Shown here one piece after another: positions 1-61,842 of a stretch of DNA of 61,842 nucleotides. Made by a program: the position numbers and the translations under genes. The notes under the pieces are model-generated. The model ran no database searches, was not told the origin of the DNA, and saw only the letters and a list, made by a program, of their open reading frames with translations. Origin of the DNA: a virus. Positions within the stretch are counted from its first letter, which is position 1; each line of letters opens with the position of its first letter. The stretch covers positions 65,160 to 127,001 of the IMG/VR virus record IMGVR_UViG_3300008107_005855. One strand, written 5' to 3'.

Positions 1-1058
1 CCACCACCTTGAGCATCGTACTCGGCAATGTCTGCCATATTGTCGGATGTAAAATCTTGCGGGTTATAAGTCTCAGTGTCCCAAGTTAGTACATGGATTT
101 TGTATTCATCATATGACTCCATGATACCTTTAATCTCACTCAAGAAGATTTTGCAGTCTTGGTCGCTGATACTGCCAGACATGTCAATGGCAACTACAAC
201 GTCGATCTGGGTACCGGGCATCATGCCCGGCATGATGGCATCCATGTGCCAGCCTCGGCGGCTTGCCCGCATCCAACTAAAATCGCTTTTAACTGTACTT
301 TGGATCTGTTGCTCCAACAGTTCGCGCCAGTTCATGACCGGAGCAGTAAGATCCTTGACAAGACGTCGAACGCCAGCTGGCAAGTCTCCGGCACTTGCAG
401 TTTGTGACGCGGTAATAACAGCCTGTTTAATCTCGTCGCGAATCTGTTTCTTCTCTTCTTCGCTGAGACGAGGGCGACCTTTGCCATCCTTGTCACCATC
501 GCCACCTTCGCCTTCACCATCGCCGTCACCATCCATGTGCTCGTCGAGCAATTGTTTAGCCAGCTCTTCGATATTGATCTTCTCAGCATTCTCAAACAAA
601 TAGTCGTAAACTTCTTCTGCACTCTTGTCGGCAAATTTAGGATCGTACAAACAGCCAACTTTGGTAATTTTCTCGCCAATTTTGTATTTGATCAAATCTG
701 CATTGACGCAATAGTCGTCGGCAATATTCCAAAGGCGTGGCTCGCGATCTCCACGACGTCCCATGTGATCATATACTGCATGAAGGACTTCGTGACCAAA
801 CAGGAATTCTGTTTCTCGTAAACTTAGCATGTCAACAAATTGACTATTATAGTAGAAGTGGCGACCGTCAGTTGCCGCAGTAGGGCACCAGTCATCGGCG
901 TTGATAATTTTAAAACGTGTAGCCAAGTTACCAAAAAACGGAGCCTTTAGAAGAAGCGCAACACGAGCAGTAACCAATTTATCACGCACTCGGGCATCGA
1001 CTTTGGGGTCGGTTTTGGTCTTTTCTTTTGAACGATCGATGACAGTGGTATTAGACAT
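1..1058 (-). CDS. VWA-like domain protein with predicted metallopeptidase region (C-terminus beyond window)
   Basis: The reading frame is open from an ATG at 1058 to the left edge, giving 352 visible residues. Residues about 1-150 resemble the putative metallopeptidase region of DUF2201/VWA-like proteins, with an HEVLH zinc-type motif at about residue 89. A low-complexity acidic Gly/Asp linker follows near residues 185-200. A VWA MIDAS-type DMSGS motif lies near residue 290. The ATG has a good AAGGAG ribosome site 5-10 nt upstream and a sigma-70-like promoter before that. Directly upstream in the transcription direction is a MoxR ATPase; such MoxR-VWA pairs act as ATP-driven remodelling or metal-insertion systems in bacteria. 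The phage substrate is unknown. Confidence 0.85.
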   Translation of the reverse strand, partial: MSNTTVIDRSKEKTKTDPKVDARVRDKLVTARVALLLKAPFFGNLATRFKIINADDWCPTAATDGRHFYYNSQFVDMLSLRETEFLFGHEVLHAVYDHMGRRGDREPRLWNIADDYCVNADLIKYKIGEKITKVGCLYDPKFADKSAEEVYDYLFENAEKINIEELAKQLLDEHMDGDGDGEGEGGDGDKDGKGRPRLSEEEKKQIRDEIKQAVITASQTASAGDLPAGVRRLVKDLTAPVMNWRELLEQQIQSTVKSDFSWMRASRRGWHMDAIMPGMMPGTQIDVVVAIDMSGSISDQDCKIFLSEIKGIMESYDEYKIHVLTWDTETYNPQDFTSDNMADIAEYDAQGG

Positions 1059-1081
1059 ATGAACTCCTTGTTAATATAGTT

Positions 1082-1110
1082 ATTGTACAATAAATTGATT
1101 TTCGTGTCAT
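1082..1110 (-). promoter_or_regulatory. sigma-70-type promoter for the VWA gene
   Basis: On the minus strand ATGACA (5/6 to the -35 consensus), 17 bp, TACAAT (5/6 to the -10). It lies 24 nt upstream of the ATG at 1058, leaving a short leader that carries the AAGGAG site. Confidence 0.7.
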
Positions 1111-1168
1111 GTTAAATGGAGGACTTACAGATTGCTCCTGCCTCCTGCCAGTGACTAGCTAGCGAACC

Positions 1169-2272
1169 TTACTTGGCCGCCGCGGCAATCACGTACTTGC
1201 CAAATCGTTGATGGAATTCATCAAAGCTAGGCAGTTTGCCGGGCAACAATTTAAGATTGTATGTAGTAAGTGCAACACGAGCACCCATAACAACCAGTTC
1301 AGTGGTAAAATTATCCATCATAAAACGCAAAAAGCATTCGCTCTGTTTGTGCCAGTCGTCCAGCTTGTTAGCGGCACCAAGTGTTTTAAAGCTGTCTTGG
1401 AGCTCGTAGCACATACTAACAGTCAACGAGTACATGGCACTAATATCTTTAGTCTTGAGCTCTTTGACCTTGCCTGACAAAATGTCCTCGGGCTTGGGCA
1501 TCTTGCCTGCCACCTTACGGTGCGCCATGAACTTGACAGCAAGACCTTCTCCTACTGTACCTGCAATCAGATCTGTAAGTGTGTCGTCGGAGATGCTTTC
1601 ATCATCCAAGAAGCGACTTACAAAAGTCCATGAACGTGGTGTAGCAAAACTACGGCTAGAACTACGAGGATCAAAGTCAAATAGATCTTGCTTGGCAAAA
1701 CTAATGTAACCAACCACATCTTTGTGAACACGGTTCACCACGGCCCACTTTTCCCAACTTGGAAAATCTACACGAAGTTCTTGGTGGATGAAACGATTGG
1801 CAAGCGGAGTAGGCATACGATAAGTAACACCTTTGTCGCTTTCACGGTTACCCGCGGCAACGATAACTACATTCTTGGGCAGTTTATACTTGCCAACTTG
1901 TCGATTAAGCACCAATTGGTAACCAGATGCTTGTACAGCAGGTGCCGCCGCATTCATCTCGTCCAGGAACAAGACCACAAGCGGATACTGGCTGGCAGTT
2001 TCTTCGTCGGGCAAGTCAATTGGCGGAGCCCAATCCATCTTGTTATTCTCTTTGTTATAGAATGGAATACCACGAAGATCCGTGGGCTCCAACAAAGGCA
2101 TACGCAGGTCAATCATTAGTCCACCAAGCTCTTCGGTGATACCGGCGATCAATTCCGACTTACCAATGCCGGGTGGGCCCCAGAGGAACACAGGAAGTTT
2201 GGCCTGGAAGCACCGCAAAATACTGTTACGAGCAGATTGGGTAGTTACGGTTCGATTTTCAGTCACTGACAT
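1169..2272 (-). CDS. MoxR-family AAA+ ATPase
   Basis: 367 residues. Walker A GPPGIGKS lies at about residues 32-39, Walker B LFLDEMN near 100-107, and a sensor-like AAGNRE motif near 140. This is the order seen in MoxR/RavA-type AAA+ ATPases, which work with VWA-domain partners to remodel or activate proteins. The VWA gene is immediately downstream (111 nt gap with its own promoter). The ATG at 2272 has an AAGGAG-type site. Phages carrying this pair are known but the target is not; I see nothing that identifies it. Confidence 0.85.
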   Translation of the reverse strand: MSVTENRTVTTQSARNSILRCFQAKLPVFLWGPPGIGKSELIAGITEELGGLMIDLRMPLLEPTDLRGIPFYNKENNKMDWAPPIDLPDEETASQYPLVVLFLDEMNAAAPAVQASGYQLVLNRQVGKYKLPKNVVIVAAGNRESDKGVTYRMPTPLANRFIHQELRVDFPSWEKWAVVNRVHKDVVGYISFAKQDLFDFDPRSSSRSFATPRSWTFVSRFLDDESISDDTLTDLIAGTVGEGLAVKFMAHRKVAGKMPKPEDILSGKVKELKTKDISAMYSLTVSMCYELQDSFKTLGAANKLDDWHKQSECFLRFMMDNFTTELVVMGARVALTTYNLKLLPGKLPSFDEFHQRFGKYVIAAAAK

Positions 2273-2305
2273 TAGAAATACTCCTTAAAAAATTAATGTA
2301 CTTGT

Positions 2306-2334
2306 ATTGTACAATTTCACGAATTAACCTGCAA
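2306..2334 (-). promoter_or_regulatory. sigma-70-type promoter for the MoxR gene
   Basis: TTGCAG, 17 bp, TACAAT on the minus strand. The -35 matches only TTG, but spacer and -10 match the other promoters of this window. It ends 33 nt before the ATG at 2272. Confidence 0.5.
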
Positions 2335-2337
2335 ATC

Positions 2338-2568
2338 TTAGATGTAAAAATCTTGATCATGAGCAGGAACAACCAAGTCGTAAATGACTTCACGAACTGC
2401 GGTATCCATAATTTCGCCAATTTCGGGATTGGCGTCAGCGGCCTTGGTCATTGCACGATAAGTATCGGCCCAAGACCATTGGCATTGTTTTGCCAGTTCA
2501 ACAATCATGTCTACTGCAAAGTCGCCAGCACGGGTAAACATACCATATTTGCTATCGTAGTATTCCAT
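2338..2568 (-). CDS. hypothetical small protein, 76 aa
   Basis: Not recognised. An acidic soluble protein starting MEYYDSKYG, without membrane segment or obvious motif. The ATG follows a CAGGAG site that belongs to promoter cassette copy 1, so this is the first of four small genes each driven by its own cassette. Its position and strong promoter suggest an early host-takeover gene (inference). Confidence 0.75.
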   Translation of the reverse strand: MEYYDSKYGMFTRAGDFAVDMIVELAKQCQWSWADTYRAMTKAADANPEIGEIMDTAVREVIYDLVVPAHDQDFYI

Positions 2569-2600
2569 CTTGAACTCCTGTTTGTTTACTGTATGTATGT

Positions 2601-2629
2601 ATTGTATATTAAACGGATTTTTTGGACAA
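2601..2629 (-). promoter_or_regulatory. promoter, cassette copy 1
   Basis: TTGTCC, 17 bp, TACAAT on minus, reading into the gene at 2338-2568 through a leader ending in CAGGAG. Confidence 0.75.
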
Positions 2630-2634
2630 CCGTT

Positions 2635-2895
2635 TTATACACTAAATTCGTACATCTTGACACTAGAGTCTAGTGTGATCAACTGCTCTGCGGCCTTGGT
2701 TAGTTGACGATATTTGGCTTGCACCTGACTACGTGGCAGTTCGCCGTCGCAAGTCAAGTTTTCAGGGCTAAGATCAGAATCCAAACTATCAGCAACTGCC
2801 TGGCGACCTTGGGCCGTTTGGATTTCGTATTGCTTGCCTTTAAAGATTGCGTTCCAGCGATTTTTCTGTTCTACGTAGGCTTTAAGTTCTTTCAT
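2635..2895 (-). CDS. hypothetical small protein, 86 aa
   Basis: Not recognised. Starts MKELKAYVEQ; mixed charged, helical-looking, with a QVQAKYRQLTKAAEQL segment in the C-terminal half. Ribosome site CAGGAG from cassette copy 2 is 6 nt before the ATG. The stop codon lies inside cassette copy 1. Probably an early accessory gene. Confidence 0.75.
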   Translation of the reverse strand: MKELKAYVEQKNRWNAIFKGKQYEIQTAQGRQAVADSLDSDLSPENLTCDGELPRSQVQAKYRQLTKAAEQLITLDSSVKMYEFSV

Positions 2896-2926
2896 ACCAG
2901 CTCCTGTTTGTTTACTGTATGTATGT

Positions 2927-2955
2927 ATTGTATATTAAATGGATTTTTTGGACAA
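2927..2955 (-). promoter_or_regulatory. promoter, cassette copy 2
   Basis: TTGTCC, 17 bp, TACAAT on minus, reading into the gene at 2635-2895. Confidence 0.75.
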
Positions 2956-2960
2956 CCGTT

Positions 2961-3164
2961 TTATGTAAAATCTACGGCAATTTCGTTGCCAGCATTGCTG
3001 ACTAGCGGCTTAGTAGCGAATGATTTTTTAACAGTTTCAACAAAATCGTCAACCATGCCAAGGGTAACATCGTTGATACCAAAGAACATGGTACCTTCGT
3101 AAAAGTGAGCATCTTCAATACCGCACTCTTTGGCAACATCTAAAACACGTTTTTCAAAGCCCAT
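2961..3164 (-). CDS. hypothetical small protein, 67 aa
   Basis: Not recognised. The frame stays open upstream to 3239, but that extension only translates promoter cassette copy 3, so I place the start at the ATG at 3164 (MGFEKRVLD), 6 nt after CAGGAG. The product is small, mildly acidic and soluble. The stop codon sits at the edge of cassette copy 2. Confidence 0.75.
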   Translation of the reverse strand: MGFEKRVLDVAKECGIEDAHFYEGTMFFGINDVTLGMVDDFVETVKKSFATKPLVSNAGNEIAVDFT

Positions 3165-3196
3165 TTTTTGCTCCTGTTTGTTTACTGTATGTATGT

Positions 3197-3225
3197 ATTG
3201 TATATTAAATGGATTTTTTGGACAA
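3197..3225 (-). promoter_or_regulatory. promoter, cassette copy 3
   Basis: TTGTCC, 17 bp, TACAAT on minus, reading into the gene at 2961-3164. Confidence 0.75.
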
Positions 3226-3239
3226 CCGTTTTGTGTCAA

Positions 3240-3581
3240 TTAATCCATGTACTGCAAATCTGACAGAATTGACGCACAGGCTGACAACTCATATTGTTCC
3301 ATAAGGTTGCTAGTTGGGCTGGTGCTGTGACTGGGATATTTGCTACCATGTAGCACACGATCCAACATTGTAGATTTAATGTTGTCTATGTCAGCATGAC
3401 CTGCTTCCAATGCCACAATAATTTGATTCAGCACTTTAAGAGTGGCCGCACTGCGGAAAGCATCACAACTCCACACAAAAGCATAGGCAGGGTCTTTGTC
3501 GAAGTCTACTTTGAACTTATCAAGTCGAGCAGTTTCTGATTCTGCACGGCGTTGGAAACGAGCTAGTAATTTTGCTGACAT
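3240..3581 (-). CDS. hypothetical protein, 113 aa
   Basis: Not recognised. Starts MSAKLLARFQRRAESE and is predicted largely helical and soluble. ATG preceded by CAGGAG of cassette copy 4. It is the first transcribed of the four cassette-driven small genes, downstream of a terminator that isolates the block from the preceding operon. Confidence 0.75.
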   Translation of the reverse strand: MSAKLLARFQRRAESETARLDKFKVDFDKDPAYAFVWSCDAFRSAATLKVLNQIIVALEAGHADIDNIKSTMLDRVLHGSKYPSHSTSPTSNLMEQYELSACASILSDLQYMD

Positions 3582-3613
3582 CTTTAACTCCTGTTTGTTT
3601 ACTCTATGTATGT

Positions 3614-3642
3614 ATTGTATATTAAATGGAATTTTTGGTCAA
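3614..3642 (-). promoter_or_regulatory. promoter, cassette copy 4
   Basis: TTGACC (5/6), 17 bp, TACAAT on minus. It is the most upstream and most diverged cassette copy and has the best -35 of the four. Reads into the gene at 3240-3581. Confidence 0.75.
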
Positions 3643-3671
3643 ATTACGGGCAAATTGCTGAAAAAATAGAC

Positions 3672-3702
3672 AAAAAAAGTGTTGCTTTTGGGCAACACTT
3701 TT
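3672..3702 (-). terminator. rho-independent terminator after the 3730-4566 gene
   Basis: An 11-bp perfect stem (3675-3685 with 3692-3702) around a 6-nt loop, followed on the minus strand by a run of seven T. It lies about 30 nt after the stop of the gene at 3730 and before the cassette block. Confidence 0.85.
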
Positions 3703-3729
3703 AAGAGTTTAAAAAGTAATACTTGGGTA

Positions 3730-4566
3730 TTAAGTCCAAAGACGCCCACGAATTTTAATTAAACGAATCATCATGGCTTCATCTTCTGCTTCGTACAGTT
3801 GTTCAATTTCTTGTGTTTTGTCTAGTGCAACACGAGCCATTTCGGCCTCCTCGGGCGTTTTATCTGCAAGGTCTAACATGTGATCGCCTCGCTGTCTACG
3901 CATTTCACAGTAGGCAGTCCATCCACTGACATCGTGCGGATCGGGTCGGTTAGGATAAACTTCCTTCCACCATAGATAAAGTTCTTTGATCTCCTTGGCA
4001 CTTTCTGCTTGCGGAGTGGCCTGGCCATATTCTGGATCATCTGGTTCGCACCAGTCGTTATTGGTCAAAGTCATTGCCCAGTCCAAGTGGTCCAGACCGG
4101 CTTCGGGGCAACGCCATACACGCCAACGGAACCAACCACTTGCCCAGAACGGAGGATTGTATTTTGCGGTGTCTTTTTTGTCGCTCCAAGCGATATGACT
4201 CCAAGCTGTTTCTATTTCAACGAAGTCAACAAGTTCGTTGAACAAGCAGGGTAGAAACCTGTTACCAACATCCTGCCACTGCCCGGGCTTGATGTCCCTA
4301 GGGTGAGCAGTGAGACTATGAGTGCGACTAACCCAACGGTTATTAATATAGTACTTAACATCATAAATTTTATCTACAGGCCACCAAATAAAGTTTTGAA
4401 CTGCGTCCAGGGCCTCTTCAGCAATCCAGTAACGAACAGGATACTTTGTTTTTGCGTCAATTTCCCAATCACGCCAGCCGCGACCAGTCTTGGCTCCGCC
4501 TTTTTCAATGCCGCGGATCCAGTCAGCGAACGGACTGCAACTCCAATATTTTGCTCTTTGTGCCAT
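3730..4566 (-). CDS. conserved phage protein of unknown function, 278 aa
   Basis: Starts MAQRAKYWSCSPFADWIRG. Rich in Trp/Tyr, with the block LTAHPRDIKPGQW in the middle and a C-terminus IRLIKIRGRLWT. I recognise this as a family widely present in environmental T4-like phages, but no activity is known to me. It starts inside the out-of-frame 3' end of the preceding PGDYG-like frame (192-nt overlap) and ends just before a strong terminator. Confidence 0.8.
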   Translation of the reverse strand: MAQRAKYWSCSPFADWIRGIEKGGAKTGRGWRDWEIDAKTKYPVRYWIAEEALDAVQNFIWWPVDKIYDVKYYINNRWVSRTHSLTAHPRDIKPGQWQDVGNRFLPCLFNELVDFVEIETAWSHIAWSDKKDTAKYNPPFWASGWFRWRVWRCPEAGLDHLDWAMTLTNNDWCEPDDPEYGQATPQAESAKEIKELYLWWKEVYPNRPDPHDVSGWTAYCEMRRQRGDHMLDLADKTPEEAEMARVALDKTQEIEQLYEAEDEAMMIRLIKIRGRLWT

Positions 4567-4955
4567 CCATAATCATTTTCACCGTGGCGAACAATAACAT
4601 CTTCGCCTGGATTATAGTGTAACTTCTCACCCCAGCTTGTGTCAACTGATCCGGAGTGATCAGCTACTTTGGCAACTTTAATAATTGGCTTAGGAGTACA
4701 AACACCATTACCGAGGTCATTCTTTAATGACCAGAACTTTTCAGGAGTAATAGGATATTTCTCACCTTTTGGACCAGTCATAATATAAAACCCTGTATCA
4801 TATTTTACAGGACCCTCTAATGTATCAATCGTTCCGGGTTCTTTTGCAATTTCGTATTTTTCTTTTGCTGGTTTTTTAAAGGTTTGAAACCCTCCCTTAA
4901 ACCAGTCATCGGTGATTTTTAAACCTTCTACGATATTGATAAACTCACGGATCAT
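4374..4955 (-). CDS. PGDYG-domain-like phage protein with possible capsid-targeting N-terminus
   Basis: 193 residues as read. The core (TGPKGEKYPI, then NPGEDVIVRHGENDYG at about residues 115-130) resembles the PGDYG protein family often found in phages. The N-terminus MIREFINIVEG looks like T4 capsid-targeting peptides, which end in a hydrophobic-x-Glu cleavage site. The last ~63 codons overlap the next gene in another frame and look like out-of-frame translation, so the native C-terminus is uncertain (genuine long overlap, frameshift or sequence error). Its ATG overlaps the stop of the BAX-inhibitor-like gene by 4 nt. Confidence 0.65.
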   Translation of the reverse strand: MIREFINIVEGLKITDDWFKGGFQTFKKPAKEKYEIAKEPGTIDTLEGPVKYDTGFYIMTGPKGEKYPITPEKFWSLKNDLGNGVCTPKPIIKVAKVADHSGSVDTSWGEKLHYNPGEDVIVRHGENDYGWHKEQNIGVAVRSLTGSAALKKAEPRLVAAGVIGKLTQKQSILFVTGLLKRPWTQFKTLFGGL

Positions 4956-5641
4956 TTACGATCACCAAATAACTGTAACAGATTAATAAACAAGTTAATA
5001 AAGTCCATGTACAAGGTCAATGCGCCACGTACTTCTGCACTATCACTAGTTTCTACTGAAAGTTCTTCACGAATCTTTTGCGTGTCATAGGCAGTCAATC
5101 CAAGGAAGATGATGATTGCTAGTGCGGAGATCACCATCTGCATCACGGTGCTGCCAATAAAGATATTAACGATACTGGCAATACAGATGGCGATCAAACC
5201 AACAAACAAGAACTTACCGACACTATCTAGACTCTGTTTAGTAAAGTATCCATACGCACTCATTGTACCAAACAATATAGCCGCACCCATAAAAGCACTA
5301 ACAATTGACCCCATGGTGAATACAGCAAAGATCGTGGCAAAGCTCAATCCCATTAGGGCCGCAAATCCATGTAGGCATAACTGTGCCACACCTTTACTAG
5401 GATTATTAGCTAATACCATTGCCACACCAAAGATTGCTACCAGTGGTGAAAAGATCACAATCCATTTCATTACACCTGTAAAAAAGAATGCCAATAACTC
5501 TGGACTAGAGCCCACAAAGTAACTCACAAGCATTGACACAATAACAGCAAGACTCATGTGTCCGTAGACACGACCCATTGCTGAGTTAATTTCGCTAGCA
5601 GAACGATATGACATTCCGCCTGTGTACGTTGTTCCAAACAT
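4952..5641 (-). CDS. BAX-inhibitor-1 / YccA-like integral membrane protein
   Basis: 229 residues with about seven hydrophobic segments and the family's C-terminal signature GLTAYDTQKIREEL (about residues 180-195). Length matches bacterial YccA/BI-1 proteins (~220-235 aa). YccA modulates the inner-membrane protease FtsH, and BI-1 homologues act as pH-sensitive Ca2+ leak channels; either could alter host membrane proteostasis. The phage role is inference. SD-like AAGGAG lies before the ATG. Confidence 0.85.
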   Translation of the reverse strand: MFGTTYTGGMSYRSASEINSAMGRVYGHMSLAVIVSMLVSYFVGSSPELLAFFFTGVMKWIVIFSPLVAIFGVAMVLANNPSKGVAQLCLHGFAALMGLSFATIFAVFTMGSIVSAFMGAAILFGTMSAYGYFTKQSLDSVGKFLFVGLIAICIASIVNIFIGSTVMQMVISALAIIIFLGLTAYDTQKIREELSVETSDSAEVRGALTLYMDFINLFINLLQLFGDRK

Positions 5642-5651
5642 AATAATCTCC

Positions 5652-5966
5652 TTATTCAGTTAATGATTTAATACTAAAGTCTTCTTGTCGAACTGGGGTA
5701 ACAATCAACCCCGGTTGGTCTGGAAATCTTTTTACAAACTTTTCTCTAAATTCATCCAAAGTCTGACCCCAGGCTATAAACGAACCAGTTTTGATATCGT
5801 AGCCAAAGAATCCAGTTTCGTTTCGTTCAATGGTGACCCAGATAAACTTTTCGTTACCAATTATTTCTTTTTTTGCAGGCTTGACTGAAGTGGCCACACT
5901 TCGAACAAAGCCACGAAATAACAGATAAACAATAATTCCCAAAAATACAAATTCAAGATCAGTCAT
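5652..5966 (-). CDS. hypothetical membrane-anchored protein, 104 aa
   Basis: One N-terminal membrane segment (LEFVFLGIIVYLLFRGF, residues 4-20) followed by a ~80-residue soluble part with IWVTIERNETGFFGYD and a VTPVRQEDF end. Located between the peptidase and BI-1-like genes with 1-10 nt gaps, so co-transcribed. Not recognised. Confidence 0.75.
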   Translation of the reverse strand: MTDLEFVFLGIIVYLLFRGFVRSVATSVKPAKKEIIGNEKFIWVTIERNETGFFGYDIKTGSFIAWGQTLDEFREKFVKRFPDQPGLIVTPVRQEDFSIKSLTE

Positions 5967-5967
5967 G

Positions 5968-6732
5968 TCACACTCCAGTTTGTAAATTATAAATTATTTT
6001 CTTTGCCAAGTCAATTCGATCAGGAACCGATTTGGCGCCCAGTATCACAATGGTATAAAGCCGTTGATTTTCTTTGATTACAAAAGTTACACATCTTCCA
6101 GCTGGGCCGGTAAATCCAGTTTTACTCATAACAATATTACTAAATCTATTCAGCAAATTTGAATTGGTATTATCCAATGTAATCAAACTCTTTTTCTTTT
6201 TGGTTTTTGTTTCTACCGTAACTTGTTTTTTAGCACTAGTTTCTTTGATAAACTCGTAATAGGTAAAGGCCAAGTTGGTCATTAGGTTTACTTCTTGTCC
6301 GGTGCTGAGATTATTTTTTCCCAGCCCACTGGGATCAACAAAACTAGTATTATGCATACCAAGCAGAATGGCTTTTACATTCATTGCTCGAATAAACTCT
6401 TCTCTGCCCCCAGGATAGTCTGCCGCCAACATCTCTGCGGCAGAATTATCACTTTTAACCAACAAGGCCTTTAAGAGGTCGGATCTAGTATATTCTCTTG
6501 CAGGCAACCTACTGCCTAGCACTGGTTTAAAATAAATTTTTTGATCCAAGTCCTGCGTATAATCTAAATAGACCATTGCTGTCATTATTTTAGTAATGCT
6601 AGCAATGGGACGTACTTGATCGCCGTTTTCCTCCAATACCACTTGCTTATTCTCTTGATCATAAACCCAGAGAGTGTGTGCCGATGTTGAAAGATGCCAC
6701 AGCGTTAGCCATACAATAATAAAAAGTCTCAT
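5968..6732 (-). CDS. D-alanyl-D-alanine carboxypeptidase/endopeptidase-like protein (peptidase S11)
   Basis: 254 residues with an N-terminal signal peptide (hydrophobic residues 2-18, ending near SAHT). All three penicillin-binding active-site motifs are present: S45-I-T-K48, S94-D-N96 and K204-T-G206. Size and motifs match PBP7/DacA-type low-molecular-mass enzymes that trim or cut peptidoglycan cross-links in the periplasm. The usual C-terminal membrane-anchoring domain of DacA is absent, so it is more like PBP7. Phage S11 enzymes are unusual; it may remodel the host wall during infection. Confidence 0.85.
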   Translation of the reverse strand: MRLFIIVWLTLWHLSTSAHTLWVYDQENKQVVLEENGDQVRPIASITKIMTAMVYLDYTQDLDQKIYFKPVLGSRLPAREYTRSDLLKALLVKSDNSAAEMLAADYPGGREEFIRAMNVKAILLGMHNTSFVDPSGLGKNNLSTGQEVNLMTNLAFTYYEFIKETSAKKQVTVETKTKKKKSLITLDNTNSNLLNRFSNIVMSKTGFTGPAGRCVTFVIKENQRLYTIVILGAKSVPDRIDLAKKIIYNLQTGV

Positions 6733-6744
6733 TAACTATTTAAG

Positions 6745-7257
6745 TCATTTTAGACCTAGCTGTATACGCAGAATTTCTTCAATCATTTGATTGAGTGTTA
6801 TATCTCGTTCGTGTGCCATTTGCATAAGAGAAAACAAAGATTCTTTGTCTAAATCCACTGGTATACTGACTCGTGTATCGTAATCTTCTCCTGCTCGGAT
6901 GGCCAATGCTTTTTGTATCCAGTCATCGTCCTCTTCGAGGTCTACGAAGTCAACACTGTCCCAGGCCTGGTCGGCCAGTTCAGAGTTGTTCCTTTTAGCA
7001 TACTCCTCATAATCTGTTTTGTAGTCTGGATTGATCAATCTATAAGCTCGATCGTTTTTATAATCACATGCTTCAACAATAAAGACTGTTTGCTTTACAG
7101 TATCAAATATAATATTAAAACTCCAGCCGTCATGCTCACCGTTCCAGGCCGACAGACTATATGGTTTAGACCCAATCGGAAAACAGTTCCAAGTGTACTC
7201 GCTACCTTCGGTGATACGGTACTCAACAACTTCCATAAATTCTTGCATTGAAATCAT
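6745..7257 (-). CDS. hypothetical protein with C-terminal ribbon-helix-helix-like segment
   Basis: 170 residues. The N-terminal ~125 residues are not recognised and include a very acidic stretch (VDLEEDDDW near 105-113). The last 40 residues (about 128-167: TRVSIPVDLDKE, then ERDITLNQMIEEIL) match the pattern of Arc/MetJ-type ribbon-helix-helix DNA-binding domains. It may be a regulator; the fusion with an unknown acidic domain is unusual. GGAG lies 11 nt before the ATG. Confidence 0.75.
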   Translation of the reverse strand: MISMQEFMEVVEYRITEGSEYTWNCFPIGSKPYSLSAWNGEHDGWSFNIIFDTVKQTVFIVEACDYKNDRAYRLINPDYKTDYEEYAKRNNSELADQAWDSVDFVDLEEDDDWIQKALAIRAGEDYDTRVSIPVDLDKESLFSLMQMAHERDITLNQMIEEILRIQLGLK

Positions 7258-7288
7258 AATTGAAAATCTCCAAAATTTAAGTGATTAA

Positions 7289-7537
7289 TTAACGTTGACG
7301 CAAACGTTCTGACGCAGACTGACAGTATATACACAATTCACAACCAGCAACAGCACGTTGACGCTCGATTGGAATGTCTTCGCCGCACTCGACACAATGA
7401 CTCAGACTTGGTCCAGTCTTTAAGACACTTCTAATAGCCGCAACTGCCCGATCTGTGAAAATTTGTGCGGCCAGTTGTGCTTGTTCTGCTTCTTCAGACG
7501 TTTCACGTTGAATATTTACAATAGTATTTTCCATCAT
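7289..7537 (-). CDS. TraR/DksA-type C4 zinc-finger protein
   Basis: 82 residues. Cysteines C48-x2-C51-x17-C69-x2-C72 reproduce the DksA/TraR zinc-finger spacing. TraR is a short (~73 aa) phage/plasmid homologue of DksA that binds RNA polymerase through the secondary channel and mimics DksA-ppGpp. Likely role: reprogramming host transcription. Overlaps the stop/start of the preceding gene by 4 nt. Confidence 0.8.
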   Translation of the reverse strand: MMENTIVNIQRETSEEAEQAQLAAQIFTDRAVAAIRSVLKTGPSLSHCVECGEDIPIERQRAVAGCELCIYCQSASERLRQR

Positions 7538-8133
7538 TTATTTACTCCAAAAAAGCTAAAATGTTTGCCTAAGTCCCATTCGTGCGGGTTAGTAATAGCT
7601 TGTCCGTTGAATGTTTCGTATTGAGCAGTAAACACCCCAGTGTATCTATCAAAGAAGTGCCAATAGCTAGGTGTTTTGTTATTAAATCCACTCTTGCTTA
7701 ACTGTGCATCATTTTCTTTGCTAATCAAACAAGTAGGAGGATTCATTGCTTGTTCAATGCTAATACGATCTTGTATTAACAAATCTCTAATACGACTTTG
7801 CGGGATCATGTGTTCAAAAATACAATTATCAACATCAACATCAACTTGTCGATAATGAGAACCGATGCTGCCTTCGATACAATAACCATGGCCACGACGC
7901 AACAACAAGTCAATCATGTCACGAATCAATCTAGCACGTTGATCAAGTGTGGTTAGATTGCGATACATTTCAACATAGCGTTTAACTTCAGAAGCAATAA
8001 ACTCTTTGGTAATGCGATATGCATCTTCGTTTCGTTCTACCATTACTTGGCGATAGTTGATTTCTTCAAACCCTTCAACCGCCTCCTTTAGCAGTCGAAG
8101 AGCCTGTTCAATTTTTTGTTCAGGTATACTCAT
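7534..8133 (-). CDS. hypothetical protein, possible HNH-like nuclease fold
   Basis: 199 residues. A segment CIFEHMIPQSRIRD (about 120-133) followed ~20 residues later by PTCLISKENDAQLSKSG resembles the H...Asn pattern of HNH nucleases, but without a clear second histidine or zinc cysteines. Directly coupled (1-nt stop/start overlap) to the DGQHR protein. The nuclease call is speculative; otherwise unrecognised. Confidence 0.6.
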   Translation of the reverse strand: MSIPEQKIEQALRLLKEAVEGFEEINYRQVMVERNEDAYRITKEFIASEVKRYVEMYRNLTTLDQRARLIRDMIDLLLRRGHGYCIEGSIGSHYRQVDVDVDNCIFEHMIPQSRIRDLLIQDRISIEQAMNPPTCLISKENDAQLSKSGFNNKTPSYWHFFDRYTGVFTAQYETFNGQAITNPHEWDLGKHFSFFGVNK

Positions 8134-9251
8134 TAAGCAACTCCTTGCGAGATTACTACAGGTGCCTTATACAAATTTGCATGATTTGGAATTAATGCCG
8201 CATCAACCCATAGTCCTTTTTCCAACTCAAAGTCAGCACCGTCGCTGGGAATAGGCAAGGCACCACCGTTGAGTTTATAAACTTCACGCATGAACTTGAA
8301 CATGCCTTCGGGTACGTTCCAGGTGTTGGATCTACTGATCCATTTAGCATGACGGCTTGCCGACGTTTCAACATGTTCGCTGTTGGCAAAACTCTGTGCT
8401 ACACCCTTACAAACCTGTAGCATCCAGTCTCGGGGCATTTTCTTGCCCAAGCTGTTAACAACAGTATTCATATGATACAGACCAATGTAGATACCGTTTT
8501 GGATTTTGGACTGTTTGGGCCAAGTCTTGACGATAGCTTCAAGAATCTGTCCTGCTACTTTACCAGTTTTGTCTGCACCCATGGGCTTGTAAGCATAGTC
8601 AAAGTGACTCATGTAAAAGTCTTGACGTTCTGCAACCGGGATGATTTCTGGCTTTTCAACAAAGTCGATCTTGAGTCGGTTAAACTGCTCTTGCAGATTG
8701 TAGGCTGGAATAGTTTCCTCGTCATACACACCAAGGCTGTAAAGACGAATGTTGTTGCGGTGGAAGTCTGGCCTGCCAATTTTCTTTACCACACTGTTGC
8801 TGGTTCGGAAAGCATAGCTTGGGAATTTGGGATCTTCATCGACTACTACAGTAACATAAATTTCTTCAAAGCCAAGGATAGCCAGGGTCACACAACGGTG
8901 CTGGGCATCGTACACAAACAGTCGTTTGAATTTGTAAATGTGTTTGGCGGTATCAATCAGTTCTACCAAGTCTAGATAGGTATTACAAGCCGCCGGCTGA
9001 CAGATGCGGTTGTCCCACTTGGCTAACAGTGCCAAAATTGTTTTGATGATTACGTCTCGTTGTACTTCGTAGTCAATCCAGATGATTGATGTTGATACTC
9101 GTATGCCGCCCAGTGGGAATCGATATCCCGAGTTAAAAACACGGCTTCGTAGTTGTGCAAGTTGTTGGTCAGTGACGCCGTGTTCGTCCTTCAATTTCTG
9201 AAGAATTTCTACAGCAACATCCGACAGTGAGCGCGAAATTCGCTTTATCAT
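8133..9251 (-). CDS. DGQHR/ParB-like domain protein (DndB/DpdB-like candidate)
   Basis: 372 residues. The core motif DAQHR (D115-R119) in the context LFVYDAQHRCVTLAILGFE matches the DGQHR signature of the ParB/DndB superfamily, with the usual upstream VQRD motif at about 63-66. DndB regulates phosphorothioation and, as I recall, DpdB of bacterial 7-deazaguanine-DNA islands is a distant DndB-like partner of DpdA. Since this phage also encodes a DpdA-like enzyme, a DpdB-like role is possible (inference). Transcribed from a perfect-consensus promoter. Confidence 0.7.
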   Translation of the reverse strand: MIKRISRSLSDVAVEILQKLKDEHGVTDQQLAQLRSRVFNSGYRFPLGGIRVSTSIIWIDYEVQRDVIIKTILALLAKWDNRICQPAACNTYLDLVELIDTAKHIYKFKRLFVYDAQHRCVTLAILGFEEIYVTVVVDEDPKFPSYAFRTSNSVVKKIGRPDFHRNNIRLYSLGVYDEETIPAYNLQEQFNRLKIDFVEKPEIIPVAERQDFYMSHFDYAYKPMGADKTGKVAGQILEAIVKTWPKQSKIQNGIYIGLYHMNTVVNSLGKKMPRDWMLQVCKGVAQSFANSEHVETSASRHAKWISRSNTWNVPEGMFKFMREVYKLNGGALPIPSDGADFELEKGLWVDAALIPNHANLYKAPVVISQGVA

Positions 9252-9299
9252 TTGTTTCTCCTAGAGTTAAAAATAATGTAGATTTTTGCCTACCACTGA

Positions 9300-9328
9300 A
9301 TTATACAACAAAACAGAATATTTGTCAA
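9300..9328 (-). promoter_or_regulatory. perfect-consensus sigma-70 promoter for the DGQHR operon
   Basis: TTGACA, 17 bp, TATAAT on minus: 12/12 matches with optimal spacing. It lies 48 nt upstream of the ATG at 9251, whose leader carries AGGAG. Probably one of the strongest early promoters here. Confidence 0.9.
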
Positions 9329-9343
9329 TATAACTATTTTGTA

Positions 9344-9748
9344 TTAAGATTGTAAATTATCTAGATATTGTGCAAGATTGCCGGCATGTAGTAACAACAT
9401 TAACGCATCTTGCTCGCCGAGCAAGTAGATGGTACCGCGTTTTTGCGGAACTGCAAAATTGTTTTTGTTATAGTATTTTAAATGGTAAGGCTCTTCTATC
9501 AGTCTTTCTAACTGTAGAAGATGTTTGGAATTTATATCGTGTGATAGATTAACTTCGGTGAATTTTAAATTTGTAAACTTTGTAACAAACCCGTAACCGA
9601 GTTTGGTCAAACGCATACTATTTCGATTTAGTGGATTGACCCACCACAGATTTGAGAAATTTGGATACGAAGATTCAACAGTTGATCGAGCAGAGTTTAA
9701 GAATTTCTGCTGATATTCTGACTGTTTATCATGGGTAGATCTTGTCAC
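9344..9748 (-). CDS. hypothetical protein, 134 aa
   Basis: Not recognised. Basic, soluble, N-terminus MTRSTHDKQSEYQQ; ends LLLHAGNLAQYLDNLQS. Overlaps the 3' end of the next upstream gene by 20 nt. Just downstream of its stop begins the consensus promoter region of the DGQHR gene. Confidence 0.7.
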   Translation of the reverse strand: MTRSTHDKQSEYQQKFLNSARSTVESSYPNFSNLWWVNPLNRNSMRLTKLGYGFVTKFTNLKFTEVNLSHDINSKHLLQLERLIEEPYHLKYYNKNNFAVPQKRGTIYLLGEQDALMLLLHAGNLAQYLDNLQS

Positions 9749-10016
9749 CTTGTTTTAGCAAGACAACTGTGAATTTGTCTGACTTGAATAATGTGTTTAA
9801 TTTTTTTGCTAAATTAATAGCATGACCCGGATTGGAGAAACTGACTTTCTTGTATTTTGGGCCAGGATATGCAACCAGTATATTGTGAGATTTTAAATTA
9901 ATGGGTTGATTATCGTAAAACACCGCCCAGATACCTTCACTGCTAAGTACTTGGTCACTTTTATAGTTTTGTTTATTAACGTATTCTAATAGAACATTCG
10001 GTTTAGGTCTTGACAT
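9729..10016 (-). CDS. hypothetical protein, 95 aa
   Basis: Not recognised. Basic, with GIWAVFYDNQPINLKSHN and VSFSNPGHAINLAKKLN segments that give an alternating strand/helix pattern. Preceded by a late-type promoter (CATAAATA) and an AAGGAAA site, so probably late-expressed. Confidence 0.7.
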   Translation of the reverse strand: MSRPKPNVLLEYVNKQNYKSDQVLSSEGIWAVFYDNQPINLKSHNILVAYPGPKYKKVSFSNPGHAINLAKKLNTLFKSDKFTVVLLKQGDKIYP

Positions 10017-10036
10017 TTCAACGTTTCCTTATAATT

Positions 10037-10044
10037 TATTTATG
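10037..10044 (-). promoter_or_regulatory. late promoter, NATAAATA type
   Basis: CATAAATA on minus, 20 nt upstream of the ATG at 10016. The AAGGAAA ribosome site lies in the resulting leader. Confidence 0.55.
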
Positions 10045-10068
10045 ACAAAATATACGTAGTTTTTGAAA

Positions 10069-10554
10069 TTAGTCGGTGTTGAGTTCTCTGGCCCGCTCGG
10101 TGGCTTCTTCCTTGGTTTCAAATGGTCCAACAAATTCATAGCGTTGCAAAGTAATGAGCTTTGGGCAAAACGCTTTGGTCCAAACAGTACTAAATTTGAT
10201 CAAGTAATGTCCTGCACAGAAATAACTTTTACTCTTGGCTGTTTTAGTAAAAATGGGCAATTTTTTTCTTACATCATATAAAAGATTGTAAGGTTTAAAC
10301 GTCGACGAATATCCATACACATCGTAGATGTTTTGTTTAACTGGCGGCTTCTCTGTTTTCTTTTGTTTATCAAAAACAATATTATGTTTCTTCCCCAACA
10401 ACTTGACACTAGGAAAGTAACTGCGTTCTTGATCCTGTACGTAAACTACTCCCCCAGTTTCGTCAATGGTTTGAATAGTGGCAATTTTTTTGCCATGATT
10501 TTCTACAATCCAAAACTTATTTTTAACAATTGGTTTGGCTAACAGCGTCTCCAT
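10069..10554 (-). CDS. hypothetical phage protein, 161 aa
   Basis: Not assigned. Contains NKFWIVENHGKKIATI near residue 12 and a C-terminal GPFETKEEATERARELN helix of the type seen in small phage proteins with a strand-strand-helix unit. Similar in style to the neighbour at 9729-10016, so the two may be distant relatives. AAAGGAA precedes the ATG. Confidence 0.7.
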   Translation of the reverse strand: METLLAKPIVKNKFWIVENHGKKIATIQTIDETGGVVYVQDQERSYFPSVKLLGKKHNIVFDKQKKTEKPPVKQNIYDVYGYSSTFKPYNLLYDVRKKLPIFTKTAKSKSYFCAGHYLIKFSTVWTKAFCPKLITLQRYEFVGPFETKEEATERARELNTD

Positions 10555-10589
10555 ATAATTCCTTTAGTGAAAATGTTCCGGGTAATACA

Positions 10590-10901
10590 TCATTTGCTTT
10601 GCTCAAACTCATCAATTATTTTTTGTAGTTCAGCTTCGGCATCCCAATTTTCATCAACCTCGATATCGTCTTTGCTATCGATCTCCATATCAAATTCATT
10701 AAGAATTTCTAAGGCTAATGCTTCTAGTGTGGCCGCAGTCCAGTTTTCTTTTTGTTCGTATGCTACAACAATTTCGCGCTCAATAAAATGCATAACATGT
10801 TTGATAATTTCTTCGCCAAATTTTTGTTGTAAGTTGGAATTGACTGTAGGGTAATGCGACCCACCGGCTAGCAAACTAAACTCTTTAAATTTTTCATTCA
10901 T
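10590..10901 (-). CDS. hypothetical protein, 103 aa
   Basis: Not recognised. I place the start at 10901 (MNEKFKEFSLLAGGSHY), which has an AAGGAA site; an upstream in-frame ATG at 10961 lies inside the exonuclease gene and lacks one. Strongly acidic C-terminal half (DMEIDSKDDIEVDENWD). Immediately follows the exonuclease gene. Confidence 0.7.
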   Translation of the reverse strand: MNEKFKEFSLLAGGSHYPTVNSNLQQKFGEEIIKHVMHFIEREIVVAYEQKENWTAATLEALALEILNEFDMEIDSKDDIEVDENWDAEAELQKIIDEFEQSK

Positions 10902-10902
10902 G

Positions 10903-11895
10903 TTAATTTCCTTGGTAAGGAGCAACCAACAACTCCACATAATTCTGTGCTTGGTCACCAATTCGGCTTAGCTCAAATTTTCCACAAAACTTTAAAAATT
11001 TTGTACCAACTTGCGGCACGTTCTTGGCTATAGAATTTGCTTTTATAGTACTGATTATTTTTTCTTTAATATCGTCGGGCTGGGCAGTCAGATCCACTAG
11101 GATCCTGTTTCTTTCGTAGTCATCTAATACTCTGTGTTCTACATCATTGTGGTCTACCCATCTTTGTAGCATGAGATTGTTCCACGCAAAACCTTTTTTG
11201 TTCATGTCCTCGAAGGCTTCGGCAAGACCAACTTTGTTTTTAGAACCTTTGGTACGCACACCTGGATAGGCCGAGAACACATTGTCTGATGTATCGCCAC
11301 GCATACATTTTTCAAAAAGAATCCACTTAGGATCGGGAATTCTTTTTGCCTCTTTAGTTTTTTTATCAACAACCGGTTTGCCTTTTTTATCAAAGATACC
11401 TTCTAGGGTATGCAACTCATCGGCAATGCCATTATATTGTTTGACATTGGGAGCCAGCAACTGATAGAAGTCTGTGTCCGAACTTACAATAACGTGTTCA
11501 TCGTTAGGGTGACTTTGTATCCATCCTGCCACCAAGTCATCTGCCTCGAGGTTTTCGTGCCTGAGAACAGTACAATTTGTTTTGTCTTGCAGAAACGTTT
11601 TGAGCTCATCAAAAGTTTCCCAAAAGAGCTTGTCTTCTTCTGCTTCAGTTTCTGTAAGGGCGGCACGTGCGACTGCACGGTTCTTCTTGTACGGTTCATA
11701 AAAGTCCTTGCGCCAGCTTCGACCTTCTAAGCACCAAACCACATGGTCGGCTTTCTGATCTCGCCAGGCTTTGTTAACACTACCCAAGGTCACGTGGATA
11801 GCAAAACCCAACTTGTCCCACGTATCGCTTTGACGGTGGGCACTGTGACGGGCACGGAAGAATGTGTTAGCTGTGTCTACAATTAGATATCTCAT
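10903..11895 (-). CDS. 5'-3' exonuclease / T4 RNase H-like flap nuclease
   Basis: 330 residues. Acidic active-site motifs of the FEN/5'-exonuclease family are in order: VDTANTFFRA at the N-terminus, LEADDL near 117, SSDTDFYQLL near 138 and RGDTSDNV near 202. T4 RNase H removes RNA primers from Okazaki fragments with gp45/gp32; this protein likely does the same. No Shine-Dalgarno site is visible, and its promoter would start the mRNA at about the ATG. Confidence 0.88.
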   Translation of the reverse strand: MRYLIVDTANTFFRARHSAHRQSDTWDKLGFAIHVTLGSVNKAWRDQKADHVVWCLEGRSWRKDFYEPYKKNRAVARAALTETEAEEDKLFWETFDELKTFLQDKTNCTVLRHENLEADDLVAGWIQSHPNDEHVIVSSDTDFYQLLAPNVKQYNGIADELHTLEGIFDKKGKPVVDKKTKEAKRIPDPKWILFEKCMRGDTSDNVFSAYPGVRTKGSKNKVGLAEAFEDMNKKGFAWNNLMLQRWVDHNDVEHRVLDDYERNRILVDLTAQPDDIKEKIISTIKANSIAKNVPQVGTKFLKFCGKFELSRIGDQAQNYVELLVAPYQGN

Positions 11896-11901
11896 GTGGT
11901 A

Positions 11902-11930
11902 ATAATAGCATATTATTTAGGTTTCGTCAA
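11902..11930 (-). promoter_or_regulatory. sigma-70 promoter giving a probable leaderless exonuclease mRNA
   Basis: TTGACG (5/6), 17 bp, TATTAT (5/6). The -10 ends 6 nt before the ATG at 11895, so initiation would fall at or next to the start codon. It overlaps the end of the upstream gene at 11913. Confidence 0.75.
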
Positions 11931-12632
11931 CTCATTATGCACAATTTGGCTATATAAGAATTTGGCCCAGGCCGCATGTGCATCGGCACCAAAATGGTAT
12001 GAGTCTGGGCGAACTGTTTTAAACCCATGTTGAATACACCATTGGTAATAGGTGCCGTTTGAACAGTAAGGATCAATGTAGCAGTTGTTCCAGTCAAATT
12101 TTTTGTCTATGTGCAATTCGTCAAAATGACTGTAGGTATTGAAAAACAAATGTCGAATACCTTTGCGTGTCAGGTCCAAATGAAATTTGTAAATTGTATT
12201 ATGTGACTGACGCATTTCTGTAGGCCAATCGATTTCGCTAATGTATTTTGGGTATGCATCCTTGAGCCATGCAGGCCAATCCTCACCAACACCGCCGGCA
12301 TTTACTTGCCAAACTATTCCAGTTGCTGGATCAGAAAATTCAGCTCGTTCCCAAGTGCTCCATCCAATTACAATATAATCTGGTTTTTGCTCACCGGTTA
12401 TGTAATCCCATGTAGTTCGAATAACTCTTTGATTACTGCTAGCCGACTCGGCATCACAGTACAATACAGCATTCATCATATTGGCCAATTCACATCCGTA
12501 ACTTACTCGCTCGTTGTCGGGGTGTGGTTGCCTGCCCAAGGCCCAGTACAGTGGATCGTCTTCGGCAAAGGCGTAGGAGTTTACTGCCTCTGCGCCAGCA
12601 CTGTGACTGTCACCATTTACATAAAGAATCAC
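11913..12632 (-). CDS. SGNH/GDSL-like hydrolase family protein
   Basis: 239 residues. An N-terminal GDSHSAG motif (residues 6-12) and a C-terminal DSYHFGADAH block resemble the block I serine and block V Asp-x-x-His of SGNH hydrolases. Central blocks are less clear. Such phage proteins could deacetylate surface sugars, but no substrate is visible. Overlaps the preceding gene by 4 nt. Confidence 0.65.
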   Translation of the reverse strand: MILYVNGDSHSAGAEAVNSYAFAEDDPLYWALGRQPHPDNERVSYGCELANMMNAVLYCDAESASSNQRVIRTTWDYITGEQKPDYIVIGWSTWERAEFSDPATGIVWQVNAGGVGEDWPAWLKDAYPKYISEIDWPTEMRQSHNTIYKFHLDLTRKGIRHLFFNTYSHFDELHIDKKFDWNNCYIDPYCSNGTYYQWCIQHGFKTVRPDSYHFGADAHAAWAKFLYSQIVHNELTKPK

Positions 12633-13048
12633 GATACTTCACTACGTCCGTCGCCTAAGTCTTTGCGGTCAACAATGCGTGGTCTAGCTTCCATTGGTTG
12701 GTTACTTTCCCATTGTTCAAAGTTTTCTAAAACTACATTGCGGCACACATCCTGAAACCAACGATCAACAATGTCAACATCTGTTTTGCCTTTGTAACCG
12801 GCTTTTACTAATCGAGCTACAAAAATTTCATTCCAATCTAATTCAAATGCACCATTGCCAATGTTGTCGGGGTCCACTTCAACAGATAATACATTGACCC
12901 AAGGCTCTCCGTTTTCAGTGGCCAATTCCTTTGGAGATTTTTTCTTTGATGTTTTTGGTTTAGTATTTTCTACTGGTGCCGACTGCTCTGGCATTGCAGG
13001 AGCGGCCACTTCTGGTTTTTTGCCAAACAGTTTATCTAATAGATTCAT
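12629..13048 (-). CDS. hypothetical protein, 139 aa
   Basis: Not recognised. Start chosen at the ATG overlapping the queE stop (TAATG), giving MNLLDKLFGKKPE; a GTG 12 nt upstream is less likely. An N-terminal amphipathic segment, a Pro/Ala/Lys-rich linker (residues ~12-45), then a ~95-residue domain with NIGNGAFELDWNEIFV and a Trp-rich helix. The linker-plus-domain layout resembles small phage virion or adaptor proteins. Confidence 0.7.
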   Translation of the reverse strand: MNLLDKLFGKKPEVAAPAMPEQSAPVENTKPKTSKKKSPKELATENGEPWVNVLSVEVDPDNIGNGAFELDWNEIFVARLVKAGYKGKTDVDIVDRWFQDVCRNVVLENFEQWESNQPMEARPRIVDRKDLGDGRSEVS

Positions 13049-13920
13049 TAGGTACCCCACTCGTTCTTGAACAACGGCACTTGCAATCTGTCGCTGTAGC
13101 GTAAACCATGTCGCATAGCTAGGTCTGCCACTGTGCGATTGTTCAGCGCATACACACTCTCTACTCCGCCCACAGGCATCAGATAAACATGTCCTCGGAA
13201 TCCTGCTTTGCGGAATTCAACAGTGGCAGTAACAGCATCATCAAAATCATCTTCGGTGGCAATAACAAACTTCAAGTATGCTGTGCCAACTTGTTCGTAC
13301 TCGCGAACAATCTCAGGACAGATAGCATCTTCCCACTTCTCGCCACTGCAAGGAAGTTTAGCACTTACTGAGAATGTAATTTCTCGAATTGGTCCACCAT
13401 TGTGCCATGTTCTTGTTTGCCAGGTTTTCAAATACTCTTTAAATTCCGGAGTTAACTTTTGAGTACCATTGGTTTCAAATGTGATCTCTGTCAAGCCCGC
13501 CATCTTGGGATGATCCAACAAGTCTGGATAAGCACGTTGCCAACCCAGCAATGGCTCGCCGCCTGTGATAACCAAGTGTTCATCTTTCCATTCATTGTAA
13601 GGAATAATTTCCATAATGCGATCTACGATGGCATCTGTGGTCAGCATCGGACTAAGTTCTTTAAAGTCAGGATGCCAGCTAGCATAGCTGTCACAGCCTG
13701 TACTGACCAGTGGCAAGTCTTCGTATTTCTCAAATGCTTTAATCATTGTATGCGTGGCCGCAATGTCTGTGGCCTCGTGACTTACCTGGCCACGTGGCAT
13801 GCCAAAGCCCTCGCATTTAAAGTTACATCCAAATGTGCGTAGAAATACACTAGGCACACCCATGTAGCGGCCTTCTCCTTGAATACTGTAAAACAGTTCT
13901 GCTATTTTAATTTTGCTCAT
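13048..13920 (-). CDS. queE: 7-carboxy-7-deazaguanine synthase (radical SAM)
   Basis: 290 residues. Converts 6-carboxy-tetrahydropterin to 7-carboxy-7-deazaguanine (CDG), the third step of preQ0 synthesis. Visible: N-terminal FYSIQGEG signature, SAM-cluster cysteines C32 and C36, GGEP motif at 120-123. The third cluster cysteine appears to be C76 (TGCDSY), so the motif is CX3C-X39-C, with a long insertion compared with CX3CX2C; some QueE proteins, including phage ones, are known to have expanded motifs. Works with FolE and the QueD-like protein of this window. Confidence 0.88.
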   Translation of the reverse strand: MSKIKIAELFYSIQGEGRYMGVPSVFLRTFGCNFKCEGFGMPRGQVSHEATDIAATHTMIKAFEKYEDLPLVSTGCDSYASWHPDFKELSPMLTTDAIVDRIMEIIPYNEWKDEHLVITGGEPLLGWQRAYPDLLDHPKMAGLTEITFETNGTQKLTPEFKEYLKTWQTRTWHNGGPIREITFSVSAKLPCSGEKWEDAICPEIVREYEQVGTAYLKFVIATEDDFDDAVTATVEFRKAGFRGHVYLMPVGGVESVYALNNRTVADLAMRHGLRYSDRLQVPLFKNEWGT

Positions 13921-14200
13921 TTAAGTCTTCTTTAAAAATATTTGACCATTGTTTTAGTTTGGCAATTTTGTTGTCTGCGGCAATACTAATCTGTTCGCTA
14001 CCTACTAGATTGAACTTGATGCACAAATCAATCATTGCCTGCAAGTCCCCTAGCTCTTCTGCCAGGTGGTCTCTATTTGTTTTAGGTTTGCCCGGCTTAA
14101 AGTTATCTAATCCAAAGCGATAACATTTAGAGATAGCCTGTGTTACTTCTGCACATTCCTCTTGTGTAATGAGCAAGATTTCATTTTCTTTTGAGTTCAT
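13907..14200 (-). CDS. MazG-like nucleotide pyrophosphohydrolase
   Basis: 97 residues from the ATG at 14200, which has a GGAAC site; an upstream in-frame start at 14230 overlaps the previous gene. Motifs EECAEVTQAISK and EELGDLQAMIDL match the acidic metal-binding helices (ExxE...ExxD) of the MazG/all-alpha NTPase fold. MazG proteins hydrolyse (d)NTPs and are thought to affect nucleotide pools in phage infection. Overlaps queE by 14 nt. Confidence 0.82.
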   Translation of the reverse strand: MNSKENEILLITQEECAEVTQAISKCYRFGLDNFKPGKPKTNRDHLAEELGDLQAMIDLCIKFNLVGSEQISIAADNKIAKLKQWSNIFKEDLNEQN

Positions 14201-14201
14201 A

Positions 14202-14396
14202 TTAGTTCCAATGACGTATTGTGTTTGCAATAATAAAAAAGCAGGTCACAACATGTATTATAACCCAGAACGTTTTAAAGAACAAGGCTATTCGGGCTTC
14301 TCGGCGTGTGAGAATTGGCACGTCGGGTCGGTCATCGTCGGTATTACCCATTAGATGACCGGTTGCTCTAGCCCAGATTTTTTCCAAGCTGTTCAT
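14202..14396 (-). CDS. small membrane protein, 64 aa
   Basis: Starts MNSLEKIWARATGHLMG, then DDRPDVPILTRREAR and one C-terminal membrane segment (FWVIIHVVTCFFIIANTI). I recognise this architecture from small membrane proteins of T4-like cyanophages; function unknown. The open frame extends upstream to 14450 but this start follows the usual family N-terminus. Ends 1 nt before the MazG start. Confidence 0.72.
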   Translation of the reverse strand: MNSLEKIWARATGHLMGNTDDDRPDVPILTRREARIALFFKTFWVIIHVVTCFFIIANTIRHWN

Positions 14397-14580
14397 GTTT
14401 CTGTTTTTCGGGTGTGTTAATGTGTGTAGGATTAGGCTTTGTATGAGCAATTCCGTATTGCTGATGCATCCATGCTACAAACTTCAACACTTCATCTTCT
14501 TGAAAATCGGTGTGAAGTCGTTGACTGTTGTAAACAGTGGCACTGAGTACAACTTTATCTAACCATTCTTTGTCTGTCAT
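14368..14580 (-). CDS. hypothetical protein, 70 aa
   Basis: Not recognised. MTDKEWLDKVV start, EDEVLKFVAWMHQQYGI in the middle, basic His/Lys-rich tail. Overlaps the queD stop by 4 nt (ATGA) at its start and the small membrane gene at its end, which fits an operon member between queD and queE. Confidence 0.65.
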   Translation of the reverse strand: MTDKEWLDKVVLSATVYNSQRLHTDFQEDEVLKFVAWMHQQYGIAHTKPNPTHINTPEKQKHEQLGKNLG

Positions 14581-15074
14581 GCAAACAAATCCTCATTCCA
14601 TTCACGGTGACCTTCACGGAAAGCCATGTTGCTCTGCGTTTCACGTACTTCTACACGATAGCACCACAAACGTGCGGCTTCGCCTGGTCCCCACATCTCA
14701 GGAATGTATACGCCATTCACATACTTGTACAGCATGTCAGACAGTCCCTCACAGCCTAGTTTTGGTAACACAACTATCTTGGCCATGTTACGTTCTTGTA
14801 ACAGTTTAAATGTTTCCATTTCGGGATCATCTTGTGCTACAATAAGTGTATGGTCAAATTGATCTTCTAGTGTTCGCTTTAGTTCTTTTAGGCCACCGTA
14901 GTCGGCAGCCCAGTTGCGGACATCTAGGTCATTGGTACCAAAGAAAAACTTCATGCTAAATGAATAGCCATGAATTAAATTACAATGACTGTCTGCCCTC
15001 CACTGTCTATAGGCGCAGGGAAATGCGTCATGGTACTCTTTGGTACTTGTATATTTGTAAACTACTGGTGTCAT
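14577..15074 (-). CDS. queD: 6-carboxytetrahydropterin synthase-like protein (QueD/PTPS family)
   Basis: 165 residues. QueD converts 7,8-dihydroneopterin triphosphate to 6-carboxy-tetrahydropterin. Visible: SHCNLIHGYSF (residues 29-39), corresponding to the family's C-x3-HGH block, DYGGLKELKRTLEDQFDHTL, a CEGLS block, and a C-terminal VRETQSN with the substrate-binding Glu. The second His of HGH is Tyr here and the upstream AAH motif is CAY, so zinc ligation is non-canonical. Context with queE and folE supports the role. Leader carries a hairpin next to the SD. Confidence 0.8.
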   Translation of the reverse strand: MTPVVYKYTSTKEYHDAFPCAYRQWRADSHCNLIHGYSFSMKFFFGTNDLDVRNWAADYGGLKELKRTLEDQFDHTLIVAQDDPEMETFKLLQERNMAKIVVLPKLGCEGLSDMLYKYVNGVYIPEMWGPGEAARLWCYRVEVRETQSNMAFREGHREWNEDLFA

Positions 15075-15083
15075 GCTGTTTCT

Positions 15084-15106
15084 CCTATGTTAAATTTTAG
15101 CATAGG
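15084..15106 (-). promoter_or_regulatory. hairpin overlapping the queD ribosome site
   Basis: On minus, CCTATG pairs perfectly with CATAGG across an 11-nt A/T-rich loop. The second arm supplies the first bases of the AGGAG Shine-Dalgarno, 7 nt before the ATG at 15074. Possible translational control; it does not match the preQ1 riboswitch consensus I know. Confidence 0.45.
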
Positions 15107-15155
15107 CTGGCAGAGTTTGTATAGCGGGATGAAAGCCAAAGGCCGCTTGGAATAA

Positions 15156-15163
15156 TATTTATT
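15156..15163 (-). promoter_or_regulatory. possible late promoter, NATAAATA type
   Basis: AATAAATA on minus, 81 nt upstream of queD in the 93-nt gap 15075-15167. This gap otherwise holds a GC-richer inverted repeat (AGCGG/CCGCT) and the SD hairpin. Confidence 0.4.
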
Positions 15164-15167
15164 ATAG

Positions 15168-15380
15168 TTAATTGTGCATAGAAAGCAAACCATTGGCTAA
15201 CTTTTTCAACTCTTCATCAGTCATGAAAAATTGATAGGTTGAACTAAGATCTACTTCTTGATTTTTGTTCTTGGATTCTTGAATGAACTCAATGGCATTG
15301 AGTTCACTAGGTTTAACGCATTTCCAACTTTTTACACGCAATCGAAATGCTTGATCATCTTTGATAATAAATTCTTTCAT
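15168..15380 (-). CDS. hypothetical protein, 70 aa
   Basis: Not recognised. Starts MKEFIIKDDQAFRLRVKSWK and ends with a helix DEELKKLANGLLSMHN. Start overlaps the stop of the preceding gene by 4 nt and has an AAGGAG site, so it is co-transcribed. Confidence 0.72.
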   Translation of the reverse strand: MKEFIIKDDQAFRLRVKSWKCVKPSELNAIEFIQESKNKNQEVDLSSTYQFFMTDEELKKLANGLLSMHN

Positions 15381-15703
15381 ACATTCTCCTTTTGAAATTC
15401 TCTAAAATTGTGCGATGCAATTTGGTCAAGAAATGTCATTAAAAACATTGTGGCCACTGGACCGTCGGTTCCATTAAAGTGTAACCTTACTTGTTCTGTA
15501 CCGTTTTGATGATAATGACACCATTTACCTTTGCCATATGACACATATAATCTTTTAACTAGTCGCCCTCGGTAATCCCAATAGTCATCATGTTTTACAT
15601 TACCACCAACTTCTTGGAACCATTGTATCATGTTATCATTGAGTTTTTCTAGCTCAATGGTTATTGGATAATTGACTGTACAGCCAGGTGGCAGTGTTAT
15701 CAT
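15377..15703 (-). CDS. hypothetical protein, 108 aa
   Basis: Not recognised. A Trp/Tyr-rich beta-looking protein (DDYWDYRGRLVKRLYVSYGKGKWCHYH) with a C-terminal helix FLDQIASHNFREF. Overlaps both neighbours by 4 nt, indicating translational coupling. Confidence 0.72.
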   Translation of the reverse strand: MITLPPGCTVNYPITIELEKLNDNMIQWFQEVGGNVKHDDYWDYRGRLVKRLYVSYGKGKWCHYHQNGTEQVRLHFNGTDGPVATMFLMTFLDQIASHNFREFQKENV

Positions 15704-16167
15704 GTGTAAGACTTTTTAGAAGCACGATGAGACAAATATTCCTCGTGTTGGATCCATTTATTCTTTACGAGAAATCCCCATTCTCTACGTTGTGGACCAG
15801 GCATGAACATTGTCCAGCAGTCTGTTCCTTCTTTAAGCTCAACACGGTGATAGCTATTAGCACTGCAAATACGGAAGTGCCCAGGACCACGCCAATACCG
15901 TGTATGACCGACAAGGGCACCCGCCGGATTAAAGTTCGGAATGTGTTCATAATATCCACCTTTTAGAATTAGAGTAGCGTAAGGCCATGGATGATCATGC
16001 ACATCATCGGGGTCTGATTTAAGGAACTTGTGAAGAAACACATTGAAGGGGAAATGCTTTCTATCCTTAAGAAAAAGGTAGTAGCGTTCGAGGTAAGGTT
16101 CATTGTTTATCCTGTCCAATACAATACGTTTGCGACCTAATTTTTCTAAAATTTTAAGAAGCCACAT
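15700..16167 (-). CDS. cupin-like protein
   Basis: 155 residues. Contains a cupin-type metal-site pattern: DDVHDHPWPYATLILKGGYYE (about 53-73) and a later HRVEL (about 107). This two-motif layout is seen in small cupin-like proteins of T4-like marine phages. Substrate unknown; a sugar-modifying or small-molecule role is possible. ATG overlap with the downstream gene. Confidence 0.65.
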   Translation of the reverse strand: MWLLKILEKLGRKRIVLDRINNEPYLERYYLFLKDRKHFPFNVFLHKFLKSDPDDVHDHPWPYATLILKGGYYEHIPNFNPAGALVGHTRYWRGPGHFRICSANSYHRVELKEGTDCWTMFMPGPQRREWGFLVKNKWIQHEEYLSHRASKKSYT

Positions 16168-16179
16168 AATTATTTGTCC

Positions 16180-16662
16180 TTAGGTTGGAAATGGCCATGC
16201 GTTGCTGGGCGTTGGACGAGATTTTAGTTTTACATTTTCTTCAATCACTGTGCCGTCATCCTCGCACAAGCTGACTTGGTATGGTGCAATAATATGCACT
16301 GCGGCATCTTCTTCTTGCCAATCATGTTCACCATCATAGAGCCAACCTGCTCCACCTTCGTAGTATGCTTCTTTTAGTTCTTGTTGTTCCATTTCGTCGA
16401 TGTCATCACTGAATTCCCATTCAATGCTGATGCTGTCGTCAAACTCGCAACCCCACCCGGCATCAGTTTTAGCGTAAGCAACCTTATCACCTTCCCAAGG
16501 AAGATTACAATCTAAGTCTTCTTCAATAAAGCCCTGACCCCAACGGTATGTTTCGTCAATGTTGAACCAACTTGTAGTGCCATCTGGGTTCTCACGAAAC
16601 ATCTCCACATGGTAGACAATGCTTTTCTTTTCCAATGGTTTGATTAGATAAACTCGACTCAT
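16180..16662 (-). CDS. acidic hypothetical protein, 160 aa
   Basis: Not recognised. Strongly acidic and Trp-rich (SIEWEFSDDIDEMEQQ near 80-95, DGEHDWQEEDAA near 110-122). Its C-terminal third (IIAPYQVSLCEDDGTVIEE) resembles the end of the acidic protein at 16838-17341, suggesting related proteins separated by a small membrane gene. The acidity would suit a nucleic-acid mimic, but nothing proves it. Confidence 0.7.
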   Translation of the reverse strand: MSRVYLIKPLEKKSIVYHVEMFRENPDGTTSWFNIDETYRWGQGFIEEDLDCNLPWEGDKVAYAKTDAGWGCEFDDSISIEWEFSDDIDEMEQQELKEAYYEGGAGWLYDGEHDWQEEDAAVHIIAPYQVSLCEDDGTVIEENVKLKSRPTPSNAWPFPT

Positions 16663-16838
16663 TTAAATCCTCGATAAGCATCAAATATAAGGGCACCACC
16701 AATTGTGAATCCTATAATAGCAACTCCGTAATTGCCATTGAATAATGCACTTAGTCCAGACAGTACATTTAGTCCACCAATTGTGAGGCTAATTGATTTA
16801 CTGTTACGATTACACCATTCTAAAAATTTATCTAACAT
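16659..16838 (-). CDS. small membrane protein, 59 aa
   Basis: A short frame from ATG at 16838 to a TGA that overlaps the next ATG (ATGA). Sequence starts MLDKFLEWCNRNSKSISLT, with two hydrophobic segments (about residues 17-33 and 37-52) and a basic end. A GAGGAA site precedes the start. The exact overlap at both ends with neighbouring genes supports it as real. Function unknown. Confidence 0.65.
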   Translation of the reverse strand: MLDKFLEWCNRNSKSISLTIGGLNVLSGLSALFNGNYGVAIIGFTIGGALIFDAYRGFK

Positions 16839-17341
16839 TATTCTTCCTCTACAAAATCAATGACATTGCCGTCATTGTCGGCAATAATAATACGAACATT
16901 GCCCGCTTCATCTTCAATTTCAAGCGGTCCCCATACCCAACATTCTGTTTCGTCAAGGAACCAATCACCGTCGCCATCTTCTTCCAGTGCGTATGCACCT
17001 TCTTCGTCGATGAGTTCACGAAGTCGTTCTGCTTCTTCTTCGTCCTCGACTTCAACTTCGACATCACCCCAGCAACCGCCATCGTACATTTCGACCATCT
17101 CAGTTGAATCGATATTGTCACCAATTAAACCGAATAAGTCTATACTGTCTCGCTTGCCATCTCCGCCCGGTACCTCATCAAATTCAAATTGAGGAAACTC
17201 ATCATCGGTGGTATAGATAATAAATTCTGCACGACGAAATCCGTCACGCACAATGATCTTGTCACTGTTTTTGCGATTGTAAAAATACTCAATCTGTTCA
17301 CAAGATTTTTTGTAGTGTGTTCTAATAGTCCATGTTGCCAT
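16838..17341 (-). CDS. acidic hypothetical protein, 167 aa
   Basis: Not recognised. Very acidic: a run of Glu/Asp around residues 95-130 and end DFVEEE. Start MATWTIRTHYKKSCEQ with an AGGAGA site. C-terminal part (GPLEIEDEAGNVRIIIADNDG) resembles that of the gene at 16180-16662. Lies between folE and the queD cluster, so it is likely in the same transcription unit. Confidence 0.7.
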   Translation of the reverse strand: MATWTIRTHYKKSCEQIEYFYNRKNSDKIIVRDGFRRAEFIIYTTDDEFPQFEFDEVPGGDGKRDSIDLFGLIGDNIDSTEMVEMYDGGCWGDVEVEVEDEEEAERLRELIDEEGAYALEEDGDGDWFLDETECWVWGPLEIEDEAGNVRIIIADNDGNVIDFVEEE

Positions 17342-17352
17342 GTTATGTCTCC

Positions 17353-18099
17353 TTATCGCGGTGCAAACTCTTGTTGCAGTTTGATGTTATCAAAGAACTC
17401 TTTTTTTGTACCAGGGTCGTCTTTGAATGAACCTTTTAATACAGTAGTCTGTGTCAAACTACTATGTGCCATGATGCCACGATTTTCACAGCATCCGTGT
17501 ACAGCCTGGATGTATACTCCTAGGTCAGTTGCTCCAGTTGCTTTGGCAATTTCTCTGGCAATGTCGTTAGCAAGTTCTTCCTGTAATGTGCCACGACGAG
17601 CACACCACTGAGCAATACGAGTGTACTTGCTAAGACCAATGAGCTTTTGAGCGGCAATAATCCCGATATAAGCAACGCCACTGACAGGTTGGTGATGATG
17701 ACTGCACATACTGCGAAGCTCACTACGCACCACAAGCATTCCTTCATATCGATCTTCGCTGTCGTTTGGAAATGCTGTTGCGTCTGGTGCTTGGTCATAT
17801 CTGCCTGCCATTATTTCGTTAAAATACATTTTAGCAAGTCGTCTTGCTGTGCCTTTGCTATTAGGATCTGTTTCACGATCGATCAATAACACATCCAGCA
17901 TTTTTTCAAATGCAGGTGTTGCTTCGTCGATTAGTTTCTCAATATCACCTTCGTGCAAGTAATCACTAATGTTGTCGCCTGCCCAGAAACGTTTGCCTTC
18001 ACGTTTCATTTTAAAGCGAATATGATCACCTAGGTATGCTTCTTTGTATCCGCCATCTCCTGCCATGGCGTCTAATCCTGTTTCTTTTTTATCTGTCAT
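17353..18099 (-). CDS. folE: GTP cyclohydrolase I
   Basis: 248 residues; opens GTP to 7,8-dihydroneopterin triphosphate, the first step shared by folate and 7-deazaguanine synthesis. Zinc ligands of the family are visible as C132 with H135 (MCSHHH) and C203 (HGCCENRG), and the QEEL / GATDLGVYIQAVHGC blocks are typical. In a phage with QueD-like, QueE and a DpdA-like enzyme it most likely feeds DNA modification. It has its own near-consensus promoter. Confidence 0.92.
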   Translation of the reverse strand: MTDKKETGLDAMAGDGGYKEAYLGDHIRFKMKREGKRFWAGDNISDYLHEGDIEKLIDEATPAFEKMLDVLLIDRETDPNSKGTARRLAKMYFNEIMAGRYDQAPDATAFPNDSEDRYEGMLVVRSELRSMCSHHHQPVSGVAYIGIIAAQKLIGLSKYTRIAQWCARRGTLQEELANDIAREIAKATGATDLGVYIQAVHGCCENRGIMAHSSLTQTTVLKGSFKDDPGTKKEFFDNIKLQQEFAPR

Positions 18100-18136
18100 T
18101 GTTTCTCCGAGTTAGTGACGTGGATGTCTTTGTATA

Positions 18137-18165
18137 ATTGTAATGTATTTAGATTGTTGTGTCAA
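18137..18165 (-). promoter_or_regulatory. sigma-70 promoter for folE
   Basis: TTGACA (6/6), 17 bp, TACAAT (5/6) on minus. Overlaps the last codons of the aminotransferase-like gene by 4 nt. Leader of about 30 nt carries GGAGAAAC before the ATG. Confidence 0.85.
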
Positions 18166-18752
18166 GGCACAATAGTTATTTTTCTTAAATCTGGGTAATG
18201 AACTTTAGCCGGAATTGGTTTTGATTCTTTAACACCTTCGAGCAAGGCCAATCCTTGCTGTGCTTCTTCGATAGTTGGTTTATAATGAAACCCAACTTTA
18301 AAAACGGTTTGATCCTGCCACGGACTTACTGTTAAATCTCTACCATCATAGCGTTGGTGCAATATGGTGTCGTAGGCAACCACATCATCAAGAAGAATAG
18401 CACCTCCGCGACCAATTGCCAACGGCTTTCCGTGACCAAAACTTAAACATTGCATCTGACCTTCTCTGTACATGTTTTTTTCTAATCGACGGGCACTGTC
18501 CCAAACATCAGTTCCATAAAATCGATACTCTCCGGTCCAAGTTTCTGGAACCAATTCGTAGTCGATGTTTAATTTATGCATGGTCATTGGAACGCTCAAA
18601 TAGGTATACGCAGTAAATTTAGTATGTTTAACTTTACAATATCGTAAACACATTTCAATGGCGTGTGTACAACAATCTGTCATAATTGCATACGGTGCCC
18701 CAGTAAATTTGGCTAACTCTTTTTCAAAGGCTAAAATTTTATCAAAGGTCAT
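18162..18752 (-). CDS. DegT/DnrJ-type PLP aminotransferase-like protein, short
   Basis: 196 residues against ~370 for full DegT/DnrJ/EryC1/StrS aminotransferases. It keeps an N-terminal substrate/PLP region (FTGAPYAIMTDCCTHAIE) and the block SFGHGKPLAIGRGGA with the expected PLP lysine. Most of the C-terminal domain is missing. Full enzymes make amino-sugars. This one follows a sugar-nucleotide epimerase gene with an 11-nt overlap, so a sugar role is likely, but activity of the shortened form is uncertain. Confidence 0.7.
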   Translation of the reverse strand: MTFDKILAFEKELAKFTGAPYAIMTDCCTHAIEMCLRYCKVKHTKFTAYTYLSVPMTMHKLNIDYELVPETWTGEYRFYGTDVWDSARRLEKNMYREGQMQCLSFGHGKPLAIGRGGAILLDDVVAYDTILHQRYDGRDLTVSPWQDQTVFKVGFHYKPTIEEAQQGLALLEGVKESKPIPAKVHYPDLRKITIVP

Positions 18753-19563
18753 AATTTAGTTTCATCCAATCTTCAACACTAGTCCATTCTTTTGGACCAA
18801 CTGCGAGATTATATTGAGTAAGGTCTGCTTGTGTATGTTCTTGGTACGTAGAGGTCAAGATCGGGGGCATAGGAATGTATTCAATTTCGGCTGATTCTTG
18901 TTCGGCTACCAGTCTGGCGATACGTTCGAAACTTCTGGTACTACCTGTTCCGACATTAAAAATTCCGCTGACATTGGTGTTTAAAAATCTCAAATGCGAA
19001 TCAACTACGTCTTCGACACAGACAAAATCTCTACAGTAGTTTTCGCTGTTATAGAATAATTTAATCTTGCCAGTTTTTCTTGCCTGATTTCGAAACTGTG
19101 TTACAGGACTGGCCTGAGATCCTTTGTGCATCTCGCCACGTCCGTACACGTTAAAATATCTAAAACCTTGTACAACGTTACCTCCGCGGTGTTGTTCCAC
19201 ATGTCTGTCAAACAGATATTTGGACCAAGCATAAGGACTGCGAGGATCTGGATTGCAAGATTCTTTAAAATTTTGATTCAGTCCGTACACACTAGCCGAA
19301 CTGGAATATTGAAAGTTAACGCCAAAAGTTTTACATTCATTAAAAAGTTCAATGCTGTATTCAAGATTTTGCTGTAGTACAAGATCAATGTTTCGTTCGG
19401 TGGTTGAACTGTTGGCTCCAATATGTATTACCCAATCATATTCCATAACACCACGATGCCGATTGTGCCAATCAAAACTGTCGACGCTGTGTCCTGTATT
19501 TTTTAGTGCCTGTATCACATGCGGAGCAATAAATCCTTGATCCCCAGTTACTAAGATTTTCAT
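18742..19563 (-). CDS. NAD-dependent sugar-nucleotide epimerase (heptose epimerase-like)
   Basis: 273 residues, short-chain dehydrogenase fold: N-terminal NAD-binding GDQGFIAPH, an IHIGA motif, then SPYAWSKYLFD with the YxxxK catalytic pair. FNVYGRGE and the overall layout resemble ADP-L-glycero-D-manno-heptose 6-epimerase (RfaD/HldD). Adjacent genes encode the two HldE-type activities, which supports a heptose-type pathway. Length is slightly short compared with HldD (~310). Confidence 0.78.
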   Translation of the reverse strand: MKILVTGDQGFIAPHVIQALKNTGHSVDSFDWHNRHRGVMEYDWVIHIGANSSTTERNIDLVLQQNLEYSIELFNECKTFGVNFQYSSSASVYGLNQNFKESCNPDPRSPYAWSKYLFDRHVEQHRGGNVVQGFRYFNVYGRGEMHKGSQASPVTQFRNQARKTGKIKLFYNSENYCRDFVCVEDVVDSHLRFLNTNVSGIFNVGTGSTRSFERIARLVAEQESAEIEYIPMPPILTSTYQEHTQADLTQYNLAVGPKEWTSVEDWMKLNYDL

Positions 19564-20330
19564 TGTATTTCCTCTAATGTGGGTGCATATACACCCAAGT
19601 GCTGTACTGTTACACCTGCGGCACGATTGGCGAATGCCACTGACATTCTAATGTCTTTTGTTACCAGGTACTGATAAGCAAGTGCGGCTAAAAAGGTATC
19701 GCCAGCACCGGTAACATCAACTACTTCTACCTTGGGTGCTGTTTCTTGAATTGCATGATGTATAACTTCTGCACCTTTGGCACCACGAGTTACAATCAAC
19801 CCTGTACACTCACTTTTAATTTTAGAGTATTCGGGTTCGTTGATTTTGACCCAGGCGCCCTGCATACGTTCGAGGTCTGTTAGTTTGGTATCGATAAACA
19901 CAGGAAACTTGACACCGCGATTTGATTGTTTGATGATATCTTCAATTAACTCATAATCAACTACACCTTTGGCATAGTCACTGATAACCACAGCATCGTA
20001 TGGTGGTAGCTCAGTTTCAAATCGTAATGGTGTTGATTTTACATCTTCGTCTATACGTGCAATTTGTTGTCGACTGCGCTGATCAATGAGTCGAGTTTTT
20101 TTGCTGGCGTGTCCACACAGCAAATTAACCGTACAACCTAAAGTAACTAAGTTGGCATATACATTACCAGCCATGCCTTCACGTTCTTCTTTGTATGTGG
20201 GCACAAATACAGGAACAGGTGCTTCGGGACTTAATCGATCAATGGTTCCGTATTGATAAACATCAAGGCACGTGTCCCCGATTAGTAATATATTGAATTG
20301 TTTTGGTTGTTGAGTGCTCGGTTCGGTCAT
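19560..20330 (-). CDS. PfkB-family sugar kinase, HldE kinase-domain-like
   Basis: 256 residues from ATG 20330 (MTEPSTQQPKQFNILLIGDT). PfkB signatures: GDTCLDVYQYGTIDRLSPEAP near the N-terminus and the GAGDTF active-site block in the C-terminal third. This resembles the HldE/RfaE domain I that phosphorylates D-glycero-D-manno-heptose 7-phosphate at C1. The start lies inside the 3' end of the nucleotidyltransferase gene (about 68-nt overlap). In E. coli the two activities are fused; here they are separate genes in reverse order. Confidence 0.82.
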   Translation of the reverse strand: MTEPSTQQPKQFNILLIGDTCLDVYQYGTIDRLSPEAPVPVFVPTYKEEREGMAGNVYANLVTLGCTVNLLCGHASKKTRLIDQRSRQQIARIDEDVKSTPLRFETELPPYDAVVISDYAKGVVDYELIEDIIKQSNRGVKFPVFIDTKLTDLERMQGAWVKINEPEYSKIKSECTGLIVTRGAKGAEVIHHAIQETAPKVEVVDVTGAGDTFLAALAYQYLVTKDIRMSVAFANRAAGVTVQHLGVYAPTLEEIQ

Positions 20331-20682
20331 AAAATAAAATTTCTTTACAAAGGTGTGATCCCACAATACGTTGATTTTTGTAATCGCTACCTTTGACCAT
20401 TACGTCGGGTTTATACAATTCCAGTAGTTCTTCTAATTCATCTTCGTCATCAAATATCCATACTTGATCTACACATTTTATATTTTCTAGAAAAAATTTT
20501 CTATCATTTTGGTTATTGATGGGTCTTTCATTGCCTTTGAGTTGTTTTACCCTGGCGTCCGAATCGATTAGTACTAAAAGAAAATCGCCAAGGCCTTTGG
20601 CGTATTTTAATAATTCGATGTGACCTCTGTGTAAAAGATCAAAAGTTCCATTAACTACAATTTTCTTTTCTGATACTTTCAT
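20263..20682 (-). CDS. HldE nucleotidyltransferase-domain-like protein
   Basis: 139 residues. Cytidylyltransferase-type signature GTFDLLHRGHIELL (residues 13-26, HxGH) and KGSDYKNQ with TTKTIQYI near the end, as in RfaE/HldE domain II, which transfers AMP to heptose 1-phosphate. Overlaps the kinase gene downstream and is coupled by ATGA to the HAD gene upstream. Together with kinase and epimerase it would give ADP-heptose if a C7-phosphatase is supplied. Confidence 0.82.
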   Translation of the reverse strand: MKVSEKKIVVNGTFDLLHRGHIELLKYAKGLGDFLLVLIDSDARVKQLKGNERPINNQNDRKFFLENIKCVDQVWIFDDEDELEELLELYKPDVMVKGSDYKNQRIVGSHLCKEILFYDRTEHSTTKTIQYITNRGHVP

Positions 20683-21161
20683 AACTTTTTAAGTTCATTT
20701 ATTGTATTATTAAGATCCCCGCGATGTTGGATAGCAATACCCCCGGCACTACGCCATTCTTCGCAGTTACTGGTCCGATCATCAATTAATACATCTCCGG
20801 ACTGGCAATGTACATGTTTGTCTTTACTAAAAGGTCCAAACATAACTGGAATGTCTGGATAGTGTGTGGCGGCCCAATGCACCTTGTCATAGAATGCCCA
20901 ATGCACATCATTGCCTTTTGGTACCGCAGTCAAGAACATTAGATTCCAGCCATGTTGACTGCACAGTTGTCGACAATAATCAACCAATTGATCTGCTTCA
21001 ACTGTTTTATCCAAGTCTCTATACAGTCTATGATTGTCTTTGAGACGTACCCAATCTTCATGGGGCCACTTTTCTTCATTGCTCTTTTTTCTTAATACAC
21101 GGACTGCATACGATTTAAAATCTGCAATTACATCGTCCATGTCTAAATAAATTGTTTTCAT
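20679..21161 (-). CDS. HAD-superfamily phosphatase, 5'-nucleotidase (NT5C)-like
   Basis: 160 residues. N-terminal DMDDVIADF (residues 7-15) is the DxDxV/T nucleophile motif of HAD phosphatases; FLTAVPK is motif II, and VLIDDRTSNCEEW motif IV. The closest style is 5'(3')-deoxyribonucleotidase, but in this operon it could serve as the GmhB-type heptose phosphatase (inference). A 4-nt overlap joins it to both neighbours. Confidence 0.75.
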   Translation of the reverse strand: MKTIYLDMDDVIADFKSYAVRVLRKKSNEEKWPHEDWVRLKDNHRLYRDLDKTVEADQLVDYCRQLCSQHGWNLMFLTAVPKGNDVHWAFYDKVHWAATHYPDIPVMFGPFSKDKHVHCQSGDVLIDDRTSNCEEWRSAGGIAIQHRGDLNNTINELKKL

Positions 21162-21517
21162 TTTTGACTATCGCCTTTGCCTATACGATAATTATCTTCT
21201 ACACTGTCTGGTGTGCTAACTTCAATGATGGTACCTGCTTCAACACATACTACCTGATGAGGAAGTAAAGGTTTATTATGCCATACTTCTCCAGCACTCA
21301 ATTGTGCTTCGTGCATAGTAGCATCTACAGTATCAATGTAGAATACGCTAAACTTGCCAGACAGCACATACCAAGTTTCTTCTTTTTCTTTATGAAAATG
21401 CATGCTGAATTTTGCACCAGCGTTGAAGTGCATGAGCTTGCCGCAGTACCGATCATTGGTTGCCCATATCTCTTCTGATCCCCACCCCTTGGGTACAATG
21501 CCTGTTAATCTTGTCAT
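21158..21517 (-). CDS. cupin protein, sugar-phosphate isomerase-like
   Basis: 119 residues. Cupin motif 1 pattern FSMHFHKEKEETWYVLSGKFSVF and motif 2 PHQVV. It resembles the single-domain cupin C-terminal part of mannose-6-phosphate isomerase/guanylyltransferase proteins. Start chosen at 21517 (ATGA overlap with galE stop); an in-frame ATG lies 15 nt upstream. Sits in the sugar cassette and probably acts on an activated sugar. Confidence 0.75.
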   Translation of the reverse strand: MTRLTGIVPKGWGSEEIWATNDRYCGKLMHFNAGAKFSMHFHKEKEETWYVLSGKFSVFYIDTVDATMHEAQLSAGEVWHNKPLLPHQVVCVEAGTIIEVSTPDSVEDNYRIGKGDSQK

Positions 21518-22488
21518 TTTCTTGTATACCATTTATAAGCTGTGTCTATGATTGTTTCGATGTCGCTGTGTTCAGGAACCCAGCCCAATACTTCATTGGC
21601 CAATGTAGCGTCAGCAACTAGTGTAGCAGGATCTCCTGGTCTTGCTTCACCAAAGAACACAGTACTCATTCCGTACGTGTCTTTAACATAGTCAAGTATC
21701 TGTCGATTGCTAGTTCCGTGATTGGTACCCAAGTTAAAAATGTGCGCCCCGGGTTCTTGATCAACAAAGTCGACAGCACAAAGATGTGCGTGTGCTAGAT
21801 CCCATACATGAATATAATCACGCACACATGTACCATCTGGTGTTGCAAAGTCTTCGCCGTTGATAGTAAATGCACGTCGATTGATACTGGCTTCAAGTAC
21901 ACGAGCAACAATGTGTGTGGCCTCTGGTTCTTGCCCTAAGTCAAAATTGTGAGGTTCTGCTCCGGCTGCATTAAAGAATCTAAAGCACACACTGTTAAGA
22001 TTGTATGCTGTGTAGTAGTCGTTTAGAATACGTTCTACTGCTAACTTGGTATTGCCATATGGACTAATAGGATCCAATCTGTGACACTCCACCACAGGTA
22101 CATGTTCTGGCTCTCCGTACACACTGGCACTGCTACTAAACAATACCATTGGAGGTTTGTGTAATTGTTTGATACTGTTTAACATTGTGATAGTTTTTAC
22201 CACATTGTTGTTGTAGTATTCTGCAGGATCAGTCATACTAGGACCAACTAAACTAGTGCCAGCACAGTGTACAATAATGTCCGGTGCCAGTTCACGAATA
22301 GTAGCAAGACTGTCGAGGCTGGCAAAGTCTCCAATGTAGTATCCATCCATGCCGTTCAGTGCATGATCACGTTGTACACGATCGATTACGTATACTCGGT
22401 TACCTTTTTGTTTGAATGCACGAGCTACATGACTACCGATATACCCGCATCCGCCAGTAACAACAACAGTTTTATTCTTTGTTGCCAT
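21514..22488 (-). CDS. galE: UDP-glucose 4-epimerase
   Basis: 324 residues, a typical GalE length. N-terminal Rossmann GGCGYIGSHVA, SSSASVYGEPEHVPV, catalytic YxxxK in SPYGNTKLAVERIL, RFFNAAGAEP, and RDYIHVWDLAHAH are all characteristic. Interconverts UDP-glucose and UDP-galactose in the cytoplasm. In a phage it may supply sugars for surface or DNA glycosylation; the glycosyltransferases at 23688 and 40329 are possible users. Confidence 0.92.
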   Translation of the reverse strand: MATKNKTVVVTGGCGYIGSHVARAFKQKGNRVYVIDRVQRDHALNGMDGYYIGDFASLDSLATIRELAPDIIVHCAGTSLVGPSMTDPAEYYNNNVVKTITMLNSIKQLHKPPMVLFSSSASVYGEPEHVPVVECHRLDPISPYGNTKLAVERILNDYYTAYNLNSVCFRFFNAAGAEPHNFDLGQEPEATHIVARVLEASINRRAFTINGEDFATPDGTCVRDYIHVWDLAHAHLCAVDFVDQEPGAHIFNLGTNHGTSNRQILDYVKDTYGMSTVFFGEARPGDPATLVADATLANEVLGWVPEHSDIETIIDTAYKWYTRK

Positions 22489-22492
22489 TTTG

Positions 22493-23035
22493 TTAATCCT
22501 TGTACCAAAACCAAACGTTATTTTCTGTAAATTGCAGTTCGGCAGTTATACTATTTTCTTTTCTAAATTCATTGACTGCTTGTTGTACAGACTCTAACTG
22601 CCAATCGTGTCCAGAAAATAGACCTTTTGATTTTATCTTTTTAAAAGAATTCGCTAAATCAAATTTAGTTGATTCGTAGCTGTGATCACCGTCAATAAAA
22701 ATATAATCTAATGTGTCATCGTCAATGTAGTTTAAAGCCACTGAGCTCTTGGCACGTAATACTGTAATTTTATCATCGTAGTCTTTTAATAGCTCTATAG
22801 CTTCCCGCATCCACGATTCTACAGTGTCTCGATCCATGCGACCCCACCAATCATCGTATGGTTCCCAAGGATCAATTGCATAGACTGTTTTGATGTTTGG
22901 AACACGATCTAGTAAAAATCTTAGATTGCGACCTCTACATACTCCTAGCTCACAGCCAGTAAGATCATCTCCGAGTTGAGCAATACGATCGACTAATCCG
23001 TGTGCGCTTATTGACGTTAAACTAGGTGAAAACAT
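22493..23035 (-). CDS. class I SAM-dependent methyltransferase (Methyltransf_24-like)
   Basis: 180 residues. Motif I GCELGVCRGRN (about 27-37), acidic loop YAIDPWEPY, and DYIFIDGDHSYESTKFDL are typical of class I methyltransferases that act on small molecules or sugars. Stop lies 4 nt before galE's start. No clear Shine-Dalgarno at its ATG. Substrate unknown; a sugar O-methyltransferase would suit the cassette. Confidence 0.8.
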   Translation of the reverse strand: MFSPSLTSISAHGLVDRIAQLGDDLTGCELGVCRGRNLRFLLDRVPNIKTVYAIDPWEPYDDWWGRMDRDTVESWMREAIELLKDYDDKITVLRAKSSVALNYIDDDTLDYIFIDGDHSYESTKFDLANSFKKIKSKGLFSGHDWQLESVQQAVNEFRKENSITAELQFTENNVWFWYKD

Positions 23036-23087
23036 TATTTAAATTATTGATATTTGCAGGACTCACTAATACTTAGCGTATCAATGA

Positions 23088-23279
23088 TCAGCTATCTAAA
23101 TCCATTGTGTTGTATTCTTTCAACAACGCAATCAATTCTTCTTCTGTGTTACATACAACTTTACAGTTCTTCCAGTCGTTGTCTTTATCACGGCCGCCGA
23201 CTTCTACCATCCAAGCGTTATCATACCGATTGATAGTGATTGATTCATTTACTTTTGCGAGTTTTTTTAGTTTTGACAT
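23088..23279 (-). CDS. hypothetical protein, 63 aa
   Basis: Not recognised. MSKLKKLAKVNESITINRYDN start, then a beta-hairpin-like MVEVGGRDKDNDWKNCKVV and an acidic helical end. AAGGAG precedes the ATG. Overlaps the end of the next upstream gene by 35 nt. Confidence 0.7.
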   Translation of the reverse strand: MSKLKKLAKVNESITINRYDNAWMVEVGGRDKDNDWKNCKVVCNTEEELIALLKEYNTMDLDS

Positions 23280-23487
23280 TTGTGTCTCCTTCTGGTTTAA
23301 CTTCGTTTAACGATTTTTCATATTCGGCAATTGCTTCTCTTACATCTCGAGTTAGCAATTCCCAATCAGTATTTAATTCAACTCGACCATCTTCGTACTC
23401 GTAGCGAGTACTGTGACTGCCTGTTGTAATTTTTGGCCACTCTACGGTGTCCTCGCTGACTTTAGTTTTCGTTTTACGTGTTGCCAT
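23245..23487 (-). CDS. hypothetical basic-tailed protein, 80 aa
   Basis: Not recognised. Charged at both ends (MATRKTKTKVSE start, KTKKTRKSK end) with a central helical TRDVREAIAEYEKSL. The out-of-frame overlap with the downstream gene falls in the lysine-rich tail. Likely a small co-transcribed accessory gene. Confidence 0.65.
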   Translation of the reverse strand: MATRKTKTKVSEDTVEWPKITTGSHSTRYEYEDGRVELNTDWELLTRDVREAIAEYEKSLNEVKPEGDTNVKTKKTRKSK

Positions 23488-23489
23488 GT

Positions 23490-23678
23490 TTAGGCCTTTG
23501 CTTCCTTGCGAGCATTCTTGGTTTCTGTGATTTCGTTACGACGAGCTTTCACAGCCTTGGCCAATTCAGCAAGTGCTTTGCGAGCACGAGTGCCAGCGGC
23601 ACTGTTGCCTTTTTCGAATTTGTCATGCTCGGCCTCGTAAGCTGCCAAGTTTGTTTTGATGTCTTCATGTGCGCTCAT
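23490..23678 (-). CDS. hypothetical helical protein, 62 aa
   Basis: Not recognised. Entirely helical-looking, Lys/Ala/Glu-rich (KFEKGNSAAGTRARKALAEL) with the basic ARKALAELAKAVKARRNE segment resembling histone-like or DNA-binding tails. Coupled closely to its neighbours (9 and 2 nt gaps). Confidence 0.7.
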   Translation of the reverse strand: MSAHEDIKTNLAAYEAEHDKFEKGNSAAGTRARKALAELAKAVKARRNEITETKNARKEAKA

Positions 23679-23687
23679 AATATTTCC

Positions 23688-24863
23688 TTAAAATTTTGAT
23701 TCATGTGTGTGCTTGCGGTAGTCAACGCTCATTCGTAACCACTGCTCTCCCTTACCTTCTAAAATATCAACGATACGATCTACTGTACCATCGGTCCAGT
23801 CACTGAGTTTGCCCATATGTTCACTAGGACGCTCAAGCAGTGGCTCTAACTTGTCCATGGCATCTTCTATGCTCCAGGGTACATACAACCTGGTATGGTC
23901 GTTGGCAAATGTCTCTGGAAAACTGCGATATGCTGGATATAATACATTACAACCTAATGCATCTGCCTCTGATACAGTGTTAGAAACCCAATCTTGTAAA
24001 GCACAATTAAACACAACACGACTGTCGTTGACAATGTTATAGTAATCGTTTTTCTCCAAGTCCTCATGGATAGTAAGCAATCCACGTGCCTGCATGTCGC
24101 GTGTACGAGACATATAACTTTCGTTATTGCTTTTTAACTTGCCGCCTGAACATACTGCAAACTCAACATAGCTCTTGGGATGGCGTTGGTGCCAGGCTTC
24201 AATTAGATCCATGTAGAAGTCTGGTTGCTTCTCTTGATCCCAACGTGCTGAGAATACAACACGATGCTTACGCTCACTAAATGGACGAATGGTGCCTACA
24301 CGGCCTTGTACCTCATCCTTGCCAAATGCAAGTCCTGAAATATTATAGAGAGGGGCTTCCCAGCCTGCAATCTTCATGTGCATGACCATTTCTTCGTTAG
24401 TGGCCAATACGCCGGTAACAAAGCTGTCTACCATTTTTTCATACAAACCCATCCATTTGCTCATGCCCCAAACATGAACAAAATCATCTGGATCGATTGA
24501 TTGAGCAAGACAACGGACAAAAATCCTAGGACAATGAGCAGGATCGATTTGATTAAGAATGTAAGGTAAGCTCTCGATACCGGGTTGAAACATGTCTTCA
24601 AAATAGATAACATCCTCATTGCTACACTCACCTGCTTTCATCATTCGAACAAGATTCATAAGTTGGCTCATGCCAAAATATGTGCGTCCATGTGCGTCTA
24701 ATACTTGTCCAGTTACAATGGCTTGATCATTACTCAGTGTCTCGCCGGGCACAATAACATAGTCAATGCCACGACGTTTAAAAACACGTTCGTTCCACTC
24801 TTGTAGTTGTAAAGTATAACGAGCCTTATATGGCTCGAGTCCCATATAATATAGTTTTCTCAT
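23688..24863 (-). CDS. GT-B-fold glycosyltransferase
   Basis: 391 residues. The C-terminal half shows a GT-B pattern: KHRVVFSARWDQEKQPDFYM (about 215-234), LTIHEDLEKNDYYNIV, and GCNVLYPAYRSFPETF (about 314-329), as in GT4-like transferases. No signal peptide, so cytoplasmic. Possible acceptors are phage DNA (modified base) or a surface sugar; no evidence separates these. Near galE and the DpdA-like gene. Confidence 0.75.
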   Translation of the reverse strand: MRKLYYMGLEPYKARYTLQLQEWNERVFKRRGIDYVIVPGETLSNDQAIVTGQVLDAHGRTYFGMSQLMNLVRMMKAGECSNEDVIYFEDMFQPGIESLPYILNQIDPAHCPRIFVRCLAQSIDPDDFVHVWGMSKWMGLYEKMVDSFVTGVLATNEEMVMHMKIAGWEAPLYNISGLAFGKDEVQGRVGTIRPFSERKHRVVFSARWDQEKQPDFYMDLIEAWHQRHPKSYVEFAVCSGGKLKSNNESYMSRTRDMQARGLLTIHEDLEKNDYYNIVNDSRVVFNCALQDWVSNTVSEADALGCNVLYPAYRSFPETFANDHTRLYVPWSIEDAMDKLEPLLERPSEHMGKLSDWTDGTVDRIVDILEGKGEQWLRMSVDYRKHTHESKF

Positions 24864-24871
24864 ATAGATCC

Positions 24872-25150
24872 TTACCTTGAGTTAAACCGCTGGTGTCTTC
24901 CAAACTGTGGTTTAGAAAACTGTGGTTTAGCAAAATGTGGTTTAGGATCACGGCCCCAGTTATCTCTAGGATACTTTCCATTTTGTACACGATGGAATTC
25001 ACCCCATGGAGTACGATCGTTATATAGATGTGCTTCATTAAACACATATCCATATTTTACACAAAATTCACTGTAAGCTTCAAGGTCTTCAAAGATTTTG
25101 TTAACCTCGGGTTTCATAGTAAGATATTTTTTAATCCAGGCTTGTGCCAT
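24872..25150 (-). CDS. hypothetical protein with basic C-terminal repeats, 92 aa
   Basis: Not recognised. Helical N-terminal half (MAQAWIKKYLTMKPEVNK, IFEDLEAYSEF) and a tail with the short repeat KPxF three times (PKPHFAKPQFSKPQF), ending basic. The DNA of the tail shows tandem 15-nt near-repeats around 24901-24950. AAGGAAA precedes the ATG. Confidence 0.68.
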   Translation of the reverse strand: MAQAWIKKYLTMKPEVNKIFEDLEAYSEFCVKYGYVFNEAHLYNDRTPWGEFHRVQNGKYPRDNWGRDPKPHFAKPQFSKPQFGRHQRFNSR

Positions 25151-25161
25151 TTTTATTTTCC

Positions 25162-25602
25162 TTAAACATTGATAAGTTGAGGACGGTGAGTTTCATATTT
25201 AATAAGTGCGCCGTTTTCACCATCTTCGGCCACTTCGATCCAGACACTGCGTCCAGGATACTTGTTGGCGATCTGCAAGTACAGATCGTCTGAGATCATT
25301 TCACAACTCTTGAAGTTGAGTTCCAGGGTTCCTCCGGCGTAGAGCTTCTCCAACCAACGTTTGAACTGGATGAATTCAATATCGCGATCATTATGAAAAA
25401 CATCGATCCAAACTCTGAAATGGAAAATATGCCTATGAGGTACCCCAAGAAAAGACACATCATATTCATCACCGGTCGCCAGTGCTGGGTCATCTGCGGC
25501 AGCAGGATACTTGTGGATTCCTTCTTTGCGGAAGGTGACCCAGATTTTTCTATCTGCACGTTGTTTAATTCTTTCAATTGCATCTCGCTGTTCTTGATTC
25601 AT
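25162..25602 (-). CDS. conserved phage protein, possible T-fold (PTPS-like)
   Basis: 146 residues. HRHIFHFRVWIDV (H56, H58) followed by RDIEFIQFKRWLEKLY and later SCEMISDDLYLQIANKY...VAEDGENGALI parallels the order HxH, DF-xxLK, PTxE and terminal Glu of 6-pyruvoyl-tetrahydropterin synthase-like T-folds. The similarity is a pattern reading only. It is a family I recall from T4-like phages without assigned function. Located upstream of the glycosyltransferase and downstream of the DpdA-like operon. Confidence 0.65.
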   Translation of the reverse strand: MNQEQRDAIERIKQRADRKIWVTFRKEGIHKYPAAADDPALATGDEYDVSFLGVPHRHIFHFRVWIDVFHNDRDIEFIQFKRWLEKLYAGGTLELNFKSCEMISDDLYLQIANKYPGRSVWIEVAEDGENGALIKYETHRPQLINV

Positions 25603-25817
25603 AGTACTTTTCCTAATCCCAAATAAATTAATTGCTCTAGCTCAGTTTGATAGTCCCGACCAAGTCTACGCTTTTCATAGATGGCAGTAAGAATATCTTT
25701 GCCGTCGCCGTAGTCTGTGGTACCAGCACCGCGACTCGCTAATTCTTCTACCAGATCATCTGTGTCAAAGTCTGACAAGCTGACATCAACTTCTACTTCT
25801 GTGTAAACTGTAGGCAT
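25599..25817 (-). CDS. hypothetical acidic protein, 72 aa
   Basis: Not recognised. MPTVYTEVEVDVSLSDFDTD start; DDLVEELASRGAG helix; ends GLGKVL. Overlaps its downstream neighbour by 4 nt and its upstream one by 1 nt, so translationally coupled. Confidence 0.72.
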   Translation of the reverse strand: MPTVYTEVEVDVSLSDFDTDDLVEELASRGAGTTDYGDGKDILTAIYEKRRLGRDYQTELEQLIYLGLGKVL

Positions 25818-26326
25818 TATATAACCTCGTCTTGAGTGTATTTAGACCAATCAGTAAAAACTGATTCACGTTTCATTAGACTATAAAGACTATGGCACCA
25901 TACACCGGGGTTAGTTGCCTTAAAGTCTTTGTCATCTAGTTTAATTGTAGCATTGTAACCTAGTTGTTGTATATAGGGCAATTTAACCGAAATCATTGGA
26001 ATAAAATTATGCTGTTCGGTTAATCCACTTTCTAGTAGTCCCTCAACACATTTTACATCAATATCTAGAGTACACAAATAATCTCGTTTGAGAAAGTAGT
26101 CAATCATGTTTTCCCATTGTTTCCAACCTTCGGCATCGTTATACGCCAAGTTGGGAAAACTTTGATTGGCTCCAAAGTATATGTGTTGATGTCCATGAAG
26201 TTTTGCGGCAATATCCTCAACCGAATGAACTCCAACTACAAACAAAGTTTTTAATCCATATGCTGGAGTATGTTCTACTTCAGTTCCGGTAAAAAAGTTA
26301 ACTGTTTCGTGTCCTGGTCGATCCAT
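25817..26326 (-). CDS. conserved phage protein, 169 aa
   Basis: Starts MDRPGHETVNFFTGTEVEHT, a sequence start I recognise from T4-like cyanophage hypothetical proteins. Contains TLFVVG, GHQHIYFGANQSFP and DIDVKC segments suggesting an alpha/beta fold with His/Asp clusters. Function unknown. Lies between two short genes in the DpdA-like operon. Confidence 0.75.
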   Translation of the reverse strand: MDRPGHETVNFFTGTEVEHTPAYGLKTLFVVGVHSVEDIAAKLHGHQHIYFGANQSFPNLAYNDAEGWKQWENMIDYFLKRDYLCTLDIDVKCVEGLLESGLTEQHNFIPMISVKLPYIQQLGYNATIKLDDKDFKATNPGVWCHSLYSLMKRESVFTDWSKYTQDEVI

Positions 26327-26328
26327 GA

Positions 26329-26538
26329 TTACCTCAATTGGTTAGTTATTTGGTTATAAGATTCTGTCACTTTAAAAGACACTGTACCGGACTCATCAAG
26401 GTCGTGTACCCAGATAGTCGAACTATCTTGATCATCTCTGTAGGCGATAATATAACTGGAGTTAACAGTTAATCGTCGAGCAGGAATTGATTCTGTCTCT
26501 GTACTTAATGCCGGTAGTGTCAACTCAATAAATTTCAT
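26329..26538 (-). CDS. hypothetical protein, 69 aa
   Basis: Not recognised. MKFIELTLPALSTETESIPAR start; mostly beta-looking (SYIIAYRDDQDSSTIWVHDL), like a small SH3/Tudor-type barrel seen in many phage proteins. 4-nt overlap with the upstream gene. Confidence 0.7.
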   Translation of the reverse strand: MKFIELTLPALSTETESIPARRLTVNSSYIIAYRDDQDSSTIWVHDLDESGTVSFKVTESYNQITNQLR

Positions 26539-26744
26539 CGATCATCATCCAAGTCGACTCGTTGAGCATCTTCGTATTGTAAACGATATAGATCACGAAT
26601 GCGATCTTTAATGGTTAATTTTTCTTTTTTTAATTCTTGTAGTCGAAATTCTTCGACGTGTGGGTGTTTTTGCATTTTACCAATTTCTTGTTCTAGTTTA
26701 TGATGTTGGTATTCCAGTTCCTTGATTTTAGATGCGTAGTCCAT
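26535..26744 (-). CDS. YdcH/DUF465-like coiled-coil protein
   Basis: 69 residues, almost fully helical: KELEYQHHKLEQEIGKM and then RLQELKKEKLTIKDRIRDLY. This matches the YdcH/DUF465 pattern of an LE-x-H-x2-L-D/E-x-I helix followed by LKKEKLxLKD. Function unknown in bacteria and phages. Confidence 0.72.
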   Translation of the reverse strand: MDYASKIKELEYQHHKLEQEIGKMQKHPHVEEFRLQELKKEKLTIKDRIRDLYRLQYEDAQRVDLDDDR

Positions 26745-26751
26745 TTATTCC

Positions 26752-28302
26752 TCACAAGATGTTTTCAAGACTGTCAAGTTTTGATTCGTCAAAATCTTCT
26801 TGATCTAATTCTTCCCCGATGCTCTCGACTGTGTCAAACAGAGCGTTAAACATTGTATTGGCATTGCGAGTTTTTTTACCTTTAAACCCTCTAGTACCAA
26901 TAATGTCCATCCAATAACGATCGTAATGCTCGATTATGGCTTCAGATTCATTCCGATCAGTTGTGGCAAATATAGCATCTACTATATCTGCAAATTTAGC
27001 GTGGTCACCATTTTCATTCCACATCATGTAAGGCCAACATGTGCCAGTATCAAACTCTCTATTGGCACGTTGTACAGCTTCTATGTGTGTCCAGACATTA
27101 TGTCCCATGAGCAAAGCATAACTAAAGCTGTCCCATGAAGTCTTGCCTTCTTTGCCAATCTTGTTAAGGTCGCCTGGCTTGTAGATGCAGATGTCTTTCA
27201 TGGTCAGTAACTGACTAATTGGGCTTTCGTCAAAATGTTTCCAGTATCCATCTGCCACAGTAGTTGTGCCATAAGGTCTTGTATCTGTGCTGTATTTTTT
27301 GTCATCGGCGCTGGGACTCATACGATAACACCATTTGTCGTTGTGCGGCAAATCAATGTGGTGATATACCTGTCCGTTAGCAGTGGCAAGGAACGGACTA
27401 GCACAGTCAAACGAAATAGTAAAAGACGGATTAACATATTTTCTAATTGCCCGCTGAATCACAGTGAGTAACACAGCCCATTCTAACTTTGATGTTCCCA
27501 AGAAGTGCATCCAATCATGTTTGCCCTCTTGTAACAAGTTGTCGTGACGTAGTGCTACCAGGCGCTTTAATACTAGATGTACGTCACACATGTTTTGTCC
27601 ACCCATTGACCAACCATCAAAGTGAGTGTCTGGGTATTTAACAGGGTCGCAGTATTCTTTCATGGTTTGATACCATTCCTCGGCTGAAGTATGATTATCG
27701 CCTTGTAGAACGTTTAGGAACTTGGCACCACCATTCTTAACACCCTTGCGGTGCTTCATGAAGTATTCGTTGTTGAACTTGGTAGCGTCAACTGCTTCTT
27801 GCAGTGTGGTAATTTGGCAGGCCTTTGATGCCTTCTTGTCGTGAATAACCCAGGTAGGAATATCCAAGATCATGCCATAGTCGGCAACATTGTCCAACCA
27901 GTTCAAGATTAGACTTCGTTTCTTTTGAGCCTTGGCACAACCTGAGTTGGCTTTCCAATCGCCTTCCCACAAGCCCTTGGCAATCTGGAATCCACCCGAG
28001 TCACCTAACAGGAATGTACCAGGTTCACGATTACGTACCATGTCCTCACTCCAGTCCTGCTTGTTCAAGTCCAAATTAGCATGACCGCCCGAATACAAAC
28101 TCCACTTATAAGGGAACAGTGCTTTCTGACTGTTAAGCCAATTCATCTGTTCCATGTCAGTTAGGCCTTGCGGCAAACGTGCAGGGTCTACATAATTCTC
28201 ATTACGTTGTTTGCCCACAAAGGTGGCGTAGAAGCCACTGATAGCTGGCAAGAATACAGCGTAATCTTTTTGGTTAGCGGTTAAATTATTTTCCGGAGTC
28301 AT
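26752..28302 (-). CDS. dpdA: tRNA-guanine transglycosylase-fold DNA transglycosylase (DpdA-like)
   Basis: 516 residues. TGT signature motifs occur in order: GDSGGFQI with Asp101 (base-recognition Asp), LNVLQGDN at 197-203, DGWSMGGQN at 229-237, and SFDCASPFLATANGQ with Asp299 aligning to the TGT nucleophile Asp of FDCxxPxxxxxNG. The zinc site of tRNA TGTs is not evident. TGT-like DpdA enzymes swap guanine in DNA for 7-deazaguanines, and this phage also encodes FolE, QueD-like and QueE, so a DNA target is most likely. Longer than bacterial TGT (~375). Confidence 0.82.
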   Translation of the reverse strand: MTPENNLTANQKDYAVFLPAISGFYATFVGKQRNENYVDPARLPQGLTDMEQMNWLNSQKALFPYKWSLYSGGHANLDLNKQDWSEDMVRNREPGTFLLGDSGGFQIAKGLWEGDWKANSGCAKAQKKRSLILNWLDNVADYGMILDIPTWVIHDKKASKACQITTLQEAVDATKFNNEYFMKHRKGVKNGGAKFLNVLQGDNHTSAEEWYQTMKEYCDPVKYPDTHFDGWSMGGQNMCDVHLVLKRLVALRHDNLLQEGKHDWMHFLGTSKLEWAVLLTVIQRAIRKYVNPSFTISFDCASPFLATANGQVYHHIDLPHNDKWCYRMSPSADDKKYSTDTRPYGTTTVADGYWKHFDESPISQLLTMKDICIYKPGDLNKIGKEGKTSWDSFSYALLMGHNVWTHIEAVQRANREFDTGTCWPYMMWNENGDHAKFADIVDAIFATTDRNESEAIIEHYDRYWMDIIGTRGFKGKKTRNANTMFNALFDTVESIGEELDQEDFDESKLDSLENIL

Positions 28303-28639
28303 CTATTTCTTCTTTTCTACACAACACTTCTAGCATTTTAAACTTATCGTGCAACTCTTGCAAGCCAGGATGCCGAGACATTAGCTCATTTAATTTTTGT
28401 TCTTCTTGCATTTTTGCATTGGCCCAGCGCAGAGCTTGTTCGGCGTCCCAGGAAAGACTAATCGTGGGTTGCATTGAATGTATAGTGAGCCAACTATTTC
28501 CATCATTGATTTCGAACTGTTGCATGTTTGAATTGTAACGGACCATGCCAGCGCCATTACTACCGGGGCTTACATACGGATAACTCACTGTTGAGTTTTG
28601 TACTGTGATACCATATCCGCCAGTGATACTTTTAATCAT
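28286..28639 (-). CDS. conserved phage protein, possible virion component
   Basis: 117 residues. MIKSITGGYGITVQNSTVSYPYVSPGSNGAGMV start is typical of a family in T4-like marine phages; a beta-rich first half (YNSNMQQFEINDGNSWLTI) is followed by a helical tail. The function is unknown to me. Overlaps the DpdA-like gene by 17 nt. Confidence 0.7.
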   Translation of the reverse strand: MIKSITGGYGITVQNSTVSYPYVSPGSNGAGMVRYNSNMQQFEINDGNSWLTIHSMQPTISLSWDAEQALRWANAKMQEEQKLNELMSRHPGLQELHDKFKMLEVLCRKEEIDDSGK

Positions 28640-29255
28640 AAAATTTTACCTTGTTGATAAGTTTGTAATCTTCGTGAAAATAGTTTTTAACAGCATCACA
28701 GTATTTAGAATTTTCTTCTACAATAGATGAAAAAAAGTTTTTAAACTTTTGTCTAGGCGGAGAATCTTCACTGGTGTGTTGATAATCATATCTGGTATAA
28801 TCTCTAGAAATGCCGTGACTGTTCAAGAACTTTGTAAATTTTTCTCTGTAGGTATTGTCGCACCGGAACCAAACACAATTGGACAAATCTAAACCTTGTA
28901 AAAAATAAAGCTGGCGTTCTGTGTGATCATCAAAAGCTATTCTATCAAATATCAGATCTAAAAACCCCTTATCGTAGCGGTGTTTTTCAATGTCTAGTTC
29001 ATTATGATAAAGGGCAAAATACTCTGCAATACCCGATAGCCAGCGATTGAGAGGATCACGCAGAACAACCATAGCTAACTTATTGTTTAACTTATCTGTA
29101 CGAAAATTATAAAATTCCCATTGCCAATCTAATAAGTTAGGTTTGGTCCACGAACTGGCATTTTTAGGAATGTGTACATACATGAGAGGTACAGCCGGGT
29201 GGCTCATACACTCTCCTATAGAATGCCCTTTGTGAGACCAATAATCAAATGTCAC
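28632..29255 (-). CDS. sulfotransferase-family protein
   Basis: 207 residues. VHIPKNASSW (about 27-36) corresponds to the 5'-phosphosulfate-binding loop of PAPS sulfotransferases and VVLRDPLNRWLSG (about 62-74) to the 3'-phosphate-binding motif. Resembles the small Sulfotransfer_2-type proteins occasionally seen in marine phages. Acceptor unknown. Coupled to the clamp gene by a 4-nt overlap. Confidence 0.75.
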   Translation of the reverse strand: MTFDYWSHKGHSIGECMSHPAVPLMYVHIPKNASSWTKPNLLDWQWEFYNFRTDKLNNKLAMVVLRDPLNRWLSGIAEYFALYHNELDIEKHRYDKGFLDLIFDRIAFDDHTERQLYFLQGLDLSNCVWFRCDNTYREKFTKFLNSHGISRDYTRYDYQHTSEDSPPRQKFKNFFSSIVEENSKYCDAVKNYFHEDYKLINKVKFYD

Positions 29256-29983
29256 TTGGTTAGTGCAGGTAGAATGTAATTGTATTCAGCAACACCAGAA
29301 TCTACAGTAATCTGCGAAGCACCTTCGTCACTGATCATGAATGTTTTGTCACCAGGCAAAGCAAGAATGCTGATTACCGCAGAAACAGGCCATGACCAAG
29401 GCTTGCTTAATGTTCCGCTGACGTTTTGTTCAAACACAAAATTACCAGCATGACTACTGTGATCGCCAAAGTAAAAAGTTAGATTACCATTTTCTGTTTT
29501 TGCAATAAATGAGTTTTCTTCACTGTTGGCTTGTGCCTGGAACCTTAGGCGTTGAATGTTAAGTACACTGGGATTGAATTGAACATTCCATTTAACACCT
29601 TTAAACTTAAATGTCTTAAGTTTTTCATTAATGATTTCGCTAGTCATAAAGCGATAGTCATTTTTAAAGTCTCCGGCCTTGTTTTCAAAGTGAATGCCAA
29701 CCGGAACTTCGTTGCCATCTTTGGCCTGTTTATTAATGCTTAGTTGAGCATTTTCTTTATATTCAGGAATATTAAGAATAGTGTTTAGCTTGCCCAGGTT
29801 AGGCATACCAAACACACCAATAAACTCGGGTACAGGGTTTTTAAATTTGGCCTGTAAAATGACACTGCGGTCTTCTGCAATAGCATCGACTGTGGTACCA
29901 TTTTCGTCACCAGTTATTTTAACTAACTCAATAAATCCTAGTCCATGAGTATGTTGGACTATTTCTTGCAAGATATCTTTCAT
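29252..29983 (-). CDS. DNA polymerase sliding clamp (gp45-like)
   Basis: 243 residues from ATG 29983 (MKDILQEIVQHTHGLGFIELVK), chosen because GGAGGAAA sits just upstream; an ATG 12 nt earlier overlaps that site. FIGVFGMPNLGKLNTIL near residue 65 and the overall size match T4-like gp45 (228 aa). The trimeric clamp tethers gp43 and, in T4, activates late transcription. Its own promoter lies upstream. Confidence 0.85.
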   Translation of the reverse strand: MKDILQEIVQHTHGLGFIELVKITGDENGTTVDAIAEDRSVILQAKFKNPVPEFIGVFGMPNLGKLNTILNIPEYKENAQLSINKQAKDGNEVPVGIHFENKAGDFKNDYRFMTSEIINEKLKTFKFKGVKWNVQFNPSVLNIQRLRFQAQANSEENSFIAKTENGNLTFYFGDHSSHAGNFVFEQNVSGTLSKPWSWPVSAVISILALPGDKTFMISDEGASQITVDSGVAEYNYILPALTK

Positions 29984-30004
29984 TGTTTCCTCCATTGATA
30001 ATGT

Positions 30005-30033
30005 ATTGTACAGATTGTATTTAGAAAAATCAA
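30005..30033 (-). promoter_or_regulatory. sigma-70-type promoter for the clamp gene
   Basis: TTGATT (4/6), 17 bp, TACAAT (5/6) on minus, 21 nt upstream of the ATG at 29983; the leader carries GGAGG. Confidence 0.75.
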
Positions 30034-30037
30034 CCTA

Positions 30038-30967
30038 TTAGGTATTATTAATAGGCCTTACTTGTGCCAATGCCTGGTGTGCTTTTACTGTTGACAATTG
30101 ACCGGGCTTGCGTAATTCAATCCAGCTGACTGTTTCCTGCATTAAATTATTATCAAGCACTTCAAATCCGATCATCTCAGCCAACGGAATCAGCATGCTC
30201 CTTGGCACGTAGCTCATATAGTATTGTTCAGCAAAGTCGGCACAGTAGGGAACATCGCCATCATTGTAACTGAACATAAAAACTCCACCGGGTCTCAAGA
30301 CCGAAAAGACAGAATTCAAATATTGCCTAACAGTTTCAAAACTAAAATAGTTAAAAGTATTCCAGCTAAACACAAACCCAAATTGTTTCTGTGGCAACAT
30401 AGACAAATCGCCACTGCTGATATGATATGGTCGCACACGCCGTTGGTATACTTCTCCAAATTGTTTTAAACTCGAATCTAAAAATTCTTGAAAAATATCA
30501 ACAATGTACAAAGGGTCACAGGTTACTAATTCTTTAGTCCACTCTCCGTCGCCGGGTCCAATTTCTAATCCAGGATAACGCCAATCACAGTAATTGTATA
30601 ATTTAGACAATACTGCCGCACGAGTGTCTGGTTTTAGTTCCAGTTTCCTTGCTTCTCGATTGCCCGGCACACCATACTCTAATTCCAACTCATAACTAGT
30701 AGTAAAATATTCTTTGGTTTTTCTTGTTATGTGTTCGTTGATTTCTTTGTAGATTTCGTCTATCTCAGGTCTGAATTCCTGCGACACTGATTTTAGATTT
30801 TCATAAAAGTCAATTGATTTAGTAATATGATTTTGATAAATTAGATCAACATCATAATCGGCATTAGATAGACTTTTCTGTACTTCTGCAATTGACAAGT
30901 ATACGCCTTCGTGCCCGTATATACGTTCAAGATCTTTTTTAAGTTTGAGTAGTCTAGATAATTTCAT
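30038..30967 (-). CDS. class I SAM-dependent methyltransferase
   Basis: 309 residues. A helical N-terminal ~120 residues is followed by motif I GLEIGPGDGEWTKEL (about 134-148), VDIFQEFLDSSLKQ, FVFSWNTFNYFSFE and RPGGVFMFSYND, a class I methyltransferase layout. Placed directly after DNA polymerase with a 3-nt gap. Target unknown; nucleic acid, protein or small molecule are all possible. Confidence 0.78.
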   Translation of the reverse strand: MKLSRLLKLKKDLERIYGHEGVYLSIAEVQKSLSNADYDVDLIYQNHITKSIDFYENLKSVSQEFRPEIDEIYKEINEHITRKTKEYFTTSYELELEYGVPGNREARKLELKPDTRAAVLSKLYNYCDWRYPGLEIGPGDGEWTKELVTCDPLYIVDIFQEFLDSSLKQFGEVYQRRVRPYHISSGDLSMLPQKQFGFVFSWNTFNYFSFETVRQYLNSVFSVLRPGGVFMFSYNDGDVPYCADFAEQYYMSYVPRSMLIPLAEMIGFEVLDNNLMQETVSWIELRKPGQLSTVKAHQALAQVRPINNT

Positions 30968-30970
30968 TGT

Positions 30971-33634
30971 TTACTCCCAACTAAACAAACTGTCAAATGT
31001 TGTTGTAATCTGTGTGTTTTCGTCAATTTGCCAACTTAACACACCTAGCAAGTTTTCAACCTTTTGATTAACCACACTACTCTCCATTCCGTCATCGTCA
31101 AACGGCAAGTCTTTAAACCATTGCGGAATGTGTGACTCGTCGGTTGGATACCCAACACTGGTATATCCCAATGGGTTATCTTTTAACTTACACACAATGG
31201 TTTTCATTCCGTCCACAATTGCCATACTGTAATTATCGCCGTGCATGCGTTTTAAATTATTCCAATTCATTGCCGCACGTACATGTCCGGGCATGTTGGC
31301 TTTGCCTAGTCTTTCTTCTTCTTTAGAGTACTTGGTCAAGTTGTTGACACGTTTAGGCGTGCCTTTTTCCCAAGCCGGTCTTTCTTTGAACGCTAGTTTA
31401 AATTCGCGAACTTGGTCATAAATTTCTTCTTTTTGTGTTCCTGTGAGAACCTTTAGCAACAGCTCACTTAAAAACTCTTGGATTACTTTAGGTGTGTCTG
31501 ACCGCTTAAGATCTAGTCCCATGGCTTTAACTTTGCCAGGTTTACCGTTTGTGTCTAATCTGTTGCCTTCTAGATCATAAATTAGTACAGCATAACGCTT
31601 CTTCTTAATAAACAGACCTTTTTCTGCAACCAGTTCTCGACCACCTTTGATTAAACTGCCCATCTCTCTAGGACAATGAAATGCTTTTTCCATGAATCCG
31701 GGAAAACTGTCATTCACACTCTCGGCAATGGTATCGTATAGCTGTACACAGATGTCTTTGTTCCACTCCATGCGCCCAGATTCAATTTCTTCTTTGAGAA
31801 TAGAATAGGCACTGAAATACACACTATCAGTGTCTCCATAGATAATAGCTTTGCCAGTATGATCGTATTCGCCGGTGATGCATTCGTTTACATGACTGTC
31901 CATGTGGTGAGCAATGGCGCGGCCTGTTAGTGTAGTACTTTGTCCGATACGCTTGTCAAAGAATCTACAACCAGGATTAAGAATAGCACCATACAAACTG
32001 TTCAAGTTAATCTTCTTGACCAGTTGTCGCTTGTCCCAAAAAGATTTTTCTTCGGGAGTGGTAGCATCCTTCTTCTTGGCCTGCATCTCTTTACGTTCAG
32101 CATACCAACGTTCCAACAAGCCTGGAATGATACCTTTCTTCTCGTAAGTCATTATGGTGCCATTGGCAGTGAGTATCCAAGGTTGTTGGCTATCAAACAT
32201 CATATGCCATACGTCTGCGGCACTGTGTACAGTTGGCTCTTGGCCCTCCCAGTCAATGGTAATTTCAGTACCGGGCTCCATGTTCATTACAGCAGTATAC
32301 TCTAGGCAGGCAAATAAACCTTCCCATGCATCTGCAAAGTTGTCACTATTCTGTGACATTTTTTCTTTAATATAATGATCAGTCATTATCGGTCGGAGTT
32401 GTCCGACAATGGTTTCTGGGCCCATGTTAAGGGCGCGAATAGCCGAGGGATAGAGCGAGTTGATGTCAATTGCTCCGATGTATTCGTGGATGCCTTTTTT
32501 GGGATAAGCAACATAGGCACCTGCGGCTTGTGTTTCACCTTGATCATCTCGATTTCTCCTATTTTGAACAATCATACCACGACGATGAGCTTCATTGATA
32601 ATGGCCTGTTCAGTTACGGCAACTGCCCCCATGGTAGTTGGTAACAGTACAGTATTGTCATGAGCCAGTTCATTGGCCAAATCTAAGAATCTTAATTTCT
32701 TATCCATTTTGGCCAACAACATTGTATCCTGTCTATTGTAATCAATAAACTTGGGAAAATCTTTATTGTATAGTTGATCGAGGGTTCCCTCGTAAGCAAT
32801 CTTGCGTTCGTCTAGTTCGTATTCACCAATGGCATCAAGCGAATAGCTATGACGTTCTTCGTATGTGTACTTGCGGTACAGTTGCATATAGTCCATATGC
32901 ACACGACCAATCAAGTCAAAGGTAATGTTCTCTGCGCCAAATCTTTCGAATGTGCGCTGTTTGGGCATTTGTCCCCAGAGACAAAATCTACGGCAGTCAT
33001 CTTTGCTCAGTACACGCTTGGTACGCATGACCATGTAAGGAATATCAAAGCCTTCACTGTTCCAGCCACTGAGTACGTCTGCATCTTCAATTAGATCAAG
33101 AAATGTGTTTAACATTTCTTCTTCACGCTCAAAGAGATAACAGTTTTCAAATTTATTACAAATCTCTTCTGCTGACTCCCAACTGTAGCTCTTGGGAGGA
33201 ATCACCAAGGTAATCATTTTATCCATCCAGTCTAAGTATACTGATATGGCTGTTATTGGATTAAATGGATCTTCTGGTCGACTATAGCCACGCTCGGGGT
33301 CAAAGTCAACTTCAATATCAAAAAAGGCTACATTTAGTTTAGGGGATTCTGTACCCGAATAGTTTTCTTCCAAGCATCTAAAGATAGGATTAATATCACT
33401 TTCCCAAAGTCTCTTGCCAGAATTGATCTTTAGTTCTTTATGATACTCTTTGCTGTTTCTTGTGCTGAAACGACTGACAGGTGTATCATAAATTGTTTTG
33501 TACTTGCCTCTGGGATCGTCGTAATAAAATACATAGTTGGCTGGATATTCTTTATATACTCTTTGGCCATCATAACGTTCCACTACGTGAATTTGATCTT
33601 TTGCTCGATCAAACAATGCATCAATATAACTCAT
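30971..33634 (-). CDS. family B DNA polymerase (T4 gp43-like)
   Basis: 887 residues, matching T4 gp43 (898). Exonuclease: FFDIEVDF (D106, E108), SGWNSEGFDIPYM, and YNRQDTMLL. Polymerase: motif A IDINSLYPSAIR, motif B KKINLNSLYGA, motif C YGDTDSVYF. Replicative polymerase, processive with the clamp and clamp loader of this window. AGAATAA-type weak SD before ATG. A TATAAATA late box lies upstream. Confidence 0.95.
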   Translation of the reverse strand: MSYIDALFDRAKDQIHVVERYDGQRVYKEYPANYVFYYDDPRGKYKTIYDTPVSRFSTRNSKEYHKELKINSGKRLWESDINPIFRCLEENYSGTESPKLNVAFFDIEVDFDPERGYSRPEDPFNPITAISVYLDWMDKMITLVIPPKSYSWESAEEICNKFENCYLFEREEEMLNTFLDLIEDADVLSGWNSEGFDIPYMVMRTKRVLSKDDCRRFCLWGQMPKQRTFERFGAENITFDLIGRVHMDYMQLYRKYTYEERHSYSLDAIGEYELDERKIAYEGTLDQLYNKDFPKFIDYNRQDTMLLAKMDKKLRFLDLANELAHDNTVLLPTTMGAVAVTEQAIINEAHRRGMIVQNRRNRDDQGETQAAGAYVAYPKKGIHEYIGAIDINSLYPSAIRALNMGPETIVGQLRPIMTDHYIKEKMSQNSDNFADAWEGLFACLEYTAVMNMEPGTEITIDWEGQEPTVHSAADVWHMMFDSQQPWILTANGTIMTYEKKGIIPGLLERWYAERKEMQAKKKDATTPEEKSFWDKRQLVKKINLNSLYGAILNPGCRFFDKRIGQSTTLTGRAIAHHMDSHVNECITGEYDHTGKAIIYGDTDSVYFSAYSILKEEIESGRMEWNKDICVQLYDTIAESVNDSFPGFMEKAFHCPREMGSLIKGGRELVAEKGLFIKKKRYAVLIYDLEGNRLDTNGKPGKVKAMGLDLKRSDTPKVIQEFLSELLLKVLTGTQKEEIYDQVREFKLAFKERPAWEKGTPKRVNNLTKYSKEEERLGKANMPGHVRAAMNWNNLKRMHGDNYSMAIVDGMKTIVCKLKDNPLGYTSVGYPTDESHIPQWFKDLPFDDDGMESSVVNQKVENLLGVLSWQIDENTQITTTFDSLFSWE

Positions 33635-33705
33635 TTATTCTCCAAGTGCGACTTCTAGCTCACACACACTCTACTTGCTGTTTATAGTACAGCGGAACTA
33701 TAGCA

Positions 33706-33713
33706 TATTTATA
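33706..33713 (-). promoter_or_regulatory. possible late promoter upstream of DNA polymerase
   Basis: A perfect TATAAATA on minus, 71 nt upstream of the polymerase ATG, overlapping the stop codon of the small membrane gene at 33709. Late expression of a polymerase would be odd, so this may be fortuitous. Confidence 0.4.
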
Positions 33714-33999
33714 AAAACAACATCCTGGCCAACGCAATACTGTCAATACCAACCAACAGCAAGTAGTTGGCCAACATTCCAGAACTGCGTCTAGTCCAAG
33801 CCGCCCATGCAAAAATTGCACATTGCAAAATGAACAGCGGATAAAGAATTAAGAACGGCGGAGTTGGTACTGTAAGCATCATGGTAACACTACATCCGAT
33901 GCTGAGAAACCAGGCTAGTATTTCTAAAACGCAACGTACCGGGTTACTACGCCAGTCTTGTTTAATCCAATTGGATATGCCAGACAATAGAGTTTTCAC
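33709..33999 (-). CDS. integral membrane protein, 96 aa
   Basis: GTG start overlapping the stop of the DsbA-like gene (GTGA). Three hydrophobic segments (about residues 24-43, 46-66 and 75-95). Not recognised; no lysis-like charged tail. Confidence 0.68.
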   Translation of the reverse strand: MKTLLSGISNWIKQDWRSNPVRCVLEILAWFLSIGCSVTMMLTVPTPPFLILYPLFILQCAIFAWAAWTRRSSGMLANYLLLVGIDSIALARMLFL

Positions 34000-34256
34000 A
34001 GAGTCTTGCCAACAGTTTCTAAAATAGTATTTAGATCATCGTGGTCTCGATTTGTCTCACCGAGTTTGGCCTTGTGTGCAATTTTAACAGCTTTTTTAAG
34101 TACAGCTGGTTTAATTTCTAATTCTTCAGCAATAGCTTTGATGGTGTCATTGAGACCGGCATTGAGATCATCGACTTCATGCAATACCTGCATGCCTTCG
34201 TTAATCAATTGTGTAAGTTTGGCTTTTTGTTCGCCGCTGAACATTTTTGATGTCAT
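33996..34256 (-). CDS. DsbA-like double-stranded DNA-binding protein
   Basis: 86 residues, all helical: EQKAKLTQLINEGMQVLHEV, LNDTIKAIAEELEI, KPAVLKKAVKIAHKAK. Resembles the small dsDNA-binding protein DsbA of T4-like phages, which binds near late promoters. Has its own promoter and AAGGAG site. Confidence 0.75.
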   Translation of the reverse strand: MTSKMFSGEQKAKLTQLINEGMQVLHEVDDLNAGLNDTIKAIAEELEIKPAVLKKAVKIAHKAKLGETNRDHDDLNTILETVGKTL

Positions 34257-34279
34257 AGATAATCACTCCTTAAAGTTAA

Positions 34280-34308
34280 ATTATATATGAAAGATTCTAG
34301 AAAATCAA
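34280..34308 (-). promoter_or_regulatory. sigma-70-type promoter for the DsbA-like gene
   Basis: TTGATT (4/6), 17 bp, TATAAT (6/6) on minus; 23 nt upstream of the ATG at 34256. Confidence 0.8.
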
Positions 34309-34312
34309 ATAT

Positions 34313-34540
34313 TTAGGCTGTCACAGTGCCAATATAATTGGCTTCTTTGACCTGATAGCCTTGTTTTTTATAATGGGCCATGGCCCGGCTTACTGCTTCT
34401 TCTTCGGAGTCGGCCACAACTCGAATAATTTTTTGAATTAATGTATTTCTCTGCGTAACTGCTGTGGCACCTTGGTCAACTACTGTAACACTGACGCGAT
34501 GTTTAGTAGTTATAGGATCTGTGATTTCAAGTAAAAACAT
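34313..34540 (-). CDS. hypothetical protein, 75 aa
   Basis: Not recognised. MFLLEITDPITTKHRVSV start; helical SEEEAVSRAMAHYKKQGYQV and short C-terminal strand, the strand-helix-strand pattern of many small phage proteins. Two nt after the stop of the 34543 gene, so co-transcribed with probable virion genes. Confidence 0.7.
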   Translation of the reverse strand: MFLLEITDPITTKHRVSVTVVDQGATAVTQRNTLIQKIIRVVADSEEEAVSRAMAHYKKQGYQVKEANYIGTVTA

Positions 34541-34542
34541 AA

Positions 34543-35331
34543 TTAACCTTGTGCCTTTTTCAATTGGTCTGCGATATCTTTGGCATTGGCCTGTTTAGCT
34601 GTTGTAGCAATGCTAGAACTAGACGAAGGGTTTTTTAATAGATCAGCCAGGATTGGAGCCAACTTACTAATTTGATCTTCTTCGCCAGGATTCAACTGTT
34701 GGCCTGAGTCAGCCTTGTCTAATGCAGATGTAGTTTTTTGTATGTCCAATCCTTTAGCACTCAAAGGTTTAAGTTTTTGTACACTTTGTTTCAATCTGTC
34801 TAGTTCTAATTTATCTTTTGGATCAATTGTTTGTTGTGCTGTTCCGGTACCGGCAGTTGCTTGTGCATTTGGACCAATCGCTGAACCATTTGCTCCGTAC
34901 TCATCGATTTTGTGGCCAACAACTTCTTCATACTTGTCCATGCTTAATACATTACCGCTGGCAGAAAGTTGTACTAGTTTTTCAGCTATGCTGTGAAGGT
35001 CAACATCGCTCTTGGCATCTTCACGAGCAAATTCAAGTAGTCTAATCATTAACGGAACATCTACTGCAATAACGTCGGGCAAATTGCCTTCACCTGGACC
35101 GCCAGTGGTTTTGAATTCTTCGAATTCACGAGCTAGTTTTCTTGTGGGGTCGGGAGAACGCAAAGAATCTTCAAGTTCGGCCAAAAGATTTTCGCCTACT
35201 AGACGATTTTTAAAAGGGTGTGCCTTATTATAAGGTTTTGCCTTTTCTGTGCCACGTACTTGATCGCCGGGTTTTTGTTCTGGTTCGCCGGCAAATTTAT
35301 GCATGGCTTCTAGTAGGTGTTTCATGTCCAT
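34543..35331 (-). CDS. probable head/internal virion protein, 262 aa
   Basis: Not assigned by homology. N-terminal MDMKHLLEAMHKFAGE is amphipathic, like capsid-targeting or scaffold peptides. A helical middle domain (VDVPLMIRLLEFAREDAK, DLHSIAEKLVQL) is followed by a Gly/Ala/Thr/Gln-rich linker and a final Ser-rich helical part. Neighbours at 35333-39037 are also likely virion proteins, so packaging is plausible. Confidence 0.65.
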   Translation of the reverse strand: MDMKHLLEAMHKFAGEPEQKPGDQVRGTEKAKPYNKAHPFKNRLVGENLLAELEDSLRSPDPTRKLAREFEEFKTTGGPGEGNLPDVIAVDVPLMIRLLEFAREDAKSDVDLHSIAEKLVQLSASGNVLSMDKYEEVVGHKIDEYGANGSAIGPNAQATAGTGTAQQTIDPKDKLELDRLKQSVQKLKPLSAKGLDIQKTTSALDKADSGQQLNPGEEDQISKLAPILADLLKNPSSSSSIATTAKQANAKDIADQLKKAQG

Positions 35332-35332
35332 A

Positions 35333-35782
35333 TTAATATACGCCTTTGCCTGTGGGCACCTTGGATCTACTAATTACATTGCCAATTTTTTTAGGAATAC
35401 CATTTGATGGCTTTCCGCCTCCGATTGGAGTAACTGCAACAGCAATAGACGAGGAAGAAGTATTCTCTACTAGACTGTTAAATTTATTTTCTATAGATTC
35501 AAAACTCACTGTCGGCAGTTCTTGTTCTTGCCCGGCTGTGTGTTCATAATGCAGATAGTCTCTTACAGTTTTTAAATAATCAGCGGCCAAGGTAAGTTTC
35601 TCACTTACCCAACCTTCTAATCCATCTATTTCAGTTATGTTTTTTAACAGGTGATGTAGTTCAATTGCGGCCTCGGCGGCATTATAGCAGTCCTGACGTG
35701 CCATTTGCACTTCGTGATCTTTGTGCATACTTTGGGCACCGTCGACAATTTGATTTTCTACAATAAAGTCTGTTGTTTTCAT
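35333..35782 (-). CDS. probable virion protein, 149 aa
   Basis: Not assigned by homology. Starts MKTTDFIVENQ, close in style to T4's capsid-targeting MKTYQEFIAE, with a possible cleavage after Glu9 or Glu of FIVE. Helical middle (YNAAEAAIELHHLLKN, EKLTLAADYLKTVRDYL) and a Gly/Lys/Pro-rich tail. A late-type promoter sits 19 nt upstream. Confidence 0.68.
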   Translation of the reverse strand: MKTTDFIVENQIVDGAQSMHKDHEVQMARQDCYNAAEAAIELHHLLKNITEIDGLEGWVSEKLTLAADYLKTVRDYLHYEHTAGQEQELPTVSFESIENKFNSLVENTSSSSIAVAVTPIGGGKPSNGIPKKIGNVISRSKVPTGKGVY

Positions 35783-35801
35783 TTTTATATCCTTAATATA
35801 C

Positions 35802-35809
35802 TATTTATT
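35802..35809 (-). promoter_or_regulatory. late promoter, NATAAATA type
   Basis: AATAAATA on minus, 19 nt upstream of the ATG at 35782. The leader has an AAGGAT ribosome site. Confidence 0.6.
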
Positions 35810-36098
35810 GGGATATTGCAAACTTGTGATCTAATCCAACTTGGGGTATTGCAATTTCGTTGTTTATTGAAAAATTTTTAATTTCAAATATTGGGTTATT
35901 TCGTGCCACCGGTACCAGCTTTAAGTTGTGTTCTTTATTTAGATCTAGATTTACTAATATTTCTTCTTGACGATATTCTTTGCCGTTGGGATGATTCCAG
36001 GTACGTTCTGTAATAAGATCATCGTTGACATAGATCCTATAAGTAGGTTCAATTTGATACCAGCGGCAATACAAGTCAAAATTTAGTTTAGTAACCAT
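35805..36098 (-). CDS. beta-sandwich-like hypothetical protein, 97 aa
   Basis: Not recognised. Beta-rich: TYRIYVNDDLITERTW, QEEILVNLDLNKEHNLKLV, then FEIKNFSINNE. The alternation resembles the first part of the protein at 39858-40328 (YSILIDDQEY...FDVDLNEGPHSLNIKL), so both may share a carbohydrate-binding-like fold. Likely virion decoration, unproven. Confidence 0.65.
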   Translation of the reverse strand: MVTKLNFDLYCRWYQIEPTYRIYVNDDLITERTWNHPNGKEYRQEEILVNLDLNKEHNLKLVPVARNNPIFEIKNFSINNEIAIPQVGLDHKFAISQ

Positions 36099-36099
36099 C

Positions 36100-36600
36100 T
36101 TATTTTTTCTTAAACAAATGATATGCTTTCATCATGTTTTTTAGGGTATTACCATCGACATCGTTTTGATCGCCTGTTGTGGCCATTACATATCTAGGGT
36201 CATTTCCATCTTTGACTACGCCTACACCTGCGGCTTCTTCTTTTAGATTGCCTTCGTCTTTGGCACGTTGTAAGAACGCAAGTCTATCGCTGACACCTTT
36301 AATACCAGGTTTGATATTTGCGGCATCTGCTCTGTCACCATAACTGGCTTTTTTCAAATGCTTTAGCGTGGTTTGTGCCTGATGACTTTGTGGATTGCTT
36401 TCGGTCATGTTGCCTAAAATTTGTTCAACATGCTTGATCCAACCGCTCACATCACTGCTGCCAATTTCGTCAACATCACCTACAAAATCTGCAACTTCTT
36501 CAATTGCAGACATGACCTTTACTGGACCGTACTTGCTTAACAAGTCTGCACGTTGCATCAGGATTCTACGTGTAATAGCACTAGACACGACGTTCATCAT
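36100..36600 (-). CDS. phage domain protein following the polyprotein, possible frameshift product
   Basis: 166 residues from ATG 36600 (MMNVVSSAITRRILMQ). Contains RADLLSKYGPVKVMSAIEE and VGDVDEIGSSDVSGWIKH, a module I recognise from environmental phage polyprotein-like genes. It lies in the +1 frame relative to the 818-aa protein and overlaps its last codons. Upstream of 36600 this frame is only out-of-frame translation. It may start at 36600 (GGTGG just upstream) or be joined to the polyprotein by a +1 shift at GTC-TAG. Confidence 0.65.
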   Translation of the reverse strand: MMNVVSSAITRRILMQRADLLSKYGPVKVMSAIEEVADFVGDVDEIGSSDVSGWIKHVEQILGNMTESNPQSHQAQTTLKHLKKASYGDRADAANIKPGIKGVSDRLAFLQRAKDEGNLKEEAAGVGVVKDGNDPRYVMATTGDQNDVDGNTLKNMMKAYHLFKKK

Positions 36601-39037
36601 TGCCGCCACCGTCTTGTCTATAAGCGTACGACTGGCGCTTGCCCATGCCTGCAACACTACTGTCGTAATCTCTTTGGTACGCATCGCGCCTATACCCAGC
36701 CTCCGCCACACCTTGTGACGAGTTTTCTATCTGCTTAATAGCATCATACAAAACCCATTCCAATCGACCAGTGTATCCTTGTGGGAATGTGGCTTTACCT
36801 GTTTGTACCTGTTTGGCTATGGCCCTTAGGTTGGCTAGTTCGTTTACTGTGTTCTGGGCACCTTGTTCTGGATTATTTCTTAATGCGTTAATGGCATCGT
36901 ACAATGCTACTTCTAATTGGCTAGCAAATCCTTGCGGGTATTGGGCTTTTCCAGTTTGTATTTGTTTTACTGTAGATCTTATATTGACTAATGATTGCAC
37001 AGTATCATTTTCACCGACGCCTTCTGTCTTGGGCTTCTTGCCGTCTTTTTTCATAGCAATGGCTATAGCAGCCTGCTGTGGATGTGCCGACTTGGTCTCG
37101 GCCATACCTTGCTGACTATACATATCAACTAGTTGTCGAACATAGAAATTATAATGACCACGACGATCATTGAATTCTCTATTGCCAAGCACAATCTTTA
37201 ATGCGGCCACAGCATCATTTACATCTGAACCACGCATTATTTTTAATGCGTCTGTCACTAGTGAATCCACACGCTGTGAGCCTTCTGCTACATCTTTCTG
37301 ACCATGTTTCTTGAGATCGTTATCAAACTGTTTGTTAGTAGCTTTTACAATACCACTAAATCTTTTATCACCACGTTTAAAGTCACCCGATGCATCTGCT
37401 TTCTTAGCATCTGCTCCTGCGGCCTTTTTATACTGAGCCAATTTATCAGTAGATAATTCTTTTAAATTGCCTTCTTTATTGTTGCTGTGTATTTCGGGTT
37501 GCTGGTTCCCGCCACCAATATCTTTGTATTTCATTTTTAACCTATCTAATTTTTGTTTTAATCCCATTTGTTCCTGTTTACTGTAAGGAACTATTACCAT
37601 GTCACTGTCACCTTGACCGTATTCGTGAGGATCATCGGTTCCTAGTGTTGGATAGTGCTGTCCTAACTTGTACCAATCTAGGTCACCCGGAGTATCAATC
37701 ACTAAGGAATTCTTAGGAGTTGTCAGCAGATCTTTCTGATATCCTTTTGGATCTGGCTCTACTGCCACACCTTCGGATGTGCCCGATTGAGGATTGGTTA
37801 CAAATTTCTCAATTGCTTGTTTTACACCGTCTGGCGCATTAGTCCACGGTTCAGCAACACCGGTGCTGTCAAAGCTACCACCTTGCGGTTTTAGTGCAGG
37901 ATTTACATAGGATACTTTAACATCAGTGAACGGAATCGGAGATTGGTTAATGTTTGGTCGATAACTTGCTTGAACAGTTTTACCGTTACTTAGTTTATAA
38001 TAATTTAGTGTTGGTTCAAGCAATTCATTTAATTGACCTTCCGCTACGCCTTGCTTTTGCAAATAAAAATACGAGCTTACTAAATCGCTAGGAAAATCGG
38101 CATCGTAGTTAAACATATAACGAGCAGATTTTTGACCTAGATCATTTGCCACTATGTGGTATGCTTGATTTAAGATCTCGTCTTCGGAAGTGATATCTTG
38201 ACGCTTGTTGAAGATTTGTTGTGCCAGTTGTTCGGCATAGTTACTGCCAGACCCTTCGGTTACACTTTCTTTTATTTTTTCGCAGTCGTTTACTCTAACA
38301 CTTTTACCGTGGGTCGGACTTGGTTTAGTTCCGACTTTTTTATAGCCAGGCCAGCAATTTTCTTTACGCCTGGCAGATTGAGAACGCTGTGCTTCGGTGA
38401 TGTCTTCTGTTTTCATCGTTGGTATCTTTTCAAATATTTTAACAATACTTTCATTGTATGCTCCATAGAGCCCCACAATAAATTCTTTGCGTTGTTCGGG
38501 ATTGGTTCTAACCTGATTCCATAAATTACGCACATCGGTTCCGTGACTAACATCGTATTGTTGGCCGGCAACAGTGACCGACTCTTGTAACTCTGGAACA
38601 ACTACCACATAGCCATGCTTGTCGGCTGTGGTACATTTACTTAGATCTTCAAAGTTTTTAAAATATCCTGGAGAACCATTTTTTTTAACGCTGTCTGGAT
38701 TCAGACGCTTGGCATCAGGTGCACCAACAGCAGTAACAAAAATGGTACGCTCGGGTGCAATTCCCTCAGGGGGCTTATACATCTGATTGCTTTGGATAAT
38801 GCGATCTTGAGTAATGCCCATTGCGGTTATTAGCTGTACTTTGTCGCTAAAATTAAAAGGACTTTTGTCTGAACTAGTGTCGTTACTAGTTTGGATGTAG
38901 ACATTTTTAGCACCAAACTGTGCTTGAAGTTTGCTATAAACTCCTAAATGTCCTTTATGGAATGGCTGAAATCGTCCTGGGTAAGTGACGATAACAGAAA
39001 TTCCTTGGTCTTCAGTAAACATATCTGCAATAAACAT
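36581..39037 (-). CDS. 818-aa probable head polyprotein with N-terminal nucleotidyltransferase domain
   Basis: Residues 1-210 carry a cytidylyltransferase-like fold (GRFQPFHKGH at 21-30, SNDTSSDKSPF, and a conserved GTDVR near 166-170), as in NMN/PPAT-type adenylyltransferases. The rest is a chain of short domains separated by hydrophobic-x-Glu motifs followed by small residues (Glu215, 261, 333, 396, 585, 647, 676, 779), like T4 gp21 prohead-protease sites. Residues 679-721 and 730-772 are tandem repeats of one 43-residue unit. The MFIADMFTE start resembles a capsid-targeting peptide. Likely packaged and cleaved. Confidence 0.75.
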   Translation of the reverse strand: MFIADMFTEDQGISVIVTYPGRFQPFHKGHLGVYSKLQAQFGAKNVYIQTSNDTSSDKSPFNFSDKVQLITAMGITQDRIIQSNQMYKPPEGIAPERTIFVTAVGAPDAKRLNPDSVKKNGSPGYFKNFEDLSKCTTADKHGYVVVVPELQESVTVAGQQYDVSHGTDVRNLWNQVRTNPEQRKEFIVGLYGAYNESIVKIFEKIPTMKTEDITEAQRSQSARRKENCWPGYKKVGTKPSPTHGKSVRVNDCEKIKESVTEGSGSNYAEQLAQQIFNKRQDITSEDEILNQAYHIVANDLGQKSARYMFNYDADFPSDLVSSYFYLQKQGVAEGQLNELLEPTLNYYKLSNGKTVQASYRPNINQSPIPFTDVKVSYVNPALKPQGGSFDSTGVAEPWTNAPDGVKQAIEKFVTNPQSGTSEGVAVEPDPKGYQKDLLTTPKNSLVIDTPGDLDWYKLGQHYPTLGTDDPHEYGQGDSDMVIVPYSKQEQMGLKQKLDRLKMKYKDIGGGNQQPEIHSNNKEGNLKELSTDKLAQYKKAAGADAKKADASGDFKRGDKRFSGIVKATNKQFDNDLKKHGQKDVAEGSQRVDSLVTDALKIMRGSDVNDAVAALKIVLGNREFNDRRGHYNFYVRQLVDMYSQQGMAETKSAHPQQAAIAIAMKKDGKKPKTEGVGENDTVQSLVNIRSTVKQIQTGKAQYPQGFASQLEVALYDAINALRNNPEQGAQNTVNELANLRAIAKQVQTGKATFPQGYTGRLEWVLYDAIKQIENSSQGVAEAGYRRDAYQRDYDSSVAGMGKRQSYAYRQDGGGNDERRV

Positions 39038-39066
39038 GAAATAATCCGGTTATTGCAGTATTTAGC

Positions 39067-39858
39067 TTACTTGTTATCTGCCTGCCATTTGTATGCAGTG
39101 GACACAGTTGCACTATCACTGCGTAATTTAATTAGTTCAAGTACATCAGGATTGTTTGCTTGATCTTTGTGTGGTGCAAATAACGCACGACCTCTTGGGT
39201 CTGCACTAGTAGCAGGATCTGTCAAATAATAAACAGCCATGCTTTTCCTGCAAACGTCAGTTGGGCAGTTTAAATCGTCTGGCAACCCGTGCCAACTATA
39301 CTGTGTTGTGTCAAATATAACAGCACGATTAAAACGATTTTCTACACGAGTCACTAACTCTTTGGGCTGATTAGTTTCGTGGTTGTGGCTCCACAGTTCC
39401 AATCCACCACCCCACGCTGGATCCCAGTCGGGGGTCATGTATATGATAAGGTTAAAATGCCGTTCTAATTTTAACTTAGGGTGTATACTGTAATCCAGAT
39501 GAATGTTTAGTTTTCCACCTGTTCCGTGTATATGCCATCCACCGCCGTGTAATCCAACATCGGGTTTGACACTGGGTTGCCCAGTAATACGTTCAACTAT
39601 GCCAACAAACTCGGAACTGTTTAAATAGGAAAATGCCTGGTAAGTCAACGACGGAAAACGATCCCATTGATTACATGTTTTTTTGTCTTCAATGAGGTTT
39701 TTATAATAGTACCAAAACTCATCGTTGAAGTTGGGGTACTCTGCAGTCAGTTGGTTTGCTACTTCTTCTGACCAGAAATTGTCAATGACTACATGATTAT
39801 ACGGCTTGCCAGATCTAAATGAGTCTGTTAGCTCGTCCCAATTGCGTTGATTTATCAT
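39067..39858 (-). CDS. 2OG-Fe(II) oxygenase (prolyl-4-hydroxylase-like)
   Basis: 263 residues. The iron site is readable as H120-L-D122 in LNIHLDYS and a distal H190 in YSWHGLP, with R204 in CRKSMAVYYL a likely 2-oxoglutarate ligand. This is the 2OGFeDO_Oxy fold frequent in T4-like marine phages. Substrate unknown; protein, sugar or base hydroxylation are possible. Neighbours are probable virion and glycosyltransferase genes. Confidence 0.8.
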   Translation of the reverse strand: MINQRNWDELTDSFRSGKPYNHVVIDNFWSEEVANQLTAEYPNFNDEFWYYYKNLIEDKKTCNQWDRFPSLTYQAFSYLNSSEFVGIVERITGQPSVKPDVGLHGGGWHIHGTGGKLNIHLDYSIHPKLKLERHFNLIIYMTPDWDPAWGGGLELWSHNHETNQPKELVTRVENRFNRAVIFDTTQYSWHGLPDDLNCPTDVCRKSMAVYYLTDPATSADPRGRALFAPHKDQANNPDVLELIKLRSDSATVSTAYKWQADNK

Positions 39859-40328
39859 TACAGCTTTTCAAGTAACCAGATATATACCGGAGAATTAATT
39901 TGTATAGTGTAGGTGCCGTTCCAGCCCAAGTTTACACAACTTTTTAAAGAACTAACTGTTTCGCCGTTAAATGTATAAGGTTTATCCAGCACGTATTCGC
40001 TTTCGGTCCAGATTAAGCTGTCTAAATCAATTGAGTCAATTTTGATTTTTTCAACGTTGAGTAACATGTCTTTAACAATTTCAAAATTAACAGGATCGTT
40101 GGAACTTTTTACAGTATCCCCTGGCTCTTTGTTTAATAGCTTAATGTTTAAAGAATGTGGGCCTTCGTTTAAATCAACATCAAATTCAATTGTTTCCGAT
40201 ATGCCAGAGGCTTCTTTAATAAACCCACTGGCATATTCTTGATCATCAATCAGTATACTATATTGTGGCTTTTTGTCGTGATAGATACCCGACAGCGCAA
40301 TGGTAAATTTTACTGATTCTGTAGACAT
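39858..40328 (-). CDS. beta-rich carbohydrate-binding-like protein, 156 aa
   Basis: Not assigned. Two beta-domain halves: QYSILIDDQEYASGF with FDVDLNEGPHSLNIKLLN, then VEKIKIDSIDLDSLIWTESEY. Spacing resembles carbohydrate-binding-module-like sandwich proteins of phages. Possibly related to 35805-36098. Directly coupled (1-nt overlap with the oxygenase). Confidence 0.65.
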   Translation of the reverse strand: MSTESVKFTIALSGIYHDKKPQYSILIDDQEYASGFIKEASGISETIEFDVDLNEGPHSLNIKLLNKEPGDTVKSSNDPVNFEIVKDMLLNVEKIKIDSIDLDSLIWTESEYVLDKPYTFNGETVSSLKSCVNLGWNGTYTIQINSPVYIWLLEKL

Positions 40329-41192
40329 TTATTTTTGTTCTTTTATATCTTGACCAGCTGTACCAAATGTTGGCATTTTGGTCAAGTCGCCTTGGAATTC
40401 ATAGTGACCAATGTGATTCAACAACACTTTACTGTGAGCCCAGATGTCTCCACCCAAGGCAGACCAGCGACGGCAAAACAACCAATCCTCGCTAAGGTAG
40501 TGACCTTTTTCATCAATCTTGCAATCAAAGATGCTGTACATCATTGGTTCGTATTGTTTACCCAATCCCACGTCGTCAACGTATTTGCATTCAGGATGAG
40601 CCGCAATTAGCTTTTCGTACACATGACGTTTGAATAACAAGAATCCAGTGCCCATGGTATCAACTGTGAAGCAATCGCCGTGAACTTTAGTTTCTCTATT
40701 GACATTAATTACATAATTAATAGGCAAACTTTTCTTGGGATAAAGTCCGCCGATAACATCTTTGTCGTAACTTAACATCTGCAGAATAGATTCTGGTTGG
40801 AAGCGAATGTCTGCGTCGATGAACATAAAATGCGTGGCCTGATTGTTTGTCATCATCTTGGCCATTAAGTTATTGCGACCTCTAGTGATTAAACTTTCAT
40901 TGACCATGGTATCTAAACTCCAGCTCAACTTGACCTGGCTGGCCAGTAAAACAAATCTAAGCAGACTGGTCATTGTTGGTTCACTGACCATACCACCATA
41001 ACAAGGAATACCAATATGCAGGTGCACCTTGCTAAAATCGTATGGTACACCTTCTATTTGAGGCCCTGATTGCTGAGCTTTTTGTGATTCGGCCATCTCG
41101 GATATTTTTTGTACCACTTGAGTAGCAGACTCATGCACAGATTCTGCGGCCATCTCGATTGTTTTACCTTGTTTGATTTTTGTATTTGACAT
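40329..41192 (-). CDS. GT-A-type glycosyltransferase
   Basis: 287 residues. After a helical N-terminal ~50 residues, HIGIPCYGGMVSEPTMTSLLRF starts a GT-A Rossmann-like domain; FMFIDADIRFQPES holds the DxD metal motif (DAD, about residue 126). FDCKIDEKGHYLSEDWLFCRRW resembles the acceptor-site region. A family common in T4-like marine phages, possibly for virion or LPS glycosylation. Confidence 0.78.
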   Translation of the reverse strand: MSNTKIKQGKTIEMAAESVHESATQVVQKISEMAESQKAQQSGPQIEGVPYDFSKVHLHIGIPCYGGMVSEPTMTSLLRFVLLASQVKLSWSLDTMVNESLITRGRNNLMAKMMTNNQATHFMFIDADIRFQPESILQMLSYDKDVIGGLYPKKSLPINYVINVNRETKVHGDCFTVDTMGTGFLLFKRHVYEKLIAAHPECKYVDDVGLGKQYEPMMYSIFDCKIDEKGHYLSEDWLFCRRWSALGGDIWAHSKVLLNHIGHYEFQGDLTKMPTFGTAGQDIKEQK

Positions 41193-41222
41193 GTCTTGCC
41201 TTTTTGATTTAAATGTTGTTGA

Positions 41223-41384
41223 TTATGCTTTTTCGATTTCTACTATAACCGAATCGCCTAACAATTCTTGCGCTACTTGTTCTAGTGCAATTAAAGTTTC
41301 TTCTGGAACCAAGTGTTCTGCATTTCCATTTTTAACTAATTTACTTACTTTGATAATAATATTTTCCTCAATTATTTGTGCCAT
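41223..41384 (-). CDS. small hypothetical protein, 53 aa
   Basis: A short frame starting MAQIIEENIIIKVSKLVK and ending VIVEIEKA. The ATG has AAAGGTG upstream, and a late-type promoter sits 28 nt away. It has the composition of a small soluble strand-helix protein, like those adjacent to virion genes in T4-like phages. Function unknown. Confidence 0.62.
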   Translation of the reverse strand: MAQIIEENIIIKVSKLVKNGNAEHLVPEETLIALEQVAQELLGDSVIVEIEKA

Positions 41385-41412
41385 TGTTTGCACCTTTCAT
41401 TAATTATATGAG

Positions 41413-41420
41413 TATTTATT
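41413..41420 (-). promoter_or_regulatory. late promoter, NATAAATA type
   Basis: AATAAATA on minus, 28 nt upstream of the ATG at 41384. Probably serves the 41223-41384 gene and the glycosyltransferase/oxygenase genes after it. Confidence 0.55.
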
Positions 41421-42129
41421 GCTCAGACTCTACCAACTCATAATAATTTCTTATCGCTCTAGGACTAATGATTTGCACAAACGTACATATTTTAATATCT
41501 TTAGTGTAAAAATAACAAGACCAAATCCATCCATTTATTCGATTGTTACTTTTGTCTAGTTGGTTTTTACAACCTTTGGTTATTTTAACTGTATCTCCGC
41601 AACCTTCTAAGTAGTCATGTATTGATTTTAGTTCTGCGGCAGTATATGTTCCATCTCGAAGGATTACTTTGTATTGGTATTCTACTGGACCTTTGACCAG
41701 TTGCTTGCCCGACAACAGAAGATCTCTGCTCTTTTCATTGGGCATTGAAATTCCAATTAGATAATCTTTAAGATGTTCGTGCTCGGAAATAATTTTATAT
41801 AACTGATCCTCGGTTGTTGAATAGAGATCAACATTGTCGGATTCAATTCGAATTTTAATATTTTTATTTGATTTTTTTAAATCTCTTAAAAATGACAAAC
41901 AAACAATTTCTTCTTTGGTTGGGTGAGAAAGTCTTGGTTTCCAAGATCCGTGAGGATTGTACCATCTGCTTTCAGTCATTCGTTGAACACAGTCGATTAT
42001 AGGCAAATCTAGATTTAATAAAATTGCCCTGGCACAGCCCAGGCGCAACCTTATTCTGTAAAGATATTTTCCATAATATAACCGCCTGGTTTCTTCAATT
42101 TGAATATCAGGTTGTAATTTTGTCCACAT
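41416..42129 (-). CDS. conserved phage protein of unknown function, 237 aa
   Basis: Not assigned. Basic; RRLYYGKYLYRIRLRLG near the N-terminus is typical of a family in T4-like phages. Mid-section resembles an alpha/beta domain (IKIRIESDNVDLYST). Overlaps the end of the ClpA-like gene by 23 nt. Confidence 0.72.
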   Translation of the reverse strand: MWTKLQPDIQIEETRRLYYGKYLYRIRLRLGCARAILLNLDLPIIDCVQRMTESRWYNPHGSWKPRLSHPTKEEIVCLSFLRDLKKSNKNIKIRIESDNVDLYSTTEDQLYKIISEHEHLKDYLIGISMPNEKSRDLLLSGKQLVKGPVEYQYKVILRDGTYTAAELKSIHDYLEGCGDTVKITKGCKNQLDKSNNRINGWIWSCYFYTKDIKICTFVQIISPRAIRNYYELVESEQ

Positions 42130-44401
42130 TAATAAATCCGTTTTCGTCTATTAGTGGGTCTGTGTTTCCGGTCAAGTTGCTGACAGGATCAAAGACCAAT
42201 TGTTCCTCTTTGCAATCAACAATAATTGTACTTTGTGGATCAATTTCTTTAGACAAGATCTTCTTACTCAAAGGCACCTTAATTAAATCGTTGATTTTTC
42301 TAGCCAGTGGCCTTGCACCAAATTTAGAATCAAACCCAACTTTTGCAATGTATTCAACAGCACGTTCAGTCAGACGCAATTTCATATGTTTGTCAACAAG
42401 CAATTCGTTAACTTCATTGATAAATTTATTAACAATCTTCTTCATACTCAATTGATCTAATTTACCAAACTTGATAATTCCATCTAGTCTATTACGAAAC
42501 TCTGGCTTGAAGAAATCTTTAACTGCTTTGTCATCTTCTCCAGTTTTTTGTAAATCTCTACCAAAGCCTATTGTGTTCTTTTCGTTGTCAGCGGCCCCTA
42601 AGTTGCTGGTCAGAATAACAATGGTATTACGTCCATCGGCCTTTTTACCATTGCTTGAGGTAACAACACCTTCGTCCATCAGTGATAACAATATGTTACT
42701 TACATCTGGGTGTGCTTTTTCAATTTCGTCAAACAACAAAATAGCATTGGGATTTTTTTGAATATCGCTAATTAATAAGCCGCCACCAAGATTGCTATCG
42801 TCATAACCTACGTATCCGGGTGGAGCACCAATCAGTTTAGCTACGCTGTGTTTTTCTTGAAATTCACTCATGTCGTAACGAATCAATTTCATGCCCATGT
42901 TTTCACAGAGTAGTTTGGCCAGTTCAGTTTTGCCAGTGCCGGTTGGTCCTAAAAACAAGAAACTGCCAATTGGTTTGTTAATTGATTTAAGTCCTGCCTT
43001 GGCCACATAGACTTTTTCTAATACTTGGTCTACTGCGGAATCTTGTCCATACAATTTTTCTTTAATCTTGACTTCGAGATTGTCTGTGGTATTGACAAGG
43101 TCGTTTCCAATTTGATCAATTGGGATTTTTGTACTACGACTTAACATGTCAATGATGTGAGACTTTCTGACCACAAACGGAAGTCCTTGTATTTTAAGTT
43201 TTGCACAGGCACTGTCTATTAGGTCAATTGCTTTGTCTGGCAATTTTTTATCGCTTTGATAACGTACACTCAAGTCAACTGCCGAGTCAATGGCCTCATC
43301 GCTGATGTCACCATCGTGGAAGTTTTCAAAGTGTCCTTTGAGTCCACGTAGTATTTCTTTTGCAACATCCGAGCTAGGTTCATCGACAGTAATACGATAG
43401 AATCGTCTCATCAATGCTCGATCTTTTTCAAAGCTCTGTGTGTATTCTTCCCAGGTTGTACTGGCAATGACTTTGATGGTACCTTTGCCCAACGCTGGTT
43501 TGATCATGTTAGCAAAATCAACACTGCTTTGATTTCCTGCTCCGGCACCACGCATCTGATGTGCTTCGTCAATGAATAAAATACACTTTCCTTTGATAGT
43601 CAGTGCTTTTATAACATCTTTGAGTTTCTCTTCAAACTCGCCACGGTACTTACTGCCAGCCAACAAACTGCCAATGTCAAGATTGTATACTGTATAGTCT
43701 TGTAAATATTCCACTGCGGTTTTGTTAATAATACTAAGGGCAAGTCCTTCGGCAATTGCTGTTTTGCCAACGCCTGGGTCGCCGACTAACAGTACATTGC
43801 TTTTATTTCGCTTGGCCAGTACTTCGCTTATTTCTTTAAGTTCGTCGTCTCGGCCAATAACAGGATCAATTTTTCCTTCTTCGGCCATTTTGTTTAGATC
43901 GTCACAAAATTCTTCTAAGATTTCTGTAGCACGAACTTGGGTGGCTTTTTTAGCACTAGGCTTTTCGGGATAATGCTGGTTGTAAATATTGATAACAAGA
44001 TCTCTGTCCAATCCATATTTTAGAATAAAATAAGCCGAATAGCTGGCAGTCTCTGCGCCAATGCTAACAAAAATATCAATCACTTGAACAACATTTCTGC
44101 CGCTGAATAGAACTTGTGTCAGTGCTCGATTAAACATACGTTCAAGACTGTGTGTCTTTTTAGGAACAGCTGAACCAGCTTGATCTATTAGATAATCTTG
44201 AGACTCTAAATAAGATTCAATGTCGGCAGACATTAGATCAATGTCGGCCCCGGCATCTGTCAACATCTGTTTAAATGGTTCATATGAAATTAGTGCTAGT
44301 AGCAAATGCTCAAGAGTCACATAACTATGATTGTATTTTTTAGCGGAATTGGTTGCCGCAGTTAAGATAATTTCAATTTCGGGATTTGGTTGAATGGCCA
44401 T
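42107..44401 (-). CDS. clpA: ClpA-like AAA+ unfoldase (Hsp100)
   Basis: 764 residues, like E. coli ClpA (758). An N-domain (about 1-150) is followed by two AAA+ modules: Walker A GDPGVGKT (207-214) and Walker B ILFIDEAH (274-281); Walker A GPTGTGKT (485-492) and Walker B LLFDEIEKAH (555-564). No ClpB middle coiled coil. NTIGFG at 609-614 corresponds to the IGL/IGF ClpP-docking loop, so it should pair with ClpP, presumably the host's as none is seen here. The ATG has no SD; a late box sits exactly 5 nt upstream. Confidence 0.9.
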   Translation of the reverse strand: MAIQPNPEIEIILTAATNSAKKYNHSYVTLEHLLLALISYEPFKQMLTDAGADIDLMSADIESYLESQDYLIDQAGSAVPKKTHSLERMFNRALTQVLFSGRNVVQVIDIFVSIGAETASYSAYFILKYGLDRDLVINIYNQHYPEKPSAKKATQVRATEILEEFCDDLNKMAEEGKIDPVIGRDDELKEISEVLAKRNKSNVLLVGDPGVGKTAIAEGLALSIINKTAVEYLQDYTVYNLDIGSLLAGSKYRGEFEEKLKDVIKALTIKGKCILFIDEAHQMRGAGAGNQSSVDFANMIKPALGKGTIKVIASTTWEEYTQSFEKDRALMRRFYRITVDEPSSDVAKEILRGLKGHFENFHDGDISDEAIDSAVDLSVRYQSDKKLPDKAIDLIDSACAKLKIQGLPFVVRKSHIIDMLSRSTKIPIDQIGNDLVNTTDNLEVKIKEKLYGQDSAVDQVLEKVYVAKAGLKSINKPIGSFLFLGPTGTGKTELAKLLCENMGMKLIRYDMSEFQEKHSVAKLIGAPPGYVGYDDSNLGGGLLISDIQKNPNAILLFDEIEKAHPDVSNILLSLMDEGVVTSSNGKKADGRNTIVILTSNLGAADNEKNTIGFGRDLQKTGEDDKAVKDFFKPEFRNRLDGIIKFGKLDQLSMKKIVNKFINEVNELLVDKHMKLRLTERAVEYIAKVGFDSKFGARPLARKINDLIKVPLSKKILSKEIDPQSTIIVDCKEEQLVFDPVSNLTGNTDPLIDENGFINVDKITT

Positions 44402-44406
44402 AAAAA

Positions 44407-44414
44407 TATTTATT
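44407..44414 (-). promoter_or_regulatory. late promoter giving a probable leaderless clpA mRNA
   Basis: AATAAATA on minus with 5 nt to the ATG at 44401. T4 late promoters start about 6 nt after the box, so transcription would begin at the A of the ATG. Confidence 0.6.
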
Positions 44415-45237
44415 GTATACCTTTAATTTGTTTAATAAGATTGATCTGATTGTCATTTAAACCAGTCGGAGTAATAATTTGAATATTGACCAATAGATTT
44501 CCTCTATCTGCACTATGCATGTGATAAAGCCCTTGAGCTCTTATTCGAAGTTTAGTTCCGTGTTGGATACCAACTGGTACCTGCAAAGTAAATTTTTTAT
44601 TATCAATTCCTTCTACTTCAATTTCTTTTCCTAGCATGGCATCGAAACTGTCCAGCTGGTAGTTTATTATAACGTCTAGGTCCTGTATTGTAAACCGCCT
44701 GTCAGCAATAACCATGATTTCAACATATAAATCTCCTCGATGCACATCGTCATGTAAGTTATCGCCGAGCCCGGAAAATTTTATTATGTTCCCGCTGGTA
44801 ATTCCACGTGGCAATTGTATTTCTACATTTTCTCTACCTCGGCTGGTTTGTATGCTTATTGTTTTTCTTTGATCCGACAGAGTTTCAAAAATTGGAACTG
44901 TGATTGATATTCGGATATCTTTATTTTGTTTTTGTCTTCGAACATTAAAATTAAAATTTTTAAAGAAATCTTCCATGCCTGGAGGAACACCGCCGAACCC
45001 ATCAAATGGATGACCATTGACAGTAAATCGCATGCCTGGGTTACCGGACCTTTCAAAATCGTACTGTTGACGCTTGCCAGGATCTCCTAGTGTGTCGTAT
45101 GCCGTTTGAATGTCTTGGAATTTGGCAGTGTCTCCGCCTTTGTCAGGATGGTGTTGGCTCGCCAATTTGCGGAAAGCCTTTTTAATTTCGTCCGGCGTTG
45201 CAGATGTAGATACGCCTAGTGTATCATAATGATTCAT
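44410..45237 (-). CDS. dnaJ: DnaJ/CbpA-like co-chaperone
   Basis: 275 residues from ATG 45237 (MNHYDTLGVSTSATP). J-domain with HPD at 30-32, then a G/F-type stretch (GNPGMRFTVNGHPFDGFGG) and C-terminal substrate-binding domains (EIQLPRGITSGNIIKFSGLG). The zinc-finger domain of type I DnaJ is absent, so it is type II, CbpA-like. It stimulates DnaK (Hsp70) of the host. Upstream in-frame TTG at 45273 lies inside a terminator hairpin and is rejected. No SD: probably leaderless. Confidence 0.88.
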   Translation of the reverse strand: MNHYDTLGVSTSATPDEIKKAFRKLASQHHPDKGGDTAKFQDIQTAYDTLGDPGKRQQYDFERSGNPGMRFTVNGHPFDGFGGVPPGMEDFFKNFNFNVRRQKQNKDIRISITVPIFETLSDQRKTISIQTSRGRENVEIQLPRGITSGNIIKFSGLGDNLHDDVHRGDLYVEIMVIADRRFTIQDLDVIINYQLDSFDAMLGKEIEVEGIDNKKFTLQVPVGIQHGTKLRIRAQGLYHMHSADRGNLLVNIQIITPTGLNDNQINLIKQIKGIQ

Positions 45238-45244
45238 TTGTCTA

Positions 45245-45273
45245 AGTATAAAAGAAAAACCGGCTAGTGTCAA
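45245..45273 (-). promoter_or_regulatory. sigma-70 promoter of dnaJ, embedded in a terminator
   Basis: TTGACA (6/6), 17 bp, TATACT (5/6) on minus. The -35 is part of the hairpin of the terminator for the upstream gene; the -10 ends 7 nt before the ATG at 45237. Confidence 0.85.
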
Positions 45274-45284
45274 ACTAACCGGTT
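45252..45284 (-). terminator. rho-independent terminator of the 45302-45511 gene
   Basis: Stem AACCGG/CCGGTT plus inner TAGT/ACTA pairing around a 5-nt loop, with one mismatch; followed on minus by TTTTTCTTTT. It separates the exported-protein transcript from dnaJ. Confidence 0.8.
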
Positions 45285-45301
45285 ATCAAGTAACTAGTTA
45301 A

Positions 45302-45511
45302 TTACTTTTTACCGTCGGGCACTTTTTCGCCTTCTACTTTCTTGTGTACTTTGATTTTTTTACAATCTTGTACAACCTTGCCAGCTTTGTCTTTAACAAC
45401 ATTTCCAGCTTTGTCTTTTTTGTCTGTGCAAACTTCTTTGATTTCGCCACCGGCAAGTGCTGGTTGTGCCAATGTTAATGCTAGACCTGCTACAAAAATT
45501 ATGTGTTTCAT
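45302..45511 (-). CDS. small exported lysine-rich protein, 69 aa
   Basis: Signal peptide MKHIIFVAGLALTLAQPALA with a clear AxA cleavage site at residue 20. The mature ~49 residues carry two cysteines (in EVCTDKK and DCKKIK) and a degenerate repeat DKAGNVVKDKAGKVV. Periplasmic; function unknown. Follows the holin-like gene and precedes a terminator. Confidence 0.75.
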   Translation of the reverse strand: MKHIIFVAGLALTLAQPALAGGEIKEVCTDKKDKAGNVVKDKAGKVVQDCKKIKVHKKVEGEKVPDGKK

Positions 45512-45523
45512 GATAGTTTATCC

Positions 45524-46072
45524 TTATATAAGTGGTTGTGGATCGTTGGGAATTACTTTTTTCCCAGATGCATTTGTTCCAACTGGTGCTGTGTCAACAA
45601 TTGGTGTTGTTCCCCAACTTGGTCCAGAATTAACTGGCCCAGACGTTGACGCTCCAAATGCTGAACTGCTACCAAAGCCTGTTGATGCTGGAGAACCGAA
45701 GCCCCCAGGTGCGGAACCAAATCCTGATTGAGGTTGGCCAAATGTTGAAGGCCCGCTTGCAAATCCTGTTCCTGGTGTTTGTATTCCGCCATTGTTTGCT
45801 CCTCCTAGTTTTTCTTGTGTGCGACCAAATGCCGCAATACCTAGAACCGCACCCATAGCAATGTGGAATAAACCGGCACCTTGTAGTGTTAGTGGATTCC
45901 ATTGTGTAATTTGTGTGCCGGTAGTAGTCTGTAACAGACTCCATAAGACTGGAAATACAACCATGTCCATGGTACAGACTAGCATGTACATCCAACCCAT
46001 CATTGGACGCCATTTTGAATTCATCCAATCTTCTTTTTTTGTTTCGCTTGCGCTTTTAACTTGTTCGCTCAT
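45524..46072 (-). CDS. holin-like protein (3TM superfamily)
   Basis: 182 residues. KWRPMMGWMYMLVCTMDM, FPVLWSLLQ, then GLFHIAMGAVLGIAAFGRT plus EK resemble the 3TM holin family (RWRP...RTxEK). Followed by a long Gly/Ser/Phe-rich, low-complexity tail (about 90-182) that is longer than usual. Holins permeabilise the inner membrane to time lysis. Adjacent genes are spanin-like and endolysin genes. A TATAAATA promoter sits 19 nt upstream. Confidence 0.78.
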   Translation of the reverse strand: MSEQVKSASETKKEDWMNSKWRPMMGWMYMLVCTMDMVVFPVLWSLLQTTTGTQITQWNPLTLQGAGLFHIAMGAVLGIAAFGRTQEKLGGANNGGIQTPGTGFASGPSTFGQPQSGFGSAPGGFGSPASTGFGSSSAFGASTSGPVNSGPSWGTTPIVDTAPVGTNASGKKVIPNDPQPLI

Positions 46073-46091
46073 TTCCAGCTCCTATTTGTCT

Positions 46092-46099
46092 TATTTATA
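46092..46099 (-). promoter_or_regulatory. late promoter of the holin-like gene
   Basis: A perfect T4 late box TATAAATA on minus, 19 nt upstream of the ATG at 46072 and overlapping the stop of the preceding gene; leader has AGGAG. Confidence 0.75.
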
Positions 46100-46439
46100 A
46101 CCCGCTTGCACCTGTTGTGGCCCACTCACGTGCGCCATTTGGCAATGTGCGTTCGCAAGCTAATTGTGCTACTAGAGTTGTAACAACACCTGCTACAACG
46201 GCCGCACAGCTTTGTGGTACAATCATTGCACCTGCCGCGGCATCCATACTCTTAGCCAATGTAAATGCAATAGCGTCTGTTAAGATTTGTTTATTAGCGT
46301 TGCCAATGGCTTTGCGTACATCGGGGGCCATCCAGATTAATTCAACGAATGCTTTGGCAGTTAAATCACATGCGGCACCTAATGCAACAGCACCAACAGT
46401 TTCTTTAGCACTTAGACCACTCGGCAATAAGTTCGCCAC
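46095..46439 (-). CDS. hydrophobic hypothetical protein, 114 aa
   Basis: Not recognised. Ala-rich with moderately hydrophobic stretches (VGAVALGAACDLTAKAFVEL; CAAVVAGVVTTLVAQLA), so perhaps membrane-associated. Overlaps the upstream gene by 35 nt. Belongs to the lysis region. Confidence 0.65.
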   Translation of the reverse strand: MANLLPSGLSAKETVGAVALGAACDLTAKAFVELIWMAPDVRKAIGNANKQILTDAIAFTLAKSMDAAAGAMIVPQSCAAVVAGVVTTLVAQLACERTLPNGAREWATTGASGL

Positions 46440-46833
46440 CTTGGGCTACAGCATATACACCGGCACGAGCACCTTGCTCCATACTCTTCACAGCAAGTTT
46501 ACTGCCTGCTTCAATGTCGTTTAATGCGGCATCTGCAACTTTAGCTGTGGCCATTGCATTACGAGTCGCAATAGTTTTGGCTTGTCCAGCTGTACTAACC
46601 GCTGTATTTTTAATTGTGTTAACCGTATTGTTTGCCAAGTTTGTTGCATCAGAAGTTAAATTCCCTGCGGTATCAACAATCTGCTTGCCTGCTACATTAA
46701 CTACCTTAGTAGTTTCTTTTACTACTGTGTTGGCTGTATTAGTAACGGTATTTGCAACTGGTTGTACAACTGTCTTGTTGATGTCGTTGCCTACTTTTTT
46801 CCAACTGCTTTTCTTAAATGGATTGAATCCCAT
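46405..46833 (-). CDS. LEA-like/amphipathic-repeat protein, 142 aa
   Basis: After a basic MGFNPFKKSSWKK start, an 11-residue-like Val/Thr/Asn/Ala-rich repeat pattern (NTVTNTANTVVKETTKV, NLANNTVNTIKNTAV) runs to residue ~100, as in apolipoprotein/LEA-type amphipathic helices. Could bind membranes. No known phage function. Confidence 0.68.
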   Translation of the reverse strand: MGFNPFKKSSWKKVGNDINKTVVQPVANTVTNTANTVVKETTKVVNVAGKQIVDTAGNLTSDATNLANNTVNTIKNTAVSTAGQAKTIATRNAMATAKVADAALNDIEAGSKLAVKSMEQGARAGVYAVAQGGELIAEWSKC

Positions 46834-46856
46834 AATATATTTCCTTTAATATTATT

Positions 46857-47420
46857 TTAAAACCAAAGGAATAAACCATTAAGACTCAACAGTATTCCTA
46901 TTCCTGCAACAGCAAAGCTACCCCAAAACATGCCCATACTAACTGCTAAAATAGAAGCAGATAATACAACAATGGCCAGCTGGTAAGCAGTACTTGCATA
47001 TCCAATCCAGGGACTAGATTTTTTAGCTTCGTCACGAGCGGCTTCCATTGCTCTGGCTCGAACAGCAATTTCTTTCTTGTCATCATCCATGCGCTCTTTT
47101 TCAGACATGAACTCTGCTTTTAGCTTTGGATCACTAGTTGTCTTGGCAGCAATTTCGTAGCTAACACCACGACCTGCTTTGGCTTGATACTGTGCCCATG
47201 TATTGTTAGCACCTAGTGTATTGTTAAGAACTGTTGAACTTAACTTGCCACCGTACCATGCATTGACTGCTAACAATAACGCAAATATAGAAATAACCAT
47301 ACCTGCTTTGTCTTTTAGTTTGGCTTCACGCTCTGAACGTGATCCTACCGGAGGCTTTGGAGCATCTGGATCTTTTGGTGTTTTGTTTATTAACTTTAAT
47401 ACTGAATCAACTACTGACAT
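46857..47420 (-). CDS. membrane protein, 187 aa
   Basis: Not recognised. Soluble N-terminus with DPDAPKPPVGSRSEREAKLKD, a hydrophobic segment near 38-56, a charged helical middle, and two C-terminal hydrophobic segments (about 140-186). Ends in a hydrophobic GLFLWF. Located in the lysis region; may be another membrane-acting component. Confidence 0.7.
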   Translation of the reverse strand: MSVVDSVLKLINKTPKDPDAPKPPVGSRSEREAKLKDKAGMVISIFALLLAVNAWYGGKLSSTVLNNTLGANNTWAQYQAKAGRGVSYEIAAKTTSDPKLKAEFMSEKERMDDDKKEIAVRARAMEAARDEAKKSSPWIGYASTAYQLAIVVLSASILAVSMGMFWGSFAVAGIGILLSLNGLFLWF

Positions 47421-47429
47421 TTTTGCTCC

Positions 47430-47618
47430 TTATACTAATTTCATTGCTATATTGCAAGCCTGCACAACATAGCGGAATAATTCTTCGTTGCCAGCACACT
47501 CTTGTGCGGCACGAATGTCTCGTATCTCTTGTAAGAGATAATTTTGTTCTTCTTCTGAGATATTACCCATGTGGCATTGTTCAACAATGGCCTGAATTTC
47601 TTGTTCTAGTGGATGCAT
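47430..47618 (-). CDS. hypothetical protein, 62 aa
   Basis: Start chosen at 47618, where TAATG overlaps the upstream stop and GGAAGGAAG precedes it; an in-frame ATG 15 nt earlier lies inside that gene. MHPLEQEIQAIVEQC start; all-helical, acidic. Not recognised. Confidence 0.68.
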   Translation of the reverse strand: MHPLEQEIQAIVEQCHMGNISEEEQNYLLQEIRDIRAAQECAGNEELFRYVVQACNIAMKLV

Positions 47619-47971
47619 TATCTTCCTTCCCATGCCGATCGAGCGGCTTGTATACGTTGTGCGGCTGTTTTCTTTCCTAGATCACAAAATACTCGACTGC
47701 CGCCTCGACTCATGCGTTCTGTGTGTGCTTGTAGCCCTTTGAGATTAGTAGCTTGAGGATCACTGCGCCACTCACTGAAACGTGCTAGCCGTGTTGCCGC
47801 ATCAATTGCCGGAGTCCAATTTGGATTCTCACAGTTAACACGTTCAACAGCAATATCTACATCAACCAATGCGCCAAACATTTCTGGGTCATGTGGTCGA
47901 GGCCAATACTCTTTGATAGTACTGCACCCAGTTAGCGAAACAACAGCCAATGCTAGTAAAATGCGTTTCAT
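47618..47971 (-). CDS. outer-membrane-type lipoprotein, 117 aa
   Basis: Signal MKRILLALAVVSLTGC with lipobox LTGC (Cys16). The mature part includes RVNCENPNWTPAID and a Cys in RVFCDLG. Candidate outer-membrane spanin or accessory lipoprotein. A second lipoprotein gene is directly upstream with a 4-nt overlap, which is unusual for a spanin pair. Confidence 0.75.
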   Translation of the reverse strand: MKRILLALAVVSLTGCSTIKEYWPRPHDPEMFGALVDVDIAVERVNCENPNWTPAIDAATRLARFSEWRSDPQATNLKGLQAHTERMSRGGSRVFCDLGKKTAAQRIQAARSAWEGR

Positions 47972-48234
47972 TTAATTTCCTCGTAGATTTTCTTTTGGTC
48001 CTTGTACCAGTCCTGCCACCCGTGTGTTTTTTCAGCACATTGATAATAGGTAGCATAGTTTTGAATAACCACTTTTAACATTTCTCGTAGACTGTTTTTG
48101 CCATCGTCGATCAGCATCAAGTCAGGACAACGCTCTAATAGAATTTGTGGAGCCACAGGAAATGCTGGCTTGACTGGTACAGTAGTCGAGCAGGCTGTTA
48201 GTGCTAACAACAATGCTAAAATAATGTACTTCAT
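47968..48234 (-). CDS. small lipoprotein, o-spanin (Rz1-like) candidate, 88 aa
   Basis: Lipobox LTAC in MKYIILALLLALTACS, then a Pro-containing segment VPVKPAFPVAP, typical of Rz1-like lipoproteins, and a Cys-Trp-Tyr-containing helical C-terminus. Adjacent, 4-nt overlapping gene encodes the i-spanin-like protein. Together they would span the periplasm in lysis. Confidence 0.75.
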   Translation of the reverse strand: MKYIILALLLALTACSTTVPVKPAFPVAPQILLERCPDLMLIDDGKNSLREMLKVVIQNYATYYQCAEKTHGWQDWYKDQKKIYEEIK

Positions 48235-48710
48235 TTCTTGGCCCCTTTGCGTAATTCTTCAATGGCCTGATTCATACGAGCGGCTTCGTTGTGTACATCA
48301 ATGGCTTCCTTGGGAATAGGGCAAGTCTGATCAAACTTTACTATTTCTTGTACTCTATCCACATACTGCACAATGGTATCGGCTTTTTCTTTGATAACTT
48401 TGGTCTTGGTAATGACTTTTGTTTCTACCACTGTGTTGACTTTGGCAGATTCTTTTTTGGCTTCTTCTAGTTTGGCTTCTAGTTCTGCCACCTTTGCTTG
48501 CCATTTGGCTTCGTTGGCAATACCGCCTTCCATCCATAAACCAAGACATACTGCAACTGTACCAGCAATTTTTAAAATTAAATTATATTGACTAACAAAG
48601 GGAATACGTTTAAGTACCCAGGCCGCAAATACTGCTACGATACCTGACAAGGTTAATACATGCCAGACCCAGTCCGGTATCAATGATAGCATCCACATTA
48701 TTTGCCACAT
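48231..48710 (-). CDS. i-spanin-like (Rz-like) inner membrane coiled-coil protein
   Basis: 159 residues. Two N-terminal hydrophobic segments (about 8-31 and 44-62), then a long coiled coil (WQAKVAELEAKLEEAKKES...) and a Cys-Pro (TCPIP) region before a final helix. Rz-like proteins usually have one TM and a periplasmic coiled coil; position between endolysin and a lipoprotein supports i-spanin function. Confidence 0.72.
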   Translation of the reverse strand: MWQIMWMLSLIPDWVWHVLTLSGIVAVFAAWVLKRIPFVSQYNLILKIAGTVAVCLGLWMEGGIANEAKWQAKVAELEAKLEEAKKESAKVNTVVETKVITKTKVIKEKADTIVQYVDRVQEIVKFDQTCPIPKEAIDVHNEAARMNQAIEELRKGAKK

Positions 48711-48712
48711 TT

Positions 48713-49348
48713 TTAGTGTGCCCCAAGAACGTGTAGTGCGTGGTTGTAGTGCTTGATACGATCGTCAAGGCCAATTGTTCCACCGTTAATACGTTTGGTC
48801 AATGTCAAGATGTCGCCTTTGTCAGCCCACTGATTCAAGTTGTTGGCTTCCCAGAACCAAGCCGCACTTTGTACACAACCTTCGAATGTGGTCAAGTGCT
48901 CGCTGGCTTCTTCAACTGTTTGTTCAGTTGATTGAGCATAACGTGTGTAGTTGTCTTTGCCAGTCAATTGTATCAGACCACGACCGCAATAGCGAAAGCC
49001 ATCGCCACTGTCCTCTGGACCATTGCCCATACGGTTAGCATAAATTCTATTTGCAATTGCTTCTTGTTTGTTGGGCAGACTGCAATAGTGAGTGGCAGTT
49101 GGCAAATCAAAATATTTCTTAAACAATGTCACAAGTGTCTGTGGACGATAGTTTAAGTTTTCTTTGATAGCTCTGAACCCACCACTTTCGTGAGCGCATT
49201 GTGCCAAAAAGGCCGCCACACGAGGTTTGGTATTGATATCGTAGTCTGGTAAAATTTCGCACAGTGCTTCGTACCAATGATCGATATAAGGGTTGTTGGG
49301 TACTACCTGCTTTAGTTGATCTAGTGTAAAATCAAAATCGAATGACAT
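48713..49348 (-). CDS. GH19 (chitinase-like) endolysin
   Basis: 211 residues. CAHESGGFRAI with catalytic Glu54, and RYCGRGLIQLTGKDNY (second acidic/substrate region) match family 19 phage lysozymes that cut peptidoglycan glycan strands. No signal peptide, so release depends on a holin, consistent with the downstream 3TM holin-like gene. AGGAG precedes the ATG. Confidence 0.9.
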   Translation of the reverse strand: MSFDFDFTLDQLKQVVPNNPYIDHWYEALCEILPDYDINTKPRVAAFLAQCAHESGGFRAIKENLNYRPQTLVTLFKKYFDLPTATHYCSLPNKQEAIANRIYANRMGNGPEDSGDGFRYCGRGLIQLTGKDNYTRYAQSTEQTVEEASEHLTTFEGCVQSAAWFWEANNLNQWADKGDILTLTKRINGGTIGLDDRIKHYNHALHVLGAH

Positions 49349-49370
49349 GTTTGAATGCTCCTAATAAATT

Positions 49371-49919
49371 TTAAATTATTCCGGCCAAAACTCTTAGACT
49401 TTCTGTGTAATCATTTTTTGGTGCTTTAGTTTTAACTTCTACACCTGCGGCCGCTTTTAATGAATCAATCTGGTCGCTGCCAAATCTTGATTCGTACTCT
49501 TGTGGTGTTAATGGAATTATGCGAGCTAAATTTTCTTGTGTTAGTTCGGTGTAACTTGATTTGCCTCGATACTTAACAGTCCATTCGTCAATTTCTTGTT
49601 CTGTTAAATTTAATAAATCGGTAGTCAGTTCCATAATTTGTTGAGGTAGTAATTTGCTTCTTTCTAGTTCAACAAAAACTACATAGTCGCCGTCTTCTAA
49701 CTCTCCTGAGCTGACATCAGCATCCAGGACATAATCATAACCTATTTCAAAAAAGTTAATCATATCAAACCCTGGTTCTTTACCGTGCAGTCGATAGCTG
49801 ATTACGCAAATGTCTTTGTCATCGCCCATTTTGCTTTTAAATTCATCAATGTGAATGTTTGGCTCTACCAGGCGCTTTAGATCTCCGGACTCAACACCTT
49901 CGGTAATTTTATTGAACAT
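49371..49919 (-). CDS. probable internal virion protein, 182 aa
   Basis: N-terminus MFNKITEGVESGDLKRL has an ITE-Gly sequence resembling a prohead-protease site. Acidic middle (YDYVLDADVSSGELEDGDYVVFVELERS) and C-terminal KAPKNDYTESLRVLAGI, a tail I recall from phage virion proteins of environmental myoviruses. Overlaps the upstream gene by 11 nt. Confidence 0.68.
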   Translation of the reverse strand: MFNKITEGVESGDLKRLVEPNIHIDEFKSKMGDDKDICVISYRLHGKEPGFDMINFFEIGYDYVLDADVSSGELEDGDYVVFVELERSKLLPQQIMELTTDLLNLTEQEIDEWTVKYRGKSSYTELTQENLARIIPLTPQEYESRFGSDQIDSLKAAAGVEVKTKAPKNDYTESLRVLAGII

Positions 49920-50436
49920 TTGCTACCTCATTGTTTTCTGTCTTGTACATTTTGTCATCTAACCCAGTTTCGTAGCTTTGGTCTATGTCTTCGGCATCAA
50001 TGGTACCAGACTCTAATTCAACGCTACCTTGGTGTATATCCTGCATTAATGATTTTGGCATTACTATAGTAACTAACCAAATTGGTGTTTTGCTCTGTTT
50101 GGCTACTCTTGTGCCGGGCTTGAAATCGCTGGGATCCTCGATTTTTTTAGGAAAATGCAGTTCATCTTCTTTGTACTGAACTTGACATCCAAAGTTTAGC
50201 AAACGCTGTCCGCCTTTTGGGTCAGGCATAAGTTTGTATGGCCACATAAAAGTACAAGAAACAAAGTACTTTTCGTAAACAGGGCCTTCGACTAATTCAC
50301 CCTTTTTCCAATTGGCAAAAGCATAGCAATCAAGTTCATCGATTACACGCTCAAAATCTAATAGACTGACCAAACTGCTTTTGGTCATATAAATTTCTTT
50401 AGTATTTTCAATTACATCTTTTAAAGGCAAGGGCAT
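49909..50436 (-). CDS. probable virion-associated protein, 175 aa
   Basis: Not assigned by known fold. MPLPLKDVIENTKEIYMTK start, aromatic-rich core (YFVSCTFMWPYKLMPD, FGCQVQYKEDELHF), acidic tail. Preceded by a late promoter. Paired with the gene at 49371, so likely a structural or internal protein. Confidence 0.65.
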   Translation of the reverse strand: MPLPLKDVIENTKEIYMTKSSLVSLLDFERVIDELDCYAFANWKKGELVEGPVYEKYFVSCTFMWPYKLMPDPKGGQRLLNFGCQVQYKEDELHFPKKIEDPSDFKPGTRVAKQSKTPIWLVTIVMPKSLMQDIHQGSVELESGTIDAEDIDQSYETGLDDKMYKTENNEVANVQ

Positions 50437-50458
50437 ATTAAATTTCCACGTTATATCT

Positions 50459-50466
50459 TATTTATT
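50459..50466 (-). promoter_or_regulatory. late promoter, NATAAATA type
   Basis: AATAAATA on minus, 22 nt upstream of the ATG at 50436, right after a terminator hairpin. Leader has GTGGAAA as ribosome site. Confidence 0.6.
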
Positions 50467-50492
50467 AAAAAAGGATCCCTAGGATCCTTTTA
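50466..50492 (-). terminator. rho-independent terminator of the 50542-51198 gene
   Basis: A 10-bp AAAAGGATCC stem with a 3-nt loop followed by T on minus, 50 nt after the stop at 50542. The late promoter of the next gene starts in its T-rich side. Confidence 0.8.
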
Positions 50493-50541
50493 GTCTTTGT
50501 TGCACGACAGCAATTATCTACGTAGTTAATACGTAAAAGTT

Positions 50542-51198
50542 TTATAATCTTTGTCCTAATTCTTCAAGATAGGCAGTGGTTTTGTTGGTTATTATTCCGG
50601 TTACCTGCAGAGTCGCTCTTGGCACACGACCGGCATTGGCAGTTGAGTGCGGAACATTTATCCAATCAAATGTACTAACATCCCCGGCTTTCCATCCACT
50701 CCACATGTAATTACCATAACTCCAAAAATGTCCTTGTTGCCAATCTGTTAATTGTACAAAATAACGCACCACTTGTGAAGGATCAGCAGGCATCCATTTT
50801 TCCAGCTTGTCTAGATGTAAATTCCATACTTGCCCAGGGTATTGCACATGGATACGTGCCATACTTTTATCCAACGCAAATTGATCTGCAATGTGTTGAA
50901 ACAAGGGCGGCAAGTCATAATTTAGATTTGTTACAATATAATCCTTGCCCATACCTATTCGTTCTAGATCATATTCTTCTTGATCGTAGTCCTGGTTGGA
51001 ACGAGTCAACGGATCATTTGCTCGGCCACGTGTTCGCCAGGTAACTGGTTTTGAACTGTCAATTACAGACTGTAACTCTGTGTCCCACGTTGATTCAATA
51101 TTGCCTAGTTGCTGTACAGTATCCCATCTGGGATCCATTTTTGAGTTGTCAAAATGATATTGACTTCGTTGTCGTGTTATGTCCCAGTTGCTGTTCAT
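50542..51198 (-). CDS. 2OG-Fe(II) oxygenase-like protein (aspartyl/asparaginyl hydroxylase type), copy 1
   Basis: 218 residues. H128-L-D130 (WNLHLDK) and distal H184 in NVPHSTANAG make a HxD...H iron facial triad. The core matches the gene at 53568 (PGQ..H.D, TDW..G, WSAGD/WKAGD, PHSTAN.G), so the two are paralogues. Such folds hydroxylate proteins or other substrates. N-terminal ~100 residues are not recognised. Confidence 0.72.
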   Translation of the reverse strand: MNSNWDITRQRSQYHFDNSKMDPRWDTVQQLGNIESTWDTELQSVIDSSKPVTWRTRGRANDPLTRSNQDYDQEEYDLERIGMGKDYIVTNLNYDLPPLFQHIADQFALDKSMARIHVQYPGQVWNLHLDKLEKWMPADPSQVVRYFVQLTDWQQGHFWSYGNYMWSGWKAGDVSTFDWINVPHSTANAGRVPRATLQVTGIITNKTTAYLEELGQRL

Positions 51199-51815
51199 AT
51201 TACTGTTACCCTTACATCGCTTGCACCATAGTTTTGATTATATTCTTCTGGAGGAACTTGTATTTTTAACATTCTGGCTAACTGTTGATTTGTTAAAGGA
51301 TGTTGCCCAGGGTATTTGAATGAAGCACTAACAATACCTGTGTTTTGTTGTTTGATTATGCTGGCCATTGTTTTTAAGTCTTGATAATAGCCATGATAGT
51401 TGGGATACGAGATGTCAAAATGACCGCACTTGACCCACCATCCTAGACAAGCATCATCTGGGCGATGCACCAGCACAACAGGACATTCGGGCCAGGTTCT
51501 TTTAATAAAGTCGACATGATTACTAAACACATGACTTTTGACAATTCTAACACCTGACCCAGTAAAAGCACTATCGAACTCTTTTTCTAAATCTTCTTTG
51601 GTATACTTGTCCATGTTGTCCAACAGTTGGCCAAATTCCATTCCTGGATCGAAGTATGCACCCAGATGCATTAGTTCTCTTTTGCCTGATGCATCGTGAT
51701 AGTATGTGCGCTGGTCTGAATAATCACTGGTGTCAATGCTGGGACTGTAGTAGATATTCTTTACTACACTGCTCCATTTTGAGCCTGGTGCACCGGCTAC
51801 AAATATGTATTTCAT
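51195..51815 (-). CDS. P-loop/sulfotransferase-like protein
   Basis: 206 residues. FVAGAPGSKWSSV (about 5-17) resembles the P-loop or 5'-phosphosulfate-binding loop; VVLVHRPDDACLGWW (about 112-126) resembles the 3'-phosphate-binding motif of sulfotransferases, with His in place of the usual Arg upstream. Overlaps both neighbours by 4 nt. Acceptor unknown. Confidence 0.62.
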   Translation of the reverse strand: MKYIFVAGAPGSKWSSVVKNIYYSPSIDTSDYSDQRTYYHDASGKRELMHLGAYFDPGMEFGQLLDNMDKYTKEDLEKEFDSAFTGSGVRIVKSHVFSNHVDFIKRTWPECPVVLVHRPDDACLGWWVKCGHFDISYPNYHGYYQDLKTMASIIKQQNTGIVSASFKYPGQHPLTNQQLARMLKIQVPPEEYNQNYGASDVRVTVI

Positions 51816-52768
51816 TTGTTGGGATTAATTCTACGAGCAATGGGTTGCCAAGTCTGTTGCAGTCGAGCCATGCTTGCTCTAACTCCTGCGGCACTGTGTT
51901 CAGTGGGCGTAATATACATCATGTTTTCTTTGAACTTGACAGCGGCCTCTGCACTGCGAATTGCAGGTACAAACTGATCACGATACCATGTTTGTATTTC
52001 CGGAGGTGTTCCAGGCGGCAATACCATGTTCCAGCAACCGTGAATACTTAATCCAGGTGCAGCCTTGCTCATCAAAGGAATATGTTCTAGCCCAGGCAGA
52101 GTGCGTGTATCTGCAATACCAATAAACTTTAGCTTGCCTGCTTGTACAAGCGGATAACCCACGGCCACAGGAGTTACACCAAATTCTACATGCCCGCCCA
52201 TAACATCTAATAGGGCCTGTGCAGGGCCTTTGTACATTACAGTTTGTAAGTTATCACTGCCAGGTACACTTACCTTGTCCACAAGATATTCCACTGCCAG
52301 TTTGTGACCACCACCGCCAATGGCTACAGTTAGTTTTTGTCGATTGCGAATAGCGGCTACAAATTCTTCCGGAGTGTTGATCTTACTCGAAGGGTGAGCC
52401 CAGAACGCCAACGGACTGCGAGCAATGTTGGCAATGGGTTCTAGCTCCATGGGGTTGTACTTGATCATGTCCTTGAACCAAATTTCAGGAGTGACCCAGT
52501 TTGATTGACAAGCAGGTACCGACATAGTGTGACCATCACGTGGAACAGTGACAAAGTGATTGATAGCTATGTTACCATCTGCACCAGGTCTATATTCAGG
52601 TACAAATTTTGCTCCTGTTTGTTTTTCCACAATGTCTGCTACAATTCTAAATGATATTTCATTCCCTGCGCCAGGGCCATTGGGAAATATAACTGTTACA
52701 GGCTTTGTGGGTTGCCAGGCAAATGCCAATGCTGGTAGTAATGCCAATAAGGCGAGAAGTTTTTTCAT
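51812..52768 (-). CDS. TctC/Bug-family periplasmic solute-binding protein
   Basis: 318 residues, the usual Bug length (~320). Signal peptide MKKLLALLALLPALAFA with cleavage after AFA17. Family motifs: KPVTVIFPNGPGAGNEI, EYRPGADGNIA, SVPACQSNW and FGVTPVAVGYPLVQAGKLK. These proteins capture carboxylates for tripartite tricarboxylate transporters and are massively expanded in Burkholderiales. The TctAB membrane components are not in the window. A phage copy would be a host-derived auxiliary gene. Confidence 0.85.
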   Translation of the reverse strand: MKKLLALLALLPALAFAWQPTKPVTVIFPNGPGAGNEISFRIVADIVEKQTGAKFVPEYRPGADGNIAINHFVTVPRDGHTMSVPACQSNWVTPEIWFKDMIKYNPMELEPIANIARSPLAFWAHPSSKINTPEEFVAAIRNRQKLTVAIGGGGHKLAVEYLVDKVSVPGSDNLQTVMYKGPAQALLDVMGGHVEFGVTPVAVGYPLVQAGKLKFIGIADTRTLPGLEHIPLMSKAAPGLSIHGCWNMVLPPGTPPEIQTWYRDQFVPAIRSAEAAVKFKENMMYITPTEHSAAGVRASMARLQQTWQPIARRINPNK

Positions 52769-52803
52769 GTGTGATTCCTTTGATTAAATACTTATAGAAA
52801 AAA

Positions 52804-52818
52804 TTGCACTTGGTGCAA
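52804..52818 (-). terminator. possible terminator in the divergent region
   Basis: TTGCAC/GTGCAA stem with 3-nt loop followed on minus by AATTTTTT. It may block antisense transcription entering the TctC gene. The 79-nt gap 52769-52847 also contains a late-type box but no clear plus-strand promoter. Confidence 0.4.
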
Positions 52819-52821
52819 AAT

Positions 52822-52829
52822 TATTTATC
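52822..52829 (-). promoter_or_regulatory. late promoter for the TctC-like operon
   Basis: GATAAATA on minus, 53 nt upstream of the ATG at 52768; AAAGGAATC serves as ribosome site. Confidence 0.5.
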
Positions 52830-52847
52830 AAATGGGAAAATTTTTCA

Positions 52848-53573
52848 ATGAATACTAAAATTTTTGCACTATTAACAAAAAATTTAAAGGATGCCTTTAG
52901 TTTACCTAAGTATCAAAAGATAATCATAGACGAAACAACTGTAGTGGATAAGCTACCATGGACTCCTGCAAGATACCGCAAGTTTAAAGATGCGGTAGAA
53001 GCAGAACTAAGTCTACCCTGTGATTACGTTGGAACATTGGGGGATATTGTTGCCGATCTGAGTGAACGTTACACACATCGTTTCTTTAGTGAAATTTGGA
53101 AACCTCGCACCGGTGACTACGATTATACTGGATGGAATTTGGCCGATGAGATCAACAAACAAAATCCCAAGGCAGTACTAGATGTAGGTTGTGGATACCA
53201 CCCATTCAAGGGTCGTATTCCAAACTTGGTAGGCATTGACCCTTACAACAACTGTGCCGACTTTGAAGTTGACATTTTAGAGTATCATGTCAAACAAAAA
53301 TACGATCACATTATTGCTCTAGGATCAATTAACTTTAACAGCAGAAACGAAATAGAAAAACGTTTTGCTCATTGTGTGTACTTGTTAGATGATGGTGGAA
53401 AATTTTATCTAAGAGCCAATCCTGGAATCCCGCATAAGACAGGACCATATGTGGATATTTTTCCGTGGACATTTGAAATAGTAAATGAATTTGCTGACAG
53501 ATATGATCTTAAATTATTGGAGTTTAAAAAAGACGCCAACGATAGATTATATTTTGTATACGAAAAATTATAA
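52848..53573 (+). CDS. class I SAM-dependent methyltransferase
   Basis: 241 residues on plus. Motif I AVLDVGCGYHPFKG (about 104-117) with GIDPYNNCADFEVDI, IIALGSIN and LLDDGGKFYLRANPG, a typical class I layout; substrate unknown. It ends overlapping the 3' end of a convergent minus gene (53568). SD is weak. A similar domain organisation to 30038-30967 but no close sequence identity seen. Confidence 0.75.
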   Translation: MNTKIFALLTKNLKDAFSLPKYQKIIIDETTVVDKLPWTPARYRKFKDAVEAELSLPCDYVGTLGDIVADLSERYTHRFFSEIWKPRTGDYDYTGWNLADEINKQNPKAVLDVGCGYHPFKGRIPNLVGIDPYNNCADFEVDILEYHVKQKYDHIIALGSINFNSRNEIEKRFAHCVYLLDDGGKFYLRANPGIPHKTGPYVDIFPWTFEIVNEFADRYDLKLLEFKKDANDRLYFVYEKL

Positions 53574-54257
53574 AAGTGTAAACACTTTATCAGGACTGGC
53601 TGTTTGCAAAATCAGATCAGTTTCGTCACTGGCCAGTCCTGTGATTTGAACCATGTGCCTATCAGCAAAGCCCGTATTTGCTGTGCTGTGCGGAATGTCT
53701 CTCCAATTCCAAGTTATGCAATCACCGGCACTCCATTGTGTCCAGCAAGAATTGCCCAGCATAAAAACTTGACCCAATTCCCAATCACTTAACATGATTG
53801 CAAAGCGTCTGACCAAATCTGGATTCTTTTCAATCCTGGTTGCTTCTGGGCCGTACAAGTAATCAACATGTGTATGCAACATCTGCCCGGGGCGTTGATT
53901 GTGATATCTTATGGTGCAATCTTTGAGCCCTAGTATTTTAGACATGTTGATAAATTTAGGTACACTGTCTGCAATGGCACGGTCTACACTTTTATCGGCA
54001 GCAACGTTTTTAAGATCACGAGTCATCTGTTTAGTTAAGATAAATCCTTCGTATTGATAGCTGTTGCTAATATCTAAGTTTTCACTATCTGCCCAGCCCC
54101 AAGGCATTGAATTGGGTTGGCAATCCTGTATCTCTTGAGTCCAGTCCGAATTAAATTTACAAACTTGAATATATGAATCTTTAAGATTTTGTTCCGGTGT
54201 ACGCCGAGTGTCAAAATGCCATTGACTCCAGCGCCAGCGGTTAGTTTTAGTTGACAT
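53568..54257 (-). CDS. 2OG-Fe(II) oxygenase-like protein, copy 2
   Basis: 229 residues. H130-V-D132 (LHTHVDY) and H190 in DIPHSTANTG form the facial triad; SDWELGQVF and WSAGDCITWN match the paralogue at 50542. The pair surrounds the TctC-like and methyltransferase genes. Substrate unknown; family members act on proteins (Asp/Asn/Pro), so a host or virion protein is a candidate. Confidence 0.72.
   Translation of the reverse strand: MSTKTNRWRWSQWHFDTRRTPEQNLKDSYIQVCKFNSDWTQEIQDCQPNSMPWGWADSENLDISNSYQYEGFILTKQMTRDLKNVAADKSVDRAIADSVPKFINMSKILGLKDCTIRYHNQRPGQMLHTHVDYLYGPEATRIEKNPDLVRRFAIMLSDWELGQVFMLGNSCWTQWSAGDCITWNWRDIPHSTANTGFADRHMVQITGLASDETDLILQTASPDKVFTLL
53574..53592. terminator. possible bidirectional hairpin between convergent genes
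   Basis: A short AAAGTGT/ACACTTT inverted repeat sits just past the plus-strand stop at 53573 and before the minus-strand stop. T-runs are weak on both sides, so this is a tentative call. Confidence 0.35.
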
Positions 54258-54365
54258 ATGATTTGAATAAGTTAGTCGATAGCTTAATACTTATCAACGT
54301 ATCTGTGAACATAAACACTATTACATTCGAAACTGATGTATACTTAAATAATTGCATGGGCCAGA

Positions 54366-54394
54366 GCTTTTGATCTAGTCCATGATCAAAAAGC
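54366..54394 (+). promoter_or_regulatory. hairpin in the phoH leader
   Basis: GCTTTTGATC pairs with GATCAAAAAGC (one bulged A) around an 8-nt loop, 17 nt before the GGAG of the phoH ribosome site. The 168-nt gap 54258-54425 contains this and a TATACT (54351) but no convincing -35. Role in stability or regulation is unknown. Confidence 0.45.
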
Positions 54395-54425
54395 AACAGT
54401 TCATAGTCAACAGGAGACGACAACT

Positions 54426-55151
54426 TTGTCTAAACGAAGAAATAGAGCACCAGCTCAAATGAACGATAACACTATTAGTTTCAATAACTACGTAAATCAA
54501 AAAAAGCCAGTACAGCTTATTCCCAAGACCTTAACCCAAGAAAAATACATTAACTTGCTTCAAGACGACAGCAAGCTGATAGTTTTTTCAACAGGTCCTG
54601 CGGGTACAGGAAAAACTATGCTGGCAGTGCTAGCGGCTATAAAGGCCTATAGAGAGGGCGACTGTAATAGAATTATAATCACAAGACCGGCAGTGGGTGT
54701 AGATGACGAAAAGCATGGCTTTCTACCTGGAGATTTAAATCAAAAGATGGAGCCATGGACTAGACCTATTATTGATGTGATGCAGGAGTATTATAAACCA
54801 GCTGAAATTGCTAAAATGCTAGATGACCAAATAATTGAGGTATCTCCACTGGCATTTATGCGTGGACGGACATTTAAAAATTCGTGGATTATTGCAGACG
54901 AAATGCAAAACGCGACACCTAACCAAATGAAAATGCTGTTAACACGCTTAGGCGAAGGAAGTAAAATGGTAGTCACCGGAGATACACGACAAGCCGATCG
55001 TCGAGAGGTTGACAATGGTTTATTGGATTTTAAACGCCTAGTAGAAAGTTATAAGTCGTGCAAATACATTGATGGTGTAGAGTTCACAGGTAAAGACATT
55101 CAACGGCATCCTGCTGTGGCTGAAGTTTTAAAAATTTATAAGGAGATTTAA
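54426..55151 (+). CDS. phoH: PhoH-family P-loop ATPase
   Basis: 241 residues on plus. Walker A GPAGTGKT (57-64), DEKHGFLPGD near 99-108, IADEMQNATPNQMKML (Walker B region, about 157-172) and TGDTRQAD (about 185-192) are PhoH signatures. TTG is the likely start (SKRRNRAPA follows) with GGAGAC about 10 nt upstream. PhoH is common in marine phages and may act as RNA helicase/ATPase, role uncertain. Convergent to 55148 with 4-nt overlap. Confidence 0.88.
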   Translation: MSKRRNRAPAQMNDNTISFNNYVNQKKPVQLIPKTLTQEKYINLLQDDSKLIVFSTGPAGTGKTMLAVLAAIKAYREGDCNRIIITRPAVGVDDEKHGFLPGDLNQKMEPWTRPIIDVMQEYYKPAEIAKMLDDQIIEVSPLAFMRGRTFKNSWIIADEMQNATPNQMKMLLTRLGEGSKMVVTGDTRQADRREVDNGLLDFKRLVESYKSCKYIDGVEFTGKDIQRHPAVAEVLKIYKEI

Positions 55152-55732
55152 CCTGTAACAATCTCAAATATTTCTTTCCAATTTTTAACAACTGGAACTG
55201 ACTTATGGAAATGGTGCATGTTATGACCATGCTCCATTAACAGAGGTTTGAGCCCGACATGTAAACCAGCAACGGCATTTTCGGGCTTGTCCTCGATCCA
55301 CCAGCATCCGGTGTCCTGGTAAGGCTTTAGTGCATCATCTTTGTCGGCTCCGGTGTCTAAACAAACTACCTTTTGAAAAACTGTTTCGCCAAATAATTTG
55401 GCCAAGTTCATTTCGCGAAGTTTTTTTGCATTAGGATCAAGACTCAGACTTGTAATACAATGAAATACATAACCAAATTCTTCATGCAGTCGTTTCACAT
55501 AGTACATGGCGTCACGCAAGGGAGGCAAAAAGCCAATTGCGGCTGATTCGTTAAACATTTTGATAAGTTTTTTACCTTGCTCCCATGAAATATTATAACG
55601 TTCTCCGATGTTGTAGTTTAGTTCACCACCGGGAACTTTTTCGAATCCATGTTGCTCCATCCAAATAGCAAATGCATACTCCCAGTTAAGAAGTACGCCA
55701 TCTGCATCAACTAAAATAACCGAATCTTTCAT
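55148..55732 (-). CDS. HAD-superfamily hydrolase, 5'(3')-nucleotidase-like
   Basis: 194 residues from ATG 55732 (MKDSVILVDADGVLLNW), chosen for AGGAAC upstream; the frame extends to 55789. DADGVLL is HAD motif I (DxDGxxL), HCITSLS motif II, and WWIEDKPENAVAG motif IV. Differs from the gene at 20679. May dephosphorylate nucleotides or other metabolites. Divergent with the radical SAM gene (57-nt gap). Confidence 0.78.
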   Translation of the reverse strand: MKDSVILVDADGVLLNWEYAFAIWMEQHGFEKVPGGELNYNIGERYNISWEQGKKLIKMFNESAAIGFLPPLRDAMYYVKRLHEEFGYVFHCITSLSLDPNAKKLREMNLAKLFGETVFQKVVCLDTGADKDDALKPYQDTGCWWIEDKPENAVAGLHVGLKPLLMEHGHNMHHFHKSVPVVKNWKEIFEIVTG

Positions 55733-55789
55733 TTGTGTTCCTGTTTGAGTATGTAAATACATTATAACAAATCTTGAAATAAAAATCAA

Positions 55790-57790
55790 ATGAATATTTT
55801 AGTCTGGTCCCCGTGGTACGAAGGTTACCATTCCGGGTACGATGTGCATTTTTACCTGTTTAAAACTCATTACAAATATTATGGAGCACACCCATCTGCG
55901 GCTCAATTTCAAAAAATGCTACCGGTTGTTGCGCCAACTGGTAAACAAGCATTGGCAAATTTAACCAGTAAACCAGACGCAGTTTTTTTAGGAGTGTATA
56001 CCTGGAATAAAAGATTATGCCATGAGTTTATCAATGAGCTATTACATCACTATCCTTCTACCCCGGTATTTCTTGGTGGGCCAGAAGTTGATTTATACAA
56101 TCAGGAAGAACTTCTGGCATTTGAAAATATCAAAGGGTTAGTACAAGGCGAAGGCGAAGTGCCACTGACATTAATTGTTGATGCTGTAGTTGAACAAAAG
56201 CCATTTGATGATATACCGGGACTATGGATTAGAAAAGAAAATCAATTTGTTAAACCAACAGTTGATGCTCCTCGTATATCTTTTGCAGGCGGCAAAGGAG
56301 CAAAAGGCAATTCATTCTTTGAAGTCACTTATAATGTTCTATTAGAAAATATTGACGAAATTTTAATTGACATGAGCATACATAAACAATTAAATTTATG
56401 GCCCACTAAACAATTAACCTTCTGGCTAGAACTAAGCAGAGGATGTCCATATGGATGCGTCTATTGTGATTGGGGTGGTGGCATTGAGCAAAAAGTAAGA
56501 AGAAGACCGCACGAAGAATATAAAAAAGAAATCGAACTAATTGTCAAACACTGGGATAGTGTTTTTGTAACAGATGCCAATTTTGGTATATTTCCAGAAG
56601 ATATAGAAGTTTCTCAATTGTTTGTTGATCAAGTTAACAAACTTGATAAGAAATTTTATATGGGGTATAACATTGCCAAAAACAATCAAGGTAATGTTAC
56701 CAAAATTCTTGAAATTACCAAACAGTTAACTCCACCTGGCAATATCATTGTGCCAATACAAAGTGCAGACGAACAAACATTAAAGATCATTAAACGAAAA
56801 CAAATATCCGGGCCGCAGTTGTATGACATGTATTCTAAAAGTTTAATCGGGGAAAACTTTCAAACACAAATTATTACTGGATTACCAGGTACTACATATG
56901 ATGTAGAAATGAAGGGGATTTTTGAGGCTTACAATAAAAACATTAATACAAAACCAACACTATGTTTAGTAATGCCACAAGCCCCAATGGCAGATCCTGA
57001 GTTTTTAAAAAAATGGGAAATAGAAACGTTTTCAACTGGTCATTACCTGAGTGTATTCAATGAAGAAAATGACGAAGGCAGTGGATTTGCAGTGCGTTAC
57101 GTAAAGAGTTGTAAAAATTTTTCGTCAGATGATTTAACTAAAACTTTTTTAAGTATCGAATTTTTAAAATTGTTTGAAGAAAGCTGGGTAACAAAGTTTG
57201 CCAAACAATTGGCAATATCAAACGGTTACTCGAGCAAAGATTTTTATGAACCGTTGTTAAATAAATTTTTTAATGACACCGATTGGTTTAATGGTTACGT
57301 TGAAAAATTTCACAACAGTTTTTACAGTTGGTATAATGAGAATCAGCCGTATGGCAAAGTCGATGATAGTTTTATTTCAGAAATTTTAATAGAGCTAGCA
57401 ATGAAGAAATATCAACACGGGCAATTAAAAGAAGAAATACTAGATATGGTTGGCCATATGCATCCATTAATGGGGCAGGCATTGGATCTAGGATTTTTTA
57501 CTTTACCGTATCCGGAAAAAATTAAAAAACTTGAATTGAACTTTTTGTTAAATGATGGAATAATAGTTCCACATGAATCTAAACATGCATTTTGGTTACT
57601 GCGCGATCCGTATACAAAAAATAAAAATACCGAAGCGTTGCAACTAAAGATGTCAATTGATCGAATCAATAAAAGAATTTTTACAGATAAAACTCAAGTT
57701 GAGCAATACCTTAGAGAATTATCTTCGTCGAGAAAGATGCTGATGCAAAGTACTCAAGTAATCTCGCTGACTAATAAATTTGCTTTCTAA
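55790..57790 (+). CDS. B12-binding-domain radical SAM protein
   Basis: 666 residues on plus. The N-terminal ~140 residues look like a cobalamin-binding-type Rossmann domain (FLGVYTWNK, VFLGGPEVDLY, GLVQGEGEVPL). The [4Fe-4S] motif C219-x3-C223-x2-C226 (SRGCPYGCVYC) follows, then PIQSADEQTLKIIKR and TGLPGTT, typical of B12-binding radical SAM enzymes. Activity could be methylation or another radical reaction. Codon use is strongly AT-biased; this is the only very large plus-strand gene. Confidence 0.82.
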   Translation: MNILVWSPWYEGYHSGYDVHFYLFKTHYKYYGAHPSAAQFQKMLPVVAPTGKQALANLTSKPDAVFLGVYTWNKRLCHEFINELLHHYPSTPVFLGGPEVDLYNQEELLAFENIKGLVQGEGEVPLTLIVDAVVEQKPFDDIPGLWIRKENQFVKPTVDAPRISFAGGKGAKGNSFFEVTYNVLLENIDEILIDMSIHKQLNLWPTKQLTFWLELSRGCPYGCVYCDWGGGIEQKVRRRPHEEYKKEIELIVKHWDSVFVTDANFGIFPEDIEVSQLFVDQVNKLDKKFYMGYNIAKNNQGNVTKILEITKQLTPPGNIIVPIQSADEQTLKIIKRKQISGPQLYDMYSKSLIGENFQTQIITGLPGTTYDVEMKGIFEAYNKNINTKPTLCLVMPQAPMADPEFLKKWEIETFSTGHYLSVFNEENDEGSGFAVRYVKSCKNFSSDDLTKTFLSIEFLKLFEESWVTKFAKQLAISNGYSSKDFYEPLLNKFFNDTDWFNGYVEKFHNSFYSWYNENQPYGKVDDSFISEILIELAMKKYQHGQLKEEILDMVGHMHPLMGQALDLGFFTLPYPEKIKKLELNFLLNDGIIVPHESKHAFWLLRDPYTKNKNTEALQLKMSIDRINKRIFTDKTQVEQYLRELSSSRKMLMQSTQVISLTNKFAF

Positions 57791-57961
57791 AGAACGAACT
57801 TTTCCTCTAAGGAATAGTATTTCGTCTTGCATTTTTTGCATGATTTCTTTGTTGTCTTTAAGTACTTTTTCGTGACTCAACAAGTTAGGACGCGGTGGAG
57901 CGTTTGGATCCACCGGACGTTTCTTTTTGGGTTGCATTGCTTTTAAAAAAGGACTTACCAT
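57719..57961 (-). CDS. conserved phage protein, 80 aa
   Basis: MQPKKKRPVDPNAPPRPNL after an initial MVSPFLKA, then a coiled coil (QKMQDEILFLRGKVRSLESK). A family I recall from T4-like cyanophages. Its last 24 codons overlap the end of the radical SAM gene on the opposite strand. No SD; a late box lies 5 nt before the ATG, suggesting leaderless translation. Confidence 0.7.
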   Translation of the reverse strand: MVSPFLKAMQPKKKRPVDPNAPPRPNLLSHEKVLKDNKEIMQKMQDEILFLRGKVRSLESKFISQRDYLSTLHQHLSRRR

Positions 57962-57966
57962 ACTAT

Positions 57967-57974
57967 TATTTATT
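57967..57974 (-). promoter_or_regulatory. late promoter giving a probable leaderless mRNA
   Basis: AATAAATA on minus with exactly 5 nt to the ATG at 57961, the same spacing as the clpA late box. Confidence 0.55.
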
Positions 57975-58353
57975 CAACAGTTTCGGCTTTGTTCTGTGCT
58001 TGGTCGGCCTGCATTTCAGCTTCTAGCTCGTCGAGTACTGACTCTAGATAGCTTTGATCTAGCTGTTTCATTACTGCGGTAATGTAGTTGTGGTACCCTG
58101 CAAAGAAATATTTAAATAAACTTTTAAAATCTTTGTTATCGTTGAAGCCGTTACGTTCAACTGTTTTGTTGCTGAGATTAATAATAATTTTAGCAGTGGC
58201 ACTACTGTTTTTTAATCCTCTGGTAATTTCAACTTTTTCGTCGTACTGAAGATTGGAAGTATCTTTCATCCACCCTGCTTTGTTGGTACGCACACCAGGT
58301 TTTGGTTTCATTGTATAAAATGCTACCAAGTAAATACTTTTTAGTTTACTCAA
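57970..58353 (-). CDS. conserved phage protein in the gp62 position, 127 aa
   Basis: MSKLKSIYLVAFYTMKPKPGV start, IIINLSNKTVERNGF, KSLFKYFFAGYHNY and an acidic C-terminus. Overlaps the gp44 stop by 8 nt, the place of clamp-loader subunit gp62 in T4, but the sequence does not resemble gp62 as I know it. I recall it as a conserved T4-like phage protein without assigned function. Confidence 0.7.
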   Translation of the reverse strand: MSKLKSIYLVAFYTMKPKPGVRTNKAGWMKDTSNLQYDEKVEITRGLKNSSATAKIIINLSNKTVERNGFNDNKDFKSLFKYFFAGYHNYITAVMKQLDQSYLESVLDELEAEMQADQAQNKAETVE

Positions 58354-59266
58354 TTTGACTTAACTCCACTAATGTTGCTGAAAGATTGATTTCTGAATCA
58401 GCACAACTACTGTGATTCACTAAACCTTTTCTGATTATCAAGATTGCTTCATCTTGTTGTTCTGGTGTCTTGCCCCACAGATTTAAATTGTCATACATCC
58501 ATCTGAAAATTTCATCCATTTCCTCGGGCCTTGCCTGACTACACAACAAAGCTCTTGCTTCTCTGATCTTGCCTTCTTTGAATAGATCAACCATGGACAC
58601 ACGATAATCTGTAGTGCCGCCGTCTGACTCTTTGGGACTAGACAGTTTTCCAGTATTGCTATTGCTCTGTAGCAAATTAAGACATTTTCTTAGATCAGGA
58701 TATGTAGCACGTACATAGCTATCCAGCGTATCCAAATCAAACTCGGTGCTTTCTTCTACCAGAACTGTTGCCGCACGAGCTGTAAATTCTGTTTGATCAG
58801 TCCTGTGAATTTGTAATTCGCAACAACGACTTTTCAATGGTGTAATTATTTTATATAACAAATTACAGGTCAGAATAAATCTAGCCTGACTTTGATAAGT
58901 TTCCATTAGGCCACGCATCAAAGCCTGTGCATTGTGACTAAGATAGTCAGCTTCGTCTAACAGCACAATTTTAAAATCACCAAACGGCATTGTGCTCACA
59001 AAGCCTTCGATCTTGGTCTTTAGGAAGTCCACACCGTTGTCTCGACTGGCGTTTACCTGCAATATATCAAAGTCATCAATGCCAAGTTGATTAATCAGTA
59101 TCTTGGCCAATGTTGTTTTTCCTGTGCCGGCAGGACCGTGTAGTAATAGATGTGGAATACTTTTTTGTTTGATCCAATCTTCAACTTGTTCTTTGGTACT
59201 GGCATCTGTAAAAACGTAACCGTCAATTGTTTTCGGCCGATACTTCTCAGTCCATAATTCTCTCAT
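58346..59266 (-). CDS. sliding clamp loader ATPase (gp44/RFC-like)
   Basis: 306 residues from ATG 59266 (MRELWTEKYRPKTID), with GGAG upstream; an ATG 12 nt before overlaps that site. Walker A GPAGTGKT (44-51), Walker B LLDEADYLS (about 103-111), and the RFC-box arginine in KSRCCELQ. Loads the gp45-like clamp on DNA with ATP. T4 gp44 is 319 aa. Its usual partner gp62 is not recognised. Confidence 0.9.
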   Translation of the reverse strand: MRELWTEKYRPKTIDGYVFTDASTKEQVEDWIKQKSIPHLLLHGPAGTGKTTLAKILINQLGIDDFDILQVNASRDNGVDFLKTKIEGFVSTMPFGDFKIVLLDEADYLSHNAQALMRGLMETYQSQARFILTCNLLYKIITPLKSRCCELQIHRTDQTEFTARAATVLVEESTEFDLDTLDSYVRATYPDLRKCLNLLQSNSNTGKLSSPKESDGGTTDYRVSMVDLFKEGKIREARALLCSQARPEEMDEIFRWMYDNLNLWGKTPEQQDEAILIIRKGLVNHSSCADSEINLSATLVELSQIE

Positions 59267-59287
59267 TGATAACTCCAAATGTAAATG

Positions 59288-59578
59288 TTAATATCGACTA
59301 CCTGATTGCCCGGGATCATTTGATCCAGTACATTCAAGATTATGATCAGTTGCATGTGGGCAACGTTTATTATTACAACCAGGACACAGTATCATACGTG
59401 TAGCCACATACGGAATCTGTGAACCTGGTTCAACATAGTCTATGTTGCAATTATAGCAATAACAGTCAGGCTTTTCAATAACTTTTTTGTTCTTCTTACT
59501 AAAGATAGAGTCCCAATTGTTAGCAAATTGATCTTGACTTACACTGTACGGTCTCGGACTTGAGCCTTTACCACTCAT
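59288..59578 (-). CDS. zinc-ribbon phage protein, 96 aa
   Basis: MSGKGSSPRPYSVSQDQF is a start common among small environmental phage proteins. Cysteines C39, C41, C44, C65, C68, C73 and C83 with His75/79 suggest one or two zinc sites. Probable nucleic-acid or protein binding. Overlaps the next upstream small gene (ATGA). Confidence 0.75.
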   Translation of the reverse strand: MSGKGSSPRPYSVSQDQFANNWDSIFSKKNKKVIEKPDCYCYNCNIDYVEPGSQIPYVATRMILCPGCNNKRCPHATDHNLECTGSNDPGQSGSRY

Positions 59579-59742
59579 ACCAATTCCTCAAGGATACCTA
59601 ATAATTCAGCGATAATAAAAAATGTTCCTGCCCAAAATAAATTGCCAATGACCAAATTGCCGCCGGCAATGATGCGTAAAAAACTCTTTGCCAGGCTGAC
59701 ATAAAAATGTCCACGGCTAGTATCTTTGGGTTGAACTTCCAT
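59575..59742 (-). CDS. small membrane protein, 55 aa
   Basis: Frame MEVQPKDTSRGHFYVSLAKS, one long hydrophobic segment (about residues 23-50: IIAGGNLVIGNLFWAGTFF), ending at a TGA that overlaps the next ATG. Start overlaps the co-chaperonin stop (TAATG) and has GGAAAG upstream. Tight coupling at both ends supports it. Confidence 0.65.
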   Translation of the reverse strand: MEVQPKDTSRGHFYVSLAKSFLRIIAGGNLVIGNLFWAGTFFIIAELLGILEELV

Positions 59743-60155
59743 TATCTTTCCTTGCGCTCTGCATACACTGAGGTCGAGATAGTCTCATCGGAGTCGGGTG
59801 GCACGTCACTGACAAAAATTAAACATTCAGGATCAGCCAAACGTATAACTGTTTCCTCACCATCAATAATCACTTTAATTCCGCGGCTCCAACGACCGTG
59901 CTCGACCAATACCCACTGGCCAGGGACAACATCTTTTTGTTCCGGGCCAACAGCATATATTTTGGCCCAGCGTGGACGAATACCATCTGTCTTTCCATCG
60001 TCGTTGAGCAACATAATACCACTGCTCAATTTTCTGCCACTAAAATCCATTTCGGTGACAATAACTTTGTTATGCAACGGTAACAAAGATTTAATTTCAA
60101 TCGCTGATTGATAGCCAGTTTTTTCTTTGAACGGATTTTCTAAACCAATGCCCAT
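59742..60155 (-). CDS. GroES-like co-chaperonin (gp31-type)
   Basis: 137 residues. The Cpn10 barrel is visible: SLLPLHNKVIVTEMDFSGR, LSSGIMLLNDDG (mobile-loop region), YAVGPEQKDVVPGQWVLVE and DPECLIFVSD. It has a longer C-terminal tail than GroES (97 aa). In T4, gp31 replaces GroES to fold the capsid protein gp23, and this protein likely does the same. Confidence 0.85.
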   Translation of the reverse strand: MGIGLENPFKEKTGYQSAIEIKSLLPLHNKVIVTEMDFSGRKLSSGIMLLNDDGKTDGIRPRWAKIYAVGPEQKDVVPGQWVLVEHGRWSRGIKVIIDGEETVIRLADPECLIFVSDVPPDSDETISTSVYAERKER

Positions 60156-60157
60156 TG

Positions 60158-60571
60158 TTAGATCCTTTGTACGCCTTTGGCCTTGTTTGGCGGGGTCATT
60201 GGTTCTTGATCTACTGTAGCAGTGCCAGCAACTGAACTGGCAAAACTACCTCGCATGGCCTTTGCATCCAAAATTGATTCTGGTAATGAATCTTGTTGAA
60301 TGGCCGCCAAACTTGAATCCATAACTTTAGATGGCTTAACAGAATCCACTACAACTTCTGTTGCAGTATCTCGAACCATTGGAGTATTTAAATTGTAATA
60401 GTCTGCCATGGCTTTCTTTTTTGTGCCAACTACTGCACCTCCTGGGCCCAATTCGTCTCCTCGTGCGTTGACTTTCATATTGCCAATGGCAATGGCTTCT
60501 TCATTTTGCAGCCTCAATTTATCCATGTCAATTTCTTGACCTAGTGATGTTCTATAAATTCGTTTTGACAT
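60158..60571 (-). CDS. conserved phage protein, probable virion-related, 137 aa
   Basis: MSKRIYRTSLGQEIDMDKLRL start, DELGPGGAVVGTKKKAMADYYN, and a Pro/Ser/Ala-rich second half; predicted mostly disordered. A protein of this type is frequent next to structural genes in T4-like phages (function unknown). AAGGAT precedes the ATG; 2-nt gap to the co-chaperonin. Confidence 0.72.
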   Translation of the reverse strand: MSKRIYRTSLGQEIDMDKLRLQNEEAIAIGNMKVNARGDELGPGGAVVGTKKKAMADYYNLNTPMVRDTATEVVVDSVKPSKVMDSSLAAIQQDSLPESILDAKAMRGSFASSVAGTATVDQEPMTPPNKAKGVQRI

Positions 60572-60581
60572 TTTTTAATCC

Positions 60582-61094
60582 TTATTTTAAAAATTCAGTT
60601 ATATCTAAATCATAGTATAGGCTGTTAATTTTATGTACACCTAATAGGTATAGTACAAAACTAGCAACGCTGGATCCTCTACCAACGCCCCATACAATGT
60701 TATTCTTTTTCGCAGTATCTACAAAATATTTAAGAAATTTTAAAAGATCAAACATATTTCTTGCTTGAAATAACAATAGCTCACTTCCGGCTCTTTGTAG
60801 TTCTGCTTCAGTTTTGCATTGATCCAGTATCCACTGTGCTATATCCATTTGTTTATATGAATTTTCCATATACCAATTGCTTTGATTCTGAGAATCAAAC
60901 TCAGAAAGATCAATAGTCAATGGATGATACTGTTTAAGTTTTTTAAACTCAGCAAAAGTTTTTTTAATGCCAGCATTAAATTCGTTGGCATCCTCGACTT
61001 CAAAATTTGTTAAATCCAAGTCTGGATTTTTATAAAGTAATTGGGCCAGGTCATTGCAAGTGACCACAGCCCTTCCATAATCGTCGATTTTCAT
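60582..61094 (-). CDS. fragment-like homologue of DNA polymerase III alpha (C family)
   Basis: 170 residues. The C-terminal ~60 residues (LLLFQARNMFDLLKFLKYFVDT..., VGRGSSVASFVLYLLGV at about 137-153, YDLDITEFLK at 161-170) match the DnaE/PolC region just before the catalytic PDxDxD, including the VGRGSxxxS phosphate-binding loop. It stops right before the catalytic aspartates, so it cannot polymerise alone. Overlaps its neighbour by 4 nt. Possibly a regulator or a degenerate relic. Confidence 0.7.
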   Translation of the reverse strand: MKIDDYGRAVVTCNDLAQLLYKNPDLDLTNFEVEDANEFNAGIKKTFAEFKKLKQYHPLTIDLSEFDSQNQSNWYMENSYKQMDIAQWILDQCKTEAELQRAGSELLLFQARNMFDLLKFLKYFVDTAKKNNIVWGVGRGSSVASFVLYLLGVHKINSLYYDLDITEFLK

Positions 61095-61327
61095 TTGATG
61101 TCGATAATCTTGCTAAAACTTGGATTGTCTTTAAAAATTTCTTCTAATTGTTTTCGATTTCGCACGTTCATCTCGTATTGATAATCACTAAGTAGTAGTT
61201 GTAACTGTGATATCATACCATAATTTCCAAATTGCATCGATTGCTGAAGTCTCTTCTGAAGGTCGTTGTATTTTTGATGCAGTTCTTCAGTATTTAATTT
61301 TGATAAGTCAGGAGACAGAGGATGCAT
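61091..61327 (-). CDS. hypothetical helical protein, 78 aa
   Basis: Not recognised. Helical: LNTEELHQKYNDLQKRLQQS and QLQLLLSDYQYEMNVRNRKQ. 4-nt overlap with the DnaE-like gene. A perfect TATAAATA late box lies 17 nt upstream, and there is no SD. Confidence 0.7.
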   Translation of the reverse strand: MHPLSPDLSKLNTEELHQKYNDLQKRLQQSMQFGNYGMISQLQLLLSDYQYEMNVRNRKQLEEIFKDNPSFSKIIDIK

Positions 61328-61344
61328 ATTAAGTTAAGTTATTA

Positions 61345-61352
61345 TATTTATA
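61345..61352 (-). promoter_or_regulatory. late promoter, TATAAATA
   Basis: A perfect late box on minus, 17 nt upstream of the ATG at 61327, overlapping the stop codon of the MazG-like gene. Confidence 0.65.
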
Positions 61353-61686
61353 AATCGCCCGATTGTCTATTCTCACTATAGAACGGATCAAATGTTCCAC
61401 CAGGATATCTTGCTTCCAACTTGGTTACATTTTCTGCAATTACATCATTTGGATCAAGGCCCAGTGCCCGACAAGAATTAATCCAGTACCACATGATGTC
61501 GCCAAGTTCGCGTTTCATATGGAATAGATTTTCTTCGGTTAGTGGCTTGCCTTGAAAGAACATTTTCTTAGGGATTTCACAAAACTCACCGGTTTCTGCG
61601 GCAAGTCCTAATGCTCCAGTGAGTAATAGTGGAACATTAATATCCGGTCCTCCATCGTTACCGTCTAGTTCATCACAGCGGTTCAT
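61348..61686 (-). CDS. MazG-like pyrophosphohydrolase (main part)
   Basis: 112 residues from MNRCDELDG. Motifs LGLAAETGEFCEIPKKMF (ExxE) and RELGDIMWYWINSCRAL (ExxD) match MazG. The family N-terminus (with a YQxFV motif) is encoded just upstream in the same frame but is separated by an in-frame TAA (61726-61728). So translation may restart here, the gene may be inactivated, or the stop may be an error or read through. No SD near this ATG. Confidence 0.72.
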   Translation of the reverse strand: MNRCDELDGNDGGPDINVPLLLTGALGLAAETGEFCEIPKKMFFQGKPLTEENLFHMKRELGDIMWYWINSCRALGLDPNDVIAENVTKLEARYPGGTFDPFYSENRQSGDL

Positions 61687-61764
61687 AAATGTAGTTAAGT
61701 CGTTACTAGGTTTACTAGTAACGGCTTATACAAAAGTTTGGTATCGGTTAAGATCAATTTTCAT
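61687..61764 (-). other. in-frame 5' part of the mazG gene containing a TAA codon
   Basis: From an ATG at 61764 the frame reads MKIDLNRYQTFV, then TAA (61726-61728), then AVTSKPSNDLTTFM and continues into the MazG-like gene. Flanking residues match the MazG N-terminal pattern on both sides of the stop, and a promoter is positioned for leaderless initiation at 61764. Confidence 0.75.
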
Positions 61765-61770
61765 AGCTGT

Positions 61771-61799
61771 AGTATATTATTAATATACCGCTATGTCAA
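61771..61799 (-). promoter_or_regulatory. sigma-70 promoter of the MazG gene
   Basis: TTGACA (6/6), 17 bp, TATACT (5/6). The -10 ends 6 nt before the ATG at 61764, so the mRNA would be nearly leaderless. Same boxes as the dnaJ promoter. Confidence 0.85.
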
Positions 61800-61805
61800 A
61801 TATTA

Positions 61806-61842
61806 TTAAGCCAAACGATACCAGGTAGTATTGGCAACTCGA
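61806..61842 (-). CDS. C-terminal end of an upstream gene (partial)
   Basis: At the right edge one minus-strand frame reads RVANTTWYRLA and stops at TAA (61806-61808). It is too short to name, but the ending resembles C-termini of phage proteins. Only 11 codons are visible. Confidence 0.35.
   Translation of the reverse strand, partial: RVANTTWYRLA

Follow-up and report, generated by a model that had tools for sequence, protein, structure and literature searches.

Organization of the locus

The window analysed here is a stretch of 61,842 nucleotides from the IMG/VR virus record IMGVR_UViG_3300008107_005855. At positions 36581-39037 of its minus strand, on which all features given below lie, is a genuine 818-aa open reading frame (ORF), read in an earlier note, which left the strand unstated, as a probable head polyprotein with an N-terminal nucleotidyltransferase and eight candidate prohead-protease sites. 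The chain begins with a capsid-targeting-like leader, MFIADMFTE (residues 1-9, 39011..39037), recognised from its sequence and conservation and ending at the candidate site Glu9↓Asp10 (the arrow marks the putative cut); neither leader nor site was in the earlier note. Module 1 (residues 10-215, 38393..39010) is NMN-adenylyltransferase-like according to PF01467, NMNAT structures in the PDB, AlphaFold (AF2) and an alignment, and ends at DITE215↓A. It is followed by module 2 (216-261, 38255..38392), a small basic segment of the form CWxGY...NDCEKIKE ending at SVTE261↓G, module 3 (262-333, 38039..38254; QGVAE333↓G), module 4 (334-396, 37850..38038; GVAE396↓P), modules 5a/5b (397-585, 37283..37849; DVAE585↓G), module 6 (586-647, 37097..37282; QGMAE647↓T), module 7 (648-676, 37010..37096, HPQQAAIAIAMKKDGKKPKTEGVGE; GVGE676↓N) and module 8 (677-779, 36701..37009; QGVAE779↓A), the last with an internal two-fold repeat. 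All eight Glu sites claimed earlier are present; the order in which their motifs had been listed is not positional.

The 818-aa ORF ends at a frame break (36588..36589), also missed by the earlier note, where 176 bp of the near-identical record L002 are missing in the window. In L299, from the same population, a single open frame runs from Gln775 to where the next ORF of the window (36100-36711) ends, and the unbroken polyprotein as read in that copy measures about 1,040 aa. Residues 780-818 (AGYRRDAYQRDYDSSVAGMGKRQSYAY..., 36581..36700), with a stop reached past the frame break, match DNA blocks 777-817 in L106 and L065. The C-terminal modules of the same polyprotein (SSAITRRILMQ..., HLKKASYGDRADAANIKPG..., AAGVGVVKDGNDPRYVMATTGD...; 36100..36588), assigned by the read-through in L299, now sit in the separate ORF 36100-36711 and contain matched DNA blocks at 819-880, 882-935 and 933-977; the AAGVGVV module stands immediately after the enzyme in L302 and L309. 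The break itself may be an assembly error. Reading the whole gene as an assembly chimera, in which short repeats joined unrelated fragments, would suit the frame-breaking indels by which the window and L002 differ in one gene, but is extremely improbable: separate records share the same architectures (L014/L016 and L007/L040), as do cultured phages, and the seam of 12-17 bp described below is short for misassembly.

Two neighbours have N-termini resembling capsid-targeting sequences (CTS), namely MKTTDFIVE↓N (35333..35782) and MDMKHLLE↓A (34543..35331), the latter with similar starts in L162 and L115. A start similar to the former, MKTTDFITEN, is seen in L115 (3671-5110), with four GVAE-like sites.

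The N-terminal enzyme

The claimed nucleotidyltransferase is borne out by a PF01467 match (E = 2.4e-6) and by an AlphaFold structure of the enzyme domain only, not of the whole 818-aa chain, with a mean pLDDT of 91.5 and best solved matches to NadD/NMNAT. Foldseek matched module 1 to NadD/NMNAT with E values of 4e-5 to 1e-3, at a TM of only 0.4-0.5. The module contains the enzyme motifs GRFQPFHKGH and SHGTDVR, the latter appearing as SATEVR in relatives (40-sequence alignment), and thereby has both the GxFxPxHxGH and the ISSTxxR-like motif of an NMNAT on an NMNAT fold. It is predicted to be NMN adenylyltransferase-like, and its substrate could differ within the superfamily. A Pfam search of the 818-aa protein found this nucleotidyltransferase domain (CTP_transf_like) as the sole domain, and some relatives consist of the enzyme with almost no tail. 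The cellular homologues of the enzyme are mostly ordinary archaeal NMNAT-like proteins, plus two short contigs binned with Pelagibacteraceae.

Modules, borders and shuffling

The Glu sites had been said to separate distinct segments, and they do: homologous modules meet different neighbours, with the borders at the Glu sites. Words of the type [GD][VM]AE occur five times in the 818-aa protein versus a mean of 0.04 in 20,000 shuffles of the protein, which never reached five, and [VILM]xE[GASNP] occurs ten times versus a mean of 2.7 (fraction 2e-4 of 20,000 shuffles). The 818-aa ORF is the sole carrier of GVAE-like, seam-type words among the ORFs of the 127-kb contig. The looser phi-x-E motif is not specific alone, because phi-x-E followed by a small residue is also found within the folded enzyme of relatives. 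Therefore, not every motif match is a site, and loose phi-x-E was rejected as sole evidence.

Module 2 recurs in many further proteins, where its context differs, and a module like its CWxGY occurs in the virion protein gp29 of S-SCSM1. Module 3 is found by tblastn in unrelated proteins (263-339, 264-333 and 264-344) and forms family F2, comprising five proteins in which the neighbours differ, whereas module 4 has one weak relative (L269, residues 335-418). Modules 5a/5b have many matches ending at 577-585, include a shared module at 522-577 (ELSTDKLAQYKKAAGADAKKA...NKQFDNDLKKH), and reach 64% identity in UTS51990 of the cultured Synechococcus phage BUCT-ZZ01. At the DNA level, blocks 581-647 of module 6 are 72-83% identical to L007, L106, L066 and others, blocks 653-673 of module 7 occur in L194, L203, L219 and L270, and module 8 is shared with L003 (block 672-776, 94% identity) and L004 (675-779, 79%), where the flanking modules differ. 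The resulting DNA mosaic has breaks near 585, 647, 676 and 779.

After masking of the motif, 36% of partial BLAST match ends fall at GVAE-like sites, compared to 10-15% for decoy masks; within the 818-aa protein alone, protein-match ends coincide with sites to a modest degree (p 0.04, or 0.012 once the ends are clustered). The segments of the modular proteins fall into 55 families, many of which have differing neighbours, and the units occur alone or in other order elsewhere, as expected of independent modules in a polyprotein with protease sites between them. Near-identical relatives differ by module indels, several of which are bounded by phi-x-E. Extra domains in relatives are GNAT, cytidine deaminase and ParB-like; by eye only, an HExxH stretch was seen in L219. 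Cultured relatives are S-SCSM1, S-CREM2, BUCT-ZZ01 and Melnitz-3. T4-like phages have a large and so far undescribed set of such modular proteins; the 818-aa protein belongs to it, which the earlier note had missed.

The DNA seam

The inter-module word QGVAE↓G is conserved as DNA too (GGTGTGGCGGAA). Within the window, the QGVAEG codon pattern matches only the seam CAAGGCGTAGCGGAAGG (38037..38053), with 0 found in 100 shuffles, and the seam CAAGGTGTGGCGGAG (36701..36715), recognised from the sequence and the DNA-block comparison, encodes Q775-E779. The Ala codon of the seam is GCG at 66-82% of sites (28/34 and 54/82) versus 9-10% elsewhere, and Ala codon identity is 0.74 at seams versus 0.42 in homologous modules. 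Such nucleotide-level conservation would fit a seam that is primarily a DNA feature of recombination or cassette insertion and reads as a protease site incidentally. This is highly improbable, however, as the fetched DNA contains 195 exact copies of the 12-mer, 187 of them within an open GVAE frame (most of the others read GVAE close to the end of an ORF), the variation preserves phi-x-E, many module borders have other DNA and still phi-x-E (IPE↓, LAE↓, VDE↓), and leaders bear phi-x-E without the DNA word. Because both the reading frame and phi-x-E are preserved among the copies, the sites were rejected as pure DNA elements; a dual role of the seam, in protein and in DNA, is more likely than one in DNA alone.

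Leader, protease and virion association

In T4, the prohead protease gp21 recognises L/I-x-E, the CTS has 10-19 aa, and gp22 and gp67 are cut to pieces (PMC9026906). The leader that precedes the enzyme in the 818-aa protein, MFIADMFTE↓D, has 9 residues and ends in phi-x-E, in line with a T4-type CTS of about 10-19 residues; the AlphaFold pLDDT of residues 1-10 is about 52. A phi-x-E in the leader ahead of the enzyme is conserved in 58 of 63 distinct IMG/VR relatives and in 42 of 47 among relatives chosen without the leader pattern. Furthermore, 47 of 72 polyproteins have phi-x-E at residues 5-16, compared to 20-23% of all ORFs of at least 100 aa. The leaders in cultured phages read MKKFSAFLTE↓A (S-RIM2), MKSFSQFLTE↓T (P-SSM2), MKNFSSFLTE↓A (S-CREM2) and MKSFLQFLKE↓A (S-SCSM1).

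Both gp21 and gp23 are absent from the phage's own partial 127-kb contig, so that the protease specificity, which the earlier note had proposed to compare within this phage, was judged from other polyprotein-bearing phages. Where the head genes are complete, these phages encode the gp21 protease; it was found in 13 polyprotein records, all of which also have gp23, and the gp23 maturation sites in such phages (LAE followed by S, A or T; LLE↓N; LSE↓S) resemble the seams. The conservation of the Glu motifs was another check proposed earlier; seam variants keep Glu at P1 in 314 of 332 copies and an aliphatic P3 in 328 of 332, while P5 varies freely.

These observations bear on the idea that the chain is packaged uncut, as a multidomain 'polyvalent' protein whose domains act joined and whose GVAE words are flexible linkers at fusion points. 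Polyvalent proteins of 2-15 domains, injected with the DNA, are established as a prediction (PMC5512222), and linker-like modules would shuffle at joints too. A linker, however, needs neither a fixed P1 Glu nor an aliphatic P3, the joints correspond to the sites of gp23 maturation in such phages, and the nucleotidyltransferase is the only domain that Pfam finds in this protein, where the described polyvalent domain set often has an embedded zincin peptidase, making an uncut chain unlikely.

The association of relatives with virions has been shown by others. CTS-led NMNAT-like proteins were found in cyanophage virions by mass spectrometry (T4-GC190, PMC3037559; also PMC10665884, PMC9602691), with repeated detection in S-SM1, S-CREM2 and S-SCSM1 (PMC3037559, PMC10665884, PMC9602691). 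In addition, gp29 of S-SCSM1, annotated as a virion protein from mass spectrometry, has modules 77-86% identical to those of IMG/VR polyproteins. An alternative, in which the protein is never packaged and serves in the cytoplasm as a late or auxiliary metabolic enzyme whose tail evolves fast, would agree with the suitability of NMNAT-like enzymes for host NAD metabolism and with possible contamination of virion preparations, since the virion-proteome papers allow carry-over in CsCl preparations. Yet this is highly improbable in view of the conserved CTS-like leader, the repeated virion detection and the modules shared with gp29, which itself lacks the enzyme domain.

Comparison with known systems

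The T4 internal proteins IPI-III and Alt, which carry a CTS and are cut by gp21, share with the 818-aa protein a leader ending in phi-x-E (10-19 aa in T4), head targeting, which is probable for the 818-aa protein, and, in Alt, which is cut at both ends, an enzyme in the cargo (PMC9026906). However, T4 cargo comprises one protein per gene, whereas the 818-aa chain has many modules and repeated internal sites. In T4, gp21 also cleaves gp22 and gp67, each into several pieces of which some are kept in the head (PMC9026906), but these proteins are scaffold, mostly expelled, without shuffled modules or a leading enzyme. The cyanophage NMNAT/cytidylyltransferase proteins T4-GC190, S-CREM2 gp154 and S-SCSM1 gp91 combine the same broad nucleotidyltransferase class with a CTS-like leader and occur in virions (PMC3037559, PMC10665884, PMC9602691); their tails are shorter or built differently, extra residues separate leader and enzyme, and no cleavage is reported. 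S-SCSM1 gp29 (QFG06285.1) and BUCT-ZZ01 UTS51990 have modules in common with the polyproteins and phi-x-E between them, but have no enzyme module, their seams are not of the QGVAEG type, and their polyprotein nature had so far gone unnoticed. The polyvalent proteins of Iyer et al. 2017 (PMC5512222) are alike in carrying many activities per injected chain and in their proposed processing, which is assigned to embedded zincin- or assemblin-like peptidases instead of a prohead protease at seams, and they have other domains. In phiKZ and SPN3US, ejection proteins are cleaved by the prohead protease behind the Glu of short motifs, with at least three sites in gp53 (PMC10052503), but the sites lie within one N-terminal propeptide, without shuffled modules.

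The earlier note knew no described viral polyprotein of this kind, a claim that is tempered by these precedents (PMC3037559, PMC9026906, PMC5512222): an NMNAT-like virion protein, multiple cutting of gp22 and gp67 and packaged polyvalent proteins were known, whereas the modular build, the shuffling at sites and the DNA seam are new. No prior description of this architecture or of the GVAEG seam in phages was found in the open-licence literature, and the cassette-like shuffling is new within the searchable papers of that kind. The 818-aa polyprotein is an extension of T4 internal-protein biology and not a new founding kind.

Proposed mechanism and implications

The best explanation, and a rather probable one, is that the polyprotein is targeted to the head and divided by the prohead protease into an enzyme and small proteins, which are then injected. 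The earlier claim of a packaged, gp21-cut chain is thus supported in part: the conserved leader, the borders at sites, gp21 together with the LAE-type gp23 sites, and the relatives in virions speak for it, while cleavage at each site, injection, and the activity and role of the enzyme are what we infer. The product of the gene would be the precursor from which a T4-like phage makes internal head proteins, with the leader targeting the chain to the prohead core like T4 capsid-targeting sequences. During head maturation, a gp21-type protease would cut after Glu in phi-x-E sites followed by a small residue, removing the leader and freeing the NMN-adenylyltransferase-like enzyme along with several small proteins, many of them basic. 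These would be retained in the head and pass with the DNA into the host, where the enzyme would probably alter NAD or nucleotide metabolism at an early stage of infection.

The gene would grow and change via gain, loss and swapping of modules at the cleavage sites, where the conserved DNA word (CAA)GGTGTGGCGGAA(GG) would both encode QGVAE↓G and give a short stretch of homology. More tentatively, and with the balance slightly against it, T4-like phages of lakes and seas may possess a cassette system in which modules are swapped in frame at a 12-17 bp seam, CAAGGTGTGGCGGAAGG, that supplies recombination homology as well as a prohead-protease site, so that each captured module would automatically be packaged, released and injected. 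If this is correct, dozens of long ORFs now labelled 'hypothetical' in T4-like phages would be lists of injected proteins, released by one protease and with boundaries readable from the sequence. This would provide a simple route to injected host-takeover factors, in which insertion between two seams is enough for any module to be packaged and released.

The open reading frame and its frame break

The 818-codon minus-strand ORF (39037 to 36581) described in the earlier note is real, and all eight glutamates named there as cleavage sites (215, 261, 333, 396, 585, 647, 676 and 779) are present in the protein. Compared to shuffles of the same protein, [GD][VM]AE is found 5 times with 0.04 expected and [VILM]xE[GASNP] 10 times with 2.7 expected, and seam-type GVAE words are, within the whole contig, confined to this ORF. 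The contig is a 127-kb IMG/VR virus record that encodes a T4-type family B DNA polymerase (30971-33634) in the window. The end of the 818-aa chain turned out to be a frame break. The near-identical locus L002 has 176 bp extra at 36588/36589 relative to the window (and its own 13-bp loss further on), and in L299, a locus from the same population, the frame stays open from QGVAE (775-779) through the whole of the ORF that follows in the window, so that the intact chain comprises ~1,040 residues. This next ORF (36100-36711), out of frame by the 176-bp loss compared to L002 and L299, encodes the C-terminal portion of the polyprotein, and its modules belong to the intact chain. The break in the window is either biological or an assembly error.

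Leader and enzyme domain

The chain opens with MFIADMFTE↓DQG (arrow, candidate cut), a leader overlooked in the earlier note. Like the T4 capsid-targeting sequence, it is short, N-terminal and ends in hydrophobic-x-Glu (φ-x-E). In T4, leaders of 10-19 residues direct cargo to the core, and gp21, the prohead protease, cleaves after L/I-x-E (PMC9026906). The leader contains φ-x-E in 58 of 63 distinct IMG/VR relatives of the enzyme and in 42 of 47 retrieved independently of the leader pattern; in a related enzyme family from sequenced phages, the members that were read begin with MKKFSAFLTE↓A, MKSFSQFLTE↓T, MKKFSEIIE↓A, MKNIKDILE↓A, MKNFSSFLTE↓A or MKSFLQFLKE↓A. Among polyproteins with intact N-termini, 47/72 have a φ-x-E ending at residues 5-16, compared to 20-23% of all ORFs of at least 100 aa on three contigs. 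Two neighbouring minus-strand ORFs also have N-termini resembling capsid-targeting sequences, MDMKHLLE↓A (34543-35331) and MKTTDFIVE↓N (35333-35782), and their starts resemble multi-site proteins in the fetched loci L115 and L162.

The proposed N-terminal nucleotidyltransferase is confirmed by matches of residues 10-215 to PF01467 and to solved NMN adenylyltransferases, with the motifs GRFQPFHKGH and SHGTDVR, the latter kept as S[AG]T..R in the alignment of relatives. The AlphaFold model of residues 1-227 has a mean pLDDT of 91.5 that falls at both ends (52 over the first ten residues, about 70 beyond residue 210), which places the folded domain between candidate sites 9 and 215. The top Foldseek matches are NadD/NMNAT enzymes (E 4e-5 to 1e-3), and their TM-scores are only 0.4-0.5; the fold class is secure, the substrate is not. 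In the IMG/VR relatives, the tails following the enzyme range from almost nil to about 1,300 residues. The related family occurs in 525 sequenced phages, mainly Synechococcus myoviruses. In Microcystis phage Mel-JY01 (L210:4956-6875), the NMNAT-like domain precedes a C-terminal region in which an EKLDG motif was seen by eye, perhaps a nucleic-acid ligase.

Modules and their borders

A search of IMG/VR with the QGVAEG DNA pattern returned at least 120 stretches, and among the matches listed at least 92 ORFs of up to 1,570 aa have two or more GVAE-like sites, a few of them chance matches in unrelated phages. Partial BLAST matches between multi-site ORFs end at GVAE-like sites far above chance. 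With the motif masked, which keeps it from drawing the alignment, 36% of match ends fall at a site, compared to 10-15% with decoy masks. Cutting the ORFs at the sites yields 55 segment families, many with differing neighbours in different proteins. The gene itself is a mosaic by blastn: the loci matched by residues 581-647 differ from those matched by 672-776 (94% to L003 and 79% to L004, both of which have different flanking sequence) and these from the loci matched by 777-817, with further blocks in the C-terminal part (819-880 and 882-935). The breaks lie at, or a few residues from, sites 585, 647, 676 and 779. Applied to this protein by itself, the protein-level border test gives a weaker result (p 0.04; 0.012 after clustering). 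Whole modules are present or absent between near-identical relatives, and several of these indels have φ-x-E at their borders (IPE↓, VSE↓, LAE↓). Among the domains that Pfam finds in 75 such proteins are DUF6321 (12), GNATs, nucleotidyltransferase, cytidine deaminase and ParB-like domains. The locus L219 carries nucleotidyltransferase and deaminase on one chain; a HExxH stretch was also noticed there by eye.

The seam, the conserved inter-module word QGVAE↓G, is conserved down to its codons. In loci retrieved independently of the seam, the Ala of GVAE is GCG in 28/34 cases (9% elsewhere) and the Val GTG in 23/34 (23% elsewhere); a second seam-independent set gives GCG in 54/82 (10%) and GTG in 54/82 (18%). 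Codon sharing at identical residues of homologous modules is 0.41-0.42, near saturation; between seams from different contigs it is 0.74 (Ala), 0.68 (Gly) and 0.55 (Val). Selection on the protein sequence is visible as well: among 332 in-frame seam-like words, P3 is aliphatic in 328 and P1 is Glu in 314, with P5 Gln free to change. Exact 12-mer copies lie in an open GVAE frame in 187 of 195 cases. Because the codons are conserved, φ-x-E is kept and the copies are in frame, the seam seems to act at both the protein and the DNA level.

Prohead protease and relatives in virions

As neither gp21 nor gp23 was found in the 127-kb record, the protease question was examined in other polyprotein-bearing records. 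The gp21 family PF03420 is present in two such records in one set and eleven in another, and gp23 accompanies it in 13/13. The gp23 maturation sites, placed by position ahead of the conserved capsid domain, would be LAE↓S, LAE↓A, LAE↓T, LLE↓N, LSE↓S, LSE↓N, LKE↓N and LME/IME↓S, and some polyproteins open with a copy of the gp23-site context, e.g. YVLE↓SASGGTSAGS.

An NMNAT-like or cytidylyltransferase protein is a reported virion component in S-SM1 (as core protein T4-GC190; PMC3037559), S-CREM2 (PMC10665884) and S-SCSM1 (PMC9602691), with S-CBWM1 and S-SZBM1 as further cases (cited in PMC10665884). The leader is present on the S-CREM2 and S-SCSM1 proteins; inspection of the S-CBWM1 sequence revealed no short leader. 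S-SCSM1 gp29, a multi-module protein with a virion-protein annotation, shares with the IMG/VR polyproteins one module at 77-86% identity, another at about 50% and a similar CWxGY module. The authors warn of possible carry-over in CsCl preparations (PMC10665884; PMC9602691).

Other genes in and near the window

Pfam identifies radical-SAM QueE-like, PTPS/QueD-like and GTP cyclohydrolase I genes among the minus-strand ORFs 13048-13920, 14577-15074, 17353-18099 and 26752-28302, the last of which is DpdA/Tgt-like by eye and has no Pfam match; the set is possibly a 7-deazaguanine DNA modification pathway. A minus-strand TctC-type solute-binding protein gene (51812-52768; PF03401, E 9e-24) is unusual for a phage and perhaps hints at the host. 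The minus strand also holds a sugar-nucleotide gene cluster (18162-22488), in which HldE-like functions are apparently split between two ORFs, 19560-20366 and 20263-20682 (PF01467 in the second). Outside the window, a tandem run of several CMxPW-type proteins (G000:C1:42501-50673, own contig) includes two radical SAM proteins by Pfam.

Implications for the phage head

The earlier statement that no polyprotein of this kind had been described holds for the site-shuffled build, as no modular polyprotein with cleavage sites doubling as exchange points was found in the open-licence papers searched. It does not hold for the single elements, each of which has precedent: internal proteins led by capsid-targeting sequences, core proteins cleaved into fragments, packaged enzymes and polyvalent proteins. 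Taken together, the chain is probably a head polyprotein cut by gp21: the leader would draw it into the prohead, where gp21 would cut at φ-x-E and release the pieces, the putatively active enzyme among them. With somewhat less confidence, these pieces would then be injected along with the DNA.
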